From positions 1 to 64,000 of the forward strand of contig JAAHGF010000022.1 of assembly GCA_010672585.1 (NCBI GenBank): 64,000 bases of DNA, read 5' to 3'. The notes under the pieces are model-generated. The model made no database searches. It was not told the origin of the DNA and was given only the letters and a program-made list of their open reading frames with translations. Every line of letters starts with the position of its first letter. The first letter of the stretch is position 1. The position numbers and the translations under genes were made by a program. This stretch comes from Okeania sp. SIO1I7. Its GTDB lineage: Bacteria; Cyanobacteriota; Cyanobacteriia; Cyanobacteriales; Microcoleaceae. Below, in pieces: positions 1 through 64,000 of this stretch.

Positions 1-2
1 AT

Positions 3-65
3 TTAGACGATCGCTTCATGTTCACTGCGGCTGGACTCTGGAATTTCTACCTGATGGCAGCATAG
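3..65 (+). CDS. C-terminal tail of an unidentified gene entering from the left edge (partial)
   Basis: An open frame runs from the window edge to a TAG at 63-65 and encodes about 20 residues ending LWNFYLMAA. The composition is protein-like, but the piece is too short to name a family. It could equally be a chance open frame; the 5' part lies outside the window. Confidence 0.3.
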   Translation, partial: LDDRFMFTAAGLWNFYLMAA

Positions 66-189
66 TTTCATCAGTGAAAGCCAGAATTTTCCATGTCACT
101 TTTAGGTTTTATTTCGCGACAAGTCTAATACATATTATAGTTATTTTACTATAGTTATTGACAATTGCAAATATAGTCACTATAATTGT

Positions 190-302
190 TACCAACACAG
201 GGGGAGGACATCACCTCTGTTAAAACAGCGGCCAGGGTTTCTCTGGCTTAAGAATCCCGCTTTGTCGCGCAAGCGCAACGTCGGGAGTATGTCAAAATAG
301 GG
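190..302 (+). mobile_element. Possible decayed IS200/IS605-type right end
   Basis: The stretch holds a CCCG...CGGG stem followed by GGGAGTATGTCAA, an arrangement I associate with right ends and guide-RNA scaffolds of cyanobacterial IS200/IS605 elements. No tnpB body is attached, so it would be a solo end. This rests on recognition of the hairpin and tail only. Confidence 0.35.
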
Positions 303-376
303 AGCAATTGCACCTTGGGATTTTAATTTTCCAAACTGCTCCCCTATTTAATTCAATCATGGCGCTTAATTAATCC

Positions 377-1984
377 CTATCCTCCCAAACCTAAAACATT
401 CTGTAATAACATTTGGTCTTCACCTTTGACTTGAAAGCGTCCACTCTCAATATCTCTAATCCAACTTTGACTTTTTCCCAGCATAGTTGCCAACTGTCTC
501 TGACTTAACTGCTGACTTTTTCTAGCAGTCATAATCTGTTCCCCACAGATCGCAGCCAGCTTTTTTGTTCTTTTGCGCTTATTAGAATAACGTAACTTTT
601 GTTTTTCAAAATCTGCTAAGTGTTTATCCCATTCTTCGGGCAATTTAAACCAGAGGATACGAGCGTTTAATAACATATTCCACTTACCTCTGGGGCCGTT
701 ATCTGTTAATCTTGTACTTTTACTACCATCATCAATCCAGAAATCTAAAGCTTCTTCACCATCATCAGGTAGAGCAGCTAACTTTGCCCACATTGGCTGA
801 ATTTCCTGGGGGTAAGTGACGGGGTCAAATTCTGGCTTAAGTCCATAATGATTGAGAACTTCCAAATCACTTTCAAAAGTTCTAATTAGTCGTTTTCGCT
901 CATCCCTAGAAGAAGATGCTCGTATCACTTTTTGTTCGCCATAAGCTACTCGCATTAGGGTAGGTACAGTCAACCGTTGTTCCCTACCCATTTTGGTTTT
1001 GAATAATAACCATAGTAGCATTCGAGCAGTACCTTCATGTTGCTGCCAAATACTCATTACTGTGGTTAATATAGACTGAGGCAAAATGCCGTATTGATAA
1101 AATGCTTTGCCTTCCTTGCAAGCTTCTCTATTGAGGAAATACTTAGCCCAAAGACCTGCTTTAACTCTAAAAGTAAGACCCACAAGATGTTTACATCCTG
1201 TAGAATCTTCAGAAAAGTGATGTTGAATGTCTAACAGATGCCATAATTGGTCTTCTGGTAATGAGAACGCATTAATTCTGCCCTGTTGAGGCCAATCAAT
1301 AGTAGTAGTAATATTACAAGGTTGTTGAGCTAAGTTTTTAATTAAACTCAGTTTAGTTGCTTTCGATAAGTCTTTGCGTTTTTCTAACCCTAAGTATCTT
1401 TCAATTTGTTGGTCATCGATCGCAAATTCTTGCTCCCATGGTTTATCAATAACTGCTGCATGAGCAGCATAAATTAGGTGGATACAAGCTGCTCTGATAT
1501 CCATTGCTGGTATATCTGTGACTTTGATGGCACCATCATTTATAATTTTAGATGAATACTCCACATCTTTGATGCTGAAACTGATTGAACCCTGACCTTG
1601 TTTAATAGTACGCTGGTAAATCAATTTACCTTCTGCATTCACTGTCCAAGGTAATGATTCTCTTTGCGTCAGAATGTTGCAAGCTTCCCAGACCGCGATC
1701 GAAGAAGCAAAAGGACTATGCTTGCCATTGGGAAATAAATTAGAGCTTGTGGGTGTTCTTGTCTCAGCTTTATATCTACCTTTTTTGGCTTTAGTGGGAA
1801 CAGGACTACTAATAGAACAGTGAATTACACACTGAGGTTCTTCGTAATAACCCTCACAGCTATTACATAGATCGGGATTAATGGAGTATTGTTCATCTTC
1901 TATAATTATTGCACCTGTTGGGCACTGCATTTGGGGTATACAGGTGGCACATGAGGTGCAGTTTTCAGTGATTTTATGAGTCAT
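377..1984 (-). CDS. cnfR: CnfR/PatB-type oxygen-responsive activator of nif genes
   Basis: A 535-residue protein with a bacterial ferredoxin-like N-terminus and a C-terminal helix-turn-helix. Cysteines at 9, 12, 15, 21 and 40, 43, 52, 56 are arranged as in a two-[4Fe-4S] ferredoxin, with a longer CX8C spacing in the second set. The middle (about 100-470) has no motif I can name. Residues about 475-530 form an XRE-like HTH (SQRQLATMLGKSQSWIRDIE). This fused layout is that of CnfR (PatB in Anabaena), which in non-heterocystous cyanobacteria is needed for nif expression under low oxygen. It stands upstream of fdxB on the same strand but is separated from it by about 4 kb of transposon debris. 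ATG start at 1984, with only a weak purine stretch before it. Confidence 0.9.
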   Translation of the reverse strand: MTHKITENCTSCATCIPQMQCPTGAIIIEDEQYSINPDLCNSCEGYYEEPQCVIHCSISSPVPTKAKKGRYKAETRTPTSSNLFPNGKHSPFASSIAVWEACNILTQRESLPWTVNAEGKLIYQRTIKQGQGSISFSIKDVEYSSKIINDGAIKVTDIPAMDIRAACIHLIYAAHAAVIDKPWEQEFAIDDQQIERYLGLEKRKDLSKATKLSLIKNLAQQPCNITTTIDWPQQGRINAFSLPEDQLWHLLDIQHHFSEDSTGCKHLVGLTFRVKAGLWAKYFLNREACKEGKAFYQYGILPQSILTTVMSIWQQHEGTARMLLWLLFKTKMGREQRLTVPTLMRVAYGEQKVIRASSSRDERKRLIRTFESDLEVLNHYGLKPEFDPVTYPQEIQPMWAKLAALPDDGEEALDFWIDDGSKSTRLTDNGPRGKWNMLLNARILWFKLPEEWDKHLADFEKQKLRYSNKRKRTKKLAAICGEQIMTARKSQQLSQRQLATMLGKSQSWIRDIESGRFQVKGEDQMLLQNVLGLGG

Positions 1985-2118
1985 AACACGCCCCTGTTAT
2001 TGCTTTTGAGCAGTTTTTCGTTAGTTATACTACTCTTCATCTTGTCAGTTCATTTAACTGATTAATCATATTGATGTCCTGATTGCTATATAACTAACTA
2101 TAGTTCATAAAAATATAG

Positions 2119-3363
2119 TCAAATATGACATATCCTTATTTTGCAGGTGTTACTCTGACTGGGTGAACTACAACACCCTCGCGTCCCATGGTCAAAGACA
2201 TTTGGGACTGCTTTTTTCATTATGTTTAGAGAACCATTCACATCAGCATTAATTAATCCAATGCTTGCGGTACGATACAAACCTCTTTTTACTCTTTTTC
2301 CTGAAAAGGTGACATGATTTTTCTCACTTTTGTTGTAAACAGGAATCAAATCATTATCTATAAAACTCGCTTTTGAGGTGTAAGATTCTTCTATAAGAAT
2401 TACATCTATCCCTACCATCTCGGCTTTATAAGATAACATTTCTATTAACTTGTTGTAGGGAACAGATACAAAATTTTGATTATTTCTTTTCCCTAGATTT
2501 ATCTTCTGTTTCCACTCTTCATTGTGCCCTATTATCAATGTTCCTATTTTCTGATTAATCAGGGTATTAATAATCAAACGAGATGATTTATGAAGATAAT
2601 CGTTGATTTTAAATTCTCTTTTATTGCAAAGCTTTTTCAGCCTCTTACTCCATTGATTTTCTTTGAGTTGAGATTGTAAGGAACTCTTAACTTTGTTGTA
2701 GTATTGATTTATAGATTTTAACGGTCTGCCATTGATCAAGAGCGGTTTGATTCCGGCTTGATTAAAAGTTAATGTAGCCAAGTTGTTTAATCCTATATCA
2801 ATACTGGCACAACGATTTTTCTCTAGCTCGTATTGTTTTTGTGTCGCTTCATAAATGACCTCAATTACATAATGATTAAGTCTAGGAATGAGACGAACTT
2901 GTTTAATTTGTGAAGTAGGTACTAATGTTTTTAGATAAATCCCAGTAAAACAGGGATTAATAATTCCTTGTTTTAATTCCTTCTTGCTGATGGCTTGTGT
3001 AGTATAAACCACAACATTTCTTCCCTTTACTTTATTTTTATATCCAGGAAGACGAGGACGAGATTTAAACTTTGATGGGTTCTTTAGATAAACTTCGTTT
3101 GCTGCTAAAAAGCTTTTCCAGTTTCTATCTAAAATCATCAAGATTTGTTGAGAGACTTTAGCTGGCATTGCTTGATAGTCTGATTGAGTAGAGAGTGTTT
3201 TTTGCAGGTCATAATAGTGACGATAATTATTTTCAAAGATGAAAGATTGACGAACTAAATAATTAGCATAGTTATAAAGATTTTTCGACAAGAAACAAAG
3301 TCGGTCAATTTCAGTATAAAACCGATGATTTTTCTGAATAATATGTCTCTCTACTAATCTCAT
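2119..3363 (-). CDS. tnpB: TnpB-family RNA-guided nuclease of IS200/IS605 type, zinc-finger-less subgroup
   Basis: A 414-residue TnpB/OrfB. RuvC-like acidic residues are visible: Asp189 in SIDIGLNN, Glu325/326 in LIEESYTSKASF and Asp374 in NADVNGSLN. Between the second and third motifs, where many TnpBs carry CXXC...CXXC, there is SGKRVKRGLYR and no cysteine pair. TnpB of IS200/IS605 elements cuts DNA guided by an RNA made from its own 3' end. No tnpA lies beside it, so it is a stand-alone copy. Its 3' end is 134 bp from the cnfR start codon, so the predicted guide RNA and right end fall in the cnfR leader. The frame is full length and uninterrupted. Confidence 0.85.
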   Translation of the reverse strand: MRLVERHIIQKNHRFYTEIDRLCFLSKNLYNYANYLVRQSFIFENNYRHYYDLQKTLSTQSDYQAMPAKVSQQILMILDRNWKSFLAANEVYLKNPSKFKSRPRLPGYKNKVKGRNVVVYTTQAISKKELKQGIINPCFTGIYLKTLVPTSQIKQVRLIPRLNHYVIEVIYEATQKQYELEKNRCASIDIGLNNLATLTFNQAGIKPLLINGRPLKSINQYYNKVKSSLQSQLKENQWSKRLKKLCNKREFKINDYLHKSSRLIINTLINQKIGTLIIGHNEEWKQKINLGKRNNQNFVSVPYNKLIEMLSYKAEMVGIDVILIEESYTSKASFIDNDLIPVYNKSEKNHVTFSGKRVKRGLYRTASIGLINADVNGSLNIMKKAVPNVFDHGTRGCCSSPSQSNTCKIRICHI

Positions 3364-3927
3364 AAATCAAGAGGTTAAAATTATATTAGGATTCTAGAAT
3401 TTAGGAATTTTTCTGATTATTTAGTCTGGAATTATCAGCCAATTTAATTATACTATTAAACATCTGGCCTTTGAGTTATTAAATTTTGTCAAATATAAAG
3501 GCGCTCTTTTATACAAGTAAACGGAGATATTTGACATCACTTGACTATATATGACTATATTTATGTATAACTTTTATTATACATGGGGTGAAGATATCAA
3601 ATCTTTTATTTGTTGTTGATTTAAGTATTTTCACTTGAGCTTATATTGACGCTTTAATAATAAGACTTAATATTTCATAAATTTTTTAGATTAAATGTTC
3701 ATAATGAGCAAATTAATATTATTTTTATTTTTTATAATTGAGTAATTATAGGATTTTTATAGTTATACATTTAACTTGCAATAGTTGATAACTATAATTA
3801 TTATTTTGTTGCTAATTTATAATATAAAAAATTAAGGATAAATGCTAAACAAATATTTTTAAGTTCTATTTGTCCGCATTTAACCCCATAAATTAACATT
3901 TCATCTTGTAAAAAATTAGATAAATGC
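3364..3927. other. AT-rich spacer between TnpB and transposase fragment
   Basis: 564 bases of very AT-rich sequence with no credible frame. The DDE half expected after the truncated transposase on the right is not recognisable here. TGACTATAT words at 3541-3563 resemble the sequence around 2113-2128 on the other side of tnpB and could be remnants of element ends, but I cannot define boundaries. Confidence 0.5.
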
Positions 3928-4419
3928 CTAACATTCTAGTTTGTTTTTTGTAGTATTTACTTGATGACCAACTTGTAATCTACCTCTTGGAAGGTAAATA
4001 TTTTTTTGTTTAAGAATTCTCCTAACTTGAGTACCACTAAGTTTTATTCCTGTTTTTTGAGCCAGGTAATTTGCTAAACGTTCTCCACTCCAGTTTTGAG
4101 ATTCATAACCGAACTGATGAGGAGATTTTTTGCTGACTTCTATTAATAACTGAATGTACTCATCTGTAGCTTTGCGAAAGTTACCATGCTCTCGCCGATC
4201 TCGTAAACTATCTAATCGATCTGGGTCTCCATGTACACACCAATAAGCAACTGTTCTATAAGAACAACCTATAAATGCAGAAATTTCTGAATAAGTTTTT
4301 CCGTCATTTAATAGAAGTAACATCAATACTCGTTCTCGGAAATGAGAGCAATTACCTTCTTGTAAGGCTTTTTGCAATCTTTTCTTTTGCATTGAACTAA
4401 GAAAATCTTTAGCAGGCAT
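3928..4419 (-). pseudogene. IS630-type transposase, N-terminal HTH half only
   Basis: 163 residues containing an N-terminal helix-turn-helix (YSEISAFIGCSYRTVAYW) and a winged-helix-like second domain ending in SGTQVRRILKQKNIYLPRG, as in the OrfA part of IS630-family transposases. The catalytic DDE domain that should follow is missing: the frame stops soon after this domain. IS630 elements are sometimes split by a programmed frameshift, but no DDE frame is seen in the 550 bases downstream, so I read this as a truncated remnant. The start region is MPAKDFLSSMQKK. Confidence 0.75.
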
Positions 4420-5056
4420 AACAGCTACCTCAGTTTAACAACTTAATGCAACTTAGCTGCACTATATATAATCCGCTTTTTGACACCCTCTAAATTGAGA
4501 AGATGAGCTACGACTCCAGATTCAGACAAAAGTTTGCCTCTTGTAGTCTGCTACGCTAGAAACTTCTTTCTATAGAAGTTCTATAGAAAGCATGAAGAAC
4601 CGGATTTAATTTAAGCTTGTATTCTTAACAGTGAATCTGGCCATAAAGAGAAAAAAAGACATACGTTTGTCTTACCAGATATATAGTTATAGTCATTCCA
4701 GTTAAGATTGAGACACTTAAACCTTGATATAATCCTGAAAAATAAGGGATTTATCCGTCTCATTTTTATTTGACACTACTGTACTGCTAATAACAACATA
4801 TTACTTTTTTGTAAAATCTTTTCCTGTCAAATAACTAACAGTTTATTCTGTGATAGTTAGAATCACTAAAATTACTCCCGCATCTTTAGATGTGTAGATA
4901 CTTAATCTTGTTGATATAAGTAGAATGCTGGTAGATAGCGGAGAATCACACTATGCTTATAGCAGTTTTCCTGCACAGTAGACCATAATAGGGACGTTCC
5001 ATGGAACGTCCCTACGCGTGATTGTGACCTAAGGTCATCAATATGAAAAGCGCTTT
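4420..5056. other. Gene-free region with palindromes
   Basis: No supported gene. Two perfect palindromes stand out: CTTTCTATAGAA with its inverted copy one base apart (4566-4590), and a GGGACGTTCC/GGAACGTCCC repeat near 4991-5013 whose relative occurs near 56401-56430. The first may be a terminator-like or transposon-end structure; the second belongs to a dispersed repeat. Confidence 0.5.
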
Positions 5057-5412
5057 CATTAATTGATAATTGATAATGGATAATTGATAATTACAAGAAG
5101 GTTAAAACCGCTACGGAATTGAATATAAGGAAATATTATTTCTTCTCTTGGTCGATGGTCGGACAGCTCCGAGACCTCGCCATCCCACCCAACGGGTGCG
5201 CTGCGAAGAGAGAACTCCGTTCCGCTGACGCGAAACGCGACAGCGTTGCGTTACGCCAGTTTTGCGAAGCAAAAGCAAACGACCGCTGTCTTGGTCGATT
5301 GGATATGGCGAGGGGACCTCGCCATCCCTCGACCGCTTTTTTCCCCTTAAAAGGGGAGGATTTTTACCAGAATTATTTAATTATTAATTATTAATTATTA
5401 ATTATTCGGTAA
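5057..5412 (+). repeat. Repeat family A (MITE-like), copy 1, expanded
   Basis: The ends are TTAATTGATAATT on the left and TTAATTATTCGGTAA on the right, with inner blocks ACCGCTACGGAATTG, GGAAATATTATTTCTTC and CCCCTTAAAAGGGGAGG. Related copies occur at least ten more times in the window. This copy carries an extra GC-richer insert (about 5165-5320) that creates a spurious 91-residue frame. Confidence 0.8.
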
Positions 5413-5780
5413 TGTCTGTTTTATTTAAGTAGCTTGACCCATACCATTTTCTATGGTAGTGGTATTTTGTAGAGCAAGCTTTTTCTGAATTACGTTAGGA
5501 CATTGTTGAGGACTGAAACTTTTTATATAGAATCAGGTTATACAGTATATGTTTATAATTCTATCCACACTTCAATATTCAATCTTTCCATCTCCGTTCT
5601 ACTAAACTTACCCATACTTACCCATACACGATAACCTCCGGTTAAGCGTAAGCTATCGTATAAGCTTTGGAGCTAGCTTCCTGCGCGTGCTGACGCAATG
5701 CTGCGCAAACACGCTCAGACCACCGACCGCAGTCTGTAACTTATCTTCGAGAGCAGGCTTAAATTCGCTTGGAACTCAAG
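5413..5780. other. Gene-free region with hairpins next to a tnpB remnant
   Basis: No gene. A stem formed by GATAACCTCCGGTTAAGCG (5628 onward) and its near-inverted partner just after it lies 3' of the tnpB remnant at 5781 and may be the old right-end or guide-RNA hairpin. A GCTGCGCAAACA word, frequent across the window, is also present. Confidence 0.45.
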
Positions 5781-5900
5781 CTACTGATACACATAGTTTT
5801 TCAAGTTGACAGCAGCATTAAAATCTCTGTCAGCTTCAAAACCCCATCTCCCTATATCTCCCAACAACTCTAATAAGTATTCAACCGGATCTGATATTAG
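5781..5900 (-). pseudogene. Remnant of the 3' end of a tnpB gene
   Basis: Reading the minus strand gives WGFEADRDFNAAVNLKN before a TAG at 5783-5781. This matches the conserved TnpB C-terminal block around the third RuvC aspartate (ADRDFNAAVNL). The frame upstream continues only briefly (DPVEYLLELLGDIGR) and the catalytic core is gone. It is the third tnpB-derived sequence between cnfR and fdxB or nearby, showing repeated insertion there. Confidence 0.65.
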
Positions 5901-6105
5901 GAGTAAGTTTTTGACTGTAATCAAGTGTTTCTTACTCAGTTATTTGCGTAGCATTTCTACCTTAAACATCTATTCATTGTAGAGTAAAGTTGCACAAAAA
6001 AAGTCAGGGAGTTCAGACTTTGGGTGAATAATTTCACTAATACACCTGAAGCTGATACTCCACAAACTTCTATATTAATATTTCTGAGTTGATACTCTTG
6101 GGAAT

Positions 6106-6405
6106 TCATACAGCTGCAGGAGCATGAGTGAAGCATTTCTTACCACAAATGTTAGCGCAAGCTTCACATCCGATACAGTCATCTGCATTAGTAATAGTCA
6201 TTACTTTCCGTAATACTTCATCATCATCATCATCATCATCGTCCACAAACTCTCCATGTTCGTTGATGGGTCTAAGTTCTAGAACATTTCTATGACAAAC
6301 TTTAAAGCAACGACCACAACCTAGGCACTTATTCATGTCAATAGATTCGACATACTGAGGAGTCCAAGCTGTACCACCTTTAGTTAAAGCTGTTAATGTT
6401 GCCAT
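6106..6405 (-). CDS. fdxB: Nif-associated ferredoxin III (two [4Fe-4S])
   Basis: A 99-residue ferredoxin with [11 protein letters not shown] (Cys27, 30, 33, 37) and [11 protein letters not shown] (Cys77, 80, 83, 87), the pattern of the nif-specific FdxB. It is a probable low-potential electron carrier for nitrogenase or cofactor assembly. AAGGAG precedes the ATG at a good distance. Between the two cluster motifs lies a run of eight aspartates (55-62) encoded by a (GAT)n microsatellite at about 6220-6243; the number of units could vary between strains. In several cyanobacteria fdxB sits beside cnfR; here transposon debris separates them. Confidence 0.9.
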
Positions 6406-6920
6406 CGGTTCTTCTCCTTAAATTAATAGACTGAATGTTTTGTTTTGTTTGCTTTGTTCCATCTTTTTATATAATAGCTATTTACTCTAGTAAAAAAGTA
6501 TTTTTTTATACTTTTTTCAGGTTTTTTGTAATATTTGATTATGGCTTTTTTTGTGTATTTATTTATTAGAAAATATTTGCAATTATTGCTAGATAAATAT
6601 ACCTATAAACGTTAGATTTAATCAGCAAACCCTAATTACTTATAGTAATAATAAAGTTTTTGTTTGTATTTTTGCTCTAGCCCTTGCAATACTTATAGCG
6701 CTGTGCGCAGGCAACAGGCAACAGCTCCGAAAGGCAACAGGGAACCCACCCCTCGCCCCTCCCCCTCCCAGGAGGGGAATAAAAAAACTGATAATATAAG
6801 ACTTTTAGCTATTTGGCCCCTCCTGCAATTTGTAAATATACCAGCGCTCATTGCTATATATGCATATATGAGGGCTAAAGCCCAACTACGAGGCTGATAT
6901 AACACCTACGACCTAACAGT
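6406..6920. other. fdxB upstream region and repeats
   Basis: The first ~250 bases upstream of fdxB are AT-rich and should hold its promoter; I see no GTAC-type nif module here. At 6613-6637 is one end of repeat family C (AGATTTAATCAGCAAACCC). At 6736-6780 is a palindromic CCCACCCCT/CCCCTCCC...GGAGGGG repeat. Short frames on both strands at about 6664-6905 are shadows of these repeats. Confidence 0.5.
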
Positions 6921-7021
6921 TACCGAATAATTAAGGTTTAAATCCTCTCCTTGAAAAGGAGAGGTAATTATTAATTATTAATTATTAATTATTAATTATT
7001 AATTATTAATTATTAATTGTT
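6921..7021 (+). repeat. Repeat family A, short copy
   Basis: It starts TTACCGAATAATTAAGG, has the CTCTCCTTGAAAAGGAGAGG stem, and ends in seven or more TTAATTA heptamers. It lies just 3' of the histidine kinase stop at 7033. Confidence 0.75.
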
Positions 7022-7032
7022 GAACACCTTCT

Positions 7033-8874
7033 TCAATTTCCGGCCTTAACTGGAATTAATATCTCGAATAATGTACCTTCATTTTGGTTAGATATACATC
7101 TGAGTTCTCCCTTATGTTTTTCGACAACAATTTGGTGAGAAATTGATAGTCCTAGACCTGTACCCTTGCCCACTGGTTTGGTTGTAAAAAACGGGTCAAA
7201 AATGCGATTTTGAACAGATTCGTTAATACCATGACCATTATCAGAAAGGGAAATTTTGACAAAATCTTGATTTATTCCTGGTTCTGATTTTTGATATATT
7301 TCTGTTTTGATGGTAATAATTCCTGGTTCTTCTTGTTCTTCAAAAGCATCTATTGCATTAGCAATAATATTCATAAATACTTGATTTAACTGACTAGCAT
7401 AACACTCAATCTTGGGTAAATTCCCATAGTCTTTAACTAATGTTATATCTGGTCTTTTTTCTGTAGCTTTGAGACGATGTTGTAAAATTAATAAAGTGCT
7501 ATCTATACCAGAATGAATATCTACTTTTTTCATCTCTGCTTCATCTAAGCGAGAGAAATTTCGTAAAGATAAAACTAACTCTCTAATTCTATTAGCTCCT
7601 ATATTCATTGAATTGACCATTTTAGGCAAATCTTCAATCAAGAAATCTGCTTCACACTCTTCGGCAAAATCTTGAATTTCTGGAATTGGATCTTGATAGT
7701 TTTGTCGATACAAATGCAGTAAATGTAGTAAGTCTCTAATGTAGTTATTTGTATGAAGAAGATTGCCGTATATAAAGCTAATTGGATTATTAATTTCATG
7801 GGCAATACCAGCAACCATTTGACCTAGACCAGACATTTTTTCTGCTTGTACTAATTGAGCTTGAGTCTTTTGCAATTCTTTTAAAGCTTTTTCTAATTGC
7901 AATGCTCTTTCTCGTTCGCGTTTTTCTGATTCCCGTAGTGCAATTTCTCCTTGTTTTCGTTCTGTGATATCACGAATAATTGCTAGGACTTCATCTTTAT
8001 CACTTTTGACATAACGAGCTTCATAATGATAGAGGTTATAATTAATAATAGTAGAATATTCTGCTGCTTGCACTTTATCAGTGCTGAGAGTAAGCTTTAA
8101 ATAGTGTCGAGTCCAAATAGCTAAATCTTGGGGAAATATTTCTTCTATAGTTTTCCCGAGTACTTCTGATGCTTTGGGGGCATTTTCATCATCTTTTGAT
8201 GGGTAGAAGTCGAGAAAAACTCCTTTTGAGTCAAGGCGTAACATTAAGTCGGGAATAGCATGGAGAAGACTATGGTTGCATTTTTGACTTTCTTGTAGTG
8301 CTTCTTCTATTCGCTTGCGTTCGGTGATATCAAATCTAATAGCTAAGTATTGATAAGGTTGTCCGAGGTCGTTTAAAAAAGGTACGATAGTTGTATTAAC
8401 CCAATAATAACTACCATCTTTAGCCTGATTTTTAATTTCCCCTCTCCACACACGACCAGAGCTAATAGTAGACCACAAATCTTTAAAAAACTTTGGGGGA
8501 TGATATTTAGAGTTAAGCAGACGATGACTTTTTCCAATTAACTCTTCTCTAGAATATTGAGATATTTCATAAACTTTATCATTCACATATTGAATAATAC
8601 CTCTTTGGTCTGTAATGGCAACGATCGCTGCTTGATCTATAGCAAATTTGATATCAGATAGTTCTTTGAGGGTTTTCCGCAGTATTGCTTCTAGTAAGCG
8701 ACGTTCTGCTATTTCCTGACCGTGGCTAGTTAAGTTTTGTAAATCGTGATTTTTTTCAATGAAAGATGCTACCATTTGGTTGATCTGGTAATGCTCATAA
8801 TCAGATTGATTTAGAACTTGATTAGTTTCCATTGTTTTTTGTTGCTCCTGATTGATTTTTGATGCAATGCTCAT
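7033..8874 (-). CDS. Soluble PAS-PAS hybrid-less sensor histidine kinase
   Basis: 613 residues. The order is an N-terminal helical stretch, a PAS/PAC unit (about 75-195; AIVAITDQRGIIQYVN, ending RFDITERKR), a second PAS unit (about 200-315; ending IIRDITERKQ), a coiled coil (about 315-345), a HisKA dimerisation helix with the phospho-His in GIAHEINNP (near 357), and an HATPase_c domain with N-box NIIANAIDAF, G1 DNGHGIN and G2 GKGTGLGLS. No membrane segment is visible, so it should be cytosolic. The AHEINNP form is typical of a large cyanobacterial kinase class. No response regulator lies nearby, so its partner is unknown. A repeat lies directly 3' of it. Confidence 0.88.
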   Translation of the reverse strand: MSIASKINQEQQKTMETNQVLNQSDYEHYQINQMVASFIEKNHDLQNLTSHGQEIAERRLLEAILRKTLKELSDIKFAIDQAAIVAITDQRGIIQYVNDKVYEISQYSREELIGKSHRLLNSKYHPPKFFKDLWSTISSGRVWRGEIKNQAKDGSYYWVNTTIVPFLNDLGQPYQYLAIRFDITERKRIEEALQESQKCNHSLLHAIPDLMLRLDSKGVFLDFYPSKDDENAPKASEVLGKTIEEIFPQDLAIWTRHYLKLTLSTDKVQAAEYSTIINYNLYHYEARYVKSDKDEVLAIIRDITERKQGEIALRESEKRERERALQLEKALKELQKTQAQLVQAEKMSGLGQMVAGIAHEINNPISFIYGNLLHTNNYIRDLLHLLHLYRQNYQDPIPEIQDFAEECEADFLIEDLPKMVNSMNIGANRIRELVLSLRNFSRLDEAEMKKVDIHSGIDSTLLILQHRLKATEKRPDITLVKDYGNLPKIECYASQLNQVFMNIIANAIDAFEEQEEPGIITIKTEIYQKSEPGINQDFVKISLSDNGHGINESVQNRIFDPFFTTKPVGKGTGLGLSISHQIVVEKHKGELRCISNQNEGTLFEILIPVKAGN

Positions 8875-9483
8875 ATTTCTAGCTCCACTTTCAGGTTGAA
8901 AACTATTTGTTTGTAGCTTTTTTGGCTAACAACCTGTGAATATGAAGCTAGTTCTGAATCTAGTAGACCGACACATCTCAAATGGTGCCCGACGACCGAT
9001 TGTTAAATACCTTTGACAGCTTATCTTTTAGCCGTAATGGCGCACCCTAAAATAATGAACTATTTTAGCTGTGTCACGGCACTAACAACTTAATTTTGGT
9101 AGCTTAAAAATATGAAATACTTATATTAATATTAAGAGCATATAATTTTTCTACCTTAGAGTTTAGTTAAATTGATTACTAAATATATTGATATTTAGGT
9201 AAATATTTATTGCTGATTGTTAAAAATATTTTATATAAAAAATAAATATTTAATATAGCTATTCTGGATACAAACAATGACTTGTCTTAGGTTAGTCTAT
9301 ATCGATGTGACAAAAGCTGATATTTTCTGAGGAACAAACATTCAATAAATACTGCAAATAGGGCAGTTGTGGTATGGCAGTGTAGTTCTATTAAGGCAAT
9401 ATGAAGCTTTTCTTGATTTTCCCATTTTATTCCGTGAGATATTTGTGTGGCCACTTATAGAACCCATTTGAGATCTATATAAA
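8875..9483. other. Intergenic, no gene seen
   Basis: AT-rich DNA upstream of the histidine kinase. A TATAGAACCCATTTGAGATC word at 9454-9474 recurs at 10068-10089 and, inverted, at 10262-10279. No coding signal. Confidence 0.5.
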
Positions 9484-10000
9484 TAGGGTTTGCGCTCAAA
9501 AGTCTTTTTTAAGGAGTAGGGGAGCGGGTTCTTGAGGACACGGAGAGGGGGAGAGGGGGAGACGCGGAGATAGGGTGTCACCGACAGGCCGCGTCCGGTG
9601 TGTCTCCGTTTCCTCATAGGGGAGTAGGGGATTTATTAATTGATAATTGAAGCGTGGATAATTGATAATTACCTCGGGTTTTAACCGCTACGAAATTGAA
9701 TATAAGGAAATATTATTTCTTCTCTTGGTCGATGGTCGGACAGCTCCGAGACCTCGCCATCTCTCGACCGCTTTTTTCCCTTTAAAAGGGGAGGCTTCAA
9801 GGCGCGAATTATTTAATAATTAATTATTAATTATTAATTATTAATTATTAATTATTCGGTAATTTTTGGGCTACTCTCCTGCCAAAAATGCGCTCCATCC
9901 ATGAGCATAAAGCAGCTCAAAACTAGGTACTTTTTCCAGAAGCTCGAAAGGCACTTACCTTTATCTATAAATGCTTTGAGATTTAATCAGCAAGCCCTAA
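9484..10000. repeat. Repeat family C element with a nested family A copy
   Basis: Left end TAGGGTTTGCG at 9484, right end AGATTTAATCAGCAAGCCC ending at 10000; these termini are imperfect inverted repeats (GGGTTTGC / GCAAGCCC). The same pair bounds 17320-17618. A full family A copy (9634-9863) lies inside, so family A probably inserted later. A 91-residue frame at 9342-9617 overlaps the left part and is not a gene. Confidence 0.6.
9634..9863 (+). repeat. Repeat family A, copy 3 (nested)
   Basis: Begins TATTAATTGATAATTGAAG, contains ACCGCTACGAAATTG and CTTGGTCGATGGTCGG, the CCCTTTAAAAGGGGAGG stem, and ends TTAATTATTCGGTAATT. It is close to copy 1 at 5057 but lacks most of that copy's insert. 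Confidence 0.8.
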
Positions 10001-10345
10001 ATAATTGTGGTTTGAGCACCTCTCAGAGAAATAAGGTCCATTTGCAGTGCTAAAATAAAAACGGCTATATAGAACCCATTTGGGATCTATTTAAAAAAAA
10101 ATAGAGGGGGAGTAGGGGAGTAGGGGGTGATAAGAGCATATTTCTACCTTTTTACCCTATTGTGGCACATGAATCTCTTAACTTCTGAGTCCTATACGTC
10201 GCCCTACTGACGGCGACCCTACCTGAAGACCGCAGCCAAAAGCACATACCGCGGGCTAATATTCCAAATGGGTTCTATAAGCAAAAATTAATGACTGTAG
10301 CGATCGGGTGGGTACTACCCGCCTTACCTTTAATGAGGAGCAAAC
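10001..10345. other. Intergenic region upstream of the DUF917 gene
   Basis: Contains an inverted pair: TATAGAACCCATTTGGGATC (from 10068) and TTCCAAATGGGTTCTATA (10262-10279), bounding about 210 bases, another MITE-like unit. An AATGAGGAG ribosome-binding site lies just before the ATG at 10346. Confidence 0.5.
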
Positions 10346-11617
10346 ATGAAACTGACATTGACTGACCTTGAAGATACTGACCTTGAAGATATTGCAAACG
10401 GCGCATGTATTTATGCCAGTGGAGGAGGTGGTTCTATTTTGATGAAAAGACCGCTCTTAGATCAAATCAAGCTAGACGACCTCGAAATCGTCAACTTGGA
10501 AGATGTGAATGATGAGGAGATGCTGGCTGTCTCAGCAGGAGCAGGTTCTCCAACTAGCGCCACTGCCGATAAGGTTGTTGGCGAGCTGGCAAATGCCACG
10601 ATTGCAGCATTCAAATCCTTGAGCGATCGCGTAGTAGGGGATGCAAATTTCTTCAAATACGTCGCAGCGATCGAGACAGGGATTGGCAACACCTTGCTGC
10701 CGTTGATCGTAGCTTCCCGATACCAGATACCCGCCATTGATGCAGCGGGAGCTTTGCGTAGCGTCCCGAAACTTTCAATGTGTACCTTCGCCAGTAATGG
10801 CATTCCGATCGATCCTGTGATACTCACTAGCAATAAAAACAACAAAGTCACCTATGAAGTCGAACCCCCAGGCACAGACGGTGGTGCGGCTGCTGCGGAA
10901 GTGCCCTTGGCAGGAATTATCAGCAGTCAAGAGTTTGGTAACATCGGGGGGATCGCTTTCTGGTCAATGAATGGTCAACAGGCTAAACAAGCTGCAACAC
11001 CAGGAACGATCGCTGCTGCTCTCAACCTCGGTAAAACTCTCCGTGAGGCAAAAAATGAAGGTAAAGACCCTGTGGAAGCGGTTTGCCAGGCGATGAACGG
11101 TTACATTCTACTAAAACGGGGGAAATTGGATTCCGTCCAAACTAATACTTCTGGGAGTCTAGATTCGGTAAAAGTGATTTTCAACAATATGGATAAAAAT
11201 GAGGAATACTTCCGCATCTATGCTCTCAACGAAAGTCTAATTGCTTGGAAAGATAACGTTCCATTTCCCGTTGCTATGGCACCAGATTTGATTTGTTATC
11301 TAACCTGCGATGGAGAAGTTTTCACCAATGCGGATCTTGATACTTTCAAAGATCAGGAAATTGCGGTCATCGGCGTCCCAGCACAAAAGACTCTCCGAGT
11401 TCCATCAGTTATTGAAGCATTCTTGAGCGTTTTGCACGGAGTGGGCTACGGTGGACCTTATGTTCCCATTGAAAAACTCCAAGAACTAGAAGGGGTGTTC
11501 GAGCCAGGGAAGATTTGGGGACTACCACAGAAGCTATTTTCGCAGCCATTGCCGAAGTCTCGGTTAGGAACTTGGCGAGGCTCAACTCTACCAATTAGAA
11601 TAAAAACTAAGGATTAG
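10346..11617 (+). CDS. DUF917 / S-methyl-thiohydantoin desulfurase-like protein
   Basis: 423 residues. The N-terminal block GACIYASGGGGS and the following alternating segments match DUF917, a family found beside hydantoinases and related amidohydrolases; I know of no firm function for cyanobacterial members. The opening residues repeat (TDLEDTDLEDIA), from a 15-base tandem duplication at about 10361-10390. By eye the gene is richer in GC than its neighbours, which could mean transfer. AGGAG precedes the start. It is a single gene followed 215 bases later by an unrelated large kinase, so context gives no role. Confidence 0.75.
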   Translation: MKLTLTDLEDTDLEDIANGACIYASGGGGSILMKRPLLDQIKLDDLEIVNLEDVNDEEMLAVSAGAGSPTSATADKVVGELANATIAAFKSLSDRVVGDANFFKYVAAIETGIGNTLLPLIVASRYQIPAIDAAGALRSVPKLSMCTFASNGIPIDPVILTSNKNNKVTYEVEPPGTDGGAAAAEVPLAGIISSQEFGNIGGIAFWSMNGQQAKQAATPGTIAAALNLGKTLREAKNEGKDPVEAVCQAMNGYILLKRGKLDSVQTNTSGSLDSVKVIFNNMDKNEEYFRIYALNESLIAWKDNVPFPVAMAPDLICYLTCDGEVFTNADLDTFKDQEIAVIGVPAQKTLRVPSVIEAFLSVLHGVGYGGPYVPIEKLQELEGVFEPGKIWGLPQKLFSQPLPKSRLGTWRGSTLPIRIKTKD

Positions 11618-11832
11618 AGCAGAATCTTTGGAGGCCAACATCGGCTTTTGGATTCTACGACTGTCCCAGTTAATCTCATTTTTATTTGAGTTTTGGGCGC
11701 ATCATTACCAATTAGATATCTAGTAAAAAACCTTTGTAGAGAAGTTATATAGAACCTATCTACAAAGGTTTGAGAAAAATAATATGTAGTTTCCGGAGAG
11801 TTCTATTACTGATTAGGTATTATTTATTATTT

Positions 11833-14800
11833 ATGGTAACTGTGATTGGATATAAGAATTTAGTTTTAATTCACTATAGTGATAATTCCCAAGTTTATCG
11901 CGCCCGACGAAATGACAATAACCAACCCGTCATTCTCAAAGTTCTCGCTCAAGAATATCCCAGCACTGAGGAAATTAGACGGTATAAACAAGAATACTAC
12001 CTTACTAGCCAACTAGAGTCTCCGGCTATTATCAAAGCTTATGGCTTGGAAGAATGCCAAAGAAGTTATGCGATCGCTTTGGAAGACTTTGGCGGAATTT
12101 CCCTCAAACAATGGCTTGAAGAGTACCAAGAGGTTTCTCTAGAAGAATTTTTATTTCTGGCGATCGCCATAACCGAAGGTTTGGCAGAAATACACAAGCT
12201 ACATATTATTCACAAAGATATCAATCCCGCCAATATTGTTTTTAATCCCAAAACTAAAGAACTAAAAATAATTGACTTTGGCATCTCTACCCAACTAAGT
12301 CACGAAAATCCTACCCTGAAAAGTGCTAACGTTTTAGAAGGAACCCTAGGTTACATTTCTCCAGAACAAACTGGGAGAATGAACCGGAGTTTAGATTATC
12401 GCACGGATTTTTATTCATTGGGAGTTACTTTTTATCAAATGCTGGCGGGAAAATTGCCCTTTGAAAGTTCCGATCCTTTGGAATTAGTGCATTGTCATCT
12501 TGCTAAAAACCCCCCTTCACTTATAGGAGAAATTCCCCAAGTTCTTGCAGATATTCTGATAAAATTGATGGCAAAGAATGCCGAAGACCGTTACCAAAGT
12601 GCTTATGGATTAAAAGTAGATTTAGAAGAGTGTCGCCGACAACTGCAAGAAACGGGAAATATTGCTTCTTTTCCTCTCGGACAAGAAGACCTCAGCGATC
12701 GCTTTTCTATTCCTCAAAAACTCTATGGCAGGGAAGAAGAAATTGCTACTTTACTCTCCGCGTTTGAGCGAGTTAGTAATCCCCCCCAGACCCCCCTTAG
12801 TAAGGGGGGAGAAGGAAGAGCGGAATTAATGATGGTGGCAGGTTATTCCGGCATCGGCAAATCATCTCTAGTTCGAGAACTTTACAAACCCATTACGGCA
12901 CGTCGAGGCTATTTTATTTCCGGGAAATTCGACCAGTTTCAACGCAATATTCCCTATTCTGCGATCGTGTCCGCCTTTGGAGGATTAATTGGGCAATTAT
13001 TGGCAGAAACCGAAGCTAAATTACAAATTTGGCGAGAGAAACTATCAAAAGCTTTGGGTGCTAACGGACAAGTTATTATTGATGTCATTCCTGAAGTAGA
13101 ACTAATTATCGGCAAGCAACCTAGCGTTCCAGTATTAGGAGGAGAGGAAGCGCAAAATCGTTTTAATCTTGTTATGGGGAATTTTATTGATGTTTTCTGC
13201 GACAAACAACATCCTTTAACCCTCTTTATTGACGATTTACAATGGGCTGATTCGGGAACATTAAAATTAATAGAACAGATATTAATAGAAGGCAAAACAG
13301 AATATTTATTGCTGTTGGGAGCTTATCGGGATAATGAAGTTTCAGCCAGTCATCCTTTGTCAATTTCACTCGAAAAAATCCAGAAAAATAACAACTCAAT
13401 TAATCAAATCACTTTACAACCTTTATCCCTAGAGCAAATTGCTTGTTTGATCGGTGATGCTCTCCACCAGAGTGCAGAAGCAACAACCAAATTAGCTCAG
13501 TTAGTCCTGGAAAAAACGGGAGGAAATCCTTTCTTTATTAATGAATTTTTAGGAGTATTATCTGCTGAGAATTTGCTACATTTTGATCGTAAATTGAGAA
13601 ATTGGCAATGGAATATAGAAGCAATCGCAGGAAGTGGGTTTACCGATAATGTAGTGGAATTAATGGTAAAAAAACTGCAAAAATTACCGTCCTCGGCACA
13701 AGAAATATTATCTATAGCGGCTTGTTGTGGAGCGGAATTTGACTTGCAATTGATGACATTAATTACAGGGAAATCCCCTCAAGCAACTTTTGAATTGTTA
13801 AAAAAGGCTATTGAGAGCGACTTAATTTTAACTAGGTCGGAGTTGGATGAAAACCTCCTCATTCAATTTTATAAATTCGCTCACGACCGCATCCAACAAG
13901 CCGCCTACAGTATGATTCCAGACGACAAAAAAGCAGCGACTCATTATCGTATTGGAAAAATGCTATTGCAAGAAAGTAGACCGGAAGCCATAGAAAAAAA
14001 TATTTTCGATCTCGTCAGTCAATTGAACTATGGAAAAGCATTAATTACCGAGCAAAAAGAACGAAACGAACTTGCCAAGCTCAATCTCATTGCCTGTCAC
14101 CAAGCTAAAGCCGCCACTGCCTATGAAACTGCTAGGGAATATGCTAGTATGGGATTGTCTATGCTGGGAGAAAATGCCTGGGACAGTCAATATGAAATGA
14201 CTCTAGCGCTCCACGATTTAGCAACCGAACTAGCTGCATTTTGTGGTGACTCCGAGGCGATGGAACGCTTTGCTGGGATAGTTATTGCCAAGGCACGAAC
14301 CTTACTAGAAAAGGTCAACGTTTACCGGATAAAAATGCAATTTCAGATATCCCAGAACAAATACGCTGAAGCCATTGCTATCGGCCAACAAATCTTAGCA
14401 GAACTGGGTATGGTCTTTCCTGCAACACCTGTCCAGGAGGATCTTCAACGCAGCATAGCAGAGATTGAAACGCTGATAGGGGAAAGGGGAATAGAAGACT
14501 TGGTTCGTTTGCCAAAGATGAGGGATAGAGAAAAAATCGCTATTACTCGCATTGCCAATACCCTCATACCAGCTATTATAGCTACTGGTTCTTCTTTGTT
14601 TTTATTACTGGTTACCCTGTTAGTCAAGCTATCCATTCAATATGGAAATACCGAAGCATCTGGCTTGACTTATACCCTCTACGGTTACATTTGCTGTAAT
14701 ATAAAGCAGGATGTGGATACAGGGGTAAAGTATGGTAAGTTGGCGCTCCAGGTTGTTTCAGAATTAGATGCTAAAGCTTTTAAAGCAGAAGCGTTAAACG

Positions 14801-17133
14801 TAATTGTGTTATGTATTTGGCATCGTAAATATCATCTCAAAGAAACGCTATCGCTTTCTCTAGAAGGATATACCAGTGGCTTAGAAACTGGAAATAAGGA
14901 GTTTGCAGGATATTGCGCTGGTATGTATTGTATCTATTCCTTATGGTGGGCTCGGCCACTTTCGACCTTAGAACAGGAGGTTCGCGCCTACTCCAATAAG
15001 TTTCAGCAACTGAATCAATTGAAAACGGGCAATCAATGTCGAATTTATTGGCAAACTATTTTAAATTTGCTAGGAGTTGCAGAAAATCCTACTATTTTAT
15101 CTGGGGAGGCACTTTCGGAAGTAGAATTTCTCAGTTCTAATAATGACTTGCCTTCCTTCGGTTTATTCTATCCCTACAAGCTGATGCTTTGCTATCTGTT
15201 TGGGGAGATAGAATCTGCTCTCAACCATGCCGCCGACAGCAGACGCTATGTAACAACTGTTGCAGGAATGTTTTTTGCAGCAGCGTTTTATTTTTATGAT
15301 TCTTTGATATCCTTAGCCGCCTTGAGTTTAGGTTTGGAGGAAAGAACAGAGGCATTACAGCGGGTGCAGGAAAACCAAACCCAACTGCAGCAATGGGCAA
15401 AGGATGCCCCGATGAATTATCAACATAAGGTCGATCTGGTAGAAGCGGAAAAATGCCGAGTTTTGGGGCAAAAAGCAGAGGCGATCGAGCTATATAACAA
15501 GGCAATTGCTGGAGCTAAAGAAAATGAATATACCCAAGAAGAAGCCCTGGCCAACGAACTCGCTGCCAAATTTTATCTCAACTGGGGTCAGGAAAAAGTT
15601 GCTCGCCTTTACATGATGGATGCCCATTACTGTTATTCTCGCTGGGAGGCAACGGCAAAAGTCAAACATCTCGAAGAAAACTATCCGCAATTGTGTCCAT
15701 CCCCAACGACCAAAAGTTCTGGCTCGACACTCCATGATACCTACACCACAAAAAATTCTACCGAACGCGTAGATTTAGATTTAGCTACAGTCATCAAATC
15801 CACCAATGCCATTTCCAGCGAGATTGTTTTGGATAAATTACTGGCCACTTTAATGAATATTCTGGTAGAAAACGCTGGAGCGCAACGGGGAATATTGATC
15901 TTACCTAGCGACGAGGGTTTATTGGTCGAAGCTATAAAGGAAGCAGACTCTGAGGAAGTTTCAGTTTTAGTTTCCCTGCCTCTTCATAAATTTGAAAAAC
16001 TATCGGAAAGGATCGTCCGTTATGTCGCCCGCACTCGCAAAACCGTTGTACTCAACAATGCCACTAATGAAGGGAAATTTACCGATGATACCTATATCCA
16101 AAAGTATAAATGTCAATCCGTTGCCTGCACTCCTCTAATCAGTCAAAATAAACTTCAAGGCATTATCTATCTAGAAAACAATCTGAGTACTGGAGCTTTT
16201 ACTCAAGAGCGGTTGGCACTGTTGCGGACCCTCGCTGCTCAAGGGGCGATATCTTTAGAAAATGCCAGACTGTATAACAAAATCATCACTGTAAACGCAG
16301 CTTACGAACGTTTTGTTCCCGCCGAATTTCTCAGTTTTTTAGAGAAAAAGAGCATTATTGATGTGAAACTCGGAGACCAAGTAGAGCAGGAAATGACAGT
16401 TTTATTCTCCGATATTCGGAATTTTACAACTATCTCCGAACAGATGACCCCGGCAGAAAATTTCGCTTTTATTAATGAGTATCTCGGTTCTATGGAACCA
16501 CAAATTCAAAAACATGGCGGGTTCATCGATAAATATATTGGCGACGCTATTATGGCCTTGTTTCCCAATTCTGCTGACGATGCGTTAAAAGGAGCGATCG
16601 CAATGTTGCAAGAATTAAAAACATACAATTCAGATCGACAACAAAGGAATTTCAAACCCATTAGTATTGGTATTGGTTTGCATACGGGCAGGTTGATTTT
16701 AGGCACTGTGGGCGGGTTTGGGCGTATGGATGGAACTGTTATCGGGGATGCGGTGAATCTCTCCTCGCGAGTGGAAGGGTTAACAAAAACTTATGGAGTT
16801 TCACTTTTAATTACTGATAAAACTTGGCAAAATTTAAAAAATTCTTTGGTATATGACCTCAGATTTATTGACAAGGTGAGAGCTAAAGGAAAAGCCAAAG
16901 CAGTTAGTTTATTTGAAGTTTTTTCTGCCGACCCGCCAGAATTACGAGATGTAAAAATCGCGACGAAAGAGAAGTTTGAAAGAGCAGTTTTGTTATATCA
17001 TCAGGGGTTGTTTCTAGAAGCGGCAGCTCTATTTCAAGAATGCTTAGAATATGCTGAGGGCGATCAAGCTGTTTGTTGTTATCTCGAACGTTGTCATCAG
17101 AAGGCAGAGGGGAGTGGGGGAGTAGGGGGGTAG
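11833..17133 (+). CDS. Giant Ser/Thr kinase - AAA ATPase - GAF - adenylate/guanylate cyclase protein
   Basis: 1766 residues from ATG 11833 (MVTVIGYKNL, the usual start of this family; a TTG 63 bases upstream also keeps the frame). The order is: Ser/Thr kinase about 10-265 (VILKVL lysine, HKDINPANIV catalytic loop, DFG, SPEQTGRMN); AAA/STAND-like ATPase with Walker A GYSGIGKSS near 336 and Walker B LFIDDLQWAD near 465; a long helical TPR-like region; GAF about 1316-1483; class III cyclase about 1520-1695 (LFSDIRNFT, GDAIMALFP, IGDAVNLSSRVEG). Cyanobacteria carry many such proteins, usually ending in a histidine kinase; this one should instead make cyclic nucleotide. NPPQTPLSKGGEGR, between kinase and ATPase, comes from a repeat inserted in frame at about 12780-12817. 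The tail GSGGVGG is encoded by a GGGGAGTAGGGG repeat. Confidence 0.88.
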   Translation: MVTVIGYKNLVLIHYSDNSQVYRARRNDNNQPVILKVLAQEYPSTEEIRRYKQEYYLTSQLESPAIIKAYGLEECQRSYAIALEDFGGISLKQWLEEYQEVSLEEFLFLAIAITEGLAEIHKLHIIHKDINPANIVFNPKTKELKIIDFGISTQLSHENPTLKSANVLEGTLGYISPEQTGRMNRSLDYRTDFYSLGVTFYQMLAGKLPFESSDPLELVHCHLAKNPPSLIGEIPQVLADILIKLMAKNAEDRYQSAYGLKVDLEECRRQLQETGNIASFPLGQEDLSDRFSIPQKLYGREEEIATLLSAFERVSNPPQTPLSKGGEGRAELMMVAGYSGIGKSSLVRELYKPITARRGYFISGKFDQFQRNIPYSAIVSAFGGLIGQLLAETEAKLQIWREKLSKALGANGQVIIDVIPEVELIIGKQPSVPVLGGEEAQNRFNLVMGNFIDVFCDKQHPLTLFIDDLQWADSGTLKLIEQILIEGKTEYLLLLGAYRDNEVSASHPLSISLEKIQKNNNSINQITLQPLSLEQIACLIGDALHQSAEATTKLAQLVLEKTGGNPFFINEFLGVLSAENLLHFDRKLRNWQWNIEAIAGSGFTDNVVELMVKKLQKLPSSAQEILSIAACCGAEFDLQLMTLITGKSPQATFELLKKAIESDLILTRSELDENLLIQFYKFAHDRIQQAAYSMIPDDKKAATHYRIGKMLLQESRPEAIEKNIFDLVSQLNYGKALITEQKERNELAKLNLIACHQAKAATAYETAREYASMGLSMLGENAWDSQYEMTLALHDLATELAAFCGDSEAMERFAGIVIAKARTLLEKVNVYRIKMQFQISQNKYAEAIAIGQQILAELGMVFPATPVQEDLQRSIAEIETLIGERGIEDLVRLPKMRDREKIAITRIANTLIPAIIATGSSLFLLLVTLLVKLSIQYGNTEASGLTYTLYGYICCNIKQDVDTGVKYGKLALQVVSELDAKAFKAEALNVIVLCIWHRKYHLKETLSLSLEGYTSGLETGNKEFAGYCAGMYCIYSLWWARPLSTLEQEVRAYSNKFQQLNQLKTGNQCRIYWQTILNLLGVAENPTILSGEALSEVEFLSSNNDLPSFGLFYPYKLMLCYLFGEIESALNHAADSRRYVTTVAGMFFAAAFYFYDSLISLAALSLGLEERTEALQRVQENQTQLQQWAKDAPMNYQHKVDLVEAEKCRVLGQKAEAIELYNKAIAGAKENEYTQEEALANELAAKFYLNWGQEKVARLYMMDAHYCYSRWEATAKVKHLEENYPQLCPSPTTKSSGSTLHDTYTTKNSTERVDLDLATVIKSTNAISSEIVLDKLLATLMNILVENAGAQRGILILPSDEGLLVEAIKEADSEEVSVLVSLPLHKFEKLSERIVRYVARTRKTVVLNNATNEGKFTDDTYIQKYKCQSVACTPLISQNKLQGIIYLENNLSTGAFTQERLALLRTLAAQGAISLENARLYNKIITVNAAYERFVPAEFLSFLEKKSIIDVKLGDQVEQEMTVLFSDIRNFTTISEQMTPAENFAFINEYLGSMEPQIQKHGGFIDKYIGDAIMALFPNSADDALKGAIAMLQELKTYNSDRQQRNFKPISIGIGLHTGRLILGTVGGFGRMDGTVIGDAVNLSSRVEGLTKTYGVSLLITDKTWQNLKNSLVYDLRFIDKVRAKGKAKAVSLFEVFSADPPELRDVKIATKEKFERAVLLYHQGLFLEAAALFQECLEYAEGDQAVCCYLERCHQKAEGSGGVGG
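12780..12817 (+). repeat. CCCCCC/GGGGGG palindromic repeat inserted in frame in the kinase gene
   Basis: CAGACCCCCCTTAGTAAGGG forms most of a hairpin with the following Gs. It is read in frame as NPPQTPLSKGGEG, in the linker between kinase and ATPase domains. The same type of palindrome is a common dispersed repeat in cyanobacterial intergenic DNA. Confidence 0.7.
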
Positions 17134-17319
17134 GGGAGTAGGGGAGTAGGGAGGATTTTTCGGTGTGGTGCATTTTCATTTTTTACCTACGGCAGTGGGA
17201 GCATCTTGCTCCCGTACCAGGTATCCCTTGTTCTTGTATACCATTGCGCTCCACAGGACTACCCATTTTTTTACCTTTTTCCCCCGCGCTATCATTCTTC
17301 TTCCTTAGAATATCAATAA

Positions 17320-17618
17320 TTAGGGTTTGCGTATGGAAAGTCTTTTTGCTGGGGTAAGAGACAGGAGACAACCCACCCCTGACCCCTCCCAACCCACCCC
17401 TAGCCCCTCCCAGGAGGGGAGGGGAAGACAGGAGACAGGAGAAATGGAAATTACAGAGGAGGTAGTCGGAAAAATAGTCCCAAGATTGTTCTGCTATAAT
17501 CGTTCCAAAATACTAGCTTTATGCAGCTCTTGCCACCGAAAAACTGACACTTTTTTAGACAAAAAAATGCTACAACCAATATCAGTCAATGCTTTTAGAT
17601 TTAATCAGCAAGCCCTAA
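17320..17618. repeat. Repeat family C, copy 2
   Basis: Bounded by TTAGGGTTTGC and GCAAGCCCTAA (perfect inverted repeat except one base). Inside, at about 17370-17420, are two CCCACCCCT...CCCCTCCC palindromic units. The remaining space between the kinase stop (17133) and modBC (17710) holds GGGGAGTAGGGG repeats and, at 17640-17765, CTTCTTCCTT repeats. No gene is seen; a 108-residue frame here is repeat-derived. Confidence 0.6.
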
Positions 17619-17709
17619 TTAACCTTCCACCTTCTTCCTTAGAATATCAATAATTAACCTTCTTGCTTCTTGCTTCTTGCTTCTTCCTTCCTCATTCCTC
17701 CCCAGAATA

Positions 17710-19617
17710 TCAATAATTAACCTTCCACCTTCCAGTTTCTTCCTTCCACCTTCTTGCTTCTTCCTTCTTCCTTCTTCCTTCTGTTATAGTTCCTTCTAGT
17801 AACAACAAACGCGAGGGTTGAAGACAAACCTGCCAAGGAAAAGAACGATTTTTGATTTCACGCCATTTTTCCTTAAATACTTCTGCTTGTAAATGGTAGT
17901 CAAAAGCATTTGTTGCAGGTTGATATAATTTTAAGTACAAAGTTACTCGATGTTGAGTTTCACTAATAGCTGCTAACCAACAAGGAAAAGTATTAGGTTC
18001 GTTTGACTGCTCACTAAAAGTAATCTGGTGAGCGCGAATGCCAACATGAGAAAAATATTCCGGAATAGGTTCAATTATATCAAGACTGCATCCCCACTCA
18101 ATAGCTTCTATTTTTCGGTTGTCAATTATTACTGCTTGAGAAAAGTTCTTACAACCAGTTAACTGAGCAACTCTTACACTGGTAGAATATTCAAAAATGT
18201 CATGTTTGACACCATGAGCAAGAGTAACTCCGTCATCGACTACTAACAAATTTTGACAAATGCGGTAAGCTTCCTCTAGGTTGTGAGTCACTAATAAAGT
18301 CACCCCTTGATAATTTTCTAGGGTGGCAATAACCAATGTTTCAATCTGATGGCGCAGGTGGGTATCTAATGCGGAAAAAGCTTCATCTAACAACAAAGCA
18401 TCGGGTTGACTTGCTAATGCTCGTGCTAAAGCTACCCGTTGTTGCTGACCTCCCGAAAGTTCTTCTGGATATCGTTTGCCATATCCTGGTAACTGCACTG
18501 CCAATAGATAAGCTTCTACTTGTTGTTTAATCTCTGTGGACGACAAACCTTTGGGCAAACCAAAAGCAATATTTTGCGCGACAGTCATGTGGGGGAAGAG
18601 AGCATAATTTTGAAATAGATAACCAATGCGGCGATCGCGACTAGGCAAATTAATTTTCTGTTGCGAATCAAATAATACTCGTCCATTTAAAACAATTCGT
18701 CCTCTTGTGGGAGTTTCCAAACCAGCAACGCAACGTAAAATCATACTTTTACCAGCGCCAGACCCTCCTAATAACCCCAATGGTTTGTTATTAGCATTGA
18801 AACAAACATCCAAGAGAAACCCAGGCAATTTTTTCTGGATATCTACTAATAGACTTTGTGAATGTGTATGGGAGTTTAGTCTCAAAGGTTGTGTTTTGAC
18901 TACGGGTACAGAACGCACATCTACAATTTGCTTTTCTGTTTTTTTTGCCCTACGTTTTTTGATTTTAGATTCTGACCAATAGTTGACACCAGTTATTACT
19001 CCTAAAGATATAGCTAAAATTACTAATACCCAGGCAAACGCTTCATTCATATTCCCACTTTCGGAAGCGAAGAAAATAGCTATCGGAATAGTTTCGGTTT
19101 TGCCAGGAATACTACCTGCTAACATTAAAGTAGCACCAAACTCACCAAGGGACCGGGCAAAAGCTAATAATGTCCCGGCAATAATTCCTGGTTTTGCCAA
19201 AGGTAACAAAATGCGCCAAAATACAGTCCATTCCGAAGCGCCTAAAGTTCTAGCACAAGCAAGGAGACTGGTATCAATTTGAGTAAAAGCTGCTAGTGAT
19301 GTTCTGTACATCAGGGGGAATGAGACAACGGTAGCTGCTATTACGGTGGCAGGCCAGGTGAAAATTAATGTTATCCCCATTGATGAGAGTAGCTGACCAA
19401 GGGGGCCGTTTCTACCAAACAATAGTAGTAATAGAAAACCTGTTACAGTTGGGGGTAATACTAGGGGAGATGTGAGGATGGCGTCAATTATACCTTTGCC
19501 TTTACCGCGATATCCGAGCATCCAACGTGCTGCTGCTATACCGAGGAAAAAGGTAATAATTGTAGTGACTGCTGCAGTTTTAAGAGAAATCCAAGCAGGA
19601 GATAGGTCAAAGTTCAT
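17710..19617 (-). CDS. modBC: Fused molybdate ABC transporter: permease ModB + ATPase ModC
   Basis: 635 residues. Residues about 1-225 are a ModB-type permease with five or six membrane helices and the permease loop (GASEWTVFWRILLPLAKPGI). After a linker, about 255-480 is the ATPase: Walker A GGSGAGKS, Q-loop LFQNYALFPH, signature LSGGQQQRVALARA, Walker B ALLLDEAFSALD, switch LVTHN. Residues about 500-610 resemble a regulatory TOBE-like region. ModB-ModC fusions are known in cyanobacteria. It should import molybdate delivered by ModA (at 29 kb). The last ~20 residues ([19 protein letters not shown]) are encoded by a degenerate GAAGGAAGAA repeat, so the C-terminus was probably extended. The mosA-like gene lies upstream on the same strand, 552 bases away. 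Confidence 0.9.
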   Translation of the reverse strand: MNFDLSPAWISLKTAAVTTIITFFLGIAAARWMLGYRGKGKGIIDAILTSPLVLPPTVTGFLLLLLFGRNGPLGQLLSSMGITLIFTWPATVIAATVVSFPLMYRTSLAAFTQIDTSLLACARTLGASEWTVFWRILLPLAKPGIIAGTLLAFARSLGEFGATLMLAGSIPGKTETIPIAIFFASESGNMNEAFAWVLVILAISLGVITGVNYWSESKIKKRRAKKTEKQIVDVRSVPVVKTQPLRLNSHTHSQSLLVDIQKKLPGFLLDVCFNANNKPLGLLGGSGAGKSMILRCVAGLETPTRGRIVLNGRVLFDSQQKINLPSRDRRIGYLFQNYALFPHMTVAQNIAFGLPKGLSSTEIKQQVEAYLLAVQLPGYGKRYPEELSGGQQQRVALARALASQPDALLLDEAFSALDTHLRHQIETLVIATLENYQGVTLLVTHNLEEAYRICQNLLVVDDGVTLAHGVKHDIFEYSTSVRVAQLTGCKNFSQAVIIDNRKIEAIEWGCSLDIIEPIPEYFSHVGIRAHQITFSEQSNEPNTFPCWLAAISETQHRVTLYLKLYQPATNAFDYHLQAEVFKEKWREIKNRSFPWQVCLQPSRLLLLEGTITEGRRKKEEARRWKEETGRWKVNY

Positions 19618-20169
19618 TATTGATATTAATAAAATAAAGGTTCAGAATCTTTTCTAGAGATGTCTAATCTTATCATCCATAATTACTTTATATTTTCTAT
19701 CTTTTTTCTTGGCATAAACTGTTTTTTTGACTACAAGATAGAGAAATATTTGATTTCTTTAGGGAAAAAAATAGGAACTTTCCTTCCAAAGTTCCTAGAT
19801 AAAAATTTATTTATTACCAATGCTCAAAATTATGATATAATTAGCGAAATTTGTTAGGCTATTCTTATCAAAACTTGTTAAAGATAGGTATGAGACTATG
19901 AATGTCAAGTGATTGTTAAAAAACAGACAAGTGTTAGCTTACATCAAGGTTAAGGGAGAAAGTGATGCGGTCGGAAAAATCCACGTTTAGCCAAATTAAA
20001 TTCTTTATTATTGCAGCGCACCGTAATGTGGAAGGTGCAATTTGAGGGTAGATTTCTAGGTTGACGAGGCATATCAGTTATCATTGCTACTCACAGTTTT
20101 TTCCACTCCAGGTATCCCCTACTCCCCTACTCCCTCAACCATTCCTATGCACCACCACCGAGGATTATT
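19618..20169. other. Upstream region of modBC
   Basis: 552 bases without a convincing frame. The part near modBC is AT-rich; a CTACTCCCCTACTCCC repeat lies at 20108-20135. A promoter for modBC is expected here, but I cannot point to an operator. Confidence 0.4.
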
Positions 20170-21000
20170 TTAGCGATGAACAATAGTTCCTACGTGTTCG
20201 CCATTCACTGCCGCAGCAATATTATCTGGGTCAAGACCATTAACAATCTGAACCTGGCTTATTTGTCGGGAATAATCAAGTAAATCTAACAAAATGCGTT
20301 CAAATGGTAAGCTAGCAAAATCACCTTTTCTCACTTCCTCTGTGGAAATTTCTGAGATAAAGTTTGCATCTTTATTGATATTAGGGTCTTGATCATAAAG
20401 TCCATTTACATCTTTAACCAAAGTTACACTTTGACACCCAAAACATTCTGCCAATAAAAATGCACCAGAGTCGCTACCATGAGGAGGAATGCGTCCAATA
20501 GCAGGAGGATGTTCCCATAATGAATATGGAGGAACTCCTGTAAAAATAACTCCAGGAACACTACGAATAAATAGGGGTAAAAGATGTCCGAAAACTTCTG
20601 GAGGAATGGCAACTACCCCGTATGGAGCTAACAATGCACCGAGAACGTGGGCATTCCCCAAAGCATCTGCTTGAGCGAGTTCTGCTAATACACCAGAAGG
20701 CATTCCCAGGTCTAAACCTATAGAGAAGACATGGCGAGTTCTAGCGCCTCCTCCTGTGCCAATAATTAGCTTTTTCGACTCTAACAAAGTTCCTAATGCG
20801 TCACGGACGGGATAAGTAGCACTTCGTCCTTTATCAAGAATGGAACGCCCTCCTATTTTAACTACATAAGTATCAGGAAGCATCCGAATAACTGGTGCTT
20901 CAGTGGATTTTTGTACCTCTTTGTCGAGTAAACTTTCTCGCATTAACAGGGAGTTGAGATGATGTCGGCGATCGCCATTGCCTTCTAATGCAGTTGTCAT
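20170..21000 (-). CDS. mosA: Molybdenum storage protein subunit, MosA-like
   Basis: 276 residues with the amino-acid-kinase fold of UMP kinase relatives: KIGGRSILDKG (about 48-58), IGTGGGARTRHVFSIGLDLG, the PPYSLWEHPPAIGRIPPHGSD loop region in two parts, LVKDVNGLYDQDP and a C-terminal IVNGL...GEHVGTIV. It resembles Azotobacter vinelandii MosA (KIGGR, ARHVFSVGLDLGLPVG, HVGTLI). In Azotobacter MosA and MosB form a hetero-hexamer that stores polyoxomolybdate at ATP cost. It follows a paralogous gene 204 bases upstream on the same strand and precedes modBC, supporting a molybdenum role. The A and B assignment is by motif similarity only; a different kinase-fold function cannot be excluded by eye. 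Confidence 0.78.
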   Translation of the reverse strand: MTTALEGNGDRRHHLNSLLMRESLLDKEVQKSTEAPVIRMLPDTYVVKIGGRSILDKGRSATYPVRDALGTLLESKKLIIGTGGGARTRHVFSIGLDLGMPSGVLAELAQADALGNAHVLGALLAPYGVVAIPPEVFGHLLPLFIRSVPGVIFTGVPPYSLWEHPPAIGRIPPHGSDSGAFLLAECFGCQSVTLVKDVNGLYDQDPNINKDANFISEISTEEVRKGDFASLPFERILLDLLDYSRQISQVQIVNGLDPDNIAAAVNGEHVGTIVHR

Positions 21001-21204
21001 AATAATTACCTATGTTCAGTTATCAGTTATTCAGTTATCAGTCATCGGTCATCAGTTATCAGTCATTAGTCATTAGTTATAGCACTTGGTATTTAGATAC
21101 CTGAGATTGCTAAATAGTGAAACTCAGCCAAAGATTACTTTTAACTTTTGACTTTTAACTTCTATTATTACTTTTGACTTTTGACTTTTGAATTTTAACT
21201 TCTA
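21001..21204. repeat. Short simple repeats between the two mos genes
   Basis: 204 bases of CAGTTATCAGTTAT-like and ACTTTTGACTTTTAACTT repeats. No promoter or terminator can be distinguished; the spacer is probably transcribed through. Confidence 0.5.
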
Positions 21205-22044
21205 TCAGTTATCAACATAAATTTCTGTGCCGATATCTTCACCATTAAGAGCACGAGTTAAGTTGCCTTTTACCAATCCATTAATGATGCGAATAGAACG
21301 GCGGTTCTTAGCAATTTCCATGAAGTCTAACACAGGACGTTCTACCACCACATCTTGTAAGTCTAACTCTTTTAATTCCTTCACCGAAATTCTTTTGATA
21401 AACTTAGCACTGGGATCTTTTTTCGGATCGGCAGTATATAACCCTTCCTCATCTTTGATGAAAATCATTGATTTTGCACCAAAAACTTCACTAACTAAAT
21501 AGGAACCAGTATCAGTTCTATGGGGAGGAATACGGCCAATTTTAGGATTTTCATGCCAAAATGTATAGGGAGGCATTCCAAAGAAAATCACAGCTCCTCT
21601 TTCTTTTAAATAGTGCGCCATTTGCCCAAACTGCACTGGTTCAATAAAAGGAATACCATACTTTGCTAGCAGATAATAAAGTATCCGAGCGTTTTGCATA
21701 CTCACAAAAGTTCCTAATACACTTAAAACTCCTGTGGGTAGTCCTAGATCTACTCCCACACTGTAAGCATGACGAGCGCGAGTACCTCCACCCGTACCAA
21801 GAATCATTTCATGGCTGCCTAAATTTTCAGCTATTTCTTCTATTAAAGGAAATACAGCAGCTTTACCTCTATCTATAAAGCTTTGTCCGCCAATTTTCAA
21901 TACATTTGCACTGGGTAAAATCTTAATCGGTGCTTCTTTTTCTGTTTCGGATAAAACTTGTTGGTTACTGAGGGAACCTGTTACTAAAGATTTACCTAAT
22001 TCCGAAAGTAATTGACTGTCTTTGACTGGAGTTTGCAGATTCAT
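21205..22044 (-). CDS. mosB: Molybdenum storage protein subunit, MosB-like
   Basis: 279 residues. LKIGGQSFIDRGKAAVFPL, GTGGGTRARHAYSVGVDLG, MPPYTFWHENPKIGRIPPH and FIKDEEGLYTADPKKD match Azotobacter MosB (IKIGGQSVIDRGRAAVYPL, FVKDEDGLYTANPK) closely. The C-terminus has IINGLVKGNLTRALNGEDIG, nearly the MosB sequence VVNGLVPGNLTRALAGEHVG. It is clearly paralogous to the next gene downstream (20170), and together they could build a mixed storage particle. Established knowledge: Mo storage protein is best known from Azotobacter and some other diazotrophs. Inferred: the pair buffers molybdate imported by ModA/ModBC for FeMo-co synthesis by the nif cluster on the same DNA. Confidence 0.82.
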   Translation of the reverse strand: MNLQTPVKDSQLLSELGKSLVTGSLSNQQVLSETEKEAPIKILPSANVLKIGGQSFIDRGKAAVFPLIEEIAENLGSHEMILGTGGGTRARHAYSVGVDLGLPTGVLSVLGTFVSMQNARILYYLLAKYGIPFIEPVQFGQMAHYLKERGAVIFFGMPPYTFWHENPKIGRIPPHRTDTGSYLVSEVFGAKSMIFIKDEEGLYTADPKKDPSAKFIKRISVKELKELDLQDVVVERPVLDFMEIAKNRRSIRIINGLVKGNLTRALNGEDIGTEIYVDN

Positions 22045-22078
22045 AAGTATTCAGTAATTGAGATTTAATTTTTTAGTC

Positions 22079-22180
22079 AGGACTTACGCAAATTGACTTT
22101 TAAGTCACCATCTGTAGGGGCGCCATTCGGAGCTTTGCGGAACGCAAATGGCATTCACCCTCACTAGATTTAGTGTCTCT
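22079..22180 (+). repeat. AGGACTTACGCA repeat, copy 1
   Basis: Starts AGGACTTACGCA and continues about 100 bases with TTCGGAGCTTTGCGGAACGC; a near-identical direct copy begins at 22466. The mosB promoter must lie between this repeat and 22044 or inside it. Confidence 0.7.
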
Positions 22181-22307
22181 GTGTAACTCCTGTTAGGAGT
22201 CGTGTAAAAATAACCTGAACAGTTTTTTTAATGGAAGCTATATTTCACAATTTATCCCAGATAAAATTTGTACAACTTATTTTTACATGGCTCCTTAGTG
22301 TTTGATT

Positions 22308-22626
22308 GTAAGCATTTCCTAGGTCATGCTGCGCAAACAGCTATTAGCGTTTCCGTTCCGGAATACTGCGCAAACAGCATTTAGCTTTTCCTGGGCCATT
22401 GTGCGCAAACATAAGTTTTAATTTTCTTTGGATACTAATTCCTCCTTCGGTGCGATAATGATCCCAGGACTTACGCAAATTCACCTTGAAAACGCCATAT
22501 GTAGGGGCGTCATTCGGAGCTTTGCGGAACGCAAATACCATTCGCCCTCACTGGATTTAGTGTCCGTCCGTTCCTGGAGCTAATAAATCATAGCTGATAG
22601 CTGATCGCTGACTGCTGAATGCTTAC
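22308..22626. repeat. Repeat family D (GTAAGCATT...AATGCTTAC) containing an AGGACTTACGCA copy
   Basis: Left end GTAAGCATTTCCT (22308), right end CTGAATGCTTAC (to 22626). It contains CTGCGCAAACAGC units and, at 22466-22563, a second AGGACTTACGCA copy. The right end overlaps the stop codon of the methyltransferase (22623-22625). Confidence 0.65.
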
Positions 22627-23420
22627 ATAAAAAAGCCTTCAAGGATGTAAGCTTCTTCTGATTCAATGGAGGTTTCCAAGCTATTAAATTTGGTTTTTGC
22701 CCAAATTTCTAATTCTGAGAGAACAGATTCTTTAACGGCTATTGGTGGATTAATTCCAGCTAATCCTGATTTTTGCTGCCAGCTATCAATAGATTGTTTC
22801 GGGGTATTATTTACTTGCCAACTGCTAACTTCAATAGGGTCAATTTTTGTTGAATTTCTGTCTAGAAATAGGTCGTTAAGTTGGCTATGTTTTTGTTCTT
22901 TTTGACGTTGCGATAACCCATGTTCTTGGAGAAGGTTGCGCATTTTTTTTCGCATTGTTTCTCTCACGCTATTCGGCTGTCTTTGAATTCTGCCCATGAG
23001 AAAAACTGCCCCTTGTCTGTGAGCTATACGAAAGCTTTCATTGACAATATGTTCTAGTTCAAGTAAGTGAATTGTTCGGGAACTAAAAATAACTTTCGTA
23101 CTACTATCAGGCACTGGCAAAACCTGATTAGCATCTGCTTGTTTTAACTTCCAATTTTGTTGTTTATTATCCAACTTTTGGCGGAATATGTCAAGCATTT
23201 GGTCGGAAATATCAAGCCCTAAATATTCACAGGATGACTGAATTAACCACTCTCCAATTATACCTGTTCCTGCACCAATTTCTACTATTAAATCATTGGG
23301 TTGTACTTGGGCGATCGCCAGTATTTTCTGAGCAATGGCATCACAAATTTCTGGGGATAATCCTGCTCGCGAATCGTAGCTTTCAGCTTGATAATCAAAA
23401 GGAGCATGGCTAATTTTCAC
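22623..23420 (-). CDS. Class I SAM-dependent methyltransferase
   Basis: 265 residues. A Rossmann methyltransferase core in the N-terminal half: motif I VEIGAGTGIIGEWL (about 45-58), an acidic strand end LGLDISDQML (about 67-77), motif SSRTIHLL (post-II). The C-terminal half has no motif I recognise. The substrate is unknown; small-molecule methyltransferases of the Methyltransf_11 type look like this. It is upstream of mosB on the same strand but 578 bases away, with repeats between, so no operon link is claimed. Its TAA stop lies inside the right end of a family D repeat. Confidence 0.75.
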   Translation of the reverse strand: MKISHAPFDYQAESYDSRAGLSPEICDAIAQKILAIAQVQPNDLIVEIGAGTGIIGEWLIQSSCEYLGLDISDQMLDIFRQKLDNKQQNWKLKQADANQVLPVPDSSTKVIFSSRTIHLLELEHIVNESFRIAHRQGAVFLMGRIQRQPNSVRETMRKKMRNLLQEHGLSQRQKEQKHSQLNDLFLDRNSTKIDPIEVSSWQVNNTPKQSIDSWQQKSGLAGINPPIAVKESVLSELEIWAKTKFNSLETSIESEEAYILEGFFM

Positions 23421-23712
23421 TGCTTCATTTTAGTTAAGTTTGGCATTTGTTTACTCTATTATTTTTTGGGAACAATTGCTCGACTCTTTAATAATTTATA
23501 ATATTTTATTTAGTTTATTTACAAATCTTTATTTGCCGTTAGGTGATGTCAAATTATGTTATGATAATTTTTTTTCTAGTTTTCAGGTTTCTTTACCCGG
23601 CAATAAAAGTTAGATAAATGTAACATTTTTGCAAATAATGGTAATAATTTTACACATAAAGATGTATCTAAATAGTTTATAAAAGAAATGTAATCTTTTT
23701 GGAGATATCTAA

Positions 23713-24045
23713 ATGAATAAGGAAAGTTTATTACAAGCTCTTAATGCTGCCATAGCAAAATATAAAGATGAGCCTACAGCAAGAGTTGTTTTTGGTCTGG
23801 CAAAACAGGTTTGGCAAATTGATTGGACTGTTGCTCCCTTTGATATCCTCAGCCACTATCTTGAGTTTGATATCTCCTACTTTTATCGGTTTATGTCAAT
23901 GGACAAAGGCGATGAGGCTGAAGAACAACAGTTACTTAAAGATTGGATAGAAAGTAGACATACTTTAGACAAAGAAGGTAAGAGACGACTACCTCAGTTA
24001 GCAGATGAACTAAATCAGTTACGAGTTGCAGCAAGAAACGCCTAA
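23713..24045 (+). CDS. Uncharacterised 110-residue protein
   Basis: I do not recognise a family. The protein is soluble, rich in Leu, Asp, Glu and Lys, predicted mainly helical, with a tryptophan pair (QVWQIDW) near residue 33 and a basic C-terminal helix (GKRRLPQLADELNQLRVAARN). TTTTTGGAGATATCTAA places a good ribosome-binding site before the ATG, and a strong terminator follows, so it looks like a real single-gene unit. The methyltransferase is divergent from it across a 292-base AT-rich spacer that should hold both promoters. Confidence 0.6.
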   Translation: MNKESLLQALNAAIAKYKDEPTARVVFGLAKQVWQIDWTVAPFDILSHYLEFDISYFYRFMSMDKGDEAEEQQLLKDWIESRHTLDKEGKRRLPQLADELNQLRVAARNA

Positions 24046-24064
24046 TTATATTGATTATATTAAA

Positions 24065-24108
24065 TAAAGGGGGGATTAATGATTTTTATTTGCAATCATA
24101 ATCCCCTT
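24065..24108 (+). terminator. Intrinsic terminator-like hairpin after the 110-residue gene
   Basis: GGGGGATTAATGATT pairs with AATCATAATCCCC over about 13 bases, followed by a short T-containing stretch. It sits 20 bases after the stop codon. Confidence 0.7.
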
Positions 24109-24237
24109 CTTTATCAATTATCAGTTATTAATTTTGTTGAGAAAAATTCACTGTCAAACTCTGTATTGTTAAATATTGACTATTTTCTCTCTGGAGTATC
24201 ATAGTTAAATCCTCTATCTAAATCTTATATTATCTTT

Positions 24238-24585
24238 ATGTCAGTCTTAGGAAAAGTCCTTTTTTTCTACACAATTTCCAATTCCTTTATGGTAATGGCT
24301 TGGTATTTACATTTAAAATTCTTGAATAATCATCCTTGGTATATTGCTTCAGTATTAAGTTGGTGTATTGCTTTCTTTGAATATTCACTTCTTATCCCTG
24401 CCAACCGGATTGGTTATCCTGAACTTGGCTTATCAAAATTGCAAATTATACAGATAGGAATGTCCTTAATTGCTTTTATTCCTTTTAGTTTCTTTGTGAT
24501 GCAAGAACCTATAAAAAAAGATTATATTTTGGCTTCTATTTGTTTATTAGGAGCGGTTTATTTTATCTTTCGCAATGTTCGCTAG
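24238..24585 (+). CDS. DUF486 / small DMT-superfamily membrane protein
   Basis: 115 residues forming four hydrophobic helices with short loops (FFYTISNSFMVMAWYLHLKF, IASVLSWCIAFFEYSLL, IIQIGMSLIAFIPFSFFVM, SICLLGAVYFIFR). The motif SWCIAFFEYSLLIPANRIG is characteristic of the DUF486 family of half-size drug/metabolite transporter-like proteins. The substrate is unknown. It stands alone on the plus strand between the 110-residue gene and a repeat field. Confidence 0.8.
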   Translation: MSVLGKVLFFYTISNSFMVMAWYLHLKFLNNHPWYIASVLSWCIAFFEYSLLIPANRIGYPELGLSKLQIIQIGMSLIAFIPFSFFVMQEPIKKDYILASICLLGAVYFIFRNVR

Positions 24586-24639
24586 ATAAATTATATTTTG
24601 ATTCTTTTATCAACCGAATAGAAGGTAAATATTTTTATT

Positions 24640-24836
24640 GACCGAATAATTAATAATTATTAATTAAATAATTCTGGTTAAAAGCCGACCCTTTCAAGGG
24701 GAAAAAAAGCGGTCGAGGAATGGATTGGTTTCCTAACCATATCCAATCGACTCCTGTGAAGAAATAATATTTCCTGATATTCAATTCCGTAACGGTTTTA
24801 ACCAGAGGTAATTATCCATTATCCATTATCCATTAA
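24640..24836 (-). repeat. Repeat family A, copy 4
   Basis: In this orientation it starts ACCGAATAATTAATAATTA and ends GAGGTAATTATCCATTATCC. Inner blocks are AAAGCGGTCGAGGAATGG, AGAAATAATATTTCCTG and CAATTCCGTAACGG. It is the reverse complement of copies 1 and 3. Confidence 0.8.
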
Positions 24837-24840
24837 TGAA

Positions 24841-25048
24841 AGGACTTACGCAAAGCATCTTTAACGAAGTCAGAAGTCAGAAGTCAAAATTCAGAAGTTA
24901 TTTTTGTAACGGGGATGCGTGAGCAACTCTCCAAAAATATTTCGCCTTAAAAGGCGGGGTGGCGCGGCCCAATTATTTTGATAAATTGTGTTTTTTGTAG
25001 GGGCAATTCATAAATTGTCCCTACAGGTAGTGTCTATGCGTAAGTCCT
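24841..25048. repeat. MITE-like element with perfect 12-bp AGGACTTACGCA inverted ends
   Basis: AGGACTTACGCA at 24841-24852 and TGCGTAAGTCCT at 25037-25048 are exact inverted repeats bounding 208 bases. Inside is a block with hairpin CGCCTTAAAAGGCG (24930-24988) that is nearly repeated at 30289-30347. No coding frame. Confidence 0.75.
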
Positions 25049-25064
25049 GATTTATTGAGTACTG

Positions 25065-25199
25065 TTCAATAATGAATAATGAATAATGAATAATGAATAA
25101 TTACCTCTCCTTGAAAAGAAGAGGATTGACAAAGAGATGAAAATTTTTATTTATTATCCCCTTAAAAGGGGAGGCTTTAAACCACAATTTTTCGGTAAT
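25065..25199 (+). repeat. Repeat family A, copy 5 (short form)
   Basis: Starts AATGAATAATGAATAATTAC, has ACCTCTCCTTGAAAAGAAG and CCCCTTAAAAGGGGAGG stems and ends TTTTTCGGTAA. It lacks the central block of the long form. Confidence 0.7.
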
Positions 25200-25334
25200 C
25201 GTTCTATTTTAGGTGTGAACGCTAAAGCTTATACGAGGCAATAGGTGACAATTAATTTGACGAATTATTTAGGGTTGGTAGAGAAAAATCATAATTATAA
25301 AAAAATTGTTAAATTAATTCCTAAATTCCCACAA

Positions 25335-25575
25335 AAAGTTTAATATGACATTATGTCAAAGTTAAATAAAACTGTCGAGCTTTTACCAATTTAATGGAGA
25401 ACCAGATTCTCTAACTGCCATTGCTGTCAAATTTTTGTTAGTCAACAATACCAACCAATAAAGTTTAATATGACAATATGTCAAAGTTAAATAAAACTGT
25501 CGGGCTGTTACCAATTTAATGGAGAACCAGATTCTCTAACTGCCATTGCTGTCAAATTTTTGTTAGTCAAAATAT
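25335..25575. repeat. Two tandem copies of a 125-bp unit
   Basis: AAAGTTTAATATGACA begins both copies (25335 and 25460), and both continue through TTTAATGGAGAACCAGATTC to TTGTTAGTCAA. Each contains a TGACAT/ATATGTCA palindrome. A 61-residue minus-strand frame here is spurious. From 25576 to 25970 there are CTGCGCAAACAGC units and the partial end of a family D repeat (GAAATGCTTAC, 25852-25862), then the upstream region of the oxidase gene. Confidence 0.7.
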
Positions 25576-25970
25576 AGCAGTTGCTTTTACTTTTAGGACG
25601 GGTGCATTCAACTAGCTCGCGGTCAGCTATTCCGTTTGTGATGCTGCGCAAACAGCTTTTTAATGAATGAAGCAAGCACTTGCTTAACTTCATACTACAT
25701 TTTTAAACAAAGAATTGAAGCACAAGAATAACCAGCTTAAATTGTCCACTAAAAGTAATAAAGCTGATAGCTGTTAACCTTTGCGTAGCATGACCTAGGA
25801 AAGTTCCGACCATAGGAGGCTAGCTGACCGCTGTTTGCGCAGCATTCTGGAGGAAATGCTTACTTTAGGACTTATGGAATAGTTGAAACCAGAGAATACC
25901 AATAATCAACTTTATTCCTTCTGCTATAGATATTTATTGTCCACAAAATTGAACTAGGAAAAATAATAAA

Positions 25971-27809
25971 ATGACCGAACAAAATGATCAAAAAAAAGCT
26001 TCAGAAAGCCAAGAATCGGAAAACCAAGAAAAAGGTATTTTGAGTGCACCACTAGGCAGACGAGCATTTTTAACCGGAGTAGTTCCAGGAGCAGGAATAA
26101 CAGCAGCTTCTTTTATGTTATTTAGTCCTACTCAAAATCAAACCCCTTTATTCGGCTTAAAGACCCCAAAAAGTGTACTAAAAAAATACTTTGTTGATGA
26201 ATTCTCCCAACCTGCAACTATTGCCAATGGTACTCCAGAAAGTCCAGCCGTACTCAGAGTTGCTCAGAAAGATATTGAGATTTTCGGTATAAATATACGT
26301 ACTGAATTTAGTCGTTGTTTCAACGGTGATGTCCCTGGGCCTACATTTAGGCTACAAGCGGGTGAGCAAGTAAATATTAAATTAGTTAATGCTTTAGCTC
26401 CGAATAACGCAGACTCTCCCGATACAGGTTGTCCAGGAACTATAGACAGACCCCGTTGTTTCAATACCACCAATTTACACTTTCATGGGTTTCATGTCTC
26501 CCCTATGAGTATTGCACCTAATGGAGATGTGGTCTCTGGTGGCAAAAATGATGATGTAGAAATCTCGTCTGATGATGTTCTCTACGAACTCGATCCATCT
26601 ACCACAGGGGGGTCTACTGAGCATCCCTATTGTGTTTATCTTCCCACATATCATGCTCCTGGAACCCATTGGTATCATCCCCATATGCACGGTTCAACTG
26701 CTATTCAAGTCATTGATGGCATGGCAGGTGCTTTAATTATCGAAGATCCTCCAGCAGACAAAATTGAAGTCGATCAAGATTTATTATGGATTATTCAAGA
26801 AATCATTGGTAATAACGATGGGCAAGTTTATTGTACTAAGACATCTGAAGAATTTACGGTTAATGGGCAATCACAACCCACCTTAACCATAAAACCTCAA
26901 GAATTGTGTCGTTGGCGTTTTATTAATGCGACTGCTACACCAAGAGGTTTTATGACCTTAAGATTCCAGAAAAAAAATAGCGATGGCAATTATGAAGATG
27001 TCACTACAGGAGTCTATCGAATTGCAGTTGATGGTATTAGTCATTATGGCCAAGCTCCAGAATTTATGGAATGTATGGAACTTTCTCCAGCGAATCGTGC
27101 TGACTTCTTAGTTAAGCTAGAAGAAGGGGAATACCGGGTCTTGAAAGATAAGTTTGCTGATGCTAAAGCTGCTAATAAATCAAGTACACCACAGACATTA
27201 GCTTATATTAATGTCACAGGTAGGCCCTTTTATTCTCCCAAAGATATTCCGAGCAAAATCCCAGGATGTTTCCCACCATATCTTCGACCCTTTGATACTT
27301 CAGCTCCAACTCCTGCGAAAAACATTTCTTTTGATGTTGACAAACAAAATGGTACATGTCCACCAACAGGTCAGACTCCAACAAGCTTTCAGGTTGATCA
27401 TAAAGTTTATGATCCCGAAGGTCTTGATGAAACAGTACAAAATGTTGACATTAACGGGGATGAAGTCTGGGAACTCACCAATACTACTGGTGCAGCACAC
27501 CCATTCCACATTCATGTTAATCCTTTCCAAGTAATTGAAATTAACGGTGTTCCCGTACCTAATCCAATTTGGTGGGATACCTTCTATATTCCTCCTAAGA
27601 GTGGTCAAACAAATGGTTCAATTAAAATTCGCCATCGTTTTGATAATTATCCTGGTAAATTCGTCTTCCACTGTCATGTTCTGATTCATGAAGACTTGGG
27701 AATGATGCAGAATGTTAACGTTAAGGGAACAGGAATTCCTCCTTGTGAACCTTCCTACACGACAGAGAGGTTTACCTGGAATCCCGAATCTTCCTCAACA
27801 AATGCCTAG
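25971..27809 (+). CDS. Tat-exported multicopper oxidase
   Basis: 612 residues. A twin-arginine signal (GRRAFLTGVVPGAG) at about 29-45 precedes a hydrophobic stretch. All four copper-binding motifs are present: LHFHGFH, HWYHPHMHG, HPFHIHVN and HCHVLIHEDLGMM, giving type 1, 2 and 3 sites with a methionine as probable axial ligand. Family members oxidise phenols, metals (Mn, Fe, Cu) or bilirubin-like compounds using O2 in the periplasm. The substrate cannot be read from the sequence. The single gene is 346 bases upstream of a secreted DNRLRE protein on the same strand. It lies between the mos/mod block and modA; I see no functional link to molybdenum. Confidence 0.88.
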   Translation: MTEQNDQKKASESQESENQEKGILSAPLGRRAFLTGVVPGAGITAASFMLFSPTQNQTPLFGLKTPKSVLKKYFVDEFSQPATIANGTPESPAVLRVAQKDIEIFGINIRTEFSRCFNGDVPGPTFRLQAGEQVNIKLVNALAPNNADSPDTGCPGTIDRPRCFNTTNLHFHGFHVSPMSIAPNGDVVSGGKNDDVEISSDDVLYELDPSTTGGSTEHPYCVYLPTYHAPGTHWYHPHMHGSTAIQVIDGMAGALIIEDPPADKIEVDQDLLWIIQEIIGNNDGQVYCTKTSEEFTVNGQSQPTLTIKPQELCRWRFINATATPRGFMTLRFQKKNSDGNYEDVTTGVYRIAVDGISHYGQAPEFMECMELSPANRADFLVKLEEGEYRVLKDKFADAKAANKSSTPQTLAYINVTGRPFYSPKDIPSKIPGCFPPYLRPFDTSAPTPAKNISFDVDKQNGTCPPTGQTPTSFQVDHKVYDPEGLDETVQNVDINGDEVWELTNTTGAAHPFHIHVNPFQVIEINGVPVPNPIWWDTFYIPPKSGQTNGSIKIRHRFDNYPGKFVFHCHVLIHEDLGMMQNVNVKGTGIPPCEPSYTTERFTWNPESSSTNA

Positions 27810-27883
27810 AAGCAATTGATGTTAGGATGGGTGAGACAGAAATGGGTATTCAATTAACCAGAAGCAATAAATCTGTCATCATC

Positions 27884-27985
27884 AGGACTTACGCACATCA
27901 AAACCAAGAAACCGGGTTTTGGCCTGTGATATTGTTGTTCAAACCACCAAATTTCCTTTATAAACCGGGTTTCTGCGTGAGTCCC
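27884..27985. repeat. AGGACTTACGCA-type MITE, 102 bp
   Basis: AGGACTTACGCA at the left and TGCGTGAGTCCC at the right form imperfect inverted ends. Inside, AAACCGGGTTT words at both ends form a second stem. The rest of 27810-28155 has no gene. Confidence 0.65.
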
Positions 27986-28155
27986 GATCATATAAAATCC
28001 GCATAATTAGTTATTCTAGTCATTGCGACTTGCTACGGTAACACCGTGGAAGGAAGCAATCTCATGGAAATGGGAGATTAGTTTCTATCGTCACAATGAC
28101 TACTATTCAACCGGATTCTATATCACCCATCTTTTCTCATATAGATTAAATTATA

Positions 28156-28860
28156 ATGACTAGACCCATTTTGAAAAAACTCCTTTTAATTGCGATCGCT
28201 ACTTTAGTTTCTTTAACGGTTATTCTGAAAGGATCGATCGCTCAAGAAATTCAAACCATTATTCCGAGTCAAGATAATACCATCATTGAAAGTGCTACGG
28301 GTGCTTTCAGTAATGGTCAAGGGCCAATATTGTTTGTGGGACGAACGAACCAACCCCAAAATAGTATCAGACGCGGGGTAATTTCTTTTGATATTGCTAA
28401 GGAGATTCCCAGAGGTTCTAAAATTACTTCTGTCACCCTACAATTAACACTCGAAAAAACTCCAGGTGGCGATCAATCTATTGAATTACATCGACTGCTG
28501 AGAAACTGGGGAGAAGGAATATCTTTTCATCCAGGTGGTAGGGGCGATCGCTCAACTGAAGGAGATGCTACTTGGATTCATAGTTTCTATGATAGTCAAT
28601 TCTGGTCAAATCCAGGAGGGGATTTTTCCGAGAGGGTTAGTGCAGTGACAACGGTGGGAGATAAAGGAGTTTATACTTGGGAATCTACTTCAGAAATGGT
28701 TGCCGATTTACAACAATGGTTAGATAATCCTGATGATAATTTTGGTTGGTTACTGTTAGGAAATGAAACTGTTTCAAAGACAGTAAAAGGATTTGCAAGT
28801 TCGGAAAATCCTGAACCATCGGCGCAACCACAATTGAGAGTTGTTTATGTTGAAAAGTAG
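28156..28860 (+). CDS. Secreted DNRLRE-domain protein
   Basis: 234 residues. A signal peptide (KKLLLIAIATLVSLTVIL, cleavage likely near Ala-Gln 29-30) is followed by one DNRLRE-like beta domain: TIIPSQDNTIIES near the start, RRGVISFDIAKEIPRGSKIT, RLLRNWGEG and a C-terminal LRVVYVEK. DNRLRE domains are extracellular beta-sandwich modules found in surface and degradative proteins; no enzyme domain is attached here. The function is unknown; a cell-surface or matrix role is an inference from the signal peptide. Confidence 0.75.
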   Translation: MTRPILKKLLLIAIATLVSLTVILKGSIAQEIQTIIPSQDNTIIESATGAFSNGQGPILFVGRTNQPQNSIRRGVISFDIAKEIPRGSKITSVTLQLTLEKTPGGDQSIELHRLLRNWGEGISFHPGGRGDRSTEGDATWIHSFYDSQFWSNPGGDFSERVSAVTTVGDKGVYTWESTSEMVADLQQWLDNPDDNFGWLLLGNETVSKTVKGFASSENPEPSAQPQLRVVYVEK

Positions 28861-29023
28861 TAGAAGCGTTCGCATAAATTGTTATATCAAATCCGGTTAA
28901 ATAACCTCACAATCAATAGACATTTCCAGAAAAGAGGGAGTAGGGAGTAGGCAGTAGCGAGTAGGGGAAAGAATCAATTATCGCACAGAAATCATCAATT
29001 ATTTCCCCAGTTTCCTACTCCTT

Positions 29024-29181
29024 GCCGAATAATTAATAATTAAATAATTAAATAATTAAACAATTCAGCTTTATTAGCCTCCCCTTGAAAGGGGAAAAAA
29101 ATAAATTTTTTCTTTTTAGTCAATCCTCTCCCTAAAAGGGAGAGGTAATTATCCATTATCCATTATCCATTATCCATTAAT
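29024..29181 (-). repeat. Repeat family A, copy 6, overlapping the modA 3' end
   Basis: Starts GCCGAATAATTAATAATTAA, has paired CCCCTTGAAAGGGG and CCCTAAAAGGGAGAGG stems and ends CCATTATCCATTAATGAA. The modA stop codon (29163-29165) and its last residues lie inside the right end. Confidence 0.75.
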
Positions 29182-29996
29182 GAATCCCTCTTTTCTAGTG
29201 TAATAAAACCATATTTTTCAAACACAGCTTTTGCCTCTGGAGTAAACATAAATTCCTCTAGTTGCTTAACAGCTTCAATATTCTTACTATCTTTAATTAC
29301 TGCAATAGGATAAACTACTGGTGTATGAGAATCATCAGGAGCATTAGCAACTATGTTTACTGCGTTTGAAGCGTTAGTATCTGTACGATAAACAATGCCA
29401 GCATCAACATTTCCTGTGGCGACATAATTGAGGACTTGACGCACATTTTTAGCAAAAACTATTTTCGGTTCAACGGTCTGATAAATACCTAGAGAAGTTA
29501 GAACTTCTTGGGCATATTTTCCTGCGGGAGAGCTTTCTGGTTCGCCAATGGATATGTTTTGAATAGTGTCTTTTGTTAAGTCTTGAAATGTGTTAACTGC
29601 AGCGGTATTTTCTGTAGGAACTATTAACACCATTTGATTTTTCAGCAGGTCGCGACGGCTTTCATCTATTATTAGACCCTTTTCTTGCAAAATATTAATA
29701 TGGGAAGGAGATGCGGAAATAAATAAATCTACTGGCGCTCCTTGTTCAATTTGTTGTCGTAGAGAACCGGAGGAAGATAAGTTTAAAGTTAAAGAAGTAT
29801 TGGTATTTTTTTGTTCATAAATAGGCTCTATCTCTTCCATTGCATCTTTGAGGCTAGTTGCGGCTGAAACTGTTAAATTTATTGTTGAGGCGGTAAGATC
29901 AGAAGATGAATTATCCCTAGTTTGGCTACAACTAATTGTTAATAAACAGGAAAGTATAGCCATACAAATTAAGACCAGAATCCGATTTTTTTTCAT
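29163..29996 (-). CDS. modA: Molybdate-binding lipoprotein ModA
   Basis: 277 residues. An N-terminal lipoprotein-type signal (ILSCLLTISCSQ; probable lipidated Cys23) is followed by a ModA-type periplasmic binding fold: LTVSAATSLKDAMEEI, SSGSLRQQIEQGAPVDLFIS, IGEPESSPAGKYAQEVL, VDAGIVYRTDT and VYPIAV. Ser and Thr residues in these loops bind the oxyanion in the family. It should deliver molybdate to the ModB-ModC protein encoded at 17.7 kb. It is the last gene on the minus strand downstream of fdxH, but 756 repeat-rich bases separate them, so it may have its own promoter. The final residues (LMDNG) and stop come from a family A repeat. Confidence 0.9.
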   Translation of the reverse strand: MKKNRILVLICMAILSCLLTISCSQTRDNSSSDLTASTINLTVSAATSLKDAMEEIEPIYEQKNTNTSLTLNLSSSGSLRQQIEQGAPVDLFISASPSHINILQEKGLIIDESRRDLLKNQMVLIVPTENTAAVNTFQDLTKDTIQNISIGEPESSPAGKYAQEVLTSLGIYQTVEPKIVFAKNVRQVLNYVATGNVDAGIVYRTDTNASNAVNIVANAPDDSHTPVVYPIAVIKDSKNIEAVKQLEEFMFTPEAKAVFEKYGFITLEKRDSLMDNG

Positions 29997-30524
29997 ACCT
30001 ATTACTCCAATTTTTTAATTTTTATCAAAATTGCTAATATTGTAGAGGTTTTTTGTCAATTTTGTCGCAGTAAATAAATTAAAATTTGGATATAGATATA
30101 AAAATTAGCGCTCGTAATACTCTTAAAGATACTGTTAAAAAAGTAGCAACTGGGGCTGTAAATACTGAAATTATTTTTATTCCCGACTCCCGACTCCCTA
30201 CTGCATTTAAAGAAGTCAGAAGTCAGAAGTTAACCCACCCCTAACCCCTCCCCTCCTGGGAGGGGAAGTAGGGGATTTGAGCTTCGCTCCAAAAATATTT
30301 CGCCTTAAAAGGCGGGGTTGCGCGACCCAATTATTTTGATAAATTACAGAAAAATTCTTGTCTAAAGCCTCCTGTCCTTTTAAGGGGATAAACAAGAGAA
30401 TTTTCCTTATGTCAAGCCTCCTTATTACAGAGGTACTGATAACTGATAACTGATAACTGATAACTGAAATGACCCTCCTACAGTCTTAAATAAAAACTAT
30501 AGAAGGGCAAAATGTCAGATAATT
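29997..30524. other. Intergenic region upstream of modA
   Basis: 528 bases with no gene. Contains a CCCACCCCT palindromic repeat (30231-30262), a copy of the CGCCTTAAAAGGCG block (30289-30347) also present at 24930, and a short CTGATAACTGATAACTGA tandem repeat (30430-30465). The modA promoter should be in the first ~150 bases. Confidence 0.5.
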
Positions 30525-30741
30525 TACCGAATAATTAATAATTAATAATTCTGGTTTAAAGCCTCCCCTTTTAAGGGAAAAAAGCGGTCGTTAGCGGAGC
30601 TTCCTGAAGGGTGGGATGGATGGGTTTCCTAACCATATCCAATCGACTCCTGTGAAGAAATAATATTTCCTTATATTCAATTCCGTAACGGTTAAAACCA
30701 GAGGTAATTATCAATTATCCACGCTTCAATTATCAATTAAT
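30525..30741 (-). repeat. Repeat family A, copy 7
   Basis: Starts TACCGAATAATTAATAATTA, includes GCCTCCCCTTTTAAGGG, AAAGCGGTCGTTAGCGG, AGAAATAATATTTCCTT and CAATTCCGTAACGG, and ends TTATCAATTAATGAA. It lies 12 bases 3' of the fdxH stop. Confidence 0.8.
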
Positions 30742-30752
30742 GAACAGTGGTA

Positions 30753-31070
30753 TTACACCAAATAAGCTTCTTGGTGAGTTTTGATAACGCAATCAGATTT
30801 TGGTTTGGCAACACATAATAATACCCAACCTTTTTCTACCTGCTCGTCCTCTAAGAAAACTTGATCCTCTTGATCAACTTCTCCTGAAGTTATTCTTGCA
30901 GCACAACTAGAGCAAGACCCGGCGCGACAAGAAGAAGGAAATTCTAGATCGGAATATTCTTCTTCTGCCACATCAAGGATATATTGATCATCATCAACTT
31001 CGATAGTAACATCGATTTCTGGGGGTTGTTTTTTCTTGCCTTTGATTAGCTGTACTTTATAAGTAGCCAT
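30753..31070 (-). CDS. fdxH: Nitrogenase-linked plant-type [2Fe-2S] ferredoxin
   Basis: 105 residues. The cluster motif CRAGSCSSC with a fourth Cys in LLCVAKP is the plant-type [2Fe-2S] pattern. Position at the end of the nif cluster behind hesB and the basic N-terminal stretch KGKKKQPPE fit FdxH, the electron donor to NifH in heterocysts and in some non-heterocystous strains. AGGAGG lies before the ATG. A 395-base repeat-containing spacer separates it from hesB, so it may be transcribed partly on its own. Confidence 0.9.
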
Positions 31071-31465
31071 TGATTAAGATCCTCCTTTTTTTTAGTTGTT
31101 CTTTCGTCTCAAAAGACTTTGTTAAAAAGCGGTCAGCTTTGCGCGTTTGTGGAGCATTCAGGTACAGAAAGGAGATGAGCAACCCCTCCTAAAATTCAAC
31201 GAAAAGCTAGAAGTCGTGGATTTAAACCCAAGCCTTTCCTAACGGAATGCTGCGCAAACAGATACCTAATTCTATTCACAAATTGGCGTTGCTGAATTGA
31301 AGTATGAATGCGCGATTGTTTGGTTCTGGTCAAGCCCCCGCGCATCCCCCAAGCGTGGGGGACTTTTAGAGTTTTATTCCCCCCAAAATTGGGGGGCTAG
31401 GGGGGCAAAATCATACCCATAATCAGCAATGCCCACAAATTTTTAGGCTGATAGCTGATAGCTAG
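31071..31465. other. Spacer between hesB and fdxH
   Basis: No gene. Contains AATGCTGCGCAAACAG (family D-like) units and a CCCCCAAGCGTGGGGG / CCCCAAAATTGGGG pair of palindromes near 31336-31410. Confidence 0.5.
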
Positions 31466-31816
31466 TTAACTACAAGGTACTCCTGTTGGGGTGCATCCTC
31501 CTGCTTGGAAAGACTTTCCGCAACTACAAGTTTCTGTGGCGTTGGGATTAATAAACTTTAAGCCGCTTTCAGTTAAACCCTCAATGTAGTCAACTACAAC
31601 TCCTTCTAGTAAAGGCGCACTTTTTGGGTCAATAAAAATCTGTAAATTATCTTTGTGTAGCAGCAAGTCATCTGCTTTGGGAGCATTGGCAATATTTAAG
31701 GAATACTCATAACCACTGCAACCACCATCCACAACAGATATGCGGATGCCTTGATTTGATTCCTTCAGGAACTTGGTAAGTTGAGAAGCGGCTTTTTCTG
31801 TTAAACTTATAGTCAT
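31466..31816 (-). CDS. hesB: HesB/IscA-type Fe-S assembly protein
   Basis: 116 residues of the A-type carrier family: VDGGCSGYEYSL carries the first conserved Cys, and CSCGKSF the C-terminal CXC pair, the three cluster-binding cysteines. A short extra tail GGCTPTGVPCS adds two cysteines and is typical of nif-linked HesB. It is presumed to carry Fe-S clusters for nitrogenase maturation. It lies 292 bases downstream of hesA. Start MTISLTEKAASQL is standard. Confidence 0.9.
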   Translation of the reverse strand: MTISLTEKAASQLTKFLKESNQGIRISVVDGGCSGYEYSLNIANAPKADDLLLHKDNLQIFIDPKSAPLLEGVVVDYIEGLTESGLKFINPNATETCSCGKSFQAGGCTPTGVPCS

Positions 31817-32108
31817 AATTTTGAAGAAAAATAATTTTAGACTTACCGATAATTACCCAGATAGGCGGCATCCGCCTGTTGTCTGGCCTCAGCAATGGAC
31901 TTAGGAAATTACTGGAACGGTGCGATCGCGCTTTACAGAACTGTCTGAGAATAAGTTAGTAGAAAAATTGCACCCTGATTTTTGAAATTTCAGTTTCAGT
32001 TTCAGCGCGAAGGCATATCTTGTAAATATCACCTTTCCTGGGAATTTCCTATTTATAGGCTAAACCAAAGATTTAACTATAAACTGTTCGCAGTGATAAC
32101 TTCTATGG

Positions 32109-32894
32109 TTAAATTTTTACCACTTCCTGTGATTCAGCTTTTAACTCTTTGCTGAGGGAACCGCAAACTGGACAGTCTGGGTCATGATAAGGGCGAAGTT
32201 TAGAAAATTCCATGGCATCCAAATCCATTGTCAGCAATTCTGACCACAGCGGTTTGCTAAATCCTGTAATCTGTTTGATTGCTTCTGAAGCTGCTAGACA
32301 AGCTAAAGTTCCAGAAACTACACCCAAGACTCCAAACCCACGTCGGTCCCATTCTGGCTTTTCTGGGAATAGACAAGACAAACAGGGAGTTTTACCAGGA
32401 ACTATGGTAGTTAAATAAGCTTCCATGCTATTCATAGCAGCTTCCACCATTGGTTTGCGCCAACGTACACAGGCAGCATTAAGTAAATTCCGTTCGTCAA
32501 AGTTGTGAGCGCAGTCGAGGGCAATATCTGCCGACTGTACTAATGTGTCTGCATTTTCAGCAGTGACATATTCAGGTATAGCTTCGATTTCAACATCTGG
32601 GTTAATGGCAACTAGGGTTTCCTTGGCTTTGTCTACTCGCAGCTTACCCACCCAATCATCTGTCATCAAGATTTGACGATTCATGTCATCAAGGCGTAGT
32701 TCCCCACCTCGGACTAAAATTAGCTTCCCGACACCTGCTACTGCTAAATACAGTGCTACTGTGCCACCCAATCCACCAACTCCATTTACCACTGCTGTAG
32801 TTGATTTGAGTCGTTGTTGTGCTTCCTCACCAAAACCTGGAAGCATCATTTGGCGACTATAACGTTCTAATTCTTTGGGTGTGAGGTTGGACAC
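32109..32894 (-). CDS. hesA: HesA, ThiF/MoeB-type adenylyltransferase
   Basis: 261 residues from a GTG start with AAGGAGC upstream. The start YSRQMMLPGFGEEAQQRL and nucleotide loop VNGVGGLGGTVALYLAVAGVG are those of ThiF/MoeB/E1-like enzymes; CLSCLF and CPVCG are the two zinc CXXC pairs. Relatives adenylate the C-terminal glycine of a sulfur-carrier protein. HesA is conserved in cyanobacterial nif clusters, and a role in molybdenum or sulfur metabolism has been inferred. The gene starts 13 bases after the nifW stop, so they are co-transcribed. Confidence 0.9.
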   Translation of the reverse strand: MSNLTPKELERYSRQMMLPGFGEEAQQRLKSTTAVVNGVGGLGGTVALYLAVAGVGKLILVRGGELRLDDMNRQILMTDDWVGKLRVDKAKETLVAINPDVEIEAIPEYVTAENADTLVQSADIALDCAHNFDERNLLNAACVRWRKPMVEAAMNSMEAYLTTIVPGKTPCLSCLFPEKPEWDRRGFGVLGVVSGTLACLAASEAIKQITGFSKPLWSELLTMDLDAMEFSKLRPYHDPDCPVCGSLSKELKAESQEVVKI

Positions 32895-32907
32895 AATTTT
32901 TTGCTCC

Positions 32908-33219
32908 TTACTCAGCAGTAATTTCTGTTAATTTAACTACATCCTTATGTTCTTGTTGAAAGACTGGAAATACTTTTTGTTCTTGAGCGCTAGATGTTAA
33001 GAAAGTTTGATAAGCTGACTCTAATGCTGTTTTATATTCTGTCAATTTTTCAGTTTCTGTCAGTCCTGTTTTTTCGTCAACTTCTGCAATTGCTCCAGAA
33101 AACATTTTTAATATATGGAGGCGATTTACGTTAACTGCTGTTTGATCGTAAGGAATGTCAAAAAAGCTGAGGAAGTCTTCTGCATCTACGAGCTTTTGGA
33201 AATCTGTTAATGTTTTCAT
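32908..33219 (-). CDS. nifW: Nitrogenase-protective protein NifW
   Basis: 103 residues from the ATG at 33219 (MKTLTDFQKLVDAEDFLSFF), the normal NifW start; an in-frame ATG at 33303 would add 28 residues that look non-homologous. NifW associates with the MoFe protein and is thought to protect it from oxygen or aid maturation. The motif FFDIPYDQTAVNVNRLHILK is conserved. It is closely followed by hesA. Upstream, 411 bases including a family D repeat separate it from the DUF269 gene. Confidence 0.9.
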   Translation of the reverse strand: MKTLTDFQKLVDAEDFLSFFDIPYDQTAVNVNRLHILKMFSGAIAEVDEKTGLTETEKLTEYKTALESAYQTFLTSSAQEQKVFPVFQQEHKDVVKLTEITAE

Positions 33220-33425
33220 TATGATGAACCCTAAATTAATTGAGTAGTAGCTATTTCTATTTTGTATTATAGGCACAAAATTTTTTTTCGCGTCTACTTT
33301 CAATTTTTTTTAACATTTTTGTGCAAAAAAAAACTCTTGTTTTGGGGAGAGAGGTTGTTAGATATTTACAAACTATAATCTAACTTAACCTCTCTGAATT
33401 TTCAGAAAAAATTACTGCTTAGAGT

Positions 33426-33629
33426 GTAAGCATTTCCTGAAGAATGCTGCGCAAACAGCTATTAGCTGTCAGCTATAAGCTACAAGACTCTCTCCTTAAG
33501 GGCAGTGTTTAAATTAAAATAGACTTTAAGGGCAAGGGAGTCAACTTTTGTAGTAAGACAATTAATAAAGCTTTTATCCTCAACTAAAAGTAATAGCTGA
33601 TTGCTGATTGCTGACGGCTGAATGCTTAC
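33426..33629. repeat. Repeat family D inside the nif cluster
   Basis: GTAAGCATTTCCT at the left and GGCTGAATGCTTAC at the right bound 204 bases; it abuts the stop codon of the DUF269 gene (33631). It contains AATGCTGCGCAAACAGC and AGTAATAGCTGATTGCTG. The space where many cyanobacteria carry a small DUF683 gene is filled by this element and AT-rich DNA. Confidence 0.7.
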
Positions 33630-33630
33630 C

Positions 33631-34104
33631 TTAGAGTTTACAAACTTCCTTATATTTTTTGACTAACTCAATGCCAGCTTTAGCCATTTTTTCTCCTTCA
33701 TCTTCCAATTTTTCTAGAGAAGTAAACCCAAAACGTTGAGCATCCCGTAAAGTTCTAGAAACTACCAAAAGACGACCACAAAATACAAGTGCCCAACCAA
33801 ATCCTTCATGGTTGATACTAATAACTACTTGCATAATTTGATTGGTTTCTAATTCAATGCAAGTTGCTATGGCATTGTAGAATAACTTAATCCGAGCTAA
33901 AGTCATCGGATTAACTTCTTCTTCTGTGGAAATTTGGCGTTTTTCTTGCTTACTAACAATATAAGGCTTGATAATTAATTCAGGAGACCAAGACTTATAT
34001 ACTCCATAAGAATCTTGAGCTTGAACTGCTCTAATTAATTCCTTAATAAAAGGAGCGGAATAAATGTCAGTTGTTGTTGTTGTTGTTTCTGTTTGAACAG
34101 TCAT
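33631..34104 (-). CDS. NifX-associated nitrogen fixation protein (DUF269)
   Basis: 157 residues from the ATG at 34104 (MTVQTETTTT), 4 bases after the nifX stop with GAGGTG as ribosome-binding site; the frame is also open from 34122. Family landmarks are FIKELIRAVQAQDSYGVYKSW, FYNAIATCIELET and GRLLVVSRTLRDAQRFGF. DUF269 proteins always travel with nifX, and their role in cofactor handling is not settled. Translational coupling to nifX is likely. Confidence 0.9.
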   Translation of the reverse strand: MTVQTETTTTTTDIYSAPFIKELIRAVQAQDSYGVYKSWSPELIIKPYIVSKQEKRQISTEEEVNPMTLARIKLFYNAIATCIELETNQIMQVVISINHEGFGWALVFCGRLLVVSRTLRDAQRFGFTSLEKLEDEGEKMAKAGIELVKKYKEVCKL

Positions 34105-34108
34105 AATT

Positions 34109-34528
34109 TTACACCTCTTCAAGTACAGCTTCTAGGTCAGATTCAGAAGTTTTTTGTAAAGCTTTTCTGAGCCAGGGGGGAGGACTTCCTTTTAATGTTT
34201 CTACTAATCTGTCCAGAAGATCGGTAATTTTGTCTTCTGGAGATTTGGATTTCATAGGGGTCACTTTTTTGTTGATTAAACGACCTGCTGCTGGACCACC
34301 AATTTCTAGTACATAAACTATTGTGCAGTCGAGTAAAGCTTCAACTTTAGCGTGTAGTTTATCTAGTTTTTCTTGTTTGCTAGCATCTTGATTGAGATTA
34401 CCACTAAAAACAAGTGGCTCTAGAGTTTCATACCCTTTGTCATCAACTTCATATAAAGCCATTTGTTTAGAAGAACCAAAATGACCATCTATATGAACAA
34501 AATCAGTTGTTGCAAATGCAACTTTCAT
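34109..34528 (-). CDS. nifX: FeMo-co carrier NifX
   Basis: 139 residues from the ATG at 34528 (MKVAFATTDF), chosen because AAGGAGGA sits at the right distance; a longer frame starts at 34558. The NifX/NifB-type dinitrogenase cofactor-binding fold is visible: FVHIDGHFGSSKQMALYEV, VYVLEIGGPAAGRLINKKV. NifX binds NifB-co or the precursor in transit to NifEN. It lies 378 bases downstream of nifEN and just before DUF269. Confidence 0.92.
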   Translation of the reverse strand: MKVAFATTDFVHIDGHFGSSKQMALYEVDDKGYETLEPLVFSGNLNQDASKQEKLDKLHAKVEALLDCTIVYVLEIGGPAAGRLINKKVTPMKSKSPEDKITDLLDRLVETLKGSPPPWLRKALQKTSESDLEAVLEEV

Positions 34529-34558
34529 CGTTGTTTTCCTCCTTGTTGTATGTAGCAA

Positions 34559-34936
34559 AAACTAATAGTAAATAACCATTAGTTCTTGATAACAAACTTG
34601 TTTTGAAGCGCTTCATAAACCTGGTTTTTCTCTGAAATTTGGTGATCTTAATTATCAGGTTCAAAAACCCGGTTTATTGTTGTTTCTTATTTATAATGTA
34701 GAGCTTGCCGATTAATAATCAAAGCTTTTACAGATAGAACTTCTAGCTTTTTTAGGTATCAAAAAGTCTGAGTTTTTAGGTTGCTTAGGTTCAAAAATTT
34801 AGCATTTTGAGCAGAATAATTACAGAAAAATCAAGGGAATATTCTTCCAACTACTTCCTCTATAATTGCCATTTATCCTGACTTCCCCTCCCCTCCTGGG
34901 AGGGGGAGGGGCGAGGGGTGGGTTGACTCCTGACTC
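34559..34936. other. Spacer between nifEN and nifX
   Basis: Contains an AAACCTGGTTTTT / AAAACCCGGTTTA region (34617-34675) and a CCCCTCCC...GGGAGGGGGAGGGG palindrome (34884-34922). No gene. A nifX promoter cannot be excluded. Confidence 0.45.
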
Positions 34937-37744
34937 CTAACTTATTGACAATAATGAATAATCATTGGTATGAATTTTCGATTCTTCTTGCTCTAAGAAA
35001 ATATTACCAATGTCAAATAATAAATTCATTGTACCACGATAACCCACATAACAACGTTGACCATTACCGAGGCGATCGTGAATTGGCATTCCCATCCGAT
35101 ATAGCTCAATACCCAATTTCTCGGATATCAGCTTACCATGAGAGTTGGTAATTAGTAAATCCGAACCTGATGCTACTTCTTCCAAGTCTCCCAAGTCACC
35201 AATTATGACATTTTCTGTGGGCAACTTTTCCAATAAAGGCGATCGCGTAGTTGTTACGGCAGCTTTAATATCTGCTCCCATTTCTCGTAAAAACCAACTG
35301 GTTGCCCAAAGTAAATCTGGTTCCAGAGCAATAGAAATCTGCTTATGACCAAAATAGAAGTGGGTATCCAACATCGCATCCTGTAATTGACGGCGTTGAC
35401 GCTGATATTTCTGAGGTACTTCGCAACCCTTATCTAAATGGGGATCAGTACGAGAAACAATTAGTTGAGACAATTTTAATATGAAACTGTCTACAGCACC
35501 CAAACCTGTCAACCGAGGGAACACCTGATATTGAGTACCAAATTTTTCTTCCAATATCTGAGCAGCATTCCGCAAACTTTCCCCAATAGCAAAAGTGAAA
35601 GCTGAATGACGTAAATTACGCAACTCCTCTACTGTGGTACCGCCAGAACTGGTGGCACTATAAATATCATCAACCAGATGTCCGTCCAAAGACTGAGATA
35701 TATCCGGTACAACTATGGGAACTAAACCAAAACCTTCCACAATATCTTTGACTTCTTGCACATCTCCGGGAGCAAGACAAGAACCTGCTAAAATTGTAAT
35801 GAAAGGTTTTTTAGTTTCTGTAGGAATAGGTTCGCCATAATCATAAGCTACTATACGTTCTACCGTAGCAGCAAAACCATCCTGAGCGGAACCCTTATAA
35901 TCTGGACTCGAAACATTTAATATGGGGAACCCATCTAACTCTGGATGGTCTTCCCTAAATTTCTTGAGAATACGCTCAATATCATCCCCCCTGGTTTCCG
36001 TTAAACCAGTAGTCAACAAACCAATAACTTCTGGTTTTGACTTTTCCACCTGAGTCAGCAGCGCCTTATCAACGTTATCCTCCCCTCCCAAAATAGTTGT
36101 CACTTCACTCATTGCAGTAGTAGATAAAGGTACAGCTTCCTGGAAGTGATTCACCAACAATACCTTGGCAAAAGCAGTACAACCTTGAGTTCCATGGAAC
36201 AGCGGCATCATCCCCTTAATTCCCAAGTAAGCTAAAGCAGCACCCAAAGGTTGACTGAGTTTCAGAGGATTTGTGGATAATGATTTTTTCGGAAAGCTAA
36301 CTGTTGCAGGGGGAATATTAGTTAGACTTGGTAAAGTTTCTACTGCCAAAACATCTTCTATCTGACATTCTTCTAACCAAGGTACAGGTTGTCGCACTTG
36401 TTCCCAAACTGGACTATGGAGTGCTTCATCTAATTCCTTTGCCATTTCGATCGTGCCATGATATCCAGCATAAGGATGATGGCGTTCTTGGTTAATGTGC
36501 AAAAACGGAATTCTCGCTTTCAGAGCAGTATATTGGTTACGACCACCAGCTATGAGCATATCAGCTTTTGTGTCGGCAATTACTTTCAGTAGAATTTCGG
36601 CATTCCCCTTTTCTAGCAAAATACCATCTTTGCCGAGCAATTCTTTGATTTTGGCTTTGTCTTCTTCGGTACTTTTCTTCGTGCTAGTGGCGACCACATC
36701 CATCCCCAAATCTTGAGCCGCCGAAATAATAGACCAACTTTTAACCCCACCCGTGTAGAGTACAACTCTTTTGCCTTTCAAACGTTGGCGATAAGGTTCT
36801 AATATTTCTTGGAGAACTGCTGTTTCTTCGGCAATGAGTTTTTCCGTGCGCTCTTGCAGGTCAGCATCTCCAATTTTGGCAGCAATATTTCTGAGGCAGT
36901 GATTAATATCGGCAACACCATAAAAAGATTCTTCAATGTAAGGAATGCCATATCTTTCCTCCATTTTCCGTGCCATATTGATCATAGCTTTGGAGCAGAT
37001 CATCACGTTGAGTTTGGCACGGTGGGCGTAACAAATTTCTTTGTAGGTAGCATCTCCGGTGATTTTTGACAATACCCGGATGCCAAGTTTTTCGAACAAG
37101 GGTAACATTGCCCACATTTCACCCGCAATATTATATTCGCCGATGAGATTAATATCGTAGGGTGTGGTAAATTCTGGTTCGGAAGTACCAACTACATGGT
37201 CTAATAATGCTTCCGCACTAACTCGGTTGCCTAAATTTTTACTACCGATGAAACCAGGAGAGTTGACAGGAATGACCGGAAGTTCTAATTTTTTGGTGGC
37301 GACTTTACAAACCGTTTCTAGGTCATCTCCTATTAAAGAAGTAACGCAGGTAGCGTAGACAAATACCGCCGGAGGTTGATAACGTTTTTTTAACTCAGCG
37401 ATCGCCTTCAGTAACTTTTTCTCCCCACCCATGATAATGTCATTTTCACCCATGTCGGTGGTAAAACCCATTTTGTAGAGATGGGAACTGGAGGAAAGAC
37501 TGCCACGAGTTCCCCAAGAGTTACCGGAACAACCAAGAGGCCCATGAACTAAGTGAGCTGCATCTGTGATGGGTACGAGAGCAATGCTAGCTCCATCAAA
37601 AGCGCAACCTCCTTGAGCTGCTCCAGGAGTTGCTTGTTGTTGGCAACCTTTCTGTTTTTTGTGTCCGTCTTTTTTGTGATGGTTGTGTTCGCAACCAGGC
37701 TCATTTAAGAGTTCGGCAACCTTGCCTGGGGTCATCATAGCCAT
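34937..37744 (-). CDS. nifEN: Fused FeMo-co scaffold protein NifE-NifN
   Basis: 935 residues equal to NifE plus NifN in one chain. NifE is about 1-475: the N-terminus has CEHNHHKKDGHKKQKGC, then QGGCAFDGAS, HGPLGCSGNSWGTR and YATCVTSLIGDDL with the expected cluster cysteines. NifN is about 485-935: LKLSQPLGAALAYLG, FHGTQGCTAFAKVLLVNHF and TTAMSEVTTILGGEDN. In most bacteria these are two subunits of an alpha2beta2 scaffold on which NifB-co is turned into FeMo-co; some diazotrophs have the fusion. No stop or frameshift lies at the joint. The start MAMMTPGKVAELL has two near Mets. The last residues NDYSLLSIS lie next to a repeat. Confidence 0.93.
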   Translation of the reverse strand: MAMMTPGKVAELLNEPGCEHNHHKKDGHKKQKGCQQQATPGAAQGGCAFDGASIALVPITDAAHLVHGPLGCSGNSWGTRGSLSSSSHLYKMGFTTDMGENDIIMGGEKKLLKAIAELKKRYQPPAVFVYATCVTSLIGDDLETVCKVATKKLELPVIPVNSPGFIGSKNLGNRVSAEALLDHVVGTSEPEFTTPYDINLIGEYNIAGEMWAMLPLFEKLGIRVLSKITGDATYKEICYAHRAKLNVMICSKAMINMARKMEERYGIPYIEESFYGVADINHCLRNIAAKIGDADLQERTEKLIAEETAVLQEILEPYRQRLKGKRVVLYTGGVKSWSIISAAQDLGMDVVATSTKKSTEEDKAKIKELLGKDGILLEKGNAEILLKVIADTKADMLIAGGRNQYTALKARIPFLHINQERHHPYAGYHGTIEMAKELDEALHSPVWEQVRQPVPWLEECQIEDVLAVETLPSLTNIPPATVSFPKKSLSTNPLKLSQPLGAALAYLGIKGMMPLFHGTQGCTAFAKVLLVNHFQEAVPLSTTAMSEVTTILGGEDNVDKALLTQVEKSKPEVIGLLTTGLTETRGDDIERILKKFREDHPELDGFPILNVSSPDYKGSAQDGFAATVERIVAYDYGEPIPTETKKPFITILAGSCLAPGDVQEVKDIVEGFGLVPIVVPDISQSLDGHLVDDIYSATSSGGTTVEELRNLRHSAFTFAIGESLRNAAQILEEKFGTQYQVFPRLTGLGAVDSFILKLSQLIVSRTDPHLDKGCEVPQKYQRQRRQLQDAMLDTHFYFGHKQISIALEPDLLWATSWFLREMGADIKAAVTTTRSPLLEKLPTENVIIGDLGDLEEVASGSDLLITNSHGKLISEKLGIELYRMGMPIHDRLGNGQRCYVGYRGTMNLLFDIGNIFLEQEESKIHTNDYSLLSIS

Positions 37745-38530
37745 GTTATTAATCTCTTTTTTATTAACTACTATGGGGCGGGTATAGAGTATCTAATCTT
37801 AAGGATGACAAATTTTTATTATTAATTTTGTATAGAAGTTATCATTTTGTAGGTTGGGTTGAGGCGCTCACACAGATTATGCCACGGATGCACAGATTAA
37901 GTAAGCGTAGGTTGGGTTGAGGAACGTTAGCGCCAGCTTATATCATGTCCGTTGGGGCGCGTTTGTGTAAAAGTTAGCGTGGATATCTACAGGAAATTTA
38001 AGTTTTTTTCTTGCCTTCCGGAGCTGTTGCCTTCCGGAGCTGTTGCCTATTTACTATACAAGACCGATGCTACCGGACATGATATTATCCGTTAGGATAA
38101 ACCCAACAATATAGATTTGAGTAGTAGGGGCAGGTTTCGCGTTAAATTAAAGGTGTTACAAATTATCTGATGAACCCGCCTCCCACCCCAAGGATATAAT
38201 GCACCTTATCAACCCAACAAAGTAGTCCAGTCGGGTGTGTTATCGTTTGCGCAGCATTCCGCACCGAAAGCGTAATACCAATTTGGAAAAAGAATGTTAC
38301 AAATAATTTGGGGGATTAAAAGACAAGTGCAGCTGCTTAAGAATAACAAATTTTTATTATTGATGATTTTGTATAGTGAATATATAAAGATAATGTTCGT
38401 AAGTGTCGAGCTTGTTGTTGGGTTACGCTAGCGCTTAACCCAACCTACCAATCTTAGACTGACAAATTTTTGTTTTTATGTTTTTATTTTCTATAAAAAT
38501 TAGAGGCGATCGCTCTTCAATTCCCATCAC
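37745..38530. other. Repeat-filled spacer between the dead endonuclease gene and nifEN
   Basis: 786 bases with no gene. GTAGGTTGGGTTGAGG repeats lie at 37850-37920, with inverted relatives near 38410-38455. A truncated end of repeat family B (ATACCAATTTGG then AAAAAGAATGTTAC) is at 38275-38300. A nifEN promoter may lie in 37745-37850. Confidence 0.5.
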
Positions 38531-39118
38531 TCATTGCTCAATATTTGCACCCATAATTTTGGCAATTTGCTTGAGAATACTTAAAACATCATATAACTGA
38601 TTCCTGCGAGGTAGTAGCAGATAAAAAACATTAGACAAATCATATTGGGGAACACCTGCTGTCAACATTTTAATAAACATAAACTCATCCCCGCTACTAA
38701 TCATACCATAAACAGGACGTTCAGGATTGGGATTTGCCATCATATAAGTCATTAATTGAGGTAAAGCTACTGAAAAAGCAATAGTAGATTTAGATTCAAT
38801 TAGGAGGACCCAAAGTTGTTGTGCAATAATTAAAGTATCAACTCTACCGCGTAAAATTTCATCCTTGTCTTCTACTTCTACTTCAAGACTTGCTTCAGTA
38901 GTGAGATAGAAAGGTTCATCATATAAACCTGCCAAAGTAAGTAAAGGTCCAATTAGTAATTGATTAACCACACCTTCTGGGAGATAACTTCGCTTTCTAT
39001 GACGTAAAAATCGTCTTTGAATTTGGTCTAGCTTCTCCTTTTCTTCAGCAGTTAGTTCAGGTAAGTCTTATTGCCATTCCTGAAAGAAGAGGTCATTATC
39101 TGTAGGAGATAACTTAAA
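38531..39118 (-). pseudogene. PD-(D/E)XK restriction-type protein, broken by an in-frame stop
   Basis: The intact part (38531-38971, 146 residues) has RVDTLIIAQQLWVLLIESKS, a PD-(D/E)XK core (D...ESK), and SVALPQLMTYMMANPNPERP, as in a common cyanobacterial family resembling type I restriction R-subunit N-termini. Upstream the same frame keeps family-like sequence (LSPTDNDLFFQEWQ, then DLPELTAEEKEKL, RKRSYLPEGVVNQLL), interrupted by TAA at 39068-39070. So a full-length gene was disabled by one nonsense codon and has lost its first residues to a repeat. It sits between nifK and nifEN, where no accessory gene is expected. Confidence 0.75.
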
Positions 39119-39137
39119 CCCTGAAGACCTGTCAAAC

Positions 39138-39168
39138 CAGAATAGGGGCAAACTGCCATTTGCCCCTA
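39138..39168 (-). terminator. Hairpin after nifK
   Basis: TAGGGGCAAA and TTTGCCCCTA are inverted around CTGCCA, 25 bases after the nifK stop. It is probably a dispersed repeat that may also serve as a 3' stabiliser or weak terminator; no long T run follows. Confidence 0.45.
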
Positions 39169-39192
39169 CAAAAACTATATGGTTAATATGAA

Positions 39193-40731
39193 TTAACGAA
39201 TCAAGTCAAAAGATGTATCGTTAACACCTAGCTCCATGCTACCACGGTCTAACTCATCGAGGATAGTATTAACGATCCAGTTGAGTAGATTGAATGCGCC
39301 CTTATATCCTAAGATAGAATAACGGTGCTGGTGGTGGCGATCGAAGATAGGATAGCCGATACGTACTAATGGAGTACCAGTGTCACGTTGGAGGAACTTA
39401 CCATAGGAGTTACCAATTAACAAGTCAACTGGCTCAGTATCCAACAGTGAACGTAAGTGCCACAAGTCCTTACCGATCCAAACTGTAGCTTCTTGGCCAT
39501 TGGGGTCAGCAGCTAATAATGCCTTAGCTTCTTCTTCAAAGCCTTGAACATTACCATTAGTTACAACAACGTGAACAGGCTGCATACCTAACTCTAGAGT
39601 GAAGTTCAACAAACCTAATACATGGTCAGGATCGCCGTAGATAGCAATGCGCTTACCGTGTAACCAAGCTTGAGAGTCAGTGATAGCATCAACTGCACGA
39701 CCACGCTCAATTTCTAGCTCTTCAGGAATAGCCTTACCAGTTAATTCAGACAATCCCATTAAGAACTCATCAGTACCACGGATACCGATAGGACGATAAG
39801 TAACTGTTGTTTGACCACCTTCTTGCTCTAGGTACTCTAGAGTCTTAGGAGTGGAATACTTCTGGAAGGAGATAGTAGCCTTAGCATTGATGGAATCAGC
39901 ACCTTCTGCCAAAGTTGTACCACCGTTGTACATTTTGAATTCACCCAAGTTAGGAGAATCAAAGCTCTCAGCGTTGTCTGCTAAAATGGTGTTAGGAACA
40001 TCCATCAAAGATAGAATATCCTTCAAATCCCGGATGTTGCCAATGTAAGGATCGAAACCAGGGATGAAGTTGATTTTACCGTTAGTAACTCCCTTCTTCT
40101 TACCTTCAGTCAGAGCTACCAAAATACCCTTGAGCATATTATCATAGCCTGTGATGTGAGAACCAACAAAGCTAGGAGTATGAGCAAAAGGAACAGGGAA
40201 ATCTTGAGGAACTGCACCTTGATTCTTGGAGGTAGTGATGAATGAACCTAAGTCATCTCCAATTACCTCTGCCATACAAGTTGTGCAAAGAGCAATCATT
40301 TTTGGCTTGTACAAAGCATAAGAGTTTGCCAAACCATCAGTCATGTTCTTGAGACCACCAAATACCGCAGCATCTTCAGTCATAGAAGAGGAAACAGCTT
40401 GGAATGGCTCTTTGTAGTTACGAGTTAAGTGGGAGCGGAAGTAAGCAACACAACCTTGAGAACCATGTACAAAAGGTAGAGTTCCTTCAAAACCTGCTGC
40501 TGCAAAGATTGCACCTAAAGGCTGACAAGCTTTAGCAGGGTTGATAGTTAGAGCTTCACGAGCAAAGTTCTTTTCGCGATATTCCCAAGTCTTTGTCCAC
40601 TCACTAACTTTTTTGATTTCTTCCTTGGAAGGACCGCCTTCAAATTCTCTCTTGCGCTCGAACATTTCTTGGTATTCTGGTTCTTGGAAGAGTTGAAAGT
40701 GGTCTTTGATTTTGTCTACATTCTGACTCAT
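39193..40731 (-). CDS. nifK: Nitrogenase MoFe protein beta chain
   Basis: 512 residues from ATG 40731 ([15 protein letters not shown]), the usual cyanobacterial NifK start; the frame is open 63 codons further but that part is repeat-derived. P-cluster cysteine regions are visible: [32 protein letters not shown] and [16 protein letters not shown], with [13 protein letters not shown]. The C-terminus ends NDTSFDLIR, the conserved Arg end. With NifD it forms the alpha2beta2 dinitrogenase. It follows nifD after 231 bases containing GAAGGAAGAAGG repeats and a GCGGGCAAGATGCCCGC hairpin. Confidence 0.97.
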
Positions 40732-40962
40732 GGTGTTTATTCCTCTATGGTATTGTTCGGAAGGAAGAAGGAAGAAGGAAGAAGGAAGAAGAATCTCAAC
40801 CACAACTTCTAACTCCCAATTCCTAGTCAAATTTTTGTTTGTGTATTGGGAATGCCGTAGTGATGGCATTACCACATTTCCTAATAAATTTACAGCAGAT
40901 TCCACCTTGGTGAGGTACACTCACGCGGGCAAGATGCCCGCACTGGAAACTTTTGACTTCTA
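40732..40962. repeat. nifD-nifK spacer with repeats
   Basis: Holds GAAGAAGGAAGAAGGAAGAA (about 40761-40792) and an element with GCGGGCAAGATGCCCGC (40925-40941) flanked by TTTACAGCAGATTC. A related, inverted element is found at 46625-46735 between nifB and nifS. Confidence 0.6.
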
Positions 40963-42417
40963 CTAGCTAGCTTGCTTCCAAGGAGCTTTGATTAAGTTCC
41001 AAGTTGGGCTGTTGAGAGCTAGATCCATGTCACGAGCGAAGATAGCGAATCCATCATAACCGTGATAAGGACCAGAATAATCCCAGGAGTGCATTTGACG
41101 GAATGGCATACCCATTTTCTGGAATACATACTTCTCTTTAATTCCAGAAGCAATTAAATCTGGCTTTAATTTCTTAGCGAATTCCTCGAACTCATATCCA
41201 CTAACGTCATCATAGATTAGAGTACCTTCTTGAGCATACTCAGCAGTACGCTTGTAGTCATCACCGTGACCGAACTCATAACCAGTACCGATAACTTCCA
41301 TTCCTAGATCGTCGAAAGCAGGAATAACGTGACGTGGACGTAAACCACCAACCATCATCATTACTTTCTTACCTTCTAAACGAGGACGATACTTAGCAAT
41401 TACTGCATCAGCTTGTGCTTGATATCTGGCAATTACTTTCTCTGTGTTTTCTTTGATAGTATCGTCGAAGTAAGAAGCAATCTTCCGTAGAGACTTAGCG
41501 ATTTGAGTAGGACCGAAGAAGTTGAACTCAGTCCAAGGTATACCATACTCTTCTTCCATGTAACGGCAGATGTAGTTCATGGAACGGTAGCAGTGGATGA
41601 GGTTTAAATTCACCCTAGGAGCCATGAATACTTCGTTGTAAGTACCGTCACCTGTTGCTTGGCTAACTACTCTTAGGCCGATTTCATCTAATAATAGACG
41701 AGAACTCCAACCGTCACCACCGATGTTGTAGTCAGCGATTAAGGATACATCATAAGGAGTAGTTTCAAAACCGATCTCTTCGTTAGTGATTTCAGCGGAA
41801 GGCTCGTATACCCAGTCACGCACTGTGTCGTTAGCGATGTGGTGACCTAATGACTGAGAAACTCCACGGAAGCCTTCACAACGTACTGGAACAACTGGCT
41901 TATTGAGTTCTTTAGCAGCTTTTCTAGCTACTGCTTCGATGTCATCACCAATTAGACCTACTGGGCATTCAGATTCAATTGTGATACCAGCATTTAGAGG
42001 GAATAATTCTTCGATTTCGTTCATGATTTTGGCGAGTTTTTTGTCTCCACCAAAAACGATGTCTCTTTCTTGGAAATCGGAAGTGAATTGCATTGTACCG
42101 AAGGTATCAACACCAGTTACACCGTTGTAGTAGTTACGACGACCTGCCCAGGAGTAGTAACCGCAACCAACAGGACCGTGACTGATGTGAACCATGTCCT
42201 TAACAGGACCCCAAACAACCCCTTTTGCTCCAGCAAAAGCACAACCACGGGTTGTCATTACACCAGGAACTGATTTCACATTAGACTTAACGCCACAGTC
42301 AGATCCTTCTTCTAAAACATTAAGGTGCTTTTTCCGTCTTTTAGCAGCTTTCTCGGGATAAGCGTCTAAGACTTCTTGAATTAACTGTTTGTTCTGTTCG
42401 ATTTTTTCGGATGTCAT
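40963..42417 (-). CDS. nifD: Nitrogenase MoFe protein alpha chain
   Basis: 484 residues from ATG 42417 ([11 protein letters not shown]), preceded by AAGGAGAT; an upstream in-frame ATG would add 27 non-homologous residues. P-cluster cysteine sites are in [28 protein letters not shown] and [15 protein letters not shown]. The FeMo-co ligand Cys is in [17 protein letters not shown] and the ligand His in [16 protein letters not shown]. It is continuous: there is no excision element as in heterocystous strains. It is co-directional with nifH (189 bases upstream) and nifK. Confidence 0.97.
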
Positions 42418-42463
42418 GTTACATATCTCCTTTCGGATATTTGATTTAGTGTTTGAGTTTTGT

Positions 42464-42514
42464 ATTAGCGGGGGCAGGTGCTTTTCTACTATCTGCAAAA
42501 CCTGCCCCTACATA
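42464..42514 (-). promoter_or_regulatory. Stem-loop between nifH and nifD
   Basis: GGGGGCAGGTGC...AAAACCTGCCCC forms a stem of about nine pairs in the 189-base nifH-nifD spacer. Such structures between nifH and nifD often mark mRNA processing or attenuation that makes nifH message more abundant; that role here is inference. The arms also belong to a common dispersed repeat (TAGGGGCAGGT). Confidence 0.5.
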
Positions 42515-42606
42515 CAAATTAATTAATACAAGACTCACTACTACTTGTTTCTTGAGATGGGGTGCGCTCTGCACACCCCCCACTTTTGTGCTAGAAGATT
42601 TTCAGC

Positions 42607-43880
<1,274 letters not shown>

Positions 43881-44756
43881 TTACGCTTCTTCTACTATAA
43901 GACTTTCGCTTACTCGTTCTTTTAATGTAGCTTCGATCGCTCCTTTCAATGTCGCCATTGCACTACCGCAAGAACCACAGGCTCCTTTTAGTGTTACTAG
44001 CACGCGATCGCCATCTACATCGAACAGTTCAACATCTCCTCCATCTTCCGCGAGAACAGGCCTCACTTCTTGTTCTAATACTTGTTGAATTAATGTAATT
44101 TTTTGTAGATTTGTTAGTTTGCTGGCTGGTTTTGTAGTTGTAGGAATTTGTTGTGCTGTAGGTTCTGGCGTTTCGTCAACCGATGCGATTAGATCGTCAA
44201 TATCTGCCAGACAGGAACCACAACCACCACCTGCCTTCACATAGTTTGTTACTTCTTCCGCTGTTTTGAGGTTGTTTTCCCGAATTACTCGCTTAATCTT
44301 GTTTTCGGTAATTGCGAAACAGCTACAAACTAATGCTCCTTCGTGGTCTTCTTCGTGAACTTCTACTTCAATACCTTTATATTTAAAAATTGCTGCTTCT
44401 AATGCTTCCTCTCCCATCACCGAACAGTGCATTTTTTCTTCTGGCAGCCCTCCCAGGTATCCCGCAATATCCTGGTTTTTAATCTTCATAGCTTCGTCTA
44501 TGGTTTTGCCTTTTAGCATTGCTGTCAGAGCAGAAGATGAAGCGATCGCACTAGCACAGCCAAAGGTTTGAAATTTTGCATCTAATATTTCGCCGGAGGC
44601 TTCATTAACTTTGAGGTGTAGGCTGAGAGCATCTCCACACGCTATACTTCCTACCTCACCGCTAACAACCTTTTCCCCTTCTTTCTGGTCTGTAATGGTT
44701 CCTTGATTTTGGGGGTTATAGAACAAGTCCATTACTTTTTCAGTATATTCCCACAT
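43881..44756 (-). CDS. nifU: Fe-S scaffold protein NifU
   Basis: 291 residues with three domains. The IscU-like domain (about 1-125) has GSIACGDALSL, QTFGCASAIASSSALT and KMHCSVMGEEAL (the three scaffold cysteines). A central [2Fe-2S] Bfd-like domain (about 135-185) has LVCSCFAITENKI and AGGGCGSCLADID. A C-terminal Nfu domain (about 215-291) has LKGACGSCGSAMATLKGAI. NifU receives sulfur from NifS and hands [4Fe-4S] clusters to NifH and NifB. It is 414 bases downstream of nifS. Confidence 0.95.
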   Translation of the reverse strand: MWEYTEKVMDLFYNPQNQGTITDQKEGEKVVSGEVGSIACGDALSLHLKVNEASGEILDAKFQTFGCASAIASSSALTAMLKGKTIDEAMKIKNQDIAGYLGGLPEEKMHCSVMGEEALEAAIFKYKGIEVEVHEEDHEGALVCSCFAITENKIKRVIRENNLKTAEEVTNYVKAGGGCGSCLADIDDLIASVDETPEPTAQQIPTTTKPASKLTNLQKITLIQQVLEQEVRPVLAEDGGDVELFDVDGDRVLVTLKGACGSCGSAMATLKGAIEATLKERVSESLIVEEA

Positions 44757-45170
44757 AGCCCTTATTGTTTAGAACACCCTAAGTTTTACTGATGAAAGTT
44801 GCGCTTTTTCTTGAAGATTACTACTCAGTTTGTAGAGCAATAATTTATTATTTTTAGGAGGTGGGTTAAACTTGATATTATTAGTATTGCACATTTTTGA
44901 GAATCAAGCAACCCTTTTTTCCTTTTTTTTGTTTCAAGTAATCAGCGTTTAAAGTTACTCACCACCCCTAGAAACTATATTATTTATATTCTAGGTTAAG
45001 GAAGATTTTTTCTGTTAATCCTGCTACAATTTTGTGAGTTATTAGCGTGAGATATACCCCTCTTTAAGCTATACAATGATTGTTGCGGAATCAACAGAGT
45101 TTTTCTGTTATTTTTGCTACAAAAATGTAGCGTAAATAAAAGTGTAGCAATCCTTAAAATATTGTAAATT
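44757..45170. other. nifS-nifU spacer
   Basis: Contains the hairpin-forming words GATTGTTGCGGAATCAAC and imperfect repeats of TTTTGCTACAAAAATGTAGC around 45010-45150. No gene is seen; an 87-residue frame across this region is antisense-free noise extending into the nifS 3' end. Confidence 0.45.
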
Positions 45171-46373
45171 TTAGGATTGTACAGTTGCTTCTTGTCGTTC
45201 TTGCAACCAATTAGCTTGGTCATTTTTAAAGGGTGATAAAGCCCGGAGACGCTCCACAATAGTAGGCATCACTGCTAACACTTCCTCAACCTCTTGGCGG
45301 GTTGTGTAACGTGATAAAGAGAAACGAATGGAGCCATGCAAAATTGTGTATGGCAGACCCATTGCCCGCAAAACATGAGACGGTTCCAAAGACCCAGAAG
45401 TACAAGCAGAACCAGAAGAAGCACAGATACCATAATGGTTCAAATGCAGCAATATTGCTTCTCCCTCAATAAATTTGAAGCCAATATTAGTAGTATTAGG
45501 CAACCTTTCAATAGGATGACCATTAACAGCACAATCAGGAATAGCAGCAAGAATACTGTTCTCCAAATAATCACGCAGTTCCCGTTCCCGGTCGATATGT
45601 GCCAAATGCTCCTGCGCCAATTCACAAGCTTTACCCAGAGCAATAATACCAGGCACATTTTCCGTACCACCACGGCGACCGCGTTCCTGATGTCCGCCAA
45701 TTAATAACGGACGGAACCGAGTACCACGACGTACATATAAAGCAGCAATACCCTTGGGTGCGTGCAATTTGTGACCAGAGATAGCCAGCATATCTATAGT
45801 GCTATTCTTCATATCCAGGGGAATTTTCCCTGCTACTTGCACCGCATCAACATGAAACAGCGCACCATATTCCTTAGCTATCTGCCCAATTTTCTCTATG
45901 GGGAAAATCACGCCTGTTTCATTATTAGCGTACATAACGGAGACTAAGGCGGTATTACCTGTAATAGCAGCCTCTAGTTCCATTAAATCTATCATTCCTT
46001 GGCTATCTACTGACAGATAAGTAACGGTATAACCCTGCTTTTCCAAATGCTTGCACAGATTCAAAACTGCCGGGTGTTCTACCTGAGTAGTAATAATATG
46101 ACGTTTATTTGGTTGGGCAGTGAGAGCAGCTCGAATTGCAGCATTGTCACCCTCAGTACCACAACTGGTAAAGATAATTTCTGTATCCTGGGCACCTAAT
46201 AAAGCTGCAACTTGCGATCGCGCTTTTCTCACAGCTTTACCAACTTGTCCGCCAAAAGTGTGCATACTAGAGGGGTTGCCATAAAACTCACTCAGGTAAG
46301 GCAGCATTTCCGCTAGCACTGCATCATCTACCTTAGTGGTAGCATTATTATCGAGATAAATGGTTTGTTGCAT
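45171..46373 (-). CDS. nifS: Cysteine desulfurase NifS
   Basis: 400 residues of the class V aminotransferase family. Seen: the start IYLDNNATTKVD, TSCGTEGDNAAIRAAL, the PLP lysine in AISGHKLHAPKG, GGHQERGRRGGTENVPG and the active Cys in ASSGSACTSGSLEPSH. NifS releases sulfur from cysteine for NifU. It is separated from nifB by 415 bases of repeats where most cyanobacteria carry fdxN. nifP in the divergent arm would supply O-acetylserine for the cysteine it consumes. Confidence 0.96.
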   Translation of the reverse strand: MQQTIYLDNNATTKVDDAVLAEMLPYLSEFYGNPSSMHTFGGQVGKAVRKARSQVAALLGAQDTEIIFTSCGTEGDNAAIRAALTAQPNKRHIITTQVEHPAVLNLCKHLEKQGYTVTYLSVDSQGMIDLMELEAAITGNTALVSVMYANNETGVIFPIEKIGQIAKEYGALFHVDAVQVAGKIPLDMKNSTIDMLAISGHKLHAPKGIAALYVRRGTRFRPLLIGGHQERGRRGGTENVPGIIALGKACELAQEHLAHIDRERELRDYLENSILAAIPDCAVNGHPIERLPNTTNIGFKFIEGEAILLHLNHYGICASSGSACTSGSLEPSHVLRAMGLPYTILHGSIRFSLSRYTTRQEVEEVLAVMPTIVERLRALSPFKNDQANWLQERQEATVQS

Positions 46374-46788
46374 AGCTGACTAAATACTTGAGGTGATTGT
46401 TGTAGAGATGTTGAAGGAAGAGGGAAGAAGGAAGAAGGAAGAAGGAAACATCTTCCATTGCTTGAGTTTTAAGCTTTTGATATGTTCCCGTCTGCAGAAG
46501 GAAGAGGGAAGAAGGAAGAAGGAAGAAGAAAACATCTTCCATTGCTTGAGTTTTAAGCTTTTGATATGTTCCCGTCTGCAGAAGGAAGAAGAAAGAAGGA
46601 AACATCTTTCATTGCTTGAGTTTTACAGCGTATTTCATATAAGTAAGGTACACCAGTCGCGGGCAAGATGTCCGCACTACAAAAACTTTACCATTCTTAT
46701 ATGTACCTCATTTACCTAAAATCTGCTGTAAGCTAATATCAAATAATTGCCTGAAACTTTTGACTTCTAACTTCTGACTTCTTTTGAC
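46374..46788. repeat. nifB-nifS spacer: tandem repeats in the place of fdxN
   Basis: ACATCTTCCATTGCTTGAG blocks start at 46448, 46532 and 46602, alternating with GAAGGAAGAAGGAAG runs and TTTTGATATGTTCCCGTCTG. Next, 46625-46735 is an element with TTTACAGCGTATTT at one end, TCTGCTGTAAG at the other and GCGGGCAAGATGTCCGC inside. Frames at 46348-46719 on both strands are products of these repeats. No fdxN ferredoxin (CXXCXXC) can be found. Confidence 0.75.
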
Positions 46789-48261
46789 CTATGCAGGTTG
46801 TATTAGTTTGATGAACTGCTTGTAAAAGTCTAAAGCAACTGTTTCAATTACATCGTAGCTCTCTACTACATCTATTCCTGCATCAAGTACCTTTTCTTTA
46901 GGACTCTCACCAATTTTAGAAACCAGCACAGCTTTGCAATCAGAAATTGCTTTGATGATATTTTCCAAACTGCCTTCTTCACCATAACCACCTAAGCAAT
47001 AGTGGTCAACTTTGCGGTGAGCAATAAATCTAGCTTTCACACCATCAACTTCATAAATCATAAACTCTTTAGCATGACCGAAGTGTTGATTGACTAATCC
47101 GTTACCCTTACTTGCTACTGCTAGTAGTATTGGTGGACCAGCTTGAGCAACTGCTTCTTTTACCTGAGTTTCTGCCTTAGCTGTTGCTAGTTTGTTGCGG
47201 AAACCTTCAATACCAGCATGGAATTCTTTACGCTTTTCCAAGTCATATTCTGGAGTCATCTCCATGATTGCTTCTTTTGTGAATTCCTTACTGCGGTCTT
47301 CACCTAACAGACCAACTGCATCTGCACGACATTGACGACAGTGGCGCATCATTTTCATGCCACCTACATCACATTTGTCTTGCAATGTTTTCAATTCTTC
47401 AGTGGTAGGGCCACGCTGACCATTTAAGCCAAAGTAAGTGCCGTGTTCTGGTGAAGAAATCAGAGGCATAATATTATGAATAAATGCACCCTTAGAACGA
47501 ACAATTTTATTTACTTCTTCTAAATGTTCATCATTGATGCCAGGAATCATTACTGAATTAACTTTGCAGAGAATATCAGCTTCTCTGAGTAAGTCTAGGG
47601 ATTCCATTTGCCTTTGATGCAGAATTTTTACGCCTTCAATTCCTCTATAGCGTTTCCGGCGATAATGAACCCAAGGATAAATCTTTACCCCGATTTCAGG
47701 GTCAACCATATTAATCGTTAAGGTAACGTGGTCAATGTTGAGTGCTTTGAGTCGATCTATATAATCGGGTAAAGCTAGACCATTGGTTGACAAGCAAAGC
47801 TTGATATCTGGTGCTTTCTCAGCTACAAGCTCAAATGTGCGGAATGTTTTCTCTGGGTTCGCTAATGGGTCTCCTGGGCCAGCAATTCCCATAACAGTCA
47901 TTTGGGGAATTTTACCTGCAATTACTAGAGCTTTATGAGCTGCTTCTTCAGGAGTTAGCAGTTCACTAACTACGCCGGGACGACTTTCGTTGGCGCAGTC
48001 GTATTTACGGTTACAGAAATTACATTGAATATTGCAAGCTGGTGCAACAGGAGCGTGCATCCTCGCATAATGGTGATGCGCTTCTTGACTGTAGCAAGGA
48101 TGGTTCGCAACGCGCTCTTGAATACTGGCGGGAAGTTGCTGTTCGGTAGTAGTTCCGCAACCCTTTGACACGCAGCCTCCGGATTTCTTTTCCGTGCTTT
48201 TCGTGGTTTTTGCGAAGCTGTCTACTGTTGGTTGGGAAGATAGTTCTGTTGGCTGTAACAT
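46789..48261 (-). CDS. nifB: Radical-SAM FeMo-co core synthase NifB (with NifX-like tail)
   Basis: 490 residues. The radical SAM motif is [14 protein letters not shown] (near 77-90), followed by [10 protein letters not shown] and later [16 protein letters not shown]. Residues about 370-490 form a NifX-like domain ([22 protein letters not shown]). NifB fuses two [4Fe-4S] clusters with carbide insertion to make NifB-co. It is the first gene of the minus-strand nif cluster and faces nifP across a 1.2-kb regulatory region with a mirrored GTAC module. The 5' region [10 protein letters not shown] has cysteines typical of the family N-terminus. Confidence 0.96.
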
Positions 48262-48452
48262 CTAAGTTTCCACTATTGTTGGGTAGCTGTCGCCGTGGGT
48301 GACGGATTACTCGCGTCGATACACTTTGTTTCCTGGGACGGTTATTTTCCGTCTGCGGTTATAGGTGTCCGGCGTTATAGTTTTTATATCAGTGGCCTTT
48401 AAACTGTTACTTTCAAAAACCCCCATTAGTATTGATTACGATCATTAGTTTT

Positions 48453-48659
48453 GTACTCAGGTTTGTATCATCTAATAATTAAAATCAAATCGAAGTATCT
48501 AATTTTTTTATTGGGGTATAGGTACTTGTATTTTTTAAGTGGGGTACAAGTATTTATGGGGTAATGGTACGGAGTTTTATGTACTCGTTATAAAGCCTAT
48601 ATATATCAGGAATTAAACTACTTTTTTAACCTTGATTTTGTCTCTATACTCCTGTACTC
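48453..48659 (-). promoter_or_regulatory. Putative nif regulatory module driving nifB (left half of mirror)
   Basis: Plus-strand order: GTACTC (48453), TTGGGGTATAGG (48511-48522) running into GGTACTTGTATTTTTT, GTACAAGTATTTA (48544-48556), GTAC (48567), GTACTC (48581-48586) and a further GTACTC at 48654. Reversed, it reads towards nifB, whose ATG is 249 bases beyond TTGGGG. The same words in the same order and nearly the same spacing face nifP on the other side. CnfR or another activator is the obvious candidate binder; this is inference. Confidence 0.7.
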
Positions 48660-48887
48660 ATACACCCCTTATTCAACCTAACCTTTTATTACTGTATACA
48701 ATGTATCAATTTTTGGCAAGTAGGCTAGATTTATCTTAATTTTTCTTTAAAGTTTGATCATCATTTTTCCAGGTACACAGAGATAAGGCAGAAAGAAAAG
48801 GAGCAAAGTTGTCAAGAATAAGGCTTTTCATCACTAATTATCTAGATTTAATATAGCTGCACTTTAGAGTAATCTAAATTAACAAAA

Positions 48888-49104
48888 TCCTGAGAAATAT
48901 GACCAATTTCCTTAACAATTTTCTGTGGCCAAAGACTAAATGCAACTTTTTCGCTTTTGTTATAAATTTAGCAGTTTTTCAGAATTAATGTCAGTAATTT
49001 TCAATGGCTCATCCTGAGAAATATTTTCAATTTTCTGTAGCTAAAAATAAAAATGCAACTTTTTCGCTTCTGTAATAAATTTAGCAGTTTTTTCAGAATT
49101 AAGT
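48888..49104. repeat. Two ~100-bp direct repeats in the centre of the nifB-nifP region
   Basis: TCCTGAGAAATAT begins both copies (48888 and 49012); both share ATGCAACTTTTTCGCTT, TAATAAATTTAGCAG-like and TTTCAGAATTAA blocks, ending at 48990 and 49104. Both lie between the two mirrored modules. Confidence 0.75.
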
Positions 49105-49164
49105 AGATAATTTTTAATATTTTTTTTAATCTTTTCACCAGAATTATGAGTTAAACTATAAGTT

Positions 49165-49360
49165 GAGTACAAGTTTCAATTTCAGCACAAACCCCCCTTA
49201 AAAACTTCAAACCTGCTGACACACAAGCATCAACCTTGAGTACAAAAATGCTAGTACATTGTTCATTAAATACTTGTACACGCTACAAAAAATACTAGCA
49301 CCTATACCCCAAAATATATTTCAAACATCTATCTACATTCATTTTCAGTCTATTGAGTAC
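49165..49360 (+). promoter_or_regulatory. Putative nif regulatory module driving nifP (right half of mirror)
   Basis: Plus-strand order: GAGTAC (49165), GAGTAC (49238), GTAC (49254), TAAATACTTGTAC (49267-49279), AAAAAATACTAGCACC, CCTATACCCCAA (49301-49312) and GAGTAC (49355). It is the reverse complement of the nifB-side module in word order and spacing. The nifP ATG is 167 bases after CCCCAA. A further TACTTGTAC lies inside the nifP frame at about 49504. Confidence 0.7.
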
Positions 49361-49479
49361 AAGCTTAATATATTTAATAAAGATTGACCGTTAAATATTG
49401 GTTAGTAGTTTACAAGGCACTTGATATAAAAATTGAAAAGCAAACGTCCTTGTCAAACACGGAACCCCCTATTTAACCC

Positions 49480-50325
49480 ATGACCACCTTACTAACTAGA
49501 AATACTTGTACATTACCTAATAAAACTAACACTTCTAATTCCAAAAAAAGCCAAGGTAACTTTAGGTCTCAATTCAAACTCAAAGCTAATACTGAAACTG
49601 CTCAACAAAATCTACCACTAGAATCAGGTAGAGACCTTTCTTCTTCTCGTCGTCATAGGTTTTGGTATAAATATTTTACCTTCCCAGAGCTAGATACAAT
49701 CTTAACAGATTTTAGAATGATCTTTGAGCGAGACCCCGCAGCACGCAACTGGGTTGAAGTCTTATGTTGCTATCCTGGTTTGCACGCTCTAGTACTACAT
49801 CGTCTCGCTCATTGGTTACATCTTCAGAGCATTTCTCTAATTCCACGTTTAATTTCCCATCTTGGACGGTTTTTAACAGGAATTGAAATTCATCCTGGGG
49901 CAACAATTGGACAGGGAGTATTTATCGATCATGGCATGGGAGTAGTTATTGGTGAAACTGCAATCATTGGAGAATATTCTTTAATTTATCAAGGTGTCAC
50001 CCTTGGTGGTACGGGAAAAGAAATTGGTAAACGCCATCCCACTATTGGCAAAAATGTTGTAGTTGGTGCTGGTGCTAAAGTACTAGGTAATATCAATATC
50101 GGAGATAATGTCCGCATAGGTGCTGGTTCAATTGTATTGAATGACGTTCCTTCTGAATGCACCGTTGTCGGTATACCTGGTCGAATTGTTTCTAAATCTG
50201 GCGAACGAGTTGGACCTCTTGAACATGGACGGTTACCAGATACACAAGCTACCGTAACTCGCGCTTTACTTGACAGAATTGAGCAACTAGAACAAACAAT
50301 TGCAAACCTTTATCTGCAACACTAA
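49480..50325 (+). CDS. nifP: Nif-linked serine O-acetyltransferase
   Basis: 281 residues. The catalytic part from about residue 70 ([18 protein letters not shown]) matches CysE/NifP, followed by left-handed beta-helix hexapeptides ([39 protein letters not shown]) with the catalytic His in FIDHGMG and RHPTIG. It makes O-acetylserine for cysteine used by NifS. Residues 1-65 ([13 protein letters not shown]...) are an unusual polar N-terminal extension compared with about 250-residue relatives; no better in-frame ATG lies before residue 80, so the true start is uncertain. It is the first gene of the plus-strand arm. Confidence 0.9.
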
Positions 50326-50328
50326 GGA

Positions 50329-50610
50329 ATGACAACGATGTATAGCAATCATAATCCTAACCCTCAAGACTTGATTACAGTTGTGAATCTTTCTCAAATC
50401 GATCGTTGGTTCGTTCATCAGCGCTTACAAGAACTAATGATTAATAGTTGGTGTCCTACTAGCGGTGAGTTATTAGTAGAAATTAATAATTTAACTGATG
50501 CTATTCTTGTCCACAGCATTGTTAAGCAATTTGTTGCTCCTCGCAAAGAGTTAGTGGACTGGTTAGAAAGATGTTGGCAAATGGAAGTTTTTCCTAAATA
50601 CAACCATTGA
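50329..50610 (+). CDS. Asr1405/Asl0597-family small protein
   Basis: 93 residues. NLSQIDRWFVHQRLQELMI, VEINNLTDAILVHSIVKQF and RKELVDWLERCWQM match the Asr1405/Asl0597 family of small cyanobacterial proteins, which I recall as often close to nif genes; no function is known to me. It starts 3 bases after the nifP stop, so it is translationally linked to nifP. An alternative ATG lies three codons in. Confidence 0.75.
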   Translation: MTTMYSNHNPNPQDLITVVNLSQIDRWFVHQRLQELMINSWCPTSGELLVEINNLTDAILVHSIVKQFVAPRKELVDWLERCWQMEVFPKYNH

Positions 50611-50646
50611 TTTAATGAACAATTTTCATTGGTAATAGATATGGAG

Positions 50647-50813
50647 TTACCGAATAATTAATAATTAATAATTAATAATTAATAATTAAATAATTCTGGT
50701 TTAAAGTCTCCCCTTTTAAGGGGAAGAAAAGAAATAATATTTCCTGATATTCAATTCCGTAACGGTTTTAACCAGAGGTAATTATCAATTATCCATTATC
50801 AATTATCAATTAA
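50647..50813 (-). repeat. Repeat family A, copy 8, inside the nifP operon
   Basis: Starts TTACCGAATAATTAATAATT and ends TTATCAATTATCAATTAAT, with TCTCCCCTTTTAAGGGG, GAAATAATATTTCCTG and CAATTCCGTAACGG inside. The AAGCGGTCG segment is missing. It separates the Asr1405/Asl0597-family gene from the DUF2949 gene. Confidence 0.8.
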
Positions 50814-50862
50814 TCAACTTCCTTATCTGTTACCTGTACTTTAATACTTAAGGATAATAACT

Positions 50863-51093
50863 ATGGAAGGCGATCGCAAAACAACTCTATTTCTTAATTT
50901 TTTGCAGGAAGAATTAGCTATTTCTGCTGCAGCAATTTCTGTAGCACGGAAACACAGTGAAGCTTCTTGTGGACCTCTACCAATGATTCTCTGGAAGTTT
51001 GGCATGATTTCTCTCCAACAACTCCAACAAATTTTTGATTGGCATGAGTCTTACGATAGCAATACTTTCTGCTATGATCGACCAATTAGTTAA
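50863..51093 (+). CDS. DUF2949 protein
   Basis: 76 residues. FLNFLQEELAISAAAISVA, then GPLPMILWKFGMISLQQL and IFDWHES are the pattern of DUF2949, a short, probably soluble cyanobacterial family of unknown role. Good upstream purines (AAGGATAATAACT). Placement between nifP and nifZ repeats the usual cyanobacterial accessory order; a nif link is inferred from context only. Confidence 0.75.
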   Translation: MEGDRKTTLFLNFLQEELAISAAAISVARKHSEASCGPLPMILWKFGMISLQQLQQIFDWHESYDSNTFCYDRPIS

Positions 51094-51461
51094 AAGATGA
51101 ATTATAAAGTTTATCTAAATAAAAGCTTTCTCATTGATAAACCAATGTTTAATAATGATAAATACTTTTAGATGTTGCTTGAATGTAACTTTTACTATCC
51201 TAGAGATAGCTACTTTTTTTCCAATAATTGATATGTCTTGAAGAAGGCAGAAAGCAGAAGGCAGAAAGCAGAAGGCAGAAGGGAAAATTGCATGGGGGAT
51301 AGTCTTCAACACGCCACTTTGTGTCTGATAACCCCAAACAATTTTAAGCACCCCCGTTGACTGATAACTGATAACTGATAACTGATAACTGAAATGAAGG
51401 TAGGGTATTAAACCCGCCACAAAAAAGATAATATTTAGCTCAGTATTAGGGAGGCAGCTAC
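51094..51461. repeat. Spacer before nifZ
   Basis: Contains GCAGAAGGCAGAAAGCAGAA-type runs (51245-51285) and CTGATAACTGATAACTGA repeats (51361-51398). A 127-residue minus-strand frame is spurious. A TTAGGGAGG motif precedes nifZ. Confidence 0.55.
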
Positions 51462-51728
51462 ATGAAATTAGATGAGGCGATCGAATTAGATGGACCACCA
51501 GTATTTGAATTGGAACAAAAAGTAAGAGTTCGTAAAATAATTCGTAATGATGGTACTTTCCCTGGAAAAAATCGAGGTGACATTCTTTTGGAAGGGGGAG
51601 AGGTCGGTTATATTTGTGGCATAGGCACCTTCTTACAAAAATTTTATATTTATTCCGTACATTTTATTAAAAAAGGAATGATTATCGGTTGTCGTAAAAA
51701 TGAAATAGAAGTTGTAGAGGAAAATTAA
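51462..51728 (+). CDS. nifZ: NifZ
   Basis: 88 residues with FELEQKVRVRKIIRNDGTFPG, GGEVGYICGIGTFLQKFYIY and FIKKGMIIGCRKNEIE, the NifZ domain. NifZ helps form the second P-cluster of the MoFe protein. GGGAGG lies before the ATG. Its TAA overlaps the nifT ATG (TAATG), so the two are translated together. Confidence 0.95.
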   Translation: MKLDEAIELDGPPVFELEQKVRVRKIIRNDGTFPGKNRGDILLEGGEVGYICGIGTFLQKFYIYSVHFIKKGMIIGCRKNEIEVVEEN

Positions 51729-51928
51729 TGAAAGTAATCTTACGAAATAATGCAGCAGGAAATTTAGAAGTTTATGTTGCTAAAAAAGATTTGGAAGAAG
51801 AAGTTGTTTCACAAAAAATTGATGGAGATATTAAAGTTTTAACTTTAACAAATGGTTGGGAATTATCTATTCCTAAAGACCAACCAGAAAAACTACCTTT
51901 AACTATCGATGCTAAGAGATTAAACTAA
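51728..51928 (+). CDS. nifT: NifT/FixU
   Basis: 66 residues. MKVILRNNAAGNLEVYVAKK and LTNGWELSIPKD are the FixU/NifT signature. Its role is uncertain and usually dispensable. It overlaps nifZ by one base and is followed by a strong terminator, so it ends this operon; nifV, which follows in several other cyanobacteria, is not here. Confidence 0.95.
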   Translation: MKVILRNNAAGNLEVYVAKKDLEEEVVSQKIDGDIKVLTLTNGWELSIPKDQPEKLPLTIDAKRLN

Positions 51929-51961
51929 AAGTTTCCTTTCCATAGTTACTCCTTATTGTGT

Positions 51962-52005
51962 AGCCACCAAATGAGATTTATCTCTTATTTGGTGGTTTTT
52001 TTTAC
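51962..52005 (+). terminator. Intrinsic terminator of the nifP-Z-T arm
   Basis: CCACCAAATGAGAT pairs with ATCTCTTATTTGGTGG around a 3-base loop region, followed by eight Ts. It begins 34 bases after the nifT stop. It is the clearest terminator in the window. Confidence 0.92.
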
Positions 52006-52032
52006 AGGGAACAGGGAGTGGGGGGAAGTGTA

Positions 52033-52226
52033 ATACCAGTTTGAAAAAAGAATGTTACGAATAATCTAGTCAACTAAAATATTTCATCTAAATGTACAAG
52101 GTATTACAATTGATGATTTAATGGTAAAAAATGATGATAATAGCAGCTTCTACTGACTACTGACTATTGACTATTGACTACTAGAAGCAGTCCAAATATT
52201 TGTAACAAACATTTATCAAATTGGTA
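52033..52226. repeat. Repeat family B (TA-flanked MITE), copy 1
   Basis: ATACCAGTTTG at the left and ATCAAATTGGTA at the right bound 194 bases and are flanked on both sides by TA. Internal blocks GAAAAAAGAATGTTAC and TGTAACAAACATTTATC recur in the copy at 56368, in the opposite orientation. Confidence 0.75.
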
Positions 52227-53249
52227 TAAGATTTGACACGGAGACGTGGTGACGTAGCGTGTCAGTGATATCAAATCCGGTTAAACAGCCATAGAATGGT
52301 TAAGTTAGGAGGAGTTAACCCACCCGCGGGCCCCGACCGTGGAGGCAGGGTCTATTTATTGTCACGCGAGCGAAAAATTGATGGGGGGATGGGAACCCAC
52401 CCCTAGCCCCTCCCCCTCCCAGGAGGTGAATTTGGGGGGATGGCCAGATGGGAGATGGAGATATTTGTATATTTGCACAATTAAATGTACTTCATATTAA
52501 TATTCTCCTCAGGCAATGAATTAGCCCTGCTCCCAGGAGGGGAAGTCAGGAGGACCGAGTCAGGAGGAGAGAGAATTACAAAGATGAGTGTAGTTATGAC
52601 GATTGGAGAATTTTTTTATGTCCAATAAAACGGATTTGATATGACATCCTATCTCCCTTTCTTGGTTTCTCTGTGTCTCCCCCTCTCCGTGTCCTCGTGT
52701 GGGGACTGTGGGAGTAGGGGGGAAAGAATTGATAATTTATGTGCAATAATTAATTTGATTTTTTATTATTGGAGATGTCTATTGAGTTTTGAATTCAAAT
52801 GGATCTGCTCAAATCAACTCAATTTCCCCGACTTGACAAGTGCGATAGCCAAAATCTTCTCAACTACTTTGAAAATTATTAGGAACTCTTACTCTATCAT
52901 AAACAATGGGATTATAAATACTTGAAATAGTTTCCGAATTGTTAGTTTGGGCATTGATTGTAGGAAGGTGAGAGTGGGTTTGAAGGTTACTAGAAGAATT
53001 CATAAAAATTTTAAGTATTTGTGATATTTGTCTAAAATTATGATATTATAATACGCATTTTTATAATTTTGTGTAGCCTTACATAAAATTGATATAAAAA
53101 AATTTTTTTTCTTTTCTATCCTTGATTGGTAGAAGCTTGAAAATTTAATTATTAGGTTTAATTATTCGGTAGTCCTATTCGCGTAATGGTATACGGGAAA
53201 CGTAATGGTACACGGGAAAAAGGAATATTTGGCACTTTCATGCCTCTTC
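52227..53249. other. Gene-free region after the nifP-Z-T arm
   Basis: About 1 kb without a credible gene. Contains a CCCACCCCTAGCCCCTCCC palindromic repeat (52390-52432) and CTCCCCCTCTCCGTGTCC low-complexity DNA; a 94-residue frame (52641-52925) opens in that and has no recognisable domain. A ~70-base block with TTTTCTATCCTTGATTGG appears at 53100-53150 and again at 53315-53360. Confidence 0.5.
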
Positions 53250-53373
53250 AACAATTAATGATTAATTATTAATAATTACTTCTCCTTAAAAAGAAGAGAA
53301 TTGACGCTTAAGGAAAATTTTTTTCTTTTCTATCCTTGATTGGTAGAAGCTTGAAAATTTAATTATTCGGTAA
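53250..53373 (+). repeat. Repeat family A, copy 9 (short form)
   Basis: Starts CAATTAATGATTAATTATTA, has the ACTTCTCCTTAAAAAGAAG stem and ends TTTAATTATTCGGTAA. Confidence 0.65.
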
Positions 53374-53419
53374 AAGTCAAAAACGGGCAAACCAAAAGTT
53401 TTTTCAGACCTAAAAATAA

Positions 53420-54328
53420 TTACTGAAGAGTGAATAGTAAACTAACTCCTACTACTGCAACTAATACTCCTATAAATGACCTAATACTTATTTTTTCTCC
53501 CATTTGAGCAGCAATAGGAATTATAAATATTGGGCTGGTAGCTAAGAGAGTTTGAGCAATACCTGCGGGAGAAAATTTGAGGGAAGTTTGCTGTAGCCAA
53601 ATACCTAAATAAGTACTGCTAAAAGCTGTAATAAAAATTGCTCCTATAAGTTTCATTGACCAGTTAAATTCCTCTGATTTATCCTGTTTTATTTTCTGAA
53701 AAAATAACAATAAAACAACAATAATTGTTCCTCCAATTAAACGAAATAATGTGCTTAGTAAAGGATTAATATCTGAGGAAAGCAAAGCAAAACGAGAGAT
53801 AACTGCACCACTAGAATTAGCTGTTGCTGCTAATATTGCCCAGAGTATTCCTTGTTTGATATTAACATTACTAATTGCTGTACCGGGAGTTCTTTCTGAG
53901 ATTACCCAAGCTACACCTCCAACTGTAATTAAAATTCCACACCAAGCACCAAAAGTTAATTGTTCTCCTAAGAAAATTAAAGCTAATAAAGCTGTCATGG
54001 GAGGAGATAAAGTTTCCATTAGCAGAGTTCTTCTTGCACCCATATTTTTGAGGGCAGAAAAAAAGGCGGTATCTCCTAAACCAATGCCAAGAATACCGCT
54101 AATGAGAAATAAATTAATAGTAGTTGGGTTGACTTCTACCTGAAGTTTGTTACTAATAATTAAAGTTATAAAAATCAGAGCGATCGCTATTAAACCTTTG
54201 AATAAATTTAATTTTAGGGGAGATATTTTTTGCCCAAGTAAGCTATAAGCAGCGGAAGATGCTGCCCATAAAAATGCACCGGTTAATGCTGCTAGTTCGC
54301 CTTGAAAATTAGTTATCCACAGTTCCAT
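53420..54328 (-). CDS. EamA/DMT-family transporter
   Basis: 302 residues and ten predicted membrane helices in two EamA repeats: the first has GALTGAFLWAASSAAYSLL and ALLALIFLGEQLTFG, the second ILWAILAATANSSGAVISR and GIAQTLLATSPIFIIPIA. These are inner-membrane metabolite exporters; substrate unknown. It stands alone on the minus strand and has no link to nif by sequence. Confidence 0.85.
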   Translation of the reverse strand: MELWITNFQGELAALTGAFLWAASSAAYSLLGQKISPLKLNLFKGLIAIALIFITLIISNKLQVEVNPTTINLFLISGILGIGLGDTAFFSALKNMGARRTLLMETLSPPMTALLALIFLGEQLTFGAWCGILITVGGVAWVISERTPGTAISNVNIKQGILWAILAATANSSGAVISRFALLSSDINPLLSTLFRLIGGTIIVVLLLFFQKIKQDKSEEFNWSMKLIGAIFITAFSSTYLGIWLQQTSLKFSPAGIAQTLLATSPIFIIPIAAQMGEKISIRSFIGVLVAVVGVSLLFTLQ

Positions 54329-54489
54329 TATTTGGTAGTCCGTACTCGTCTATTGCCGCGCCAACTTACATTTATAAGTTGATAATGATCTAGTTATTCA
54401 TCAAAAATAACTTGTACTTCTATCTCTCCATAATATGGTTTATATTAATTATAATCGGTAATAATTTTTTTGACATTTTCTCGATATTT

Positions 54490-54730
54490 GTAAGCATTCA
54501 GCCGTCAGCTATTAGCTAGCCTCCTATCGGAGGAACTGCGTTAACAGCTATTAATTTTGAGGAATATAAAAGCCACCTTTAAAATTGAGAAAGAATAAAA
54601 TTTACTGGCAAAGTCCCCTTCCTAAACCTCAGAAGTAATTACTCATTACTAATTGCTGTTTGCGTAGCATTCCGTAGGAATAGCTGACTGCTAATAGCTG
54701 TTTGCGCAGCATTCTACAGGAAATGCTTAC
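54490..54730. repeat. Repeat family D, copy 3 (inverted)
   Basis: GTAAGCATTCAGCCGTCAGC at the left and TACAGGAAATGCTTAC at the right bound 241 bases; inside are AGCTGTTTGCGCAGCATTC and TGCTGTTTGCGTAGCATTCC. A 65-residue frame at 54629-54826 covers part of it and is spurious. The rest of 54329-54861 holds no gene. Confidence 0.65.
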
Positions 54731-54861
54731 CGATTTTTTGCTAATTTTTCCATTGCACAATAACCTCCTTTCAAAGAATTTGCGATGAATTGGTGAATTA
54801 ATGAAAATTAGGGTCTTTAATAACAACTATTATAGACTTTTTATATATCAGATTATAACTT

Positions 54862-55266
54862 TCAAATAGCTTCCCAATCTTCTATCTTTAATTCAGTAAT
54901 TCTTTGAAATTCATCAACATTATGAGTTACTAATATTAAATTATTAGCTATCGCTATTGAAGCTATTTGTAAATCATAAGGCCCGATGGGTGTTCCACCT
55001 CTCTCTAAGTTTGTGCGAACTTCCCCGTATATTTCAGTACATCTATCGTCGAAAGGTAAAGAAACAAATCTATTTAAAAAGATTCGTTGTCGAATTAAAT
55101 TTTGTTGTGCTTTTTGGCTTTTTATAGCTCCATAAAATAATTCGGCTTTGACTACAGAACAAACTACAATATCTCTAGGATTATGACTTTATAATTTATG
55201 CTTTAAGTTATTATTTGAACCTTTTAAATAGATAATACAAACATTAGTGTCTAATAAATAAATCAT
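54862..55266 (-). pseudogene. VapC-type PIN-domain toxin with an internal stop codon
   Basis: Reading from ATG 55266 gives MIYLLDTNVCIIYLKGSN with the first PIN aspartate, then TAA at codon 26 (55189-55191). After it the same frame is intact and continues as SHNPRDIVVCSVVKAELFYG, then GGTPIGPYDLQIASIAI and LILVTHN to a TGA at 54862, with the expected acidic residues. Only the one codon departs from a complete PIN protein of about 134 residues. VapC toxins are RNases that cut tRNA or rRNA. The start overlaps the antitoxin stop (TAATG). Confidence 0.85.
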
Positions 55267-55484
55267 TAAAACAACTCTCTCTGCTCAAAATTACCTTGAG
55301 GATGTCTGGTAAAAGTTTCATCTTTAATACTGCCATAGGTATTTTCAATAAACTCATGCCAAGACTGATTTTCAGATTTATTATTATCATCAATAAAATT
55401 AACCATTATTCCCAAAGCTTGTTTTTCTTCTGGGGTTAAGTTGTTAATAATTTCTGCCAGGGATTCAACTAATTTTAAATTCAT
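55266..55484 (-). CDS. VapB-like antitoxin
   Basis: 72 residues from ATG 55484 (MNLKLVESLAEIINNLTPEE), chosen because GAGG precedes it; an ATG 7 codons upstream is also in frame. Leucine-rich N-terminal helix and acidic C-terminal part (WHEFIENTYGSIKDETF) fit small antitoxins found in front of PIN toxins in cyanobacteria. Its stop overlaps the toxin start. Since the toxin gene has an internal stop, the pair is probably inactive or retained for the antitoxin alone. Confidence 0.7.
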   Translation of the reverse strand: MNLKLVESLAEIINNLTPEEKQALGIMVNFIDDNNKSENQSWHEFIENTYGSIKDETFTRHPQGNFEQRELF

Positions 55485-55505
55485 AAAAACCTCAATTATT
55501 TTCAC

Positions 55506-55684
55506 TCTCAGGGATGGTCATTTCAGTTAGCCTCCTGTAGGAGGAGCTACGCTATCAGGTACGCCTCCTCCGGAGGAACTGCGGACTTCAGTTAGCCTCC
55601 TATGGTCGTAACTGCGGACTTCAGTTATCAGTACCTCCTACTGTTTGCGCAGCATGACCTAGGAAAGCAGGAGGCTTGAAATAC
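55506..55684. repeat. Short GC-rich palindromic repeats
   Basis: Several AGCCTCCTGTAGGAGGAGCT-like inverted units (55531-55610) and a CTGTTTGCGCAGCATGACC unit (55644-55665). No gene. Confidence 0.55.
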
Positions 55685-55793
55685 GGAGTACAATTTTCTC
55701 TTGGTCGATTAGATATGGTTAGGTAATCAATCCATCTATCGACCGCTTTTTATCCTCTTAAAAGGGGAGGCTTGAGACCATAAATTTTCGGTC
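55685..55793 (+). repeat. Repeat family A, copy 10 (partial)
   Basis: Contains TTTTCTCTTGGTCGATTAG, ATCGACCGCTTTTTATCC and CTCTTAAAAGGGGAGGCTTG, ending ATTTTCGGTCAAAT. The left end is missing. Confidence 0.6.
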
Positions 55794-55831
55794 AAATCAA
55801 ATCAATATTTTTGTTGGAGTATCGAAGTAAC

Positions 55832-56290
55832 TTATTTAAAAATATCTTTAATACCCAAAAATATAGATACACTAATTAACAAAAAGATAGCAAAAGATAA
55901 TATTGGATCGAGTCTCCACCCCTGATAAAGCAAAATTCCTCCACACAATAGTATGGCGATCGGAAGAAAAATTAGAACAAAAATCCATTTAATAATATTA
56001 AAAGCTTTTTGATGAGAAACAAAATTGTATAGGAAAGTTTTAATTAACAAAAAGACCAATATAGTATGTAATAAAAACATCACAAAAACTAATACTGGAT
56101 CTAGTCTCCACCCCTGAAGCAGGAAAATGCTTCCACACAATAGGATTGTGATAGGAACAAAAATCCATTGAATAATATCAAAAGCTTCTTTAGATGATAA
56201 TTTTTTTCGGGATTCATTCAAAATTAATAAGGCTAGTAAGATATCTAATAACCCAAGTAAACTCGAATAATTTAAACCAAGATTTACCAT
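55832..56290 (-). CDS. Small membrane protein with an internal duplication
   Basis: 152 residues, five or six hydrophobic helices. Two halves repeat: FDIIQWIFVPITILLCGSIF followed by LLQGWRLDPVLVFVMFLL, and FNIIKWIFVLIFLPIAILLC followed by LYQGWRLDPILSFAIFLL. The conserved QGWRLDP loop occurs once per half. I do not recognise the family; the function is unknown. The upstream side is a repeat field. Confidence 0.6.
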   Translation of the reverse strand: MVNLGLNYSSLLGLLDILLALLILNESRKKLSSKEAFDIIQWIFVPITILLCGSIFLLQGWRLDPVLVFVMFLLHTILVFLLIKTFLYNFVSHQKAFNIIKWIFVLIFLPIAILLCGGILLYQGWRLDPILSFAIFLLISVSIFLGIKDIFK

Positions 56291-56311
56291 TTTATACTCT
56301 TTCGATTATTT

Positions 56312-56649
56312 GCCGAATAATTAATAATTAATAATTAAATAATTCTGGTTTAAAGCCTCCCCTTTTAATACCAATTTGATAAATGTTTGTTACAAATGGT
56401 AGGGACGTTGCATGCAACGTCCGTAGGAAAGAAGGAAGAAGGCATAAATATTGAAAAAAAGGGAAAAACAATATAAATAACTATCTAAAATGAACTGGAA
56501 TAGCTATTTTTAAGCATCTTCGAGCAAGGTCTACCTTTTTGTAGCATTCTTTTTTCACGCTTGGTATAAGGGGAAAAAAATAAATAATATTTCCTTATAT
56601 TCAATCCTCTCGGTTTTAACCAGAGGTAATTATCAATTATCAATTAATG
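56312..56649 (-). repeat. Repeat family A, copy 11, split by a family B insertion
   Basis: Outer parts are a standard family A unit: TGCCGAATAATTAATAATTA to CCTTTTA, and AAGGGGAAAAAA to GGTAATTATCAATTATC. Between them a 200-base family B element interrupts the CCCCTTTTAAGGGG stem. Removing it and one TA restores the uninterrupted stem. Confidence 0.85.
56368..56567. repeat. Repeat family B (TA-flanked MITE), copy 2, nested
   Basis: ATACCAATTTGATAAATG at the left and TTTTTCACGCTTGGTAT at the right; a TA flanks each side, as expected of a Tc1/mariner or IS630-type target duplication. Contains a GGGACGTTGCATGCAACGTC palindrome and GAAAGAAGGAAGAAGG. Same element as 52033-52226, opposite orientation. 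Confidence 0.8.
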
Positions 56650-56783
56650 AAATTGCTTCCCATTTTTATGAGGCACAATAAGTAAACTTTTGACAGGGTA
56701 AATATTTTTTGCTTTTTTCCCCACTCCCCCACTTCCCCACTCCCCTACTCCCTATTTTATGTCTTTGAAACTAACTCTAAAAA

Positions 56784-58298
56784 TTAACTCGCCCCACTTC
56801 CCAAAATATACAAACTTAACAAAGTTCCACCATTCCATAAACTATGTAATAACATAGAAGATAAAAGATTACGAGACCTGGTATAAACTACTCCTAAAAT
56901 TATTCCTAAAACAGCTAAAGGTAAAACTTCTGAAATATTCAAATGAGCTATGGCGAATAAAAATCCACTTGCTACAATAGCTCCCCAAACTGGCATATAT
57001 TTTGTCAAAGAAGGTAACAAAAATCCTCGAAACATAATCTCCTCAAAAACTGGTGCAGCAATAGAAGCTGTGACATAAAACATAGCTAAAGCTAATCCAT
57101 CTTGCCCTTTCAAAGCAATAGGTAAAATAGGATTACTTCCACCTTGACCTTGCCATAATTGTTGATTAATTAAAGATATTAAAATTACCATTGGCAAAGC
57201 GACAAAATATCCACCCAAACCCCACAAAAACCAACTACCGCGTAAATCAAATTTAAACCAACCTTTCGGCAGTGGAAAAAATGACTTTAGTGATAGATAA
57301 AGTACTAATAAACCACCCAGAGAAAACAGAATATAACTCCCTAAAATATATCCAGCTTGTACCCGCACTCCCATCATTGCAGGTTGCCAATTTGTGAAAC
57401 CTTTAAAAATCTCTAATCCTAAAGGAATCAGAATTTGTCCGACCAAGAAAAATCCAACTACAAATACTTGTAAAATTGTTTCACCACCCCAAGTAACTTC
57501 CCAAGGTAAATTGGCATTTTTTAATAATAAAGATTCTTTACCAGAGATTAACCATTGCACTCCTAAAAATATTAGTAAACCTACTCCGAATACTAATCCC
57601 ATTCCCGGCAAACCAGCAACAATTGCTAACTTTAATACGGCCTGTTGAGCTATTTCTTGTTCCTGGGTTTCTAGTTGAGCTAAAACCTCTTGTCTTTCCT
57701 GTAATTTATATAATTGTTTTAAAGCACGATAACGAAACCATCCATCTAAATTTTTCTGAATTAAAGCTTCTGCATCAGGTAAAATTTTAGCTGGATTATT
57801 CCAAATTTTACTTAAAACTTTTGCCGTTTCTCCTAAAGACAGATTTTCTATTTCTGACTTAGTTAAATTTTCCCAACTTTCCCTAGCATCATCTATTTGA
57901 TTTTTTTGTGCCTGTAAAATTCCGATATTAATATCAAACTCATTAATCAGACTTTTTAACTGACTTATATTCCGGTCTAACTGTTGTACCTCTCCTAAAT
58001 TTTCCACTTCTAAAGTTTGTTTTTCCAGTTGCTGTTGAGCAGACTGACGAGCATTTTTGTATTGTATTAATCCAGCTTCATAAGAATCATTACCAATCAA
58101 AGCTTCACTAGCTAAAGTAAAATTCTTACTATCCAAATCTTCAGGTTGCCATTCCGCAGCGTGCAACAATAAATTAGTCTGATATAACTCCAAACGACCT
58201 TGAATTTGTGGCTGAGTTACACTACTAAATAAAGAAAAACCAATAAAAGAAATGGCTACAATAGTCAGAATACTTAAAATTAATCTTTTAATTGTCAT
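56784..58298 (-). CDS. CPBP-family intramembrane glutamic endopeptidase with long N-terminal coiled coil
   Basis: 504 residues. An N-terminal anchor (about 7-25) is followed by a coiled-coil region (about 85-225; QLDRNISQLKSLINEFDI, QERQEVLAQLETQEQEIAQQ), then seven or eight membrane helices. The C-terminal CPBP (Abi) core has FEEIMFRGFLLP with the EExxxR pair, FAIAHLN and HSLWNGG, the conserved glutamate and histidine positions. Relatives are Rce1-like proteases or bacteriocin-immunity proteins. The coiled-coil half is longer than in many members. Target unknown. Confidence 0.85.
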   Translation of the reverse strand: MTIKRLILSILTIVAISFIGFSLFSSVTQPQIQGRLELYQTNLLLHAAEWQPEDLDSKNFTLASEALIGNDSYEAGLIQYKNARQSAQQQLEKQTLEVENLGEVQQLDRNISQLKSLINEFDINIGILQAQKNQIDDARESWENLTKSEIENLSLGETAKVLSKIWNNPAKILPDAEALIQKNLDGWFRYRALKQLYKLQERQEVLAQLETQEQEIAQQAVLKLAIVAGLPGMGLVFGVGLLIFLGVQWLISGKESLLLKNANLPWEVTWGGETILQVFVVGFFLVGQILIPLGLEIFKGFTNWQPAMMGVRVQAGYILGSYILFSLGGLLVLYLSLKSFFPLPKGWFKFDLRGSWFLWGLGGYFVALPMVILISLINQQLWQGQGGSNPILPIALKGQDGLALAMFYVTASIAAPVFEEIMFRGFLLPSLTKYMPVWGAIVASGFLFAIAHLNISEVLPLAVLGIILGVVYTRSRNLLSSMLLHSLWNGGTLLSLYILGSGAS

Positions 58299-58779
58299 TA
58301 ATATCTCCTATTTAAGAAGGAAGAAGGAAGAAGGAAGAAGGAAGAAGGGAAAATTGCTTATGGATAGTCTTCGACAAACCACTTCGTGTCTACAAACCCC
58401 AAACAATTTTAAGCACCCCTCTTGACAGTGGGGTATTAAATTCGTCACAGATAAAGATAATATCTATCTAAAATTACCCATTTTTATTTCAGTCTAGATA
58501 CAGCATACTTCAAGTTGATAAAGTACAAAAATGAAGTTTTCCAGTTAGACATAAAAAATACTATACTTCTAATTTATAAAAAATCTATGGGTTAGATAAA
58601 AAGTCTGAAATTTTTACCCCAGACCAACTATTGTCTTTTCGAGTTGTTGCCTAAATTCTCAGATACTCTTTTCACGGCTGAAATAAGATTCCTATACAAA
58701 AAAAATTGACTAATCAAATAGAATTCTAGACCATTGGCACTCTCACCGTTAAATCTCGCGATTATAACGGGAGATTCTT
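58299..58779. other. Gene-free region 3' of TnpB
   Basis: GAAGGAAGAAGGAAGAAG runs at 58316-58347. At 58739-58779 TCTCACCGTTAAATC and GATTATAACGGGAG form a block closely repeated in the same orientation at 60128-60167, on the other side of tnpB; these may be remnants of the element's two ends. Confidence 0.5.
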
Positions 58780-58801
58780 GTATCACAGATTCTTAACTAG
58801 G

Positions 58802-60034
58802 TAACAAATCAAATAAACTGAGTTGCACCCCCGTCAGACCATCTCCACAAGCTTTTTCTTTAACCGTTTGCCCCACGGCAATTAAACCTCACCCACCCCT
58901 CTTGCTCCCCTCCCGGGAGGGGATGGGGGTGGGTGCAGCAGCTATATCACGATTTATTTGATATCCACAACTGCTGCAATTATGTTTTCTATCAGAAAGT
59001 TTTTTCTTATTAATATGCCCACATTGAGGACACTCTTGAGATGTGTAATTCTTGTCAACTTTTCCATAATACTTACCTCTTTTCCAGCATATATAAGGAA
59101 GTATTTCATTGATAAATTGACCGATACCACTGTCTAAAGATTGTTTTCTAACAATACCTTTAGACCAAGACTTAAAGTTAATATCTTCAACGAAAATATT
59201 ATCAGCTAAATCACAAATTTGATGAGCTAATTTAAAATGCCAGTCACGTCTAACATTAGCTATTTTTTCATATAATCTAGCTATTTTATTCTGGAGTTTT
59301 AACCAATTATTTGACCTACTTTTTTTATTCTTAAGCTTCCTTTGCAGCAATTTAAGCTCGCGTAGTTGACCTAATAATAACTTAGGAGATTTGACTAACT
59401 TCCCTGTTGAAGTAGCAATAAAAGATTCTATTCCTGCATCTACACCTAATGATACTTTTCCTATTGGATTATCTGGTACTAACTCAGATGAAGTAAAAGT
59501 AATCATCAAATAATAACCAGTTACTTTTTTAACTATTCTAGCTTGTTTAGCTTGAAAAAAATCTGGATATAGTCTACTTTGTCTAATCTTAACCCATCCT
59601 AATTGAGGCAACTTGACTTTACCGCAACCTAAACAATTTTTCAGCATTGTAGGAAAAACAAAGCTTCTCAACTTTTTCTTAAATCTAGGGAAGCCTTTAC
59701 CCAAACTTTTCATTTCAGAAAATGCTCTATCTAAAGTCTTTAAAGTTTGTTGTAAAACTTGGGCATTAATTGACTTTAATCTAGGATTAGTTTTCTTAGC
59801 TATTGTTAGGCTTTTAGCTTGATGATTGTAATTAGGATAAGGAGTATCAGCAGGGATAATATATTCAGAAATAATTGAGCAACTATTAATTGCTGCTTTC
59901 CTTGAACTTAACCAATCTTTACGCTCTCTCAAAGCATAATTGTACACACTTTTACAAACATCAAGAATCTGATTAATTTCCATTTCTTGTTGTTTGCTTG
60001 GCTTAAGTTTGTACTGGTAAGTTAAAGTAATCAT
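58802..60034 (-). pseudogene. tnpB: Zinc-finger TnpB with C-terminus split by a palindromic repeat
   Basis: The open frame (58889-60034, 381 residues) has RuvC Asp199 (LGVDAGIES), Glu283 (FVEDINFKSW), zinc finger CPQCGH...CSSCG (335-356) and Asp363 (NRDIAAA). Then a CCCACCCC...GGGGTGGG palindrome adds PTPIPSREGSKRGG and a TGA. After it a TnpB-like C-terminus resumes in frame on the same strand (AVGQTVKEKACGDGLTGVQL, SLFDLLPS, stop at 58802 region). All catalytic residues are present, so activity is not excluded. No tnpA is nearby. Confidence 0.8.
58889..58938. repeat. CCCACCCC/GGGGTGGG palindromic repeat inside tnpB
   Basis: ACCCACCCCTCTTGCTCCCC and its near-inverted partner around CCCGGG make a long hairpin. 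The same repeat type occurs at about 6736, 17370, 30231, 34884 and 52390. Confidence 0.8.
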
Positions 60035-60267
60035 TATTGCTTGCTGTTAAATTATTTCAGAATTTGTTACAATTACACAAAAAAAAATGTGCGCGCATAC
60101 TGCTCAATTAATTTGCTGGTTGAAATCCATCTCACCGCTAAATCATAGATTATAGCGGGAGTCCTCTTTCAACATTTTATGATAGATATTTTCAACAGTA
60201 ATACCACAAACAATGTAAAATCACTCTGTTGCCAAGTTTCCAATCAACCTAATAATCTAAACTATCC

Positions 60268-61626
60268 ATGAGTACCCGTGTTATCCTTGTGCGCCATGGC
60301 CAAAGCACCTACAATATTGAACGTCGAATTCAAGGCCGTCTTGATGTCTCAATTCTCACAGACATAGGCATAAATGCTGCCCGTCAGGTAGGTGACGCTC
60401 TCAAAAGTCTAAAGTTTGATGCTATTTACGCCAGTCCTCTCCAAAGGGCCAAACAAACAGCAGAAATTATCCACTCCTGTTTAAGTTCACCCCCCCCATT
60501 ACAAACTAAAGAAAACTTAAGGGAAGTAGATTTACCTTTATGGGAAGGAATGTTGCGCCAAGAAGTCAAGGATAAATTTGGAGAAGATTATCGTATTTGG
60601 AGTCAACTTCCCCATGAATTTTATATGGAAGTCTCAACACCAGAGGGGCAAATTAAGCATTTTCCTGTTCTATCTTTGTTTGAACAAGCTAAACAATTTT
60701 GGCAAGAAACTTTGAGTCAAAATATTGATAAAACTATTTTGGTTGTCGCTCATAATGGGATTAATCGATGTCTTATCGCTACAGCTTTAGAAATACAACC
60801 ATCTTTTTATCAATCCATTCAACAGTCTAATTGTGGTATTAGCATTCTCAACTTTACTCCTCCCTATCCCTCTTTCTCTGGGGAAGATAAATCTGGAGGT
60901 TCTGTTCAGTTAGAATCTATGAATCTTACTACTCATGTTGGTGAGAAATTCCCTAAACCTAGAGAGAAACATCAAGGTCCTCGATTGTTATTGGTACGCC
61001 ACGGTGAGACGAACTGGAACCGAGATGGGAAATTTCAGGGACAAATTGATGTACCACTCAATGATAATGGTCGAAAGCAAGGTAGCCAAGCGGCTGAATT
61101 TCTCAAAGATGTACATCTAGATTTTGCTGTGAGTAGTTCTATGTTACGTCCCAAGGAAACGGCAGAGATTATTTTGCAGCACCATCCAGATGTGGAGTTA
61201 CAGTTAGATGATGGTTTATGGGAAATTAGTCACGGTCTCTGGGAAGGAAAATTTGAATCTGAAATTGAATCTGGTTTTCCTGGTTTATTGAAGCAGTGGA
61301 AAGAATTTCCAGAAACGGTACAAATGCCAGAAGGTGAAAATTTACAGCAGGTTTGGCAACGAGCAATGATTGCTTGGCAAAAAATTATTCGGTCAGTTTC
61401 TGGTGTTGGTATTGTCGTTGCCCATGATGCGATTAATAAGGCAATTCTTTGTCAATTATTTGGTCTGGAACCTAAACATTTCTGGAATTTTAAGCAGGGC
61501 AATGGGGCAGTTAGCGTAATTGATTATCCTCAAGGGCCAGATGGACAACCTGTTTTAGAGGCCATGAATATTACTTCTCATTTATCTGGAGGTATTTTAG
61601 ATAAGACTGCCGCCGGGGCGTTGTAG
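60268..61626 (+). CDS. Two-domain histidine phosphatase (phosphoglycerate mutase-like)
   Basis: 452 residues with two RHG domains: the first begins ILVRHGQSTYN (about 5-15), the second LLVRHGETNWN (about 242-252). Later catalytic histidines are in VAHNGINR (about 166) and VAHDAINK. Cyanobacteria have such tandem enzymes; one relative is a phosphoserine phosphatase (Synechocystis Slr1124), so serine biosynthesis is a plausible role. A lone gene, followed by GCAGAAGGCAGAAGG repeats and a tandem array. Confidence 0.85.
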   Translation: MSTRVILVRHGQSTYNIERRIQGRLDVSILTDIGINAARQVGDALKSLKFDAIYASPLQRAKQTAEIIHSCLSSPPPLQTKENLREVDLPLWEGMLRQEVKDKFGEDYRIWSQLPHEFYMEVSTPEGQIKHFPVLSLFEQAKQFWQETLSQNIDKTILVVAHNGINRCLIATALEIQPSFYQSIQQSNCGISILNFTPPYPSFSGEDKSGGSVQLESMNLTTHVGEKFPKPREKHQGPRLLLVRHGETNWNRDGKFQGQIDVPLNDNGRKQGSQAAEFLKDVHLDFAVSSSMLRPKETAEIILQHHPDVELQLDDGLWEISHGLWEGKFESEIESGFPGLLKQWKEFPETVQMPEGENLQQVWQRAMIAWQKIIRSVSGVGIVVAHDAINKAILCQLFGLEPKHFWNFKQGNGAVSVIDYPQGPDGQPVLEAMNITSHLSGGILDKTAAGAL

Positions 61627-61671
61627 GGAAAGGCAGAAGGCAGAAGGCAGAAGGCAGAAGGCAGAAGGTAA

Positions 61672-62645
61672 TCATATTTTTTCATCGGACTTACCCTAAG
61701 ACTGTATCTTTGAGATTTTGGGTAAAAACTATAGCGCCATATTATTTCTCTCTATCTGGAGAAGGCAAAAGAAAACTTTGTCTATCAGAAGGCAAATTTT
61801 CACGCTATAGAGGATAGATGAAAATAATTTAATATTTGTCCGGCACTGGAAGGCGATCGCCTTTTTTGATTGGACTTTCTCAGAAATTATTCTGAGATTT
61901 TGAGCTAAAACTATAGTGCTATATTATTTCTCTCTATCTGGAGAAGGCAAAAGAAAACTTTGTCTATCAGAAGGCAAATTTTCACGCTATGGAGGATAGA
62001 TGAAAATAATTTAATATTTGTCCTGCACTGGAGGGCGATCGCTTTTTTTCATCGGACTATATTTGTCAGATTTTAAGCCAAAACTATAGCGCCATAATAT
62101 TTTTCTCTATCTGGAGAAGGCAAAAGAAAACTTTGTCTATCCTCAGCAAATTTCCACGCTATGGAGGATAGATGAAAATAATTTAATATTTGTCCTGCAC
62201 TGGAGGGCGATCGCTTTTTTTCATCGGACTATATTTGTCAGATTTTAAGCTAAAACTATAGCGCCATACTATTTTTCTCTATCTGGAGAAGGCAAAAGAA
62301 AACTTTGTCTATCCTCAGCAAATTTCCACGCTATGGAGGATAGATGAAAATAATTCAATATTTACCTGGCACTGGAGGGCGATCACCTTTTTTGATTGGA
62401 CTTCCTCAGAATAATTTCTCAGATTTTGAGCCAAAACTATAGCGCCATACTATTTTTCTCTATTTGGGAGAAGGTAAAAGAAAATTTTGTCTATCCTCAG
62501 CAAATTTCCACGCTATGGAAGATAGATGAAAATAATTTAATATTTCCCCGACATTGGAAGGCGATCGCCTTTTTTCATCAGACTTTCTGAGAATATATTT
62601 CTAAGATTTAGAGCCAAAACTATAGCGCCATACTATTTAGTCAAA
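61672..62645. repeat. Tandem array of five to six ~172-183-bp units upstream of a dihydroorotase-like gene
   Basis: AAAACTATAG anchors begin at 61725, 61907, 62080, 62252, 62433 and 62616 (periods 182, 173, 172, 181, 183). Each unit holds TATCTGGAGAAGGCAAAAG, TTTGTCTATC, CACGCTATGGAGGATAGATG (with single-base changes), and near its end a GGCGATCGC (HIP1-like) site followed by TTTTTTCATCGGACT-like sequence. The last unit is incomplete. No protein-coding frame spans the units. Confidence 0.9.
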
Positions 62646-62735
62646 GGAAAACCTCTTGTAGATTCTTTTAATCACTCTTATGATTCAAAAACATTCTTTT
62701 TTCACCCTTGCTAAAGCACCTACCAGCTTCCTCAG

Positions 62736-64000
62736 ATGAACAGCAAATTATTTCAACAAATCCGAATATTAGACCCAGTTTCCAATACAGACACAATTGC
62801 TGATGTATTAATCATCGATAGTAAAATCGCAGCGGTTGAGACACAAATTTCTGAATTCCCCACCAAAACAGAAATTCAAAATTCCCACGGACTAATTTTA
62901 GGCCCTGGTTTAGTAGACTTATATTCTCATAGTGGCGAACCAGGGTTTGAGGAACGAGAAACTATAGAGTCTTTAATTCAAGCTGCTACAGCAGGGGGTT
63001 TTACTAGATTAGCTATTTTGCCCGATACTTTTCCACCTGTAGATAATCCTGCTGGTTTGGCCAGGTTGCAAAATTTAGCCAAAAATTATGCTCCTACTCC
63101 CATCTTTTATTATTGGGGTGCTATTACCCAAGGTTTACAAGGCGAACAAATGACCGAGTTGGGAGAATTAGCAGCAACAGGAGTTGTGGGGTTTGCGGAT
63201 GGTTTGCCTCTACAAAATCTTGGTTTGTTACGACGAGTCTTGGAATATCTCAAACCTCTGAATAAACCTCTAGCTTTATGTTGCAATAATTCTAGGTTGG
63301 CGGGTAAAGGTGTAATGCGAGAAGGATATGATTCTATTCGCTTGGGTTTGCCTGGTGTTCCGACAATGGCTGAAACTTCTGCTTTAGCTGCTGTATTGGA
63401 ATTGGTAGATGCTATTGGAACTCCTGTCCATATTATGCGGGTTTCCACTGCTCGAAGTGTGGAATTGATTAGAGTAGCTAAAAGTAGGGGTTTGCCTATT
63501 ACTGCTAGTACAACTTGGATGCACCTATTATTAGATACTCAAGCTATTGACGGAAAGTATACTTTAAATTCTCCCTTCCTTCCCTACGATCCAAATTTAC
63601 GTTTAGACCCTCCTTTGGGAAATATTAGCGATCGCTTGGCTTTGATTGAGGGTATTAAGGATGGAGTTTTGGATGTTGTTGCTATTGACCATACTCCCTA
63701 CAGTTATGAAGAAAAAACTGTAGCTTTTTCTGAAGCACCCACAGGAGCTATAGGACTAGAGATAGCATTACCTTTATTATGGCAAAATCTGGTAGAAACA
63801 CAAGAATTATCAGCAATGGATTTATGGAGAGTTTTGAGTACCAACCCGGCAAAATGTTTAGGAGTAAATTTAGGAGCTATTGTTCCTAACAAAGCAGCAG
63901 ATGTGACTCTATTTGCCCCTCAAAAAACTTGGCAAGTAGATAGACAAACTTTAAAATCTCGTTCCACTAATACCCCCTGGTTAGAGAAACAAATTGTAGG
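62736..64000 (+). CDS. pyrC: Dihydroorotase-like amidohydrolase (partial, runs off the window)
   Basis: 421 residues to the window edge with no stop. The amidohydrolase fold is clear: GLILGPGLVDLYSHSGEPG, ILPDTFPPVDNPAGL, HIMRVSTARSVEL, ITASTTWMHLLL, LRLDPPLG and AIDHTPYSYEEK. But catalytic dihydroorotases have DxHxH (HVHLREPG), whereas here the first His is Tyr and the substrate Arg is Gly (YSHSGEPG), and the usual HVSTA is RVSTA. So metal-binding residues are missing and pyrimidine-ring activity is doubtful; it may be a structural PyrC' homologue or a divergent enzyme. I recall this variant as common in cyanobacteria. Confidence 0.8.
   Translation, partial: MNSKLFQQIRILDPVSNTDTIADVLIIDSKIAAVETQISEFPTKTEIQNSHGLILGPGLVDLYSHSGEPGFEERETIESLIQAATAGGFTRLAILPDTFPPVDNPAGLARLQNLAKNYAPTPIFYYWGAITQGLQGEQMTELGELAATGVVGFADGLPLQNLGLLRRVLEYLKPLNKPLALCCNNSRLAGKGVMREGYDSIRLGLPGVPTMAETSALAAVLELVDAIGTPVHIMRVSTARSVELIRVAKSRGLPITASTTWMHLLLDTQAIDGKYTLNSPFLPYDPNLRLDPPLGNISDRLALIEGIKDGVLDVVAIDHTPYSYEEKTVAFSEAPTGAIGLEIALPLLWQNLVETQELSAMDLWRVLSTNPAKCLGVNLGAIVPNKAADVTLFAPQKTWQVDRQTLKSRSTNTPWLEKQIV

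Follow-up and report, generated by a model that had tools for sequence, protein, structure and literature searches.

According to passages of PMC5943405 and PMC6428710, CnfR is the master activator of the nif genes in Leptolyngbya boryana and serves as a part for moving nif into other phototrophs. The genes of L. boryana diverge from the nifB-nifP region when CnfR activates, and a truncated nifB promoter retains the full conserved set, motifs I to IX, by which CnfR recognizes it (passages of PMC5943405). At nifB1 and nifB2 of A. variabilis and at nifB of L. boryana there are three conserved sites regarded as probable CnfR binding sites; the A. variabilis sites lie 300–600 bp upstream of the start site, and the nifB1 and nifB2 promoters have an extended −10 element and no −35 (passages of PMC8510180). 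The letters of motifs I to IX are not given in passages of PMC5745016, PMC6428710, PMC8679911, and PMC11980358.

We analyzed a 64,000-nucleotide stretch of DNA (the window) from an Okeania-like genome, the NifB of which shares 99% identity with the NifB of Okeania sp. SIO2B3. In the window, nifB (46789–48261, minus strand; NCBIfam TIGR01290, 648.7 bits) and nifP (49480–50325, plus strand) are transcribed divergently from a 1218-bp intergenic region, the name nifP being assigned from the position of the gene and the family match itself being to serine O-acetyltransferase of the cysE family (NCBIfam TIGR01172, 248.7 bits). The region contains 2 copies of one promoter module of approximately 280 bp, facing away from each other. 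They are very probably the arrays at which an activator binds to the divergent promoters of nifB and nifP, belonging to the same class as the CnfR cis-element of L. boryana and A. variabilis, and almost certainly correspond to motifs I to IX, as judged by promoter pair, position, and architecture and not letter by letter.

The likeness to the L. boryana nifB/nifP element (motifs I to IX; Tsujimoto 2016, cited in PMC5943405) extends to the promoter pair, with a site upstream of both genes, the divergent transcription, the presence of CnfR in the cluster, and the upstream array of short motifs, whereas the helical-turn spacing classes and half-modules described below are not met in passages of PMC5943405. 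With sites CS1–CS3 of A. variabilis, the promoters of which are CnfR-dependent, the window shares conserved sites upstream of nifB and the extended −10 without a −35; unlike CS1–CS3 as they appear in passages of PMC8510180, its blocks A, B–D, and E lie closer to the predicted start, at about 77–283 bp, and a second copy serves nifP. The module is a true observation and most likely the rediscovery of a known class of elements, no earlier report having been found for this genome. The present analysis adds the quantitative layout and the prediction of nifJ of heterocyst-forming cyanobacteria as a CnfR target.

Two divergent modules between nifB and nifP

The modules, delimited from word B to the extended −10, occupy positions 48376–48587 on the minus strand (nifB side; 103.3 bits, E = 3.6e-31 with model R1, see below) and 49236–49436 on the plus strand (nifP side; 98.9 bits, E = 8.4e-30), both sequences being included in the model. 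On the nifB side, all on the minus strand, the order is word A (GAGTAC, 48654–48659), word B (GAGTAC, 48581–48586), direct repeat C (AAATACTTGTAC, 48544–48555), direct repeat D with its extension (AATACAAGTACCTATACCCC, 48513–48532), word E (GAGTAC, 48453–48458), and the extended −10 TGATATAAA (48383–48391). The plus-strand counterparts on the nifP side are word A at 49165–49170, word B at 49238–49243, repeat C at 49268–49279, repeat D with its extension (AATACTAGCACCTATACCCC) at 49291–49310, word E at 49355–49360, and the same extended −10 at 49422–49430. The D–E spacing is 74 on the nifB side and 64 on the nifP side, and the extended −10 lies 67 bp from E on both. Transcription is predicted to start near 48376 (minus strand) for nifB and near 49437 (plus strand) for nifP, so that 77 bp separate the end of the GAGTAC of word E from a start placed 7 nt past the −10 on either side. 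A fixed distance of 76 bp between the CnfR cis-element and the start site was reportedly described by Tsujimoto in 2016.

The initial annotation had described 48511–48586 and 49238–49312 as inverted copies of each other, and this was borne out by a local alignment score of 37, compared to a maximum of 19 in 2000 dinucleotide shuffles; no other 225-bp segment in the window aligned with a score above 19 either. A repeat finder independently returned inverted arms at 48511–48556 and 49267–49312 (46 nt, 83% complementary). The finer details held as well, including the identity of 24 of the first 26 bases, the identical 13-base block GTACAAGTATTTA (48544 on the plus strand, 49267 on the minus strand), a GAGTAC 73 bases farther upstream of each block (word A), and an additional one between each block and its gene (word E). 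The reported GTAC spacing of 14, 22 or 23, and 22 is complete only on the nifB side (offsets 2, 75, 89, 112, and 134), because the fifth word of the grid on the nifP side (offsets 2, 75, 89, and 111) is GCAC. The annotation captured only a part of what is conserved: it missed the extended −10 that both modules have, with its near-fixed distance to the proximal GAGTAC, as well as the difference of approximately one helical turn between the modules. For GAGTAC alone, the enrichment over the window is only mild (27 occurrences against 16.1 expected, a count reached in 1 of 100 shuffles). Between the 2 modules, 64 of 70 word positions are identical, compared to 40 of 138 spacer positions, in agreement with the earlier statement that the words were kept while the spacers diverged; the contrast is partly built in and descriptive, because the words were selected for being conserved. 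Against the nifB side of the Trichodesmium locus L003, words are identical at 67 of 71 positions and spacers at 97 of 148.

An imperfect tandem duplication of approximately 113 bp (48887–49118) occupies the middle of the intergenic region, between the modules, and a tandem repeat (84 bp, 2.2 copies; 46413–46601) lies downstream of nifB. Elsewhere in the window, nifE and nifN are fused into one 935-aa reading frame (34937–37744). Two genes of the amino-acid-kinase family sit side by side at 20170–22044, which we take to resemble the subunits of molybdenum storage protein, and modA- and modBC-like genes are found in the same region. The cnfR/patB-like activator gene (377–1984, minus strand) is located approximately 46 kb from the modules, and its product combines an N-terminal 4Fe-4S ferredoxin-like region (residues 1–65, matching ferredoxin model NF033683 under the model's own cut-off) with a C-terminal HTH (PF01381 HTH_3, residues 484–522). 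TnpB-family genes flank the nif cluster (2119–3363 and 58889–60034), one of them adjoining cnfR.

Conserved layout and helical spacing at nifB loci

For comparison, we used the best 80 of 578 nifB loci, i.e., the nearest ones, all titled as cyanobacteria. A seed profile of 9 module sequences from the window and loci L001–L004 was run against the sequence upstream of nifB (2 kb at most) in these loci and the window. In the first pass, 80 of the 81 upstream regions (5 of which had contributed to the seed) matched at E < 0.001, and in the exception, L035, the module is present 2.6–2.9 kb upstream of nifB. The module is hence found at all 80 fetched loci, in support of the proposal that selection maintains it as a cis-regulatory module; a search for related strains in which the words at these spacings are missing found none. 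After iteration the set comprised 103 modules, of which 80 belong to the nifB side and 23 to the divergent side. Downstream of the latter, nifP is present in 19 of 23 cases, the window counted, with no nifP match in L080, L047, L009, and L012. Five more nifP loci (L005, L006, L011, L052, and L071) have no divergent module inside 2 kb, and a whole-locus scan revealed a minus-strand module farther out in each.

The common layout consists of word A (GAGTACA), approximately 73 bp, word B (GAGTACA), three repeats AAATACTnGTACC 22–23 bp apart, and word E (GAGTACA). The direct repeats that follow word B resemble AAATACTnGTACCC, repeat D is extended as ACCcctACCC, and word E is followed by TAATnAAT and AATAAAT. 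The A–B spacing is 70–74 bp in 71 of the 74 nifB-side modules measured, and the C–D spacing is 23 bp in all 80 nifB-side and 21 of 23 divergent modules. Among the 100 modules with both D and E placed (the other 3 of the 103 being excluded), the extended −10 TGNTATAA begins 65–69 bp after E in 97, with 67 in 65 cases, whereas in shuffled downstream sequence TGNTATAA fell within 63–71 bp in 5 of 2000 trials. The 3 misses are the divergent-side modules of L047, L009, and L012. The columns preceding TGATATAAA in alignment A1 are unconserved, consistent with an extended −10 without a −35.

In the same 100 modules, the D–E distances fall into discrete classes of 51 (2 modules), 61–64 (29), and 71–75 (69), with none between, approximately one helical turn apart; these counts carry no correction for relatedness, the modules sharing descent. 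The periodicity statistic is flat and not sharp (resultant 0.81–0.87 for periods 10 to 12). The nifP-module distance is 75 in Trichodesmium (L003 and L004) and 64 in Okeania (the window, L001, and L002), and the reverse pattern, with the short distance at nifB and the long one on the divergent side, is seen in L010 (62/74) and L047 (62/72). Such spacing classes fit proteins that need to stand on one face of the DNA. No report of helical spacing at nifB was found in the open-licence literature.

Judging from this layout, CnfR would bind several words on one face of the DNA, i.e., the three AAATACTnGTACC repeats approximately two helical turns apart together with A, B, and E, presumably as a one-face oligomer. 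Word E and the TAATnAAT..AATAAAT tract stand nearly fixed 65–69 bp upstream of the extended −10 with no conserved −35, so CnfR bound there would contact RNA polymerase and recruit or hold it when oxygen is low and nitrogen short.

Association with CnfR and alternative readings

Model R1 spans word B to the −10 and comprises 53 modules, namely those aligned out of 58 picked for diversity from the 103. In the 9.48-Mb genome of the window it recovers only the 2 window modules, the next match being partial (E = 0.015); this match and another at E = 0.11 (L131 and L132) are followed by genes without a Pfam family. A search of the same genome with CnfR found a single gene at E ≤ 0.001, so that 2 modules accompany one cnfR. 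Of the near genomes, this one included, 17 of 23 match R1, and the 4 others of the same genus each carry the module pair, G244 with one further weak match; no R1 match is present in G248 (55% complete), G254, G038, G255, G125, and G223.

Across 244 genomes of the phylum, R1 matches 77 at E ≤ 0.01, 48 of them strongly (E ≤ 5.5e-10) and 29 weakly. A CnfR match (E ≤ 1e-20) is present in 54 genomes. All 48 genomes with a strong module are among these, whereas the 190 genomes that lack a CnfR match contain no strong module (Fisher 1.2e-44, relatedness left uncorrected). Some of the 244 genomes share their DNA with named loci, several of them in R1 (stretches 100% identical in 5 of 22 compared); the R1 matches in such genomes are therefore not independent, while the CnfR count is. 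Six of the 54 genomes have a CnfR match and no strong module. The CnfR match is partial in G002, G060, G201, G112, and G179 and nearly full length in G110. Weak module matches occur in G002 (E = 0.0071) and G060 (E = 5.1e-4), NifB is divergent in G002, G060, and G110 (46–48% identity), and no NifB match at E ≤ 1e-30 is present in G201, G112, and G179. Weak matches (E from 0.01 to 1e-5) of R1 or of the half-module model R2 in genomes without a CnfR match were taken as noise; many come from small genomes of family f30, the best being 2.2e-5 for R1 (G210) and 1.4e-5 for R2 (G051).

The co-occurrence over the 244 genomes, together with the published CnfR dependence of the L. boryana nifB and nifP promoters (passages of PMC5943405), supports CnfR as the likely binder, as had been proposed from the window alone. 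Alternatively, the binder might be a different regulator of the nitrogen or oxygen response (NtcA or ChlR), with CnfR acting only indirectly. NtcA is known from nearly all cyanobacteria, but the module tracks CnfR, a strong module being found in 48 of the 54 genomes with a CnfR match and in none of the others. Moreover, when Synechocystis harbors the nif cluster of L. boryana, NifHDK bands appear in the strain that has cnfR (CN1) and are absent from the one that lacks it (SN5), according to passages of PMC5943405, and we regard the involvement of another binder as unlikely.

The inverted arrangement itself invites 2 further explanations. The arms of 46 nt could work through RNA, by long-range pairing or as a structured leader. 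This is very improbable, given that transcription is predicted to begin downstream of the arrays, that the modules are kilobases apart at some loci (about −750 and −3785 from nifB in L052), and that there is no Rfam match across 40000–54000, on which ground the RNA structure reading was rejected. The block similarity might also be a functionless remnant of a recent inversion or duplication, as 2 inverted copies share one intergenic region with the tandem duplication in its middle. Yet the spacers of the 2 window modules are 29% identical and the words 91%, distant cyanobacteria also carry modules on both sides, with the −10 equally far away, and the words are conserved at 80 of 80 related loci. 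Recent inversion was rejected because the spacers have diverged and both modules are found in distant genomes; of the explanations weighed here, a functionless remnant is the least credible, to the point of being nearly negligible.

Half-modules and a possible wider CnfR regulon

Partial R1 matches in other genomes cover D and E and are referred to as half-modules. Eleven of them, all in family f6 (L124 and L142–L151), precede nifJ, the gene for pyruvate:flavodoxin oxidoreductase, as called by Pfam POR_N in 8 cases and by tblastn to the L124 protein in L144, L148, and L149. Model R2, built from 20 half-modules including these 11, revealed 11 new places outside full modules in the same 244 genomes (E ≤ 1.1e-7). 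All 10 that were examined (L169–L178) precede nifJ, the eleventh (G149:C380) lying at a contig end; these 10 are not in R2, yet share their family with many of the half-modules that are. In total, the nifJ half-module is present in 21 of the 28 f6 genomes having a strong module and was not found in the R1 and R2 match lists of G046, G085, G097, G143, G168, and G227. In 22 f6 genomes, all 21 with the nifJ half-module included, the best module locus encodes NifB, and the named loci nearest to it are from Nostocales such as Nostoc, Anabaena, and Cylindrospermum. Located by regular expression, D lies at −70 in 12 nifJ half-modules and at −60 in 8, with none found in L178. TGNTATAA at +65 to +69 is absent in the 20 half-modules listed.

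Other half-modules precede a nitrogenase-associated ArsC-like gene in 5 genomes (L127, L133, L137, and L179; in L129 it is the second gene downstream), cupin-like and CBS-CP12 genes next to cnfR (L125 and L128), a dinitrogenase-cofactor family gene beside cnfR (L152), and a gene of unknown kind (L130). In L138, the match upstream of a CBS-CP12 gene is degenerate and of greater length, and L139, L153, and L154 are partial module matches with no gene assigned. HsdR_N genes follow 2 half-modules (L126 and L129); as targets they may be incidental, because the nitrogenase-associated gene comes next in L129, and the L126 stretch has no such gene. Genomes of f6 also contain an additional full module (L122, L134, L136, and L140) upstream of a conserved CCCCCC..GGGGGG leader without an Rfam match, followed in the first 3 by a gene of approximately 140 aa, the L122 copy of which has no Pfam match. 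In the genome of the window, R2 gave nothing at E < 0.01 beyond the 2 known modules (150 of 9724 first-look candidates scored), and no R2 match in the E ≤ 10 list adjoins its PFOR gene (C33:43283–43975, minus strand).

The half-module upstream of nifJ in heterocyst-forming cyanobacteria suggests CnfR control of electron supply. Passages of PMC7699953 and PMC4284476, in the open-licence literature, name both CnfR and nifJ and draw no link between the two. We consider it somewhat more likely than not that a graded CnfR regulon operates through modules of unequal strength, in which full arrays with a near-fixed extended −10 would drive nifB and nifP, and half-modules (D and E, at 2 spacings 10 bp apart) would recruit CnfR to genes for electron supply and accessory functions, namely nifJ in heterocyst-forming cyanobacteria, the nitrogenase-associated ArsC-like gene, and the cupin/CBS-CP12 genes next to cnfR. 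The spacers would change in steps of approximately one turn because CnfR subunits must align on one face of the DNA.

The layout, comprising the word order, the 23-bp repeats, the one-turn spacer steps, and the distance of about 67 bp to the −10, provides testable and usable rules. The nifJ half-modules, in turn, predict a direct link through CnfR between the synthesis of nitrogenase and its electron supply.
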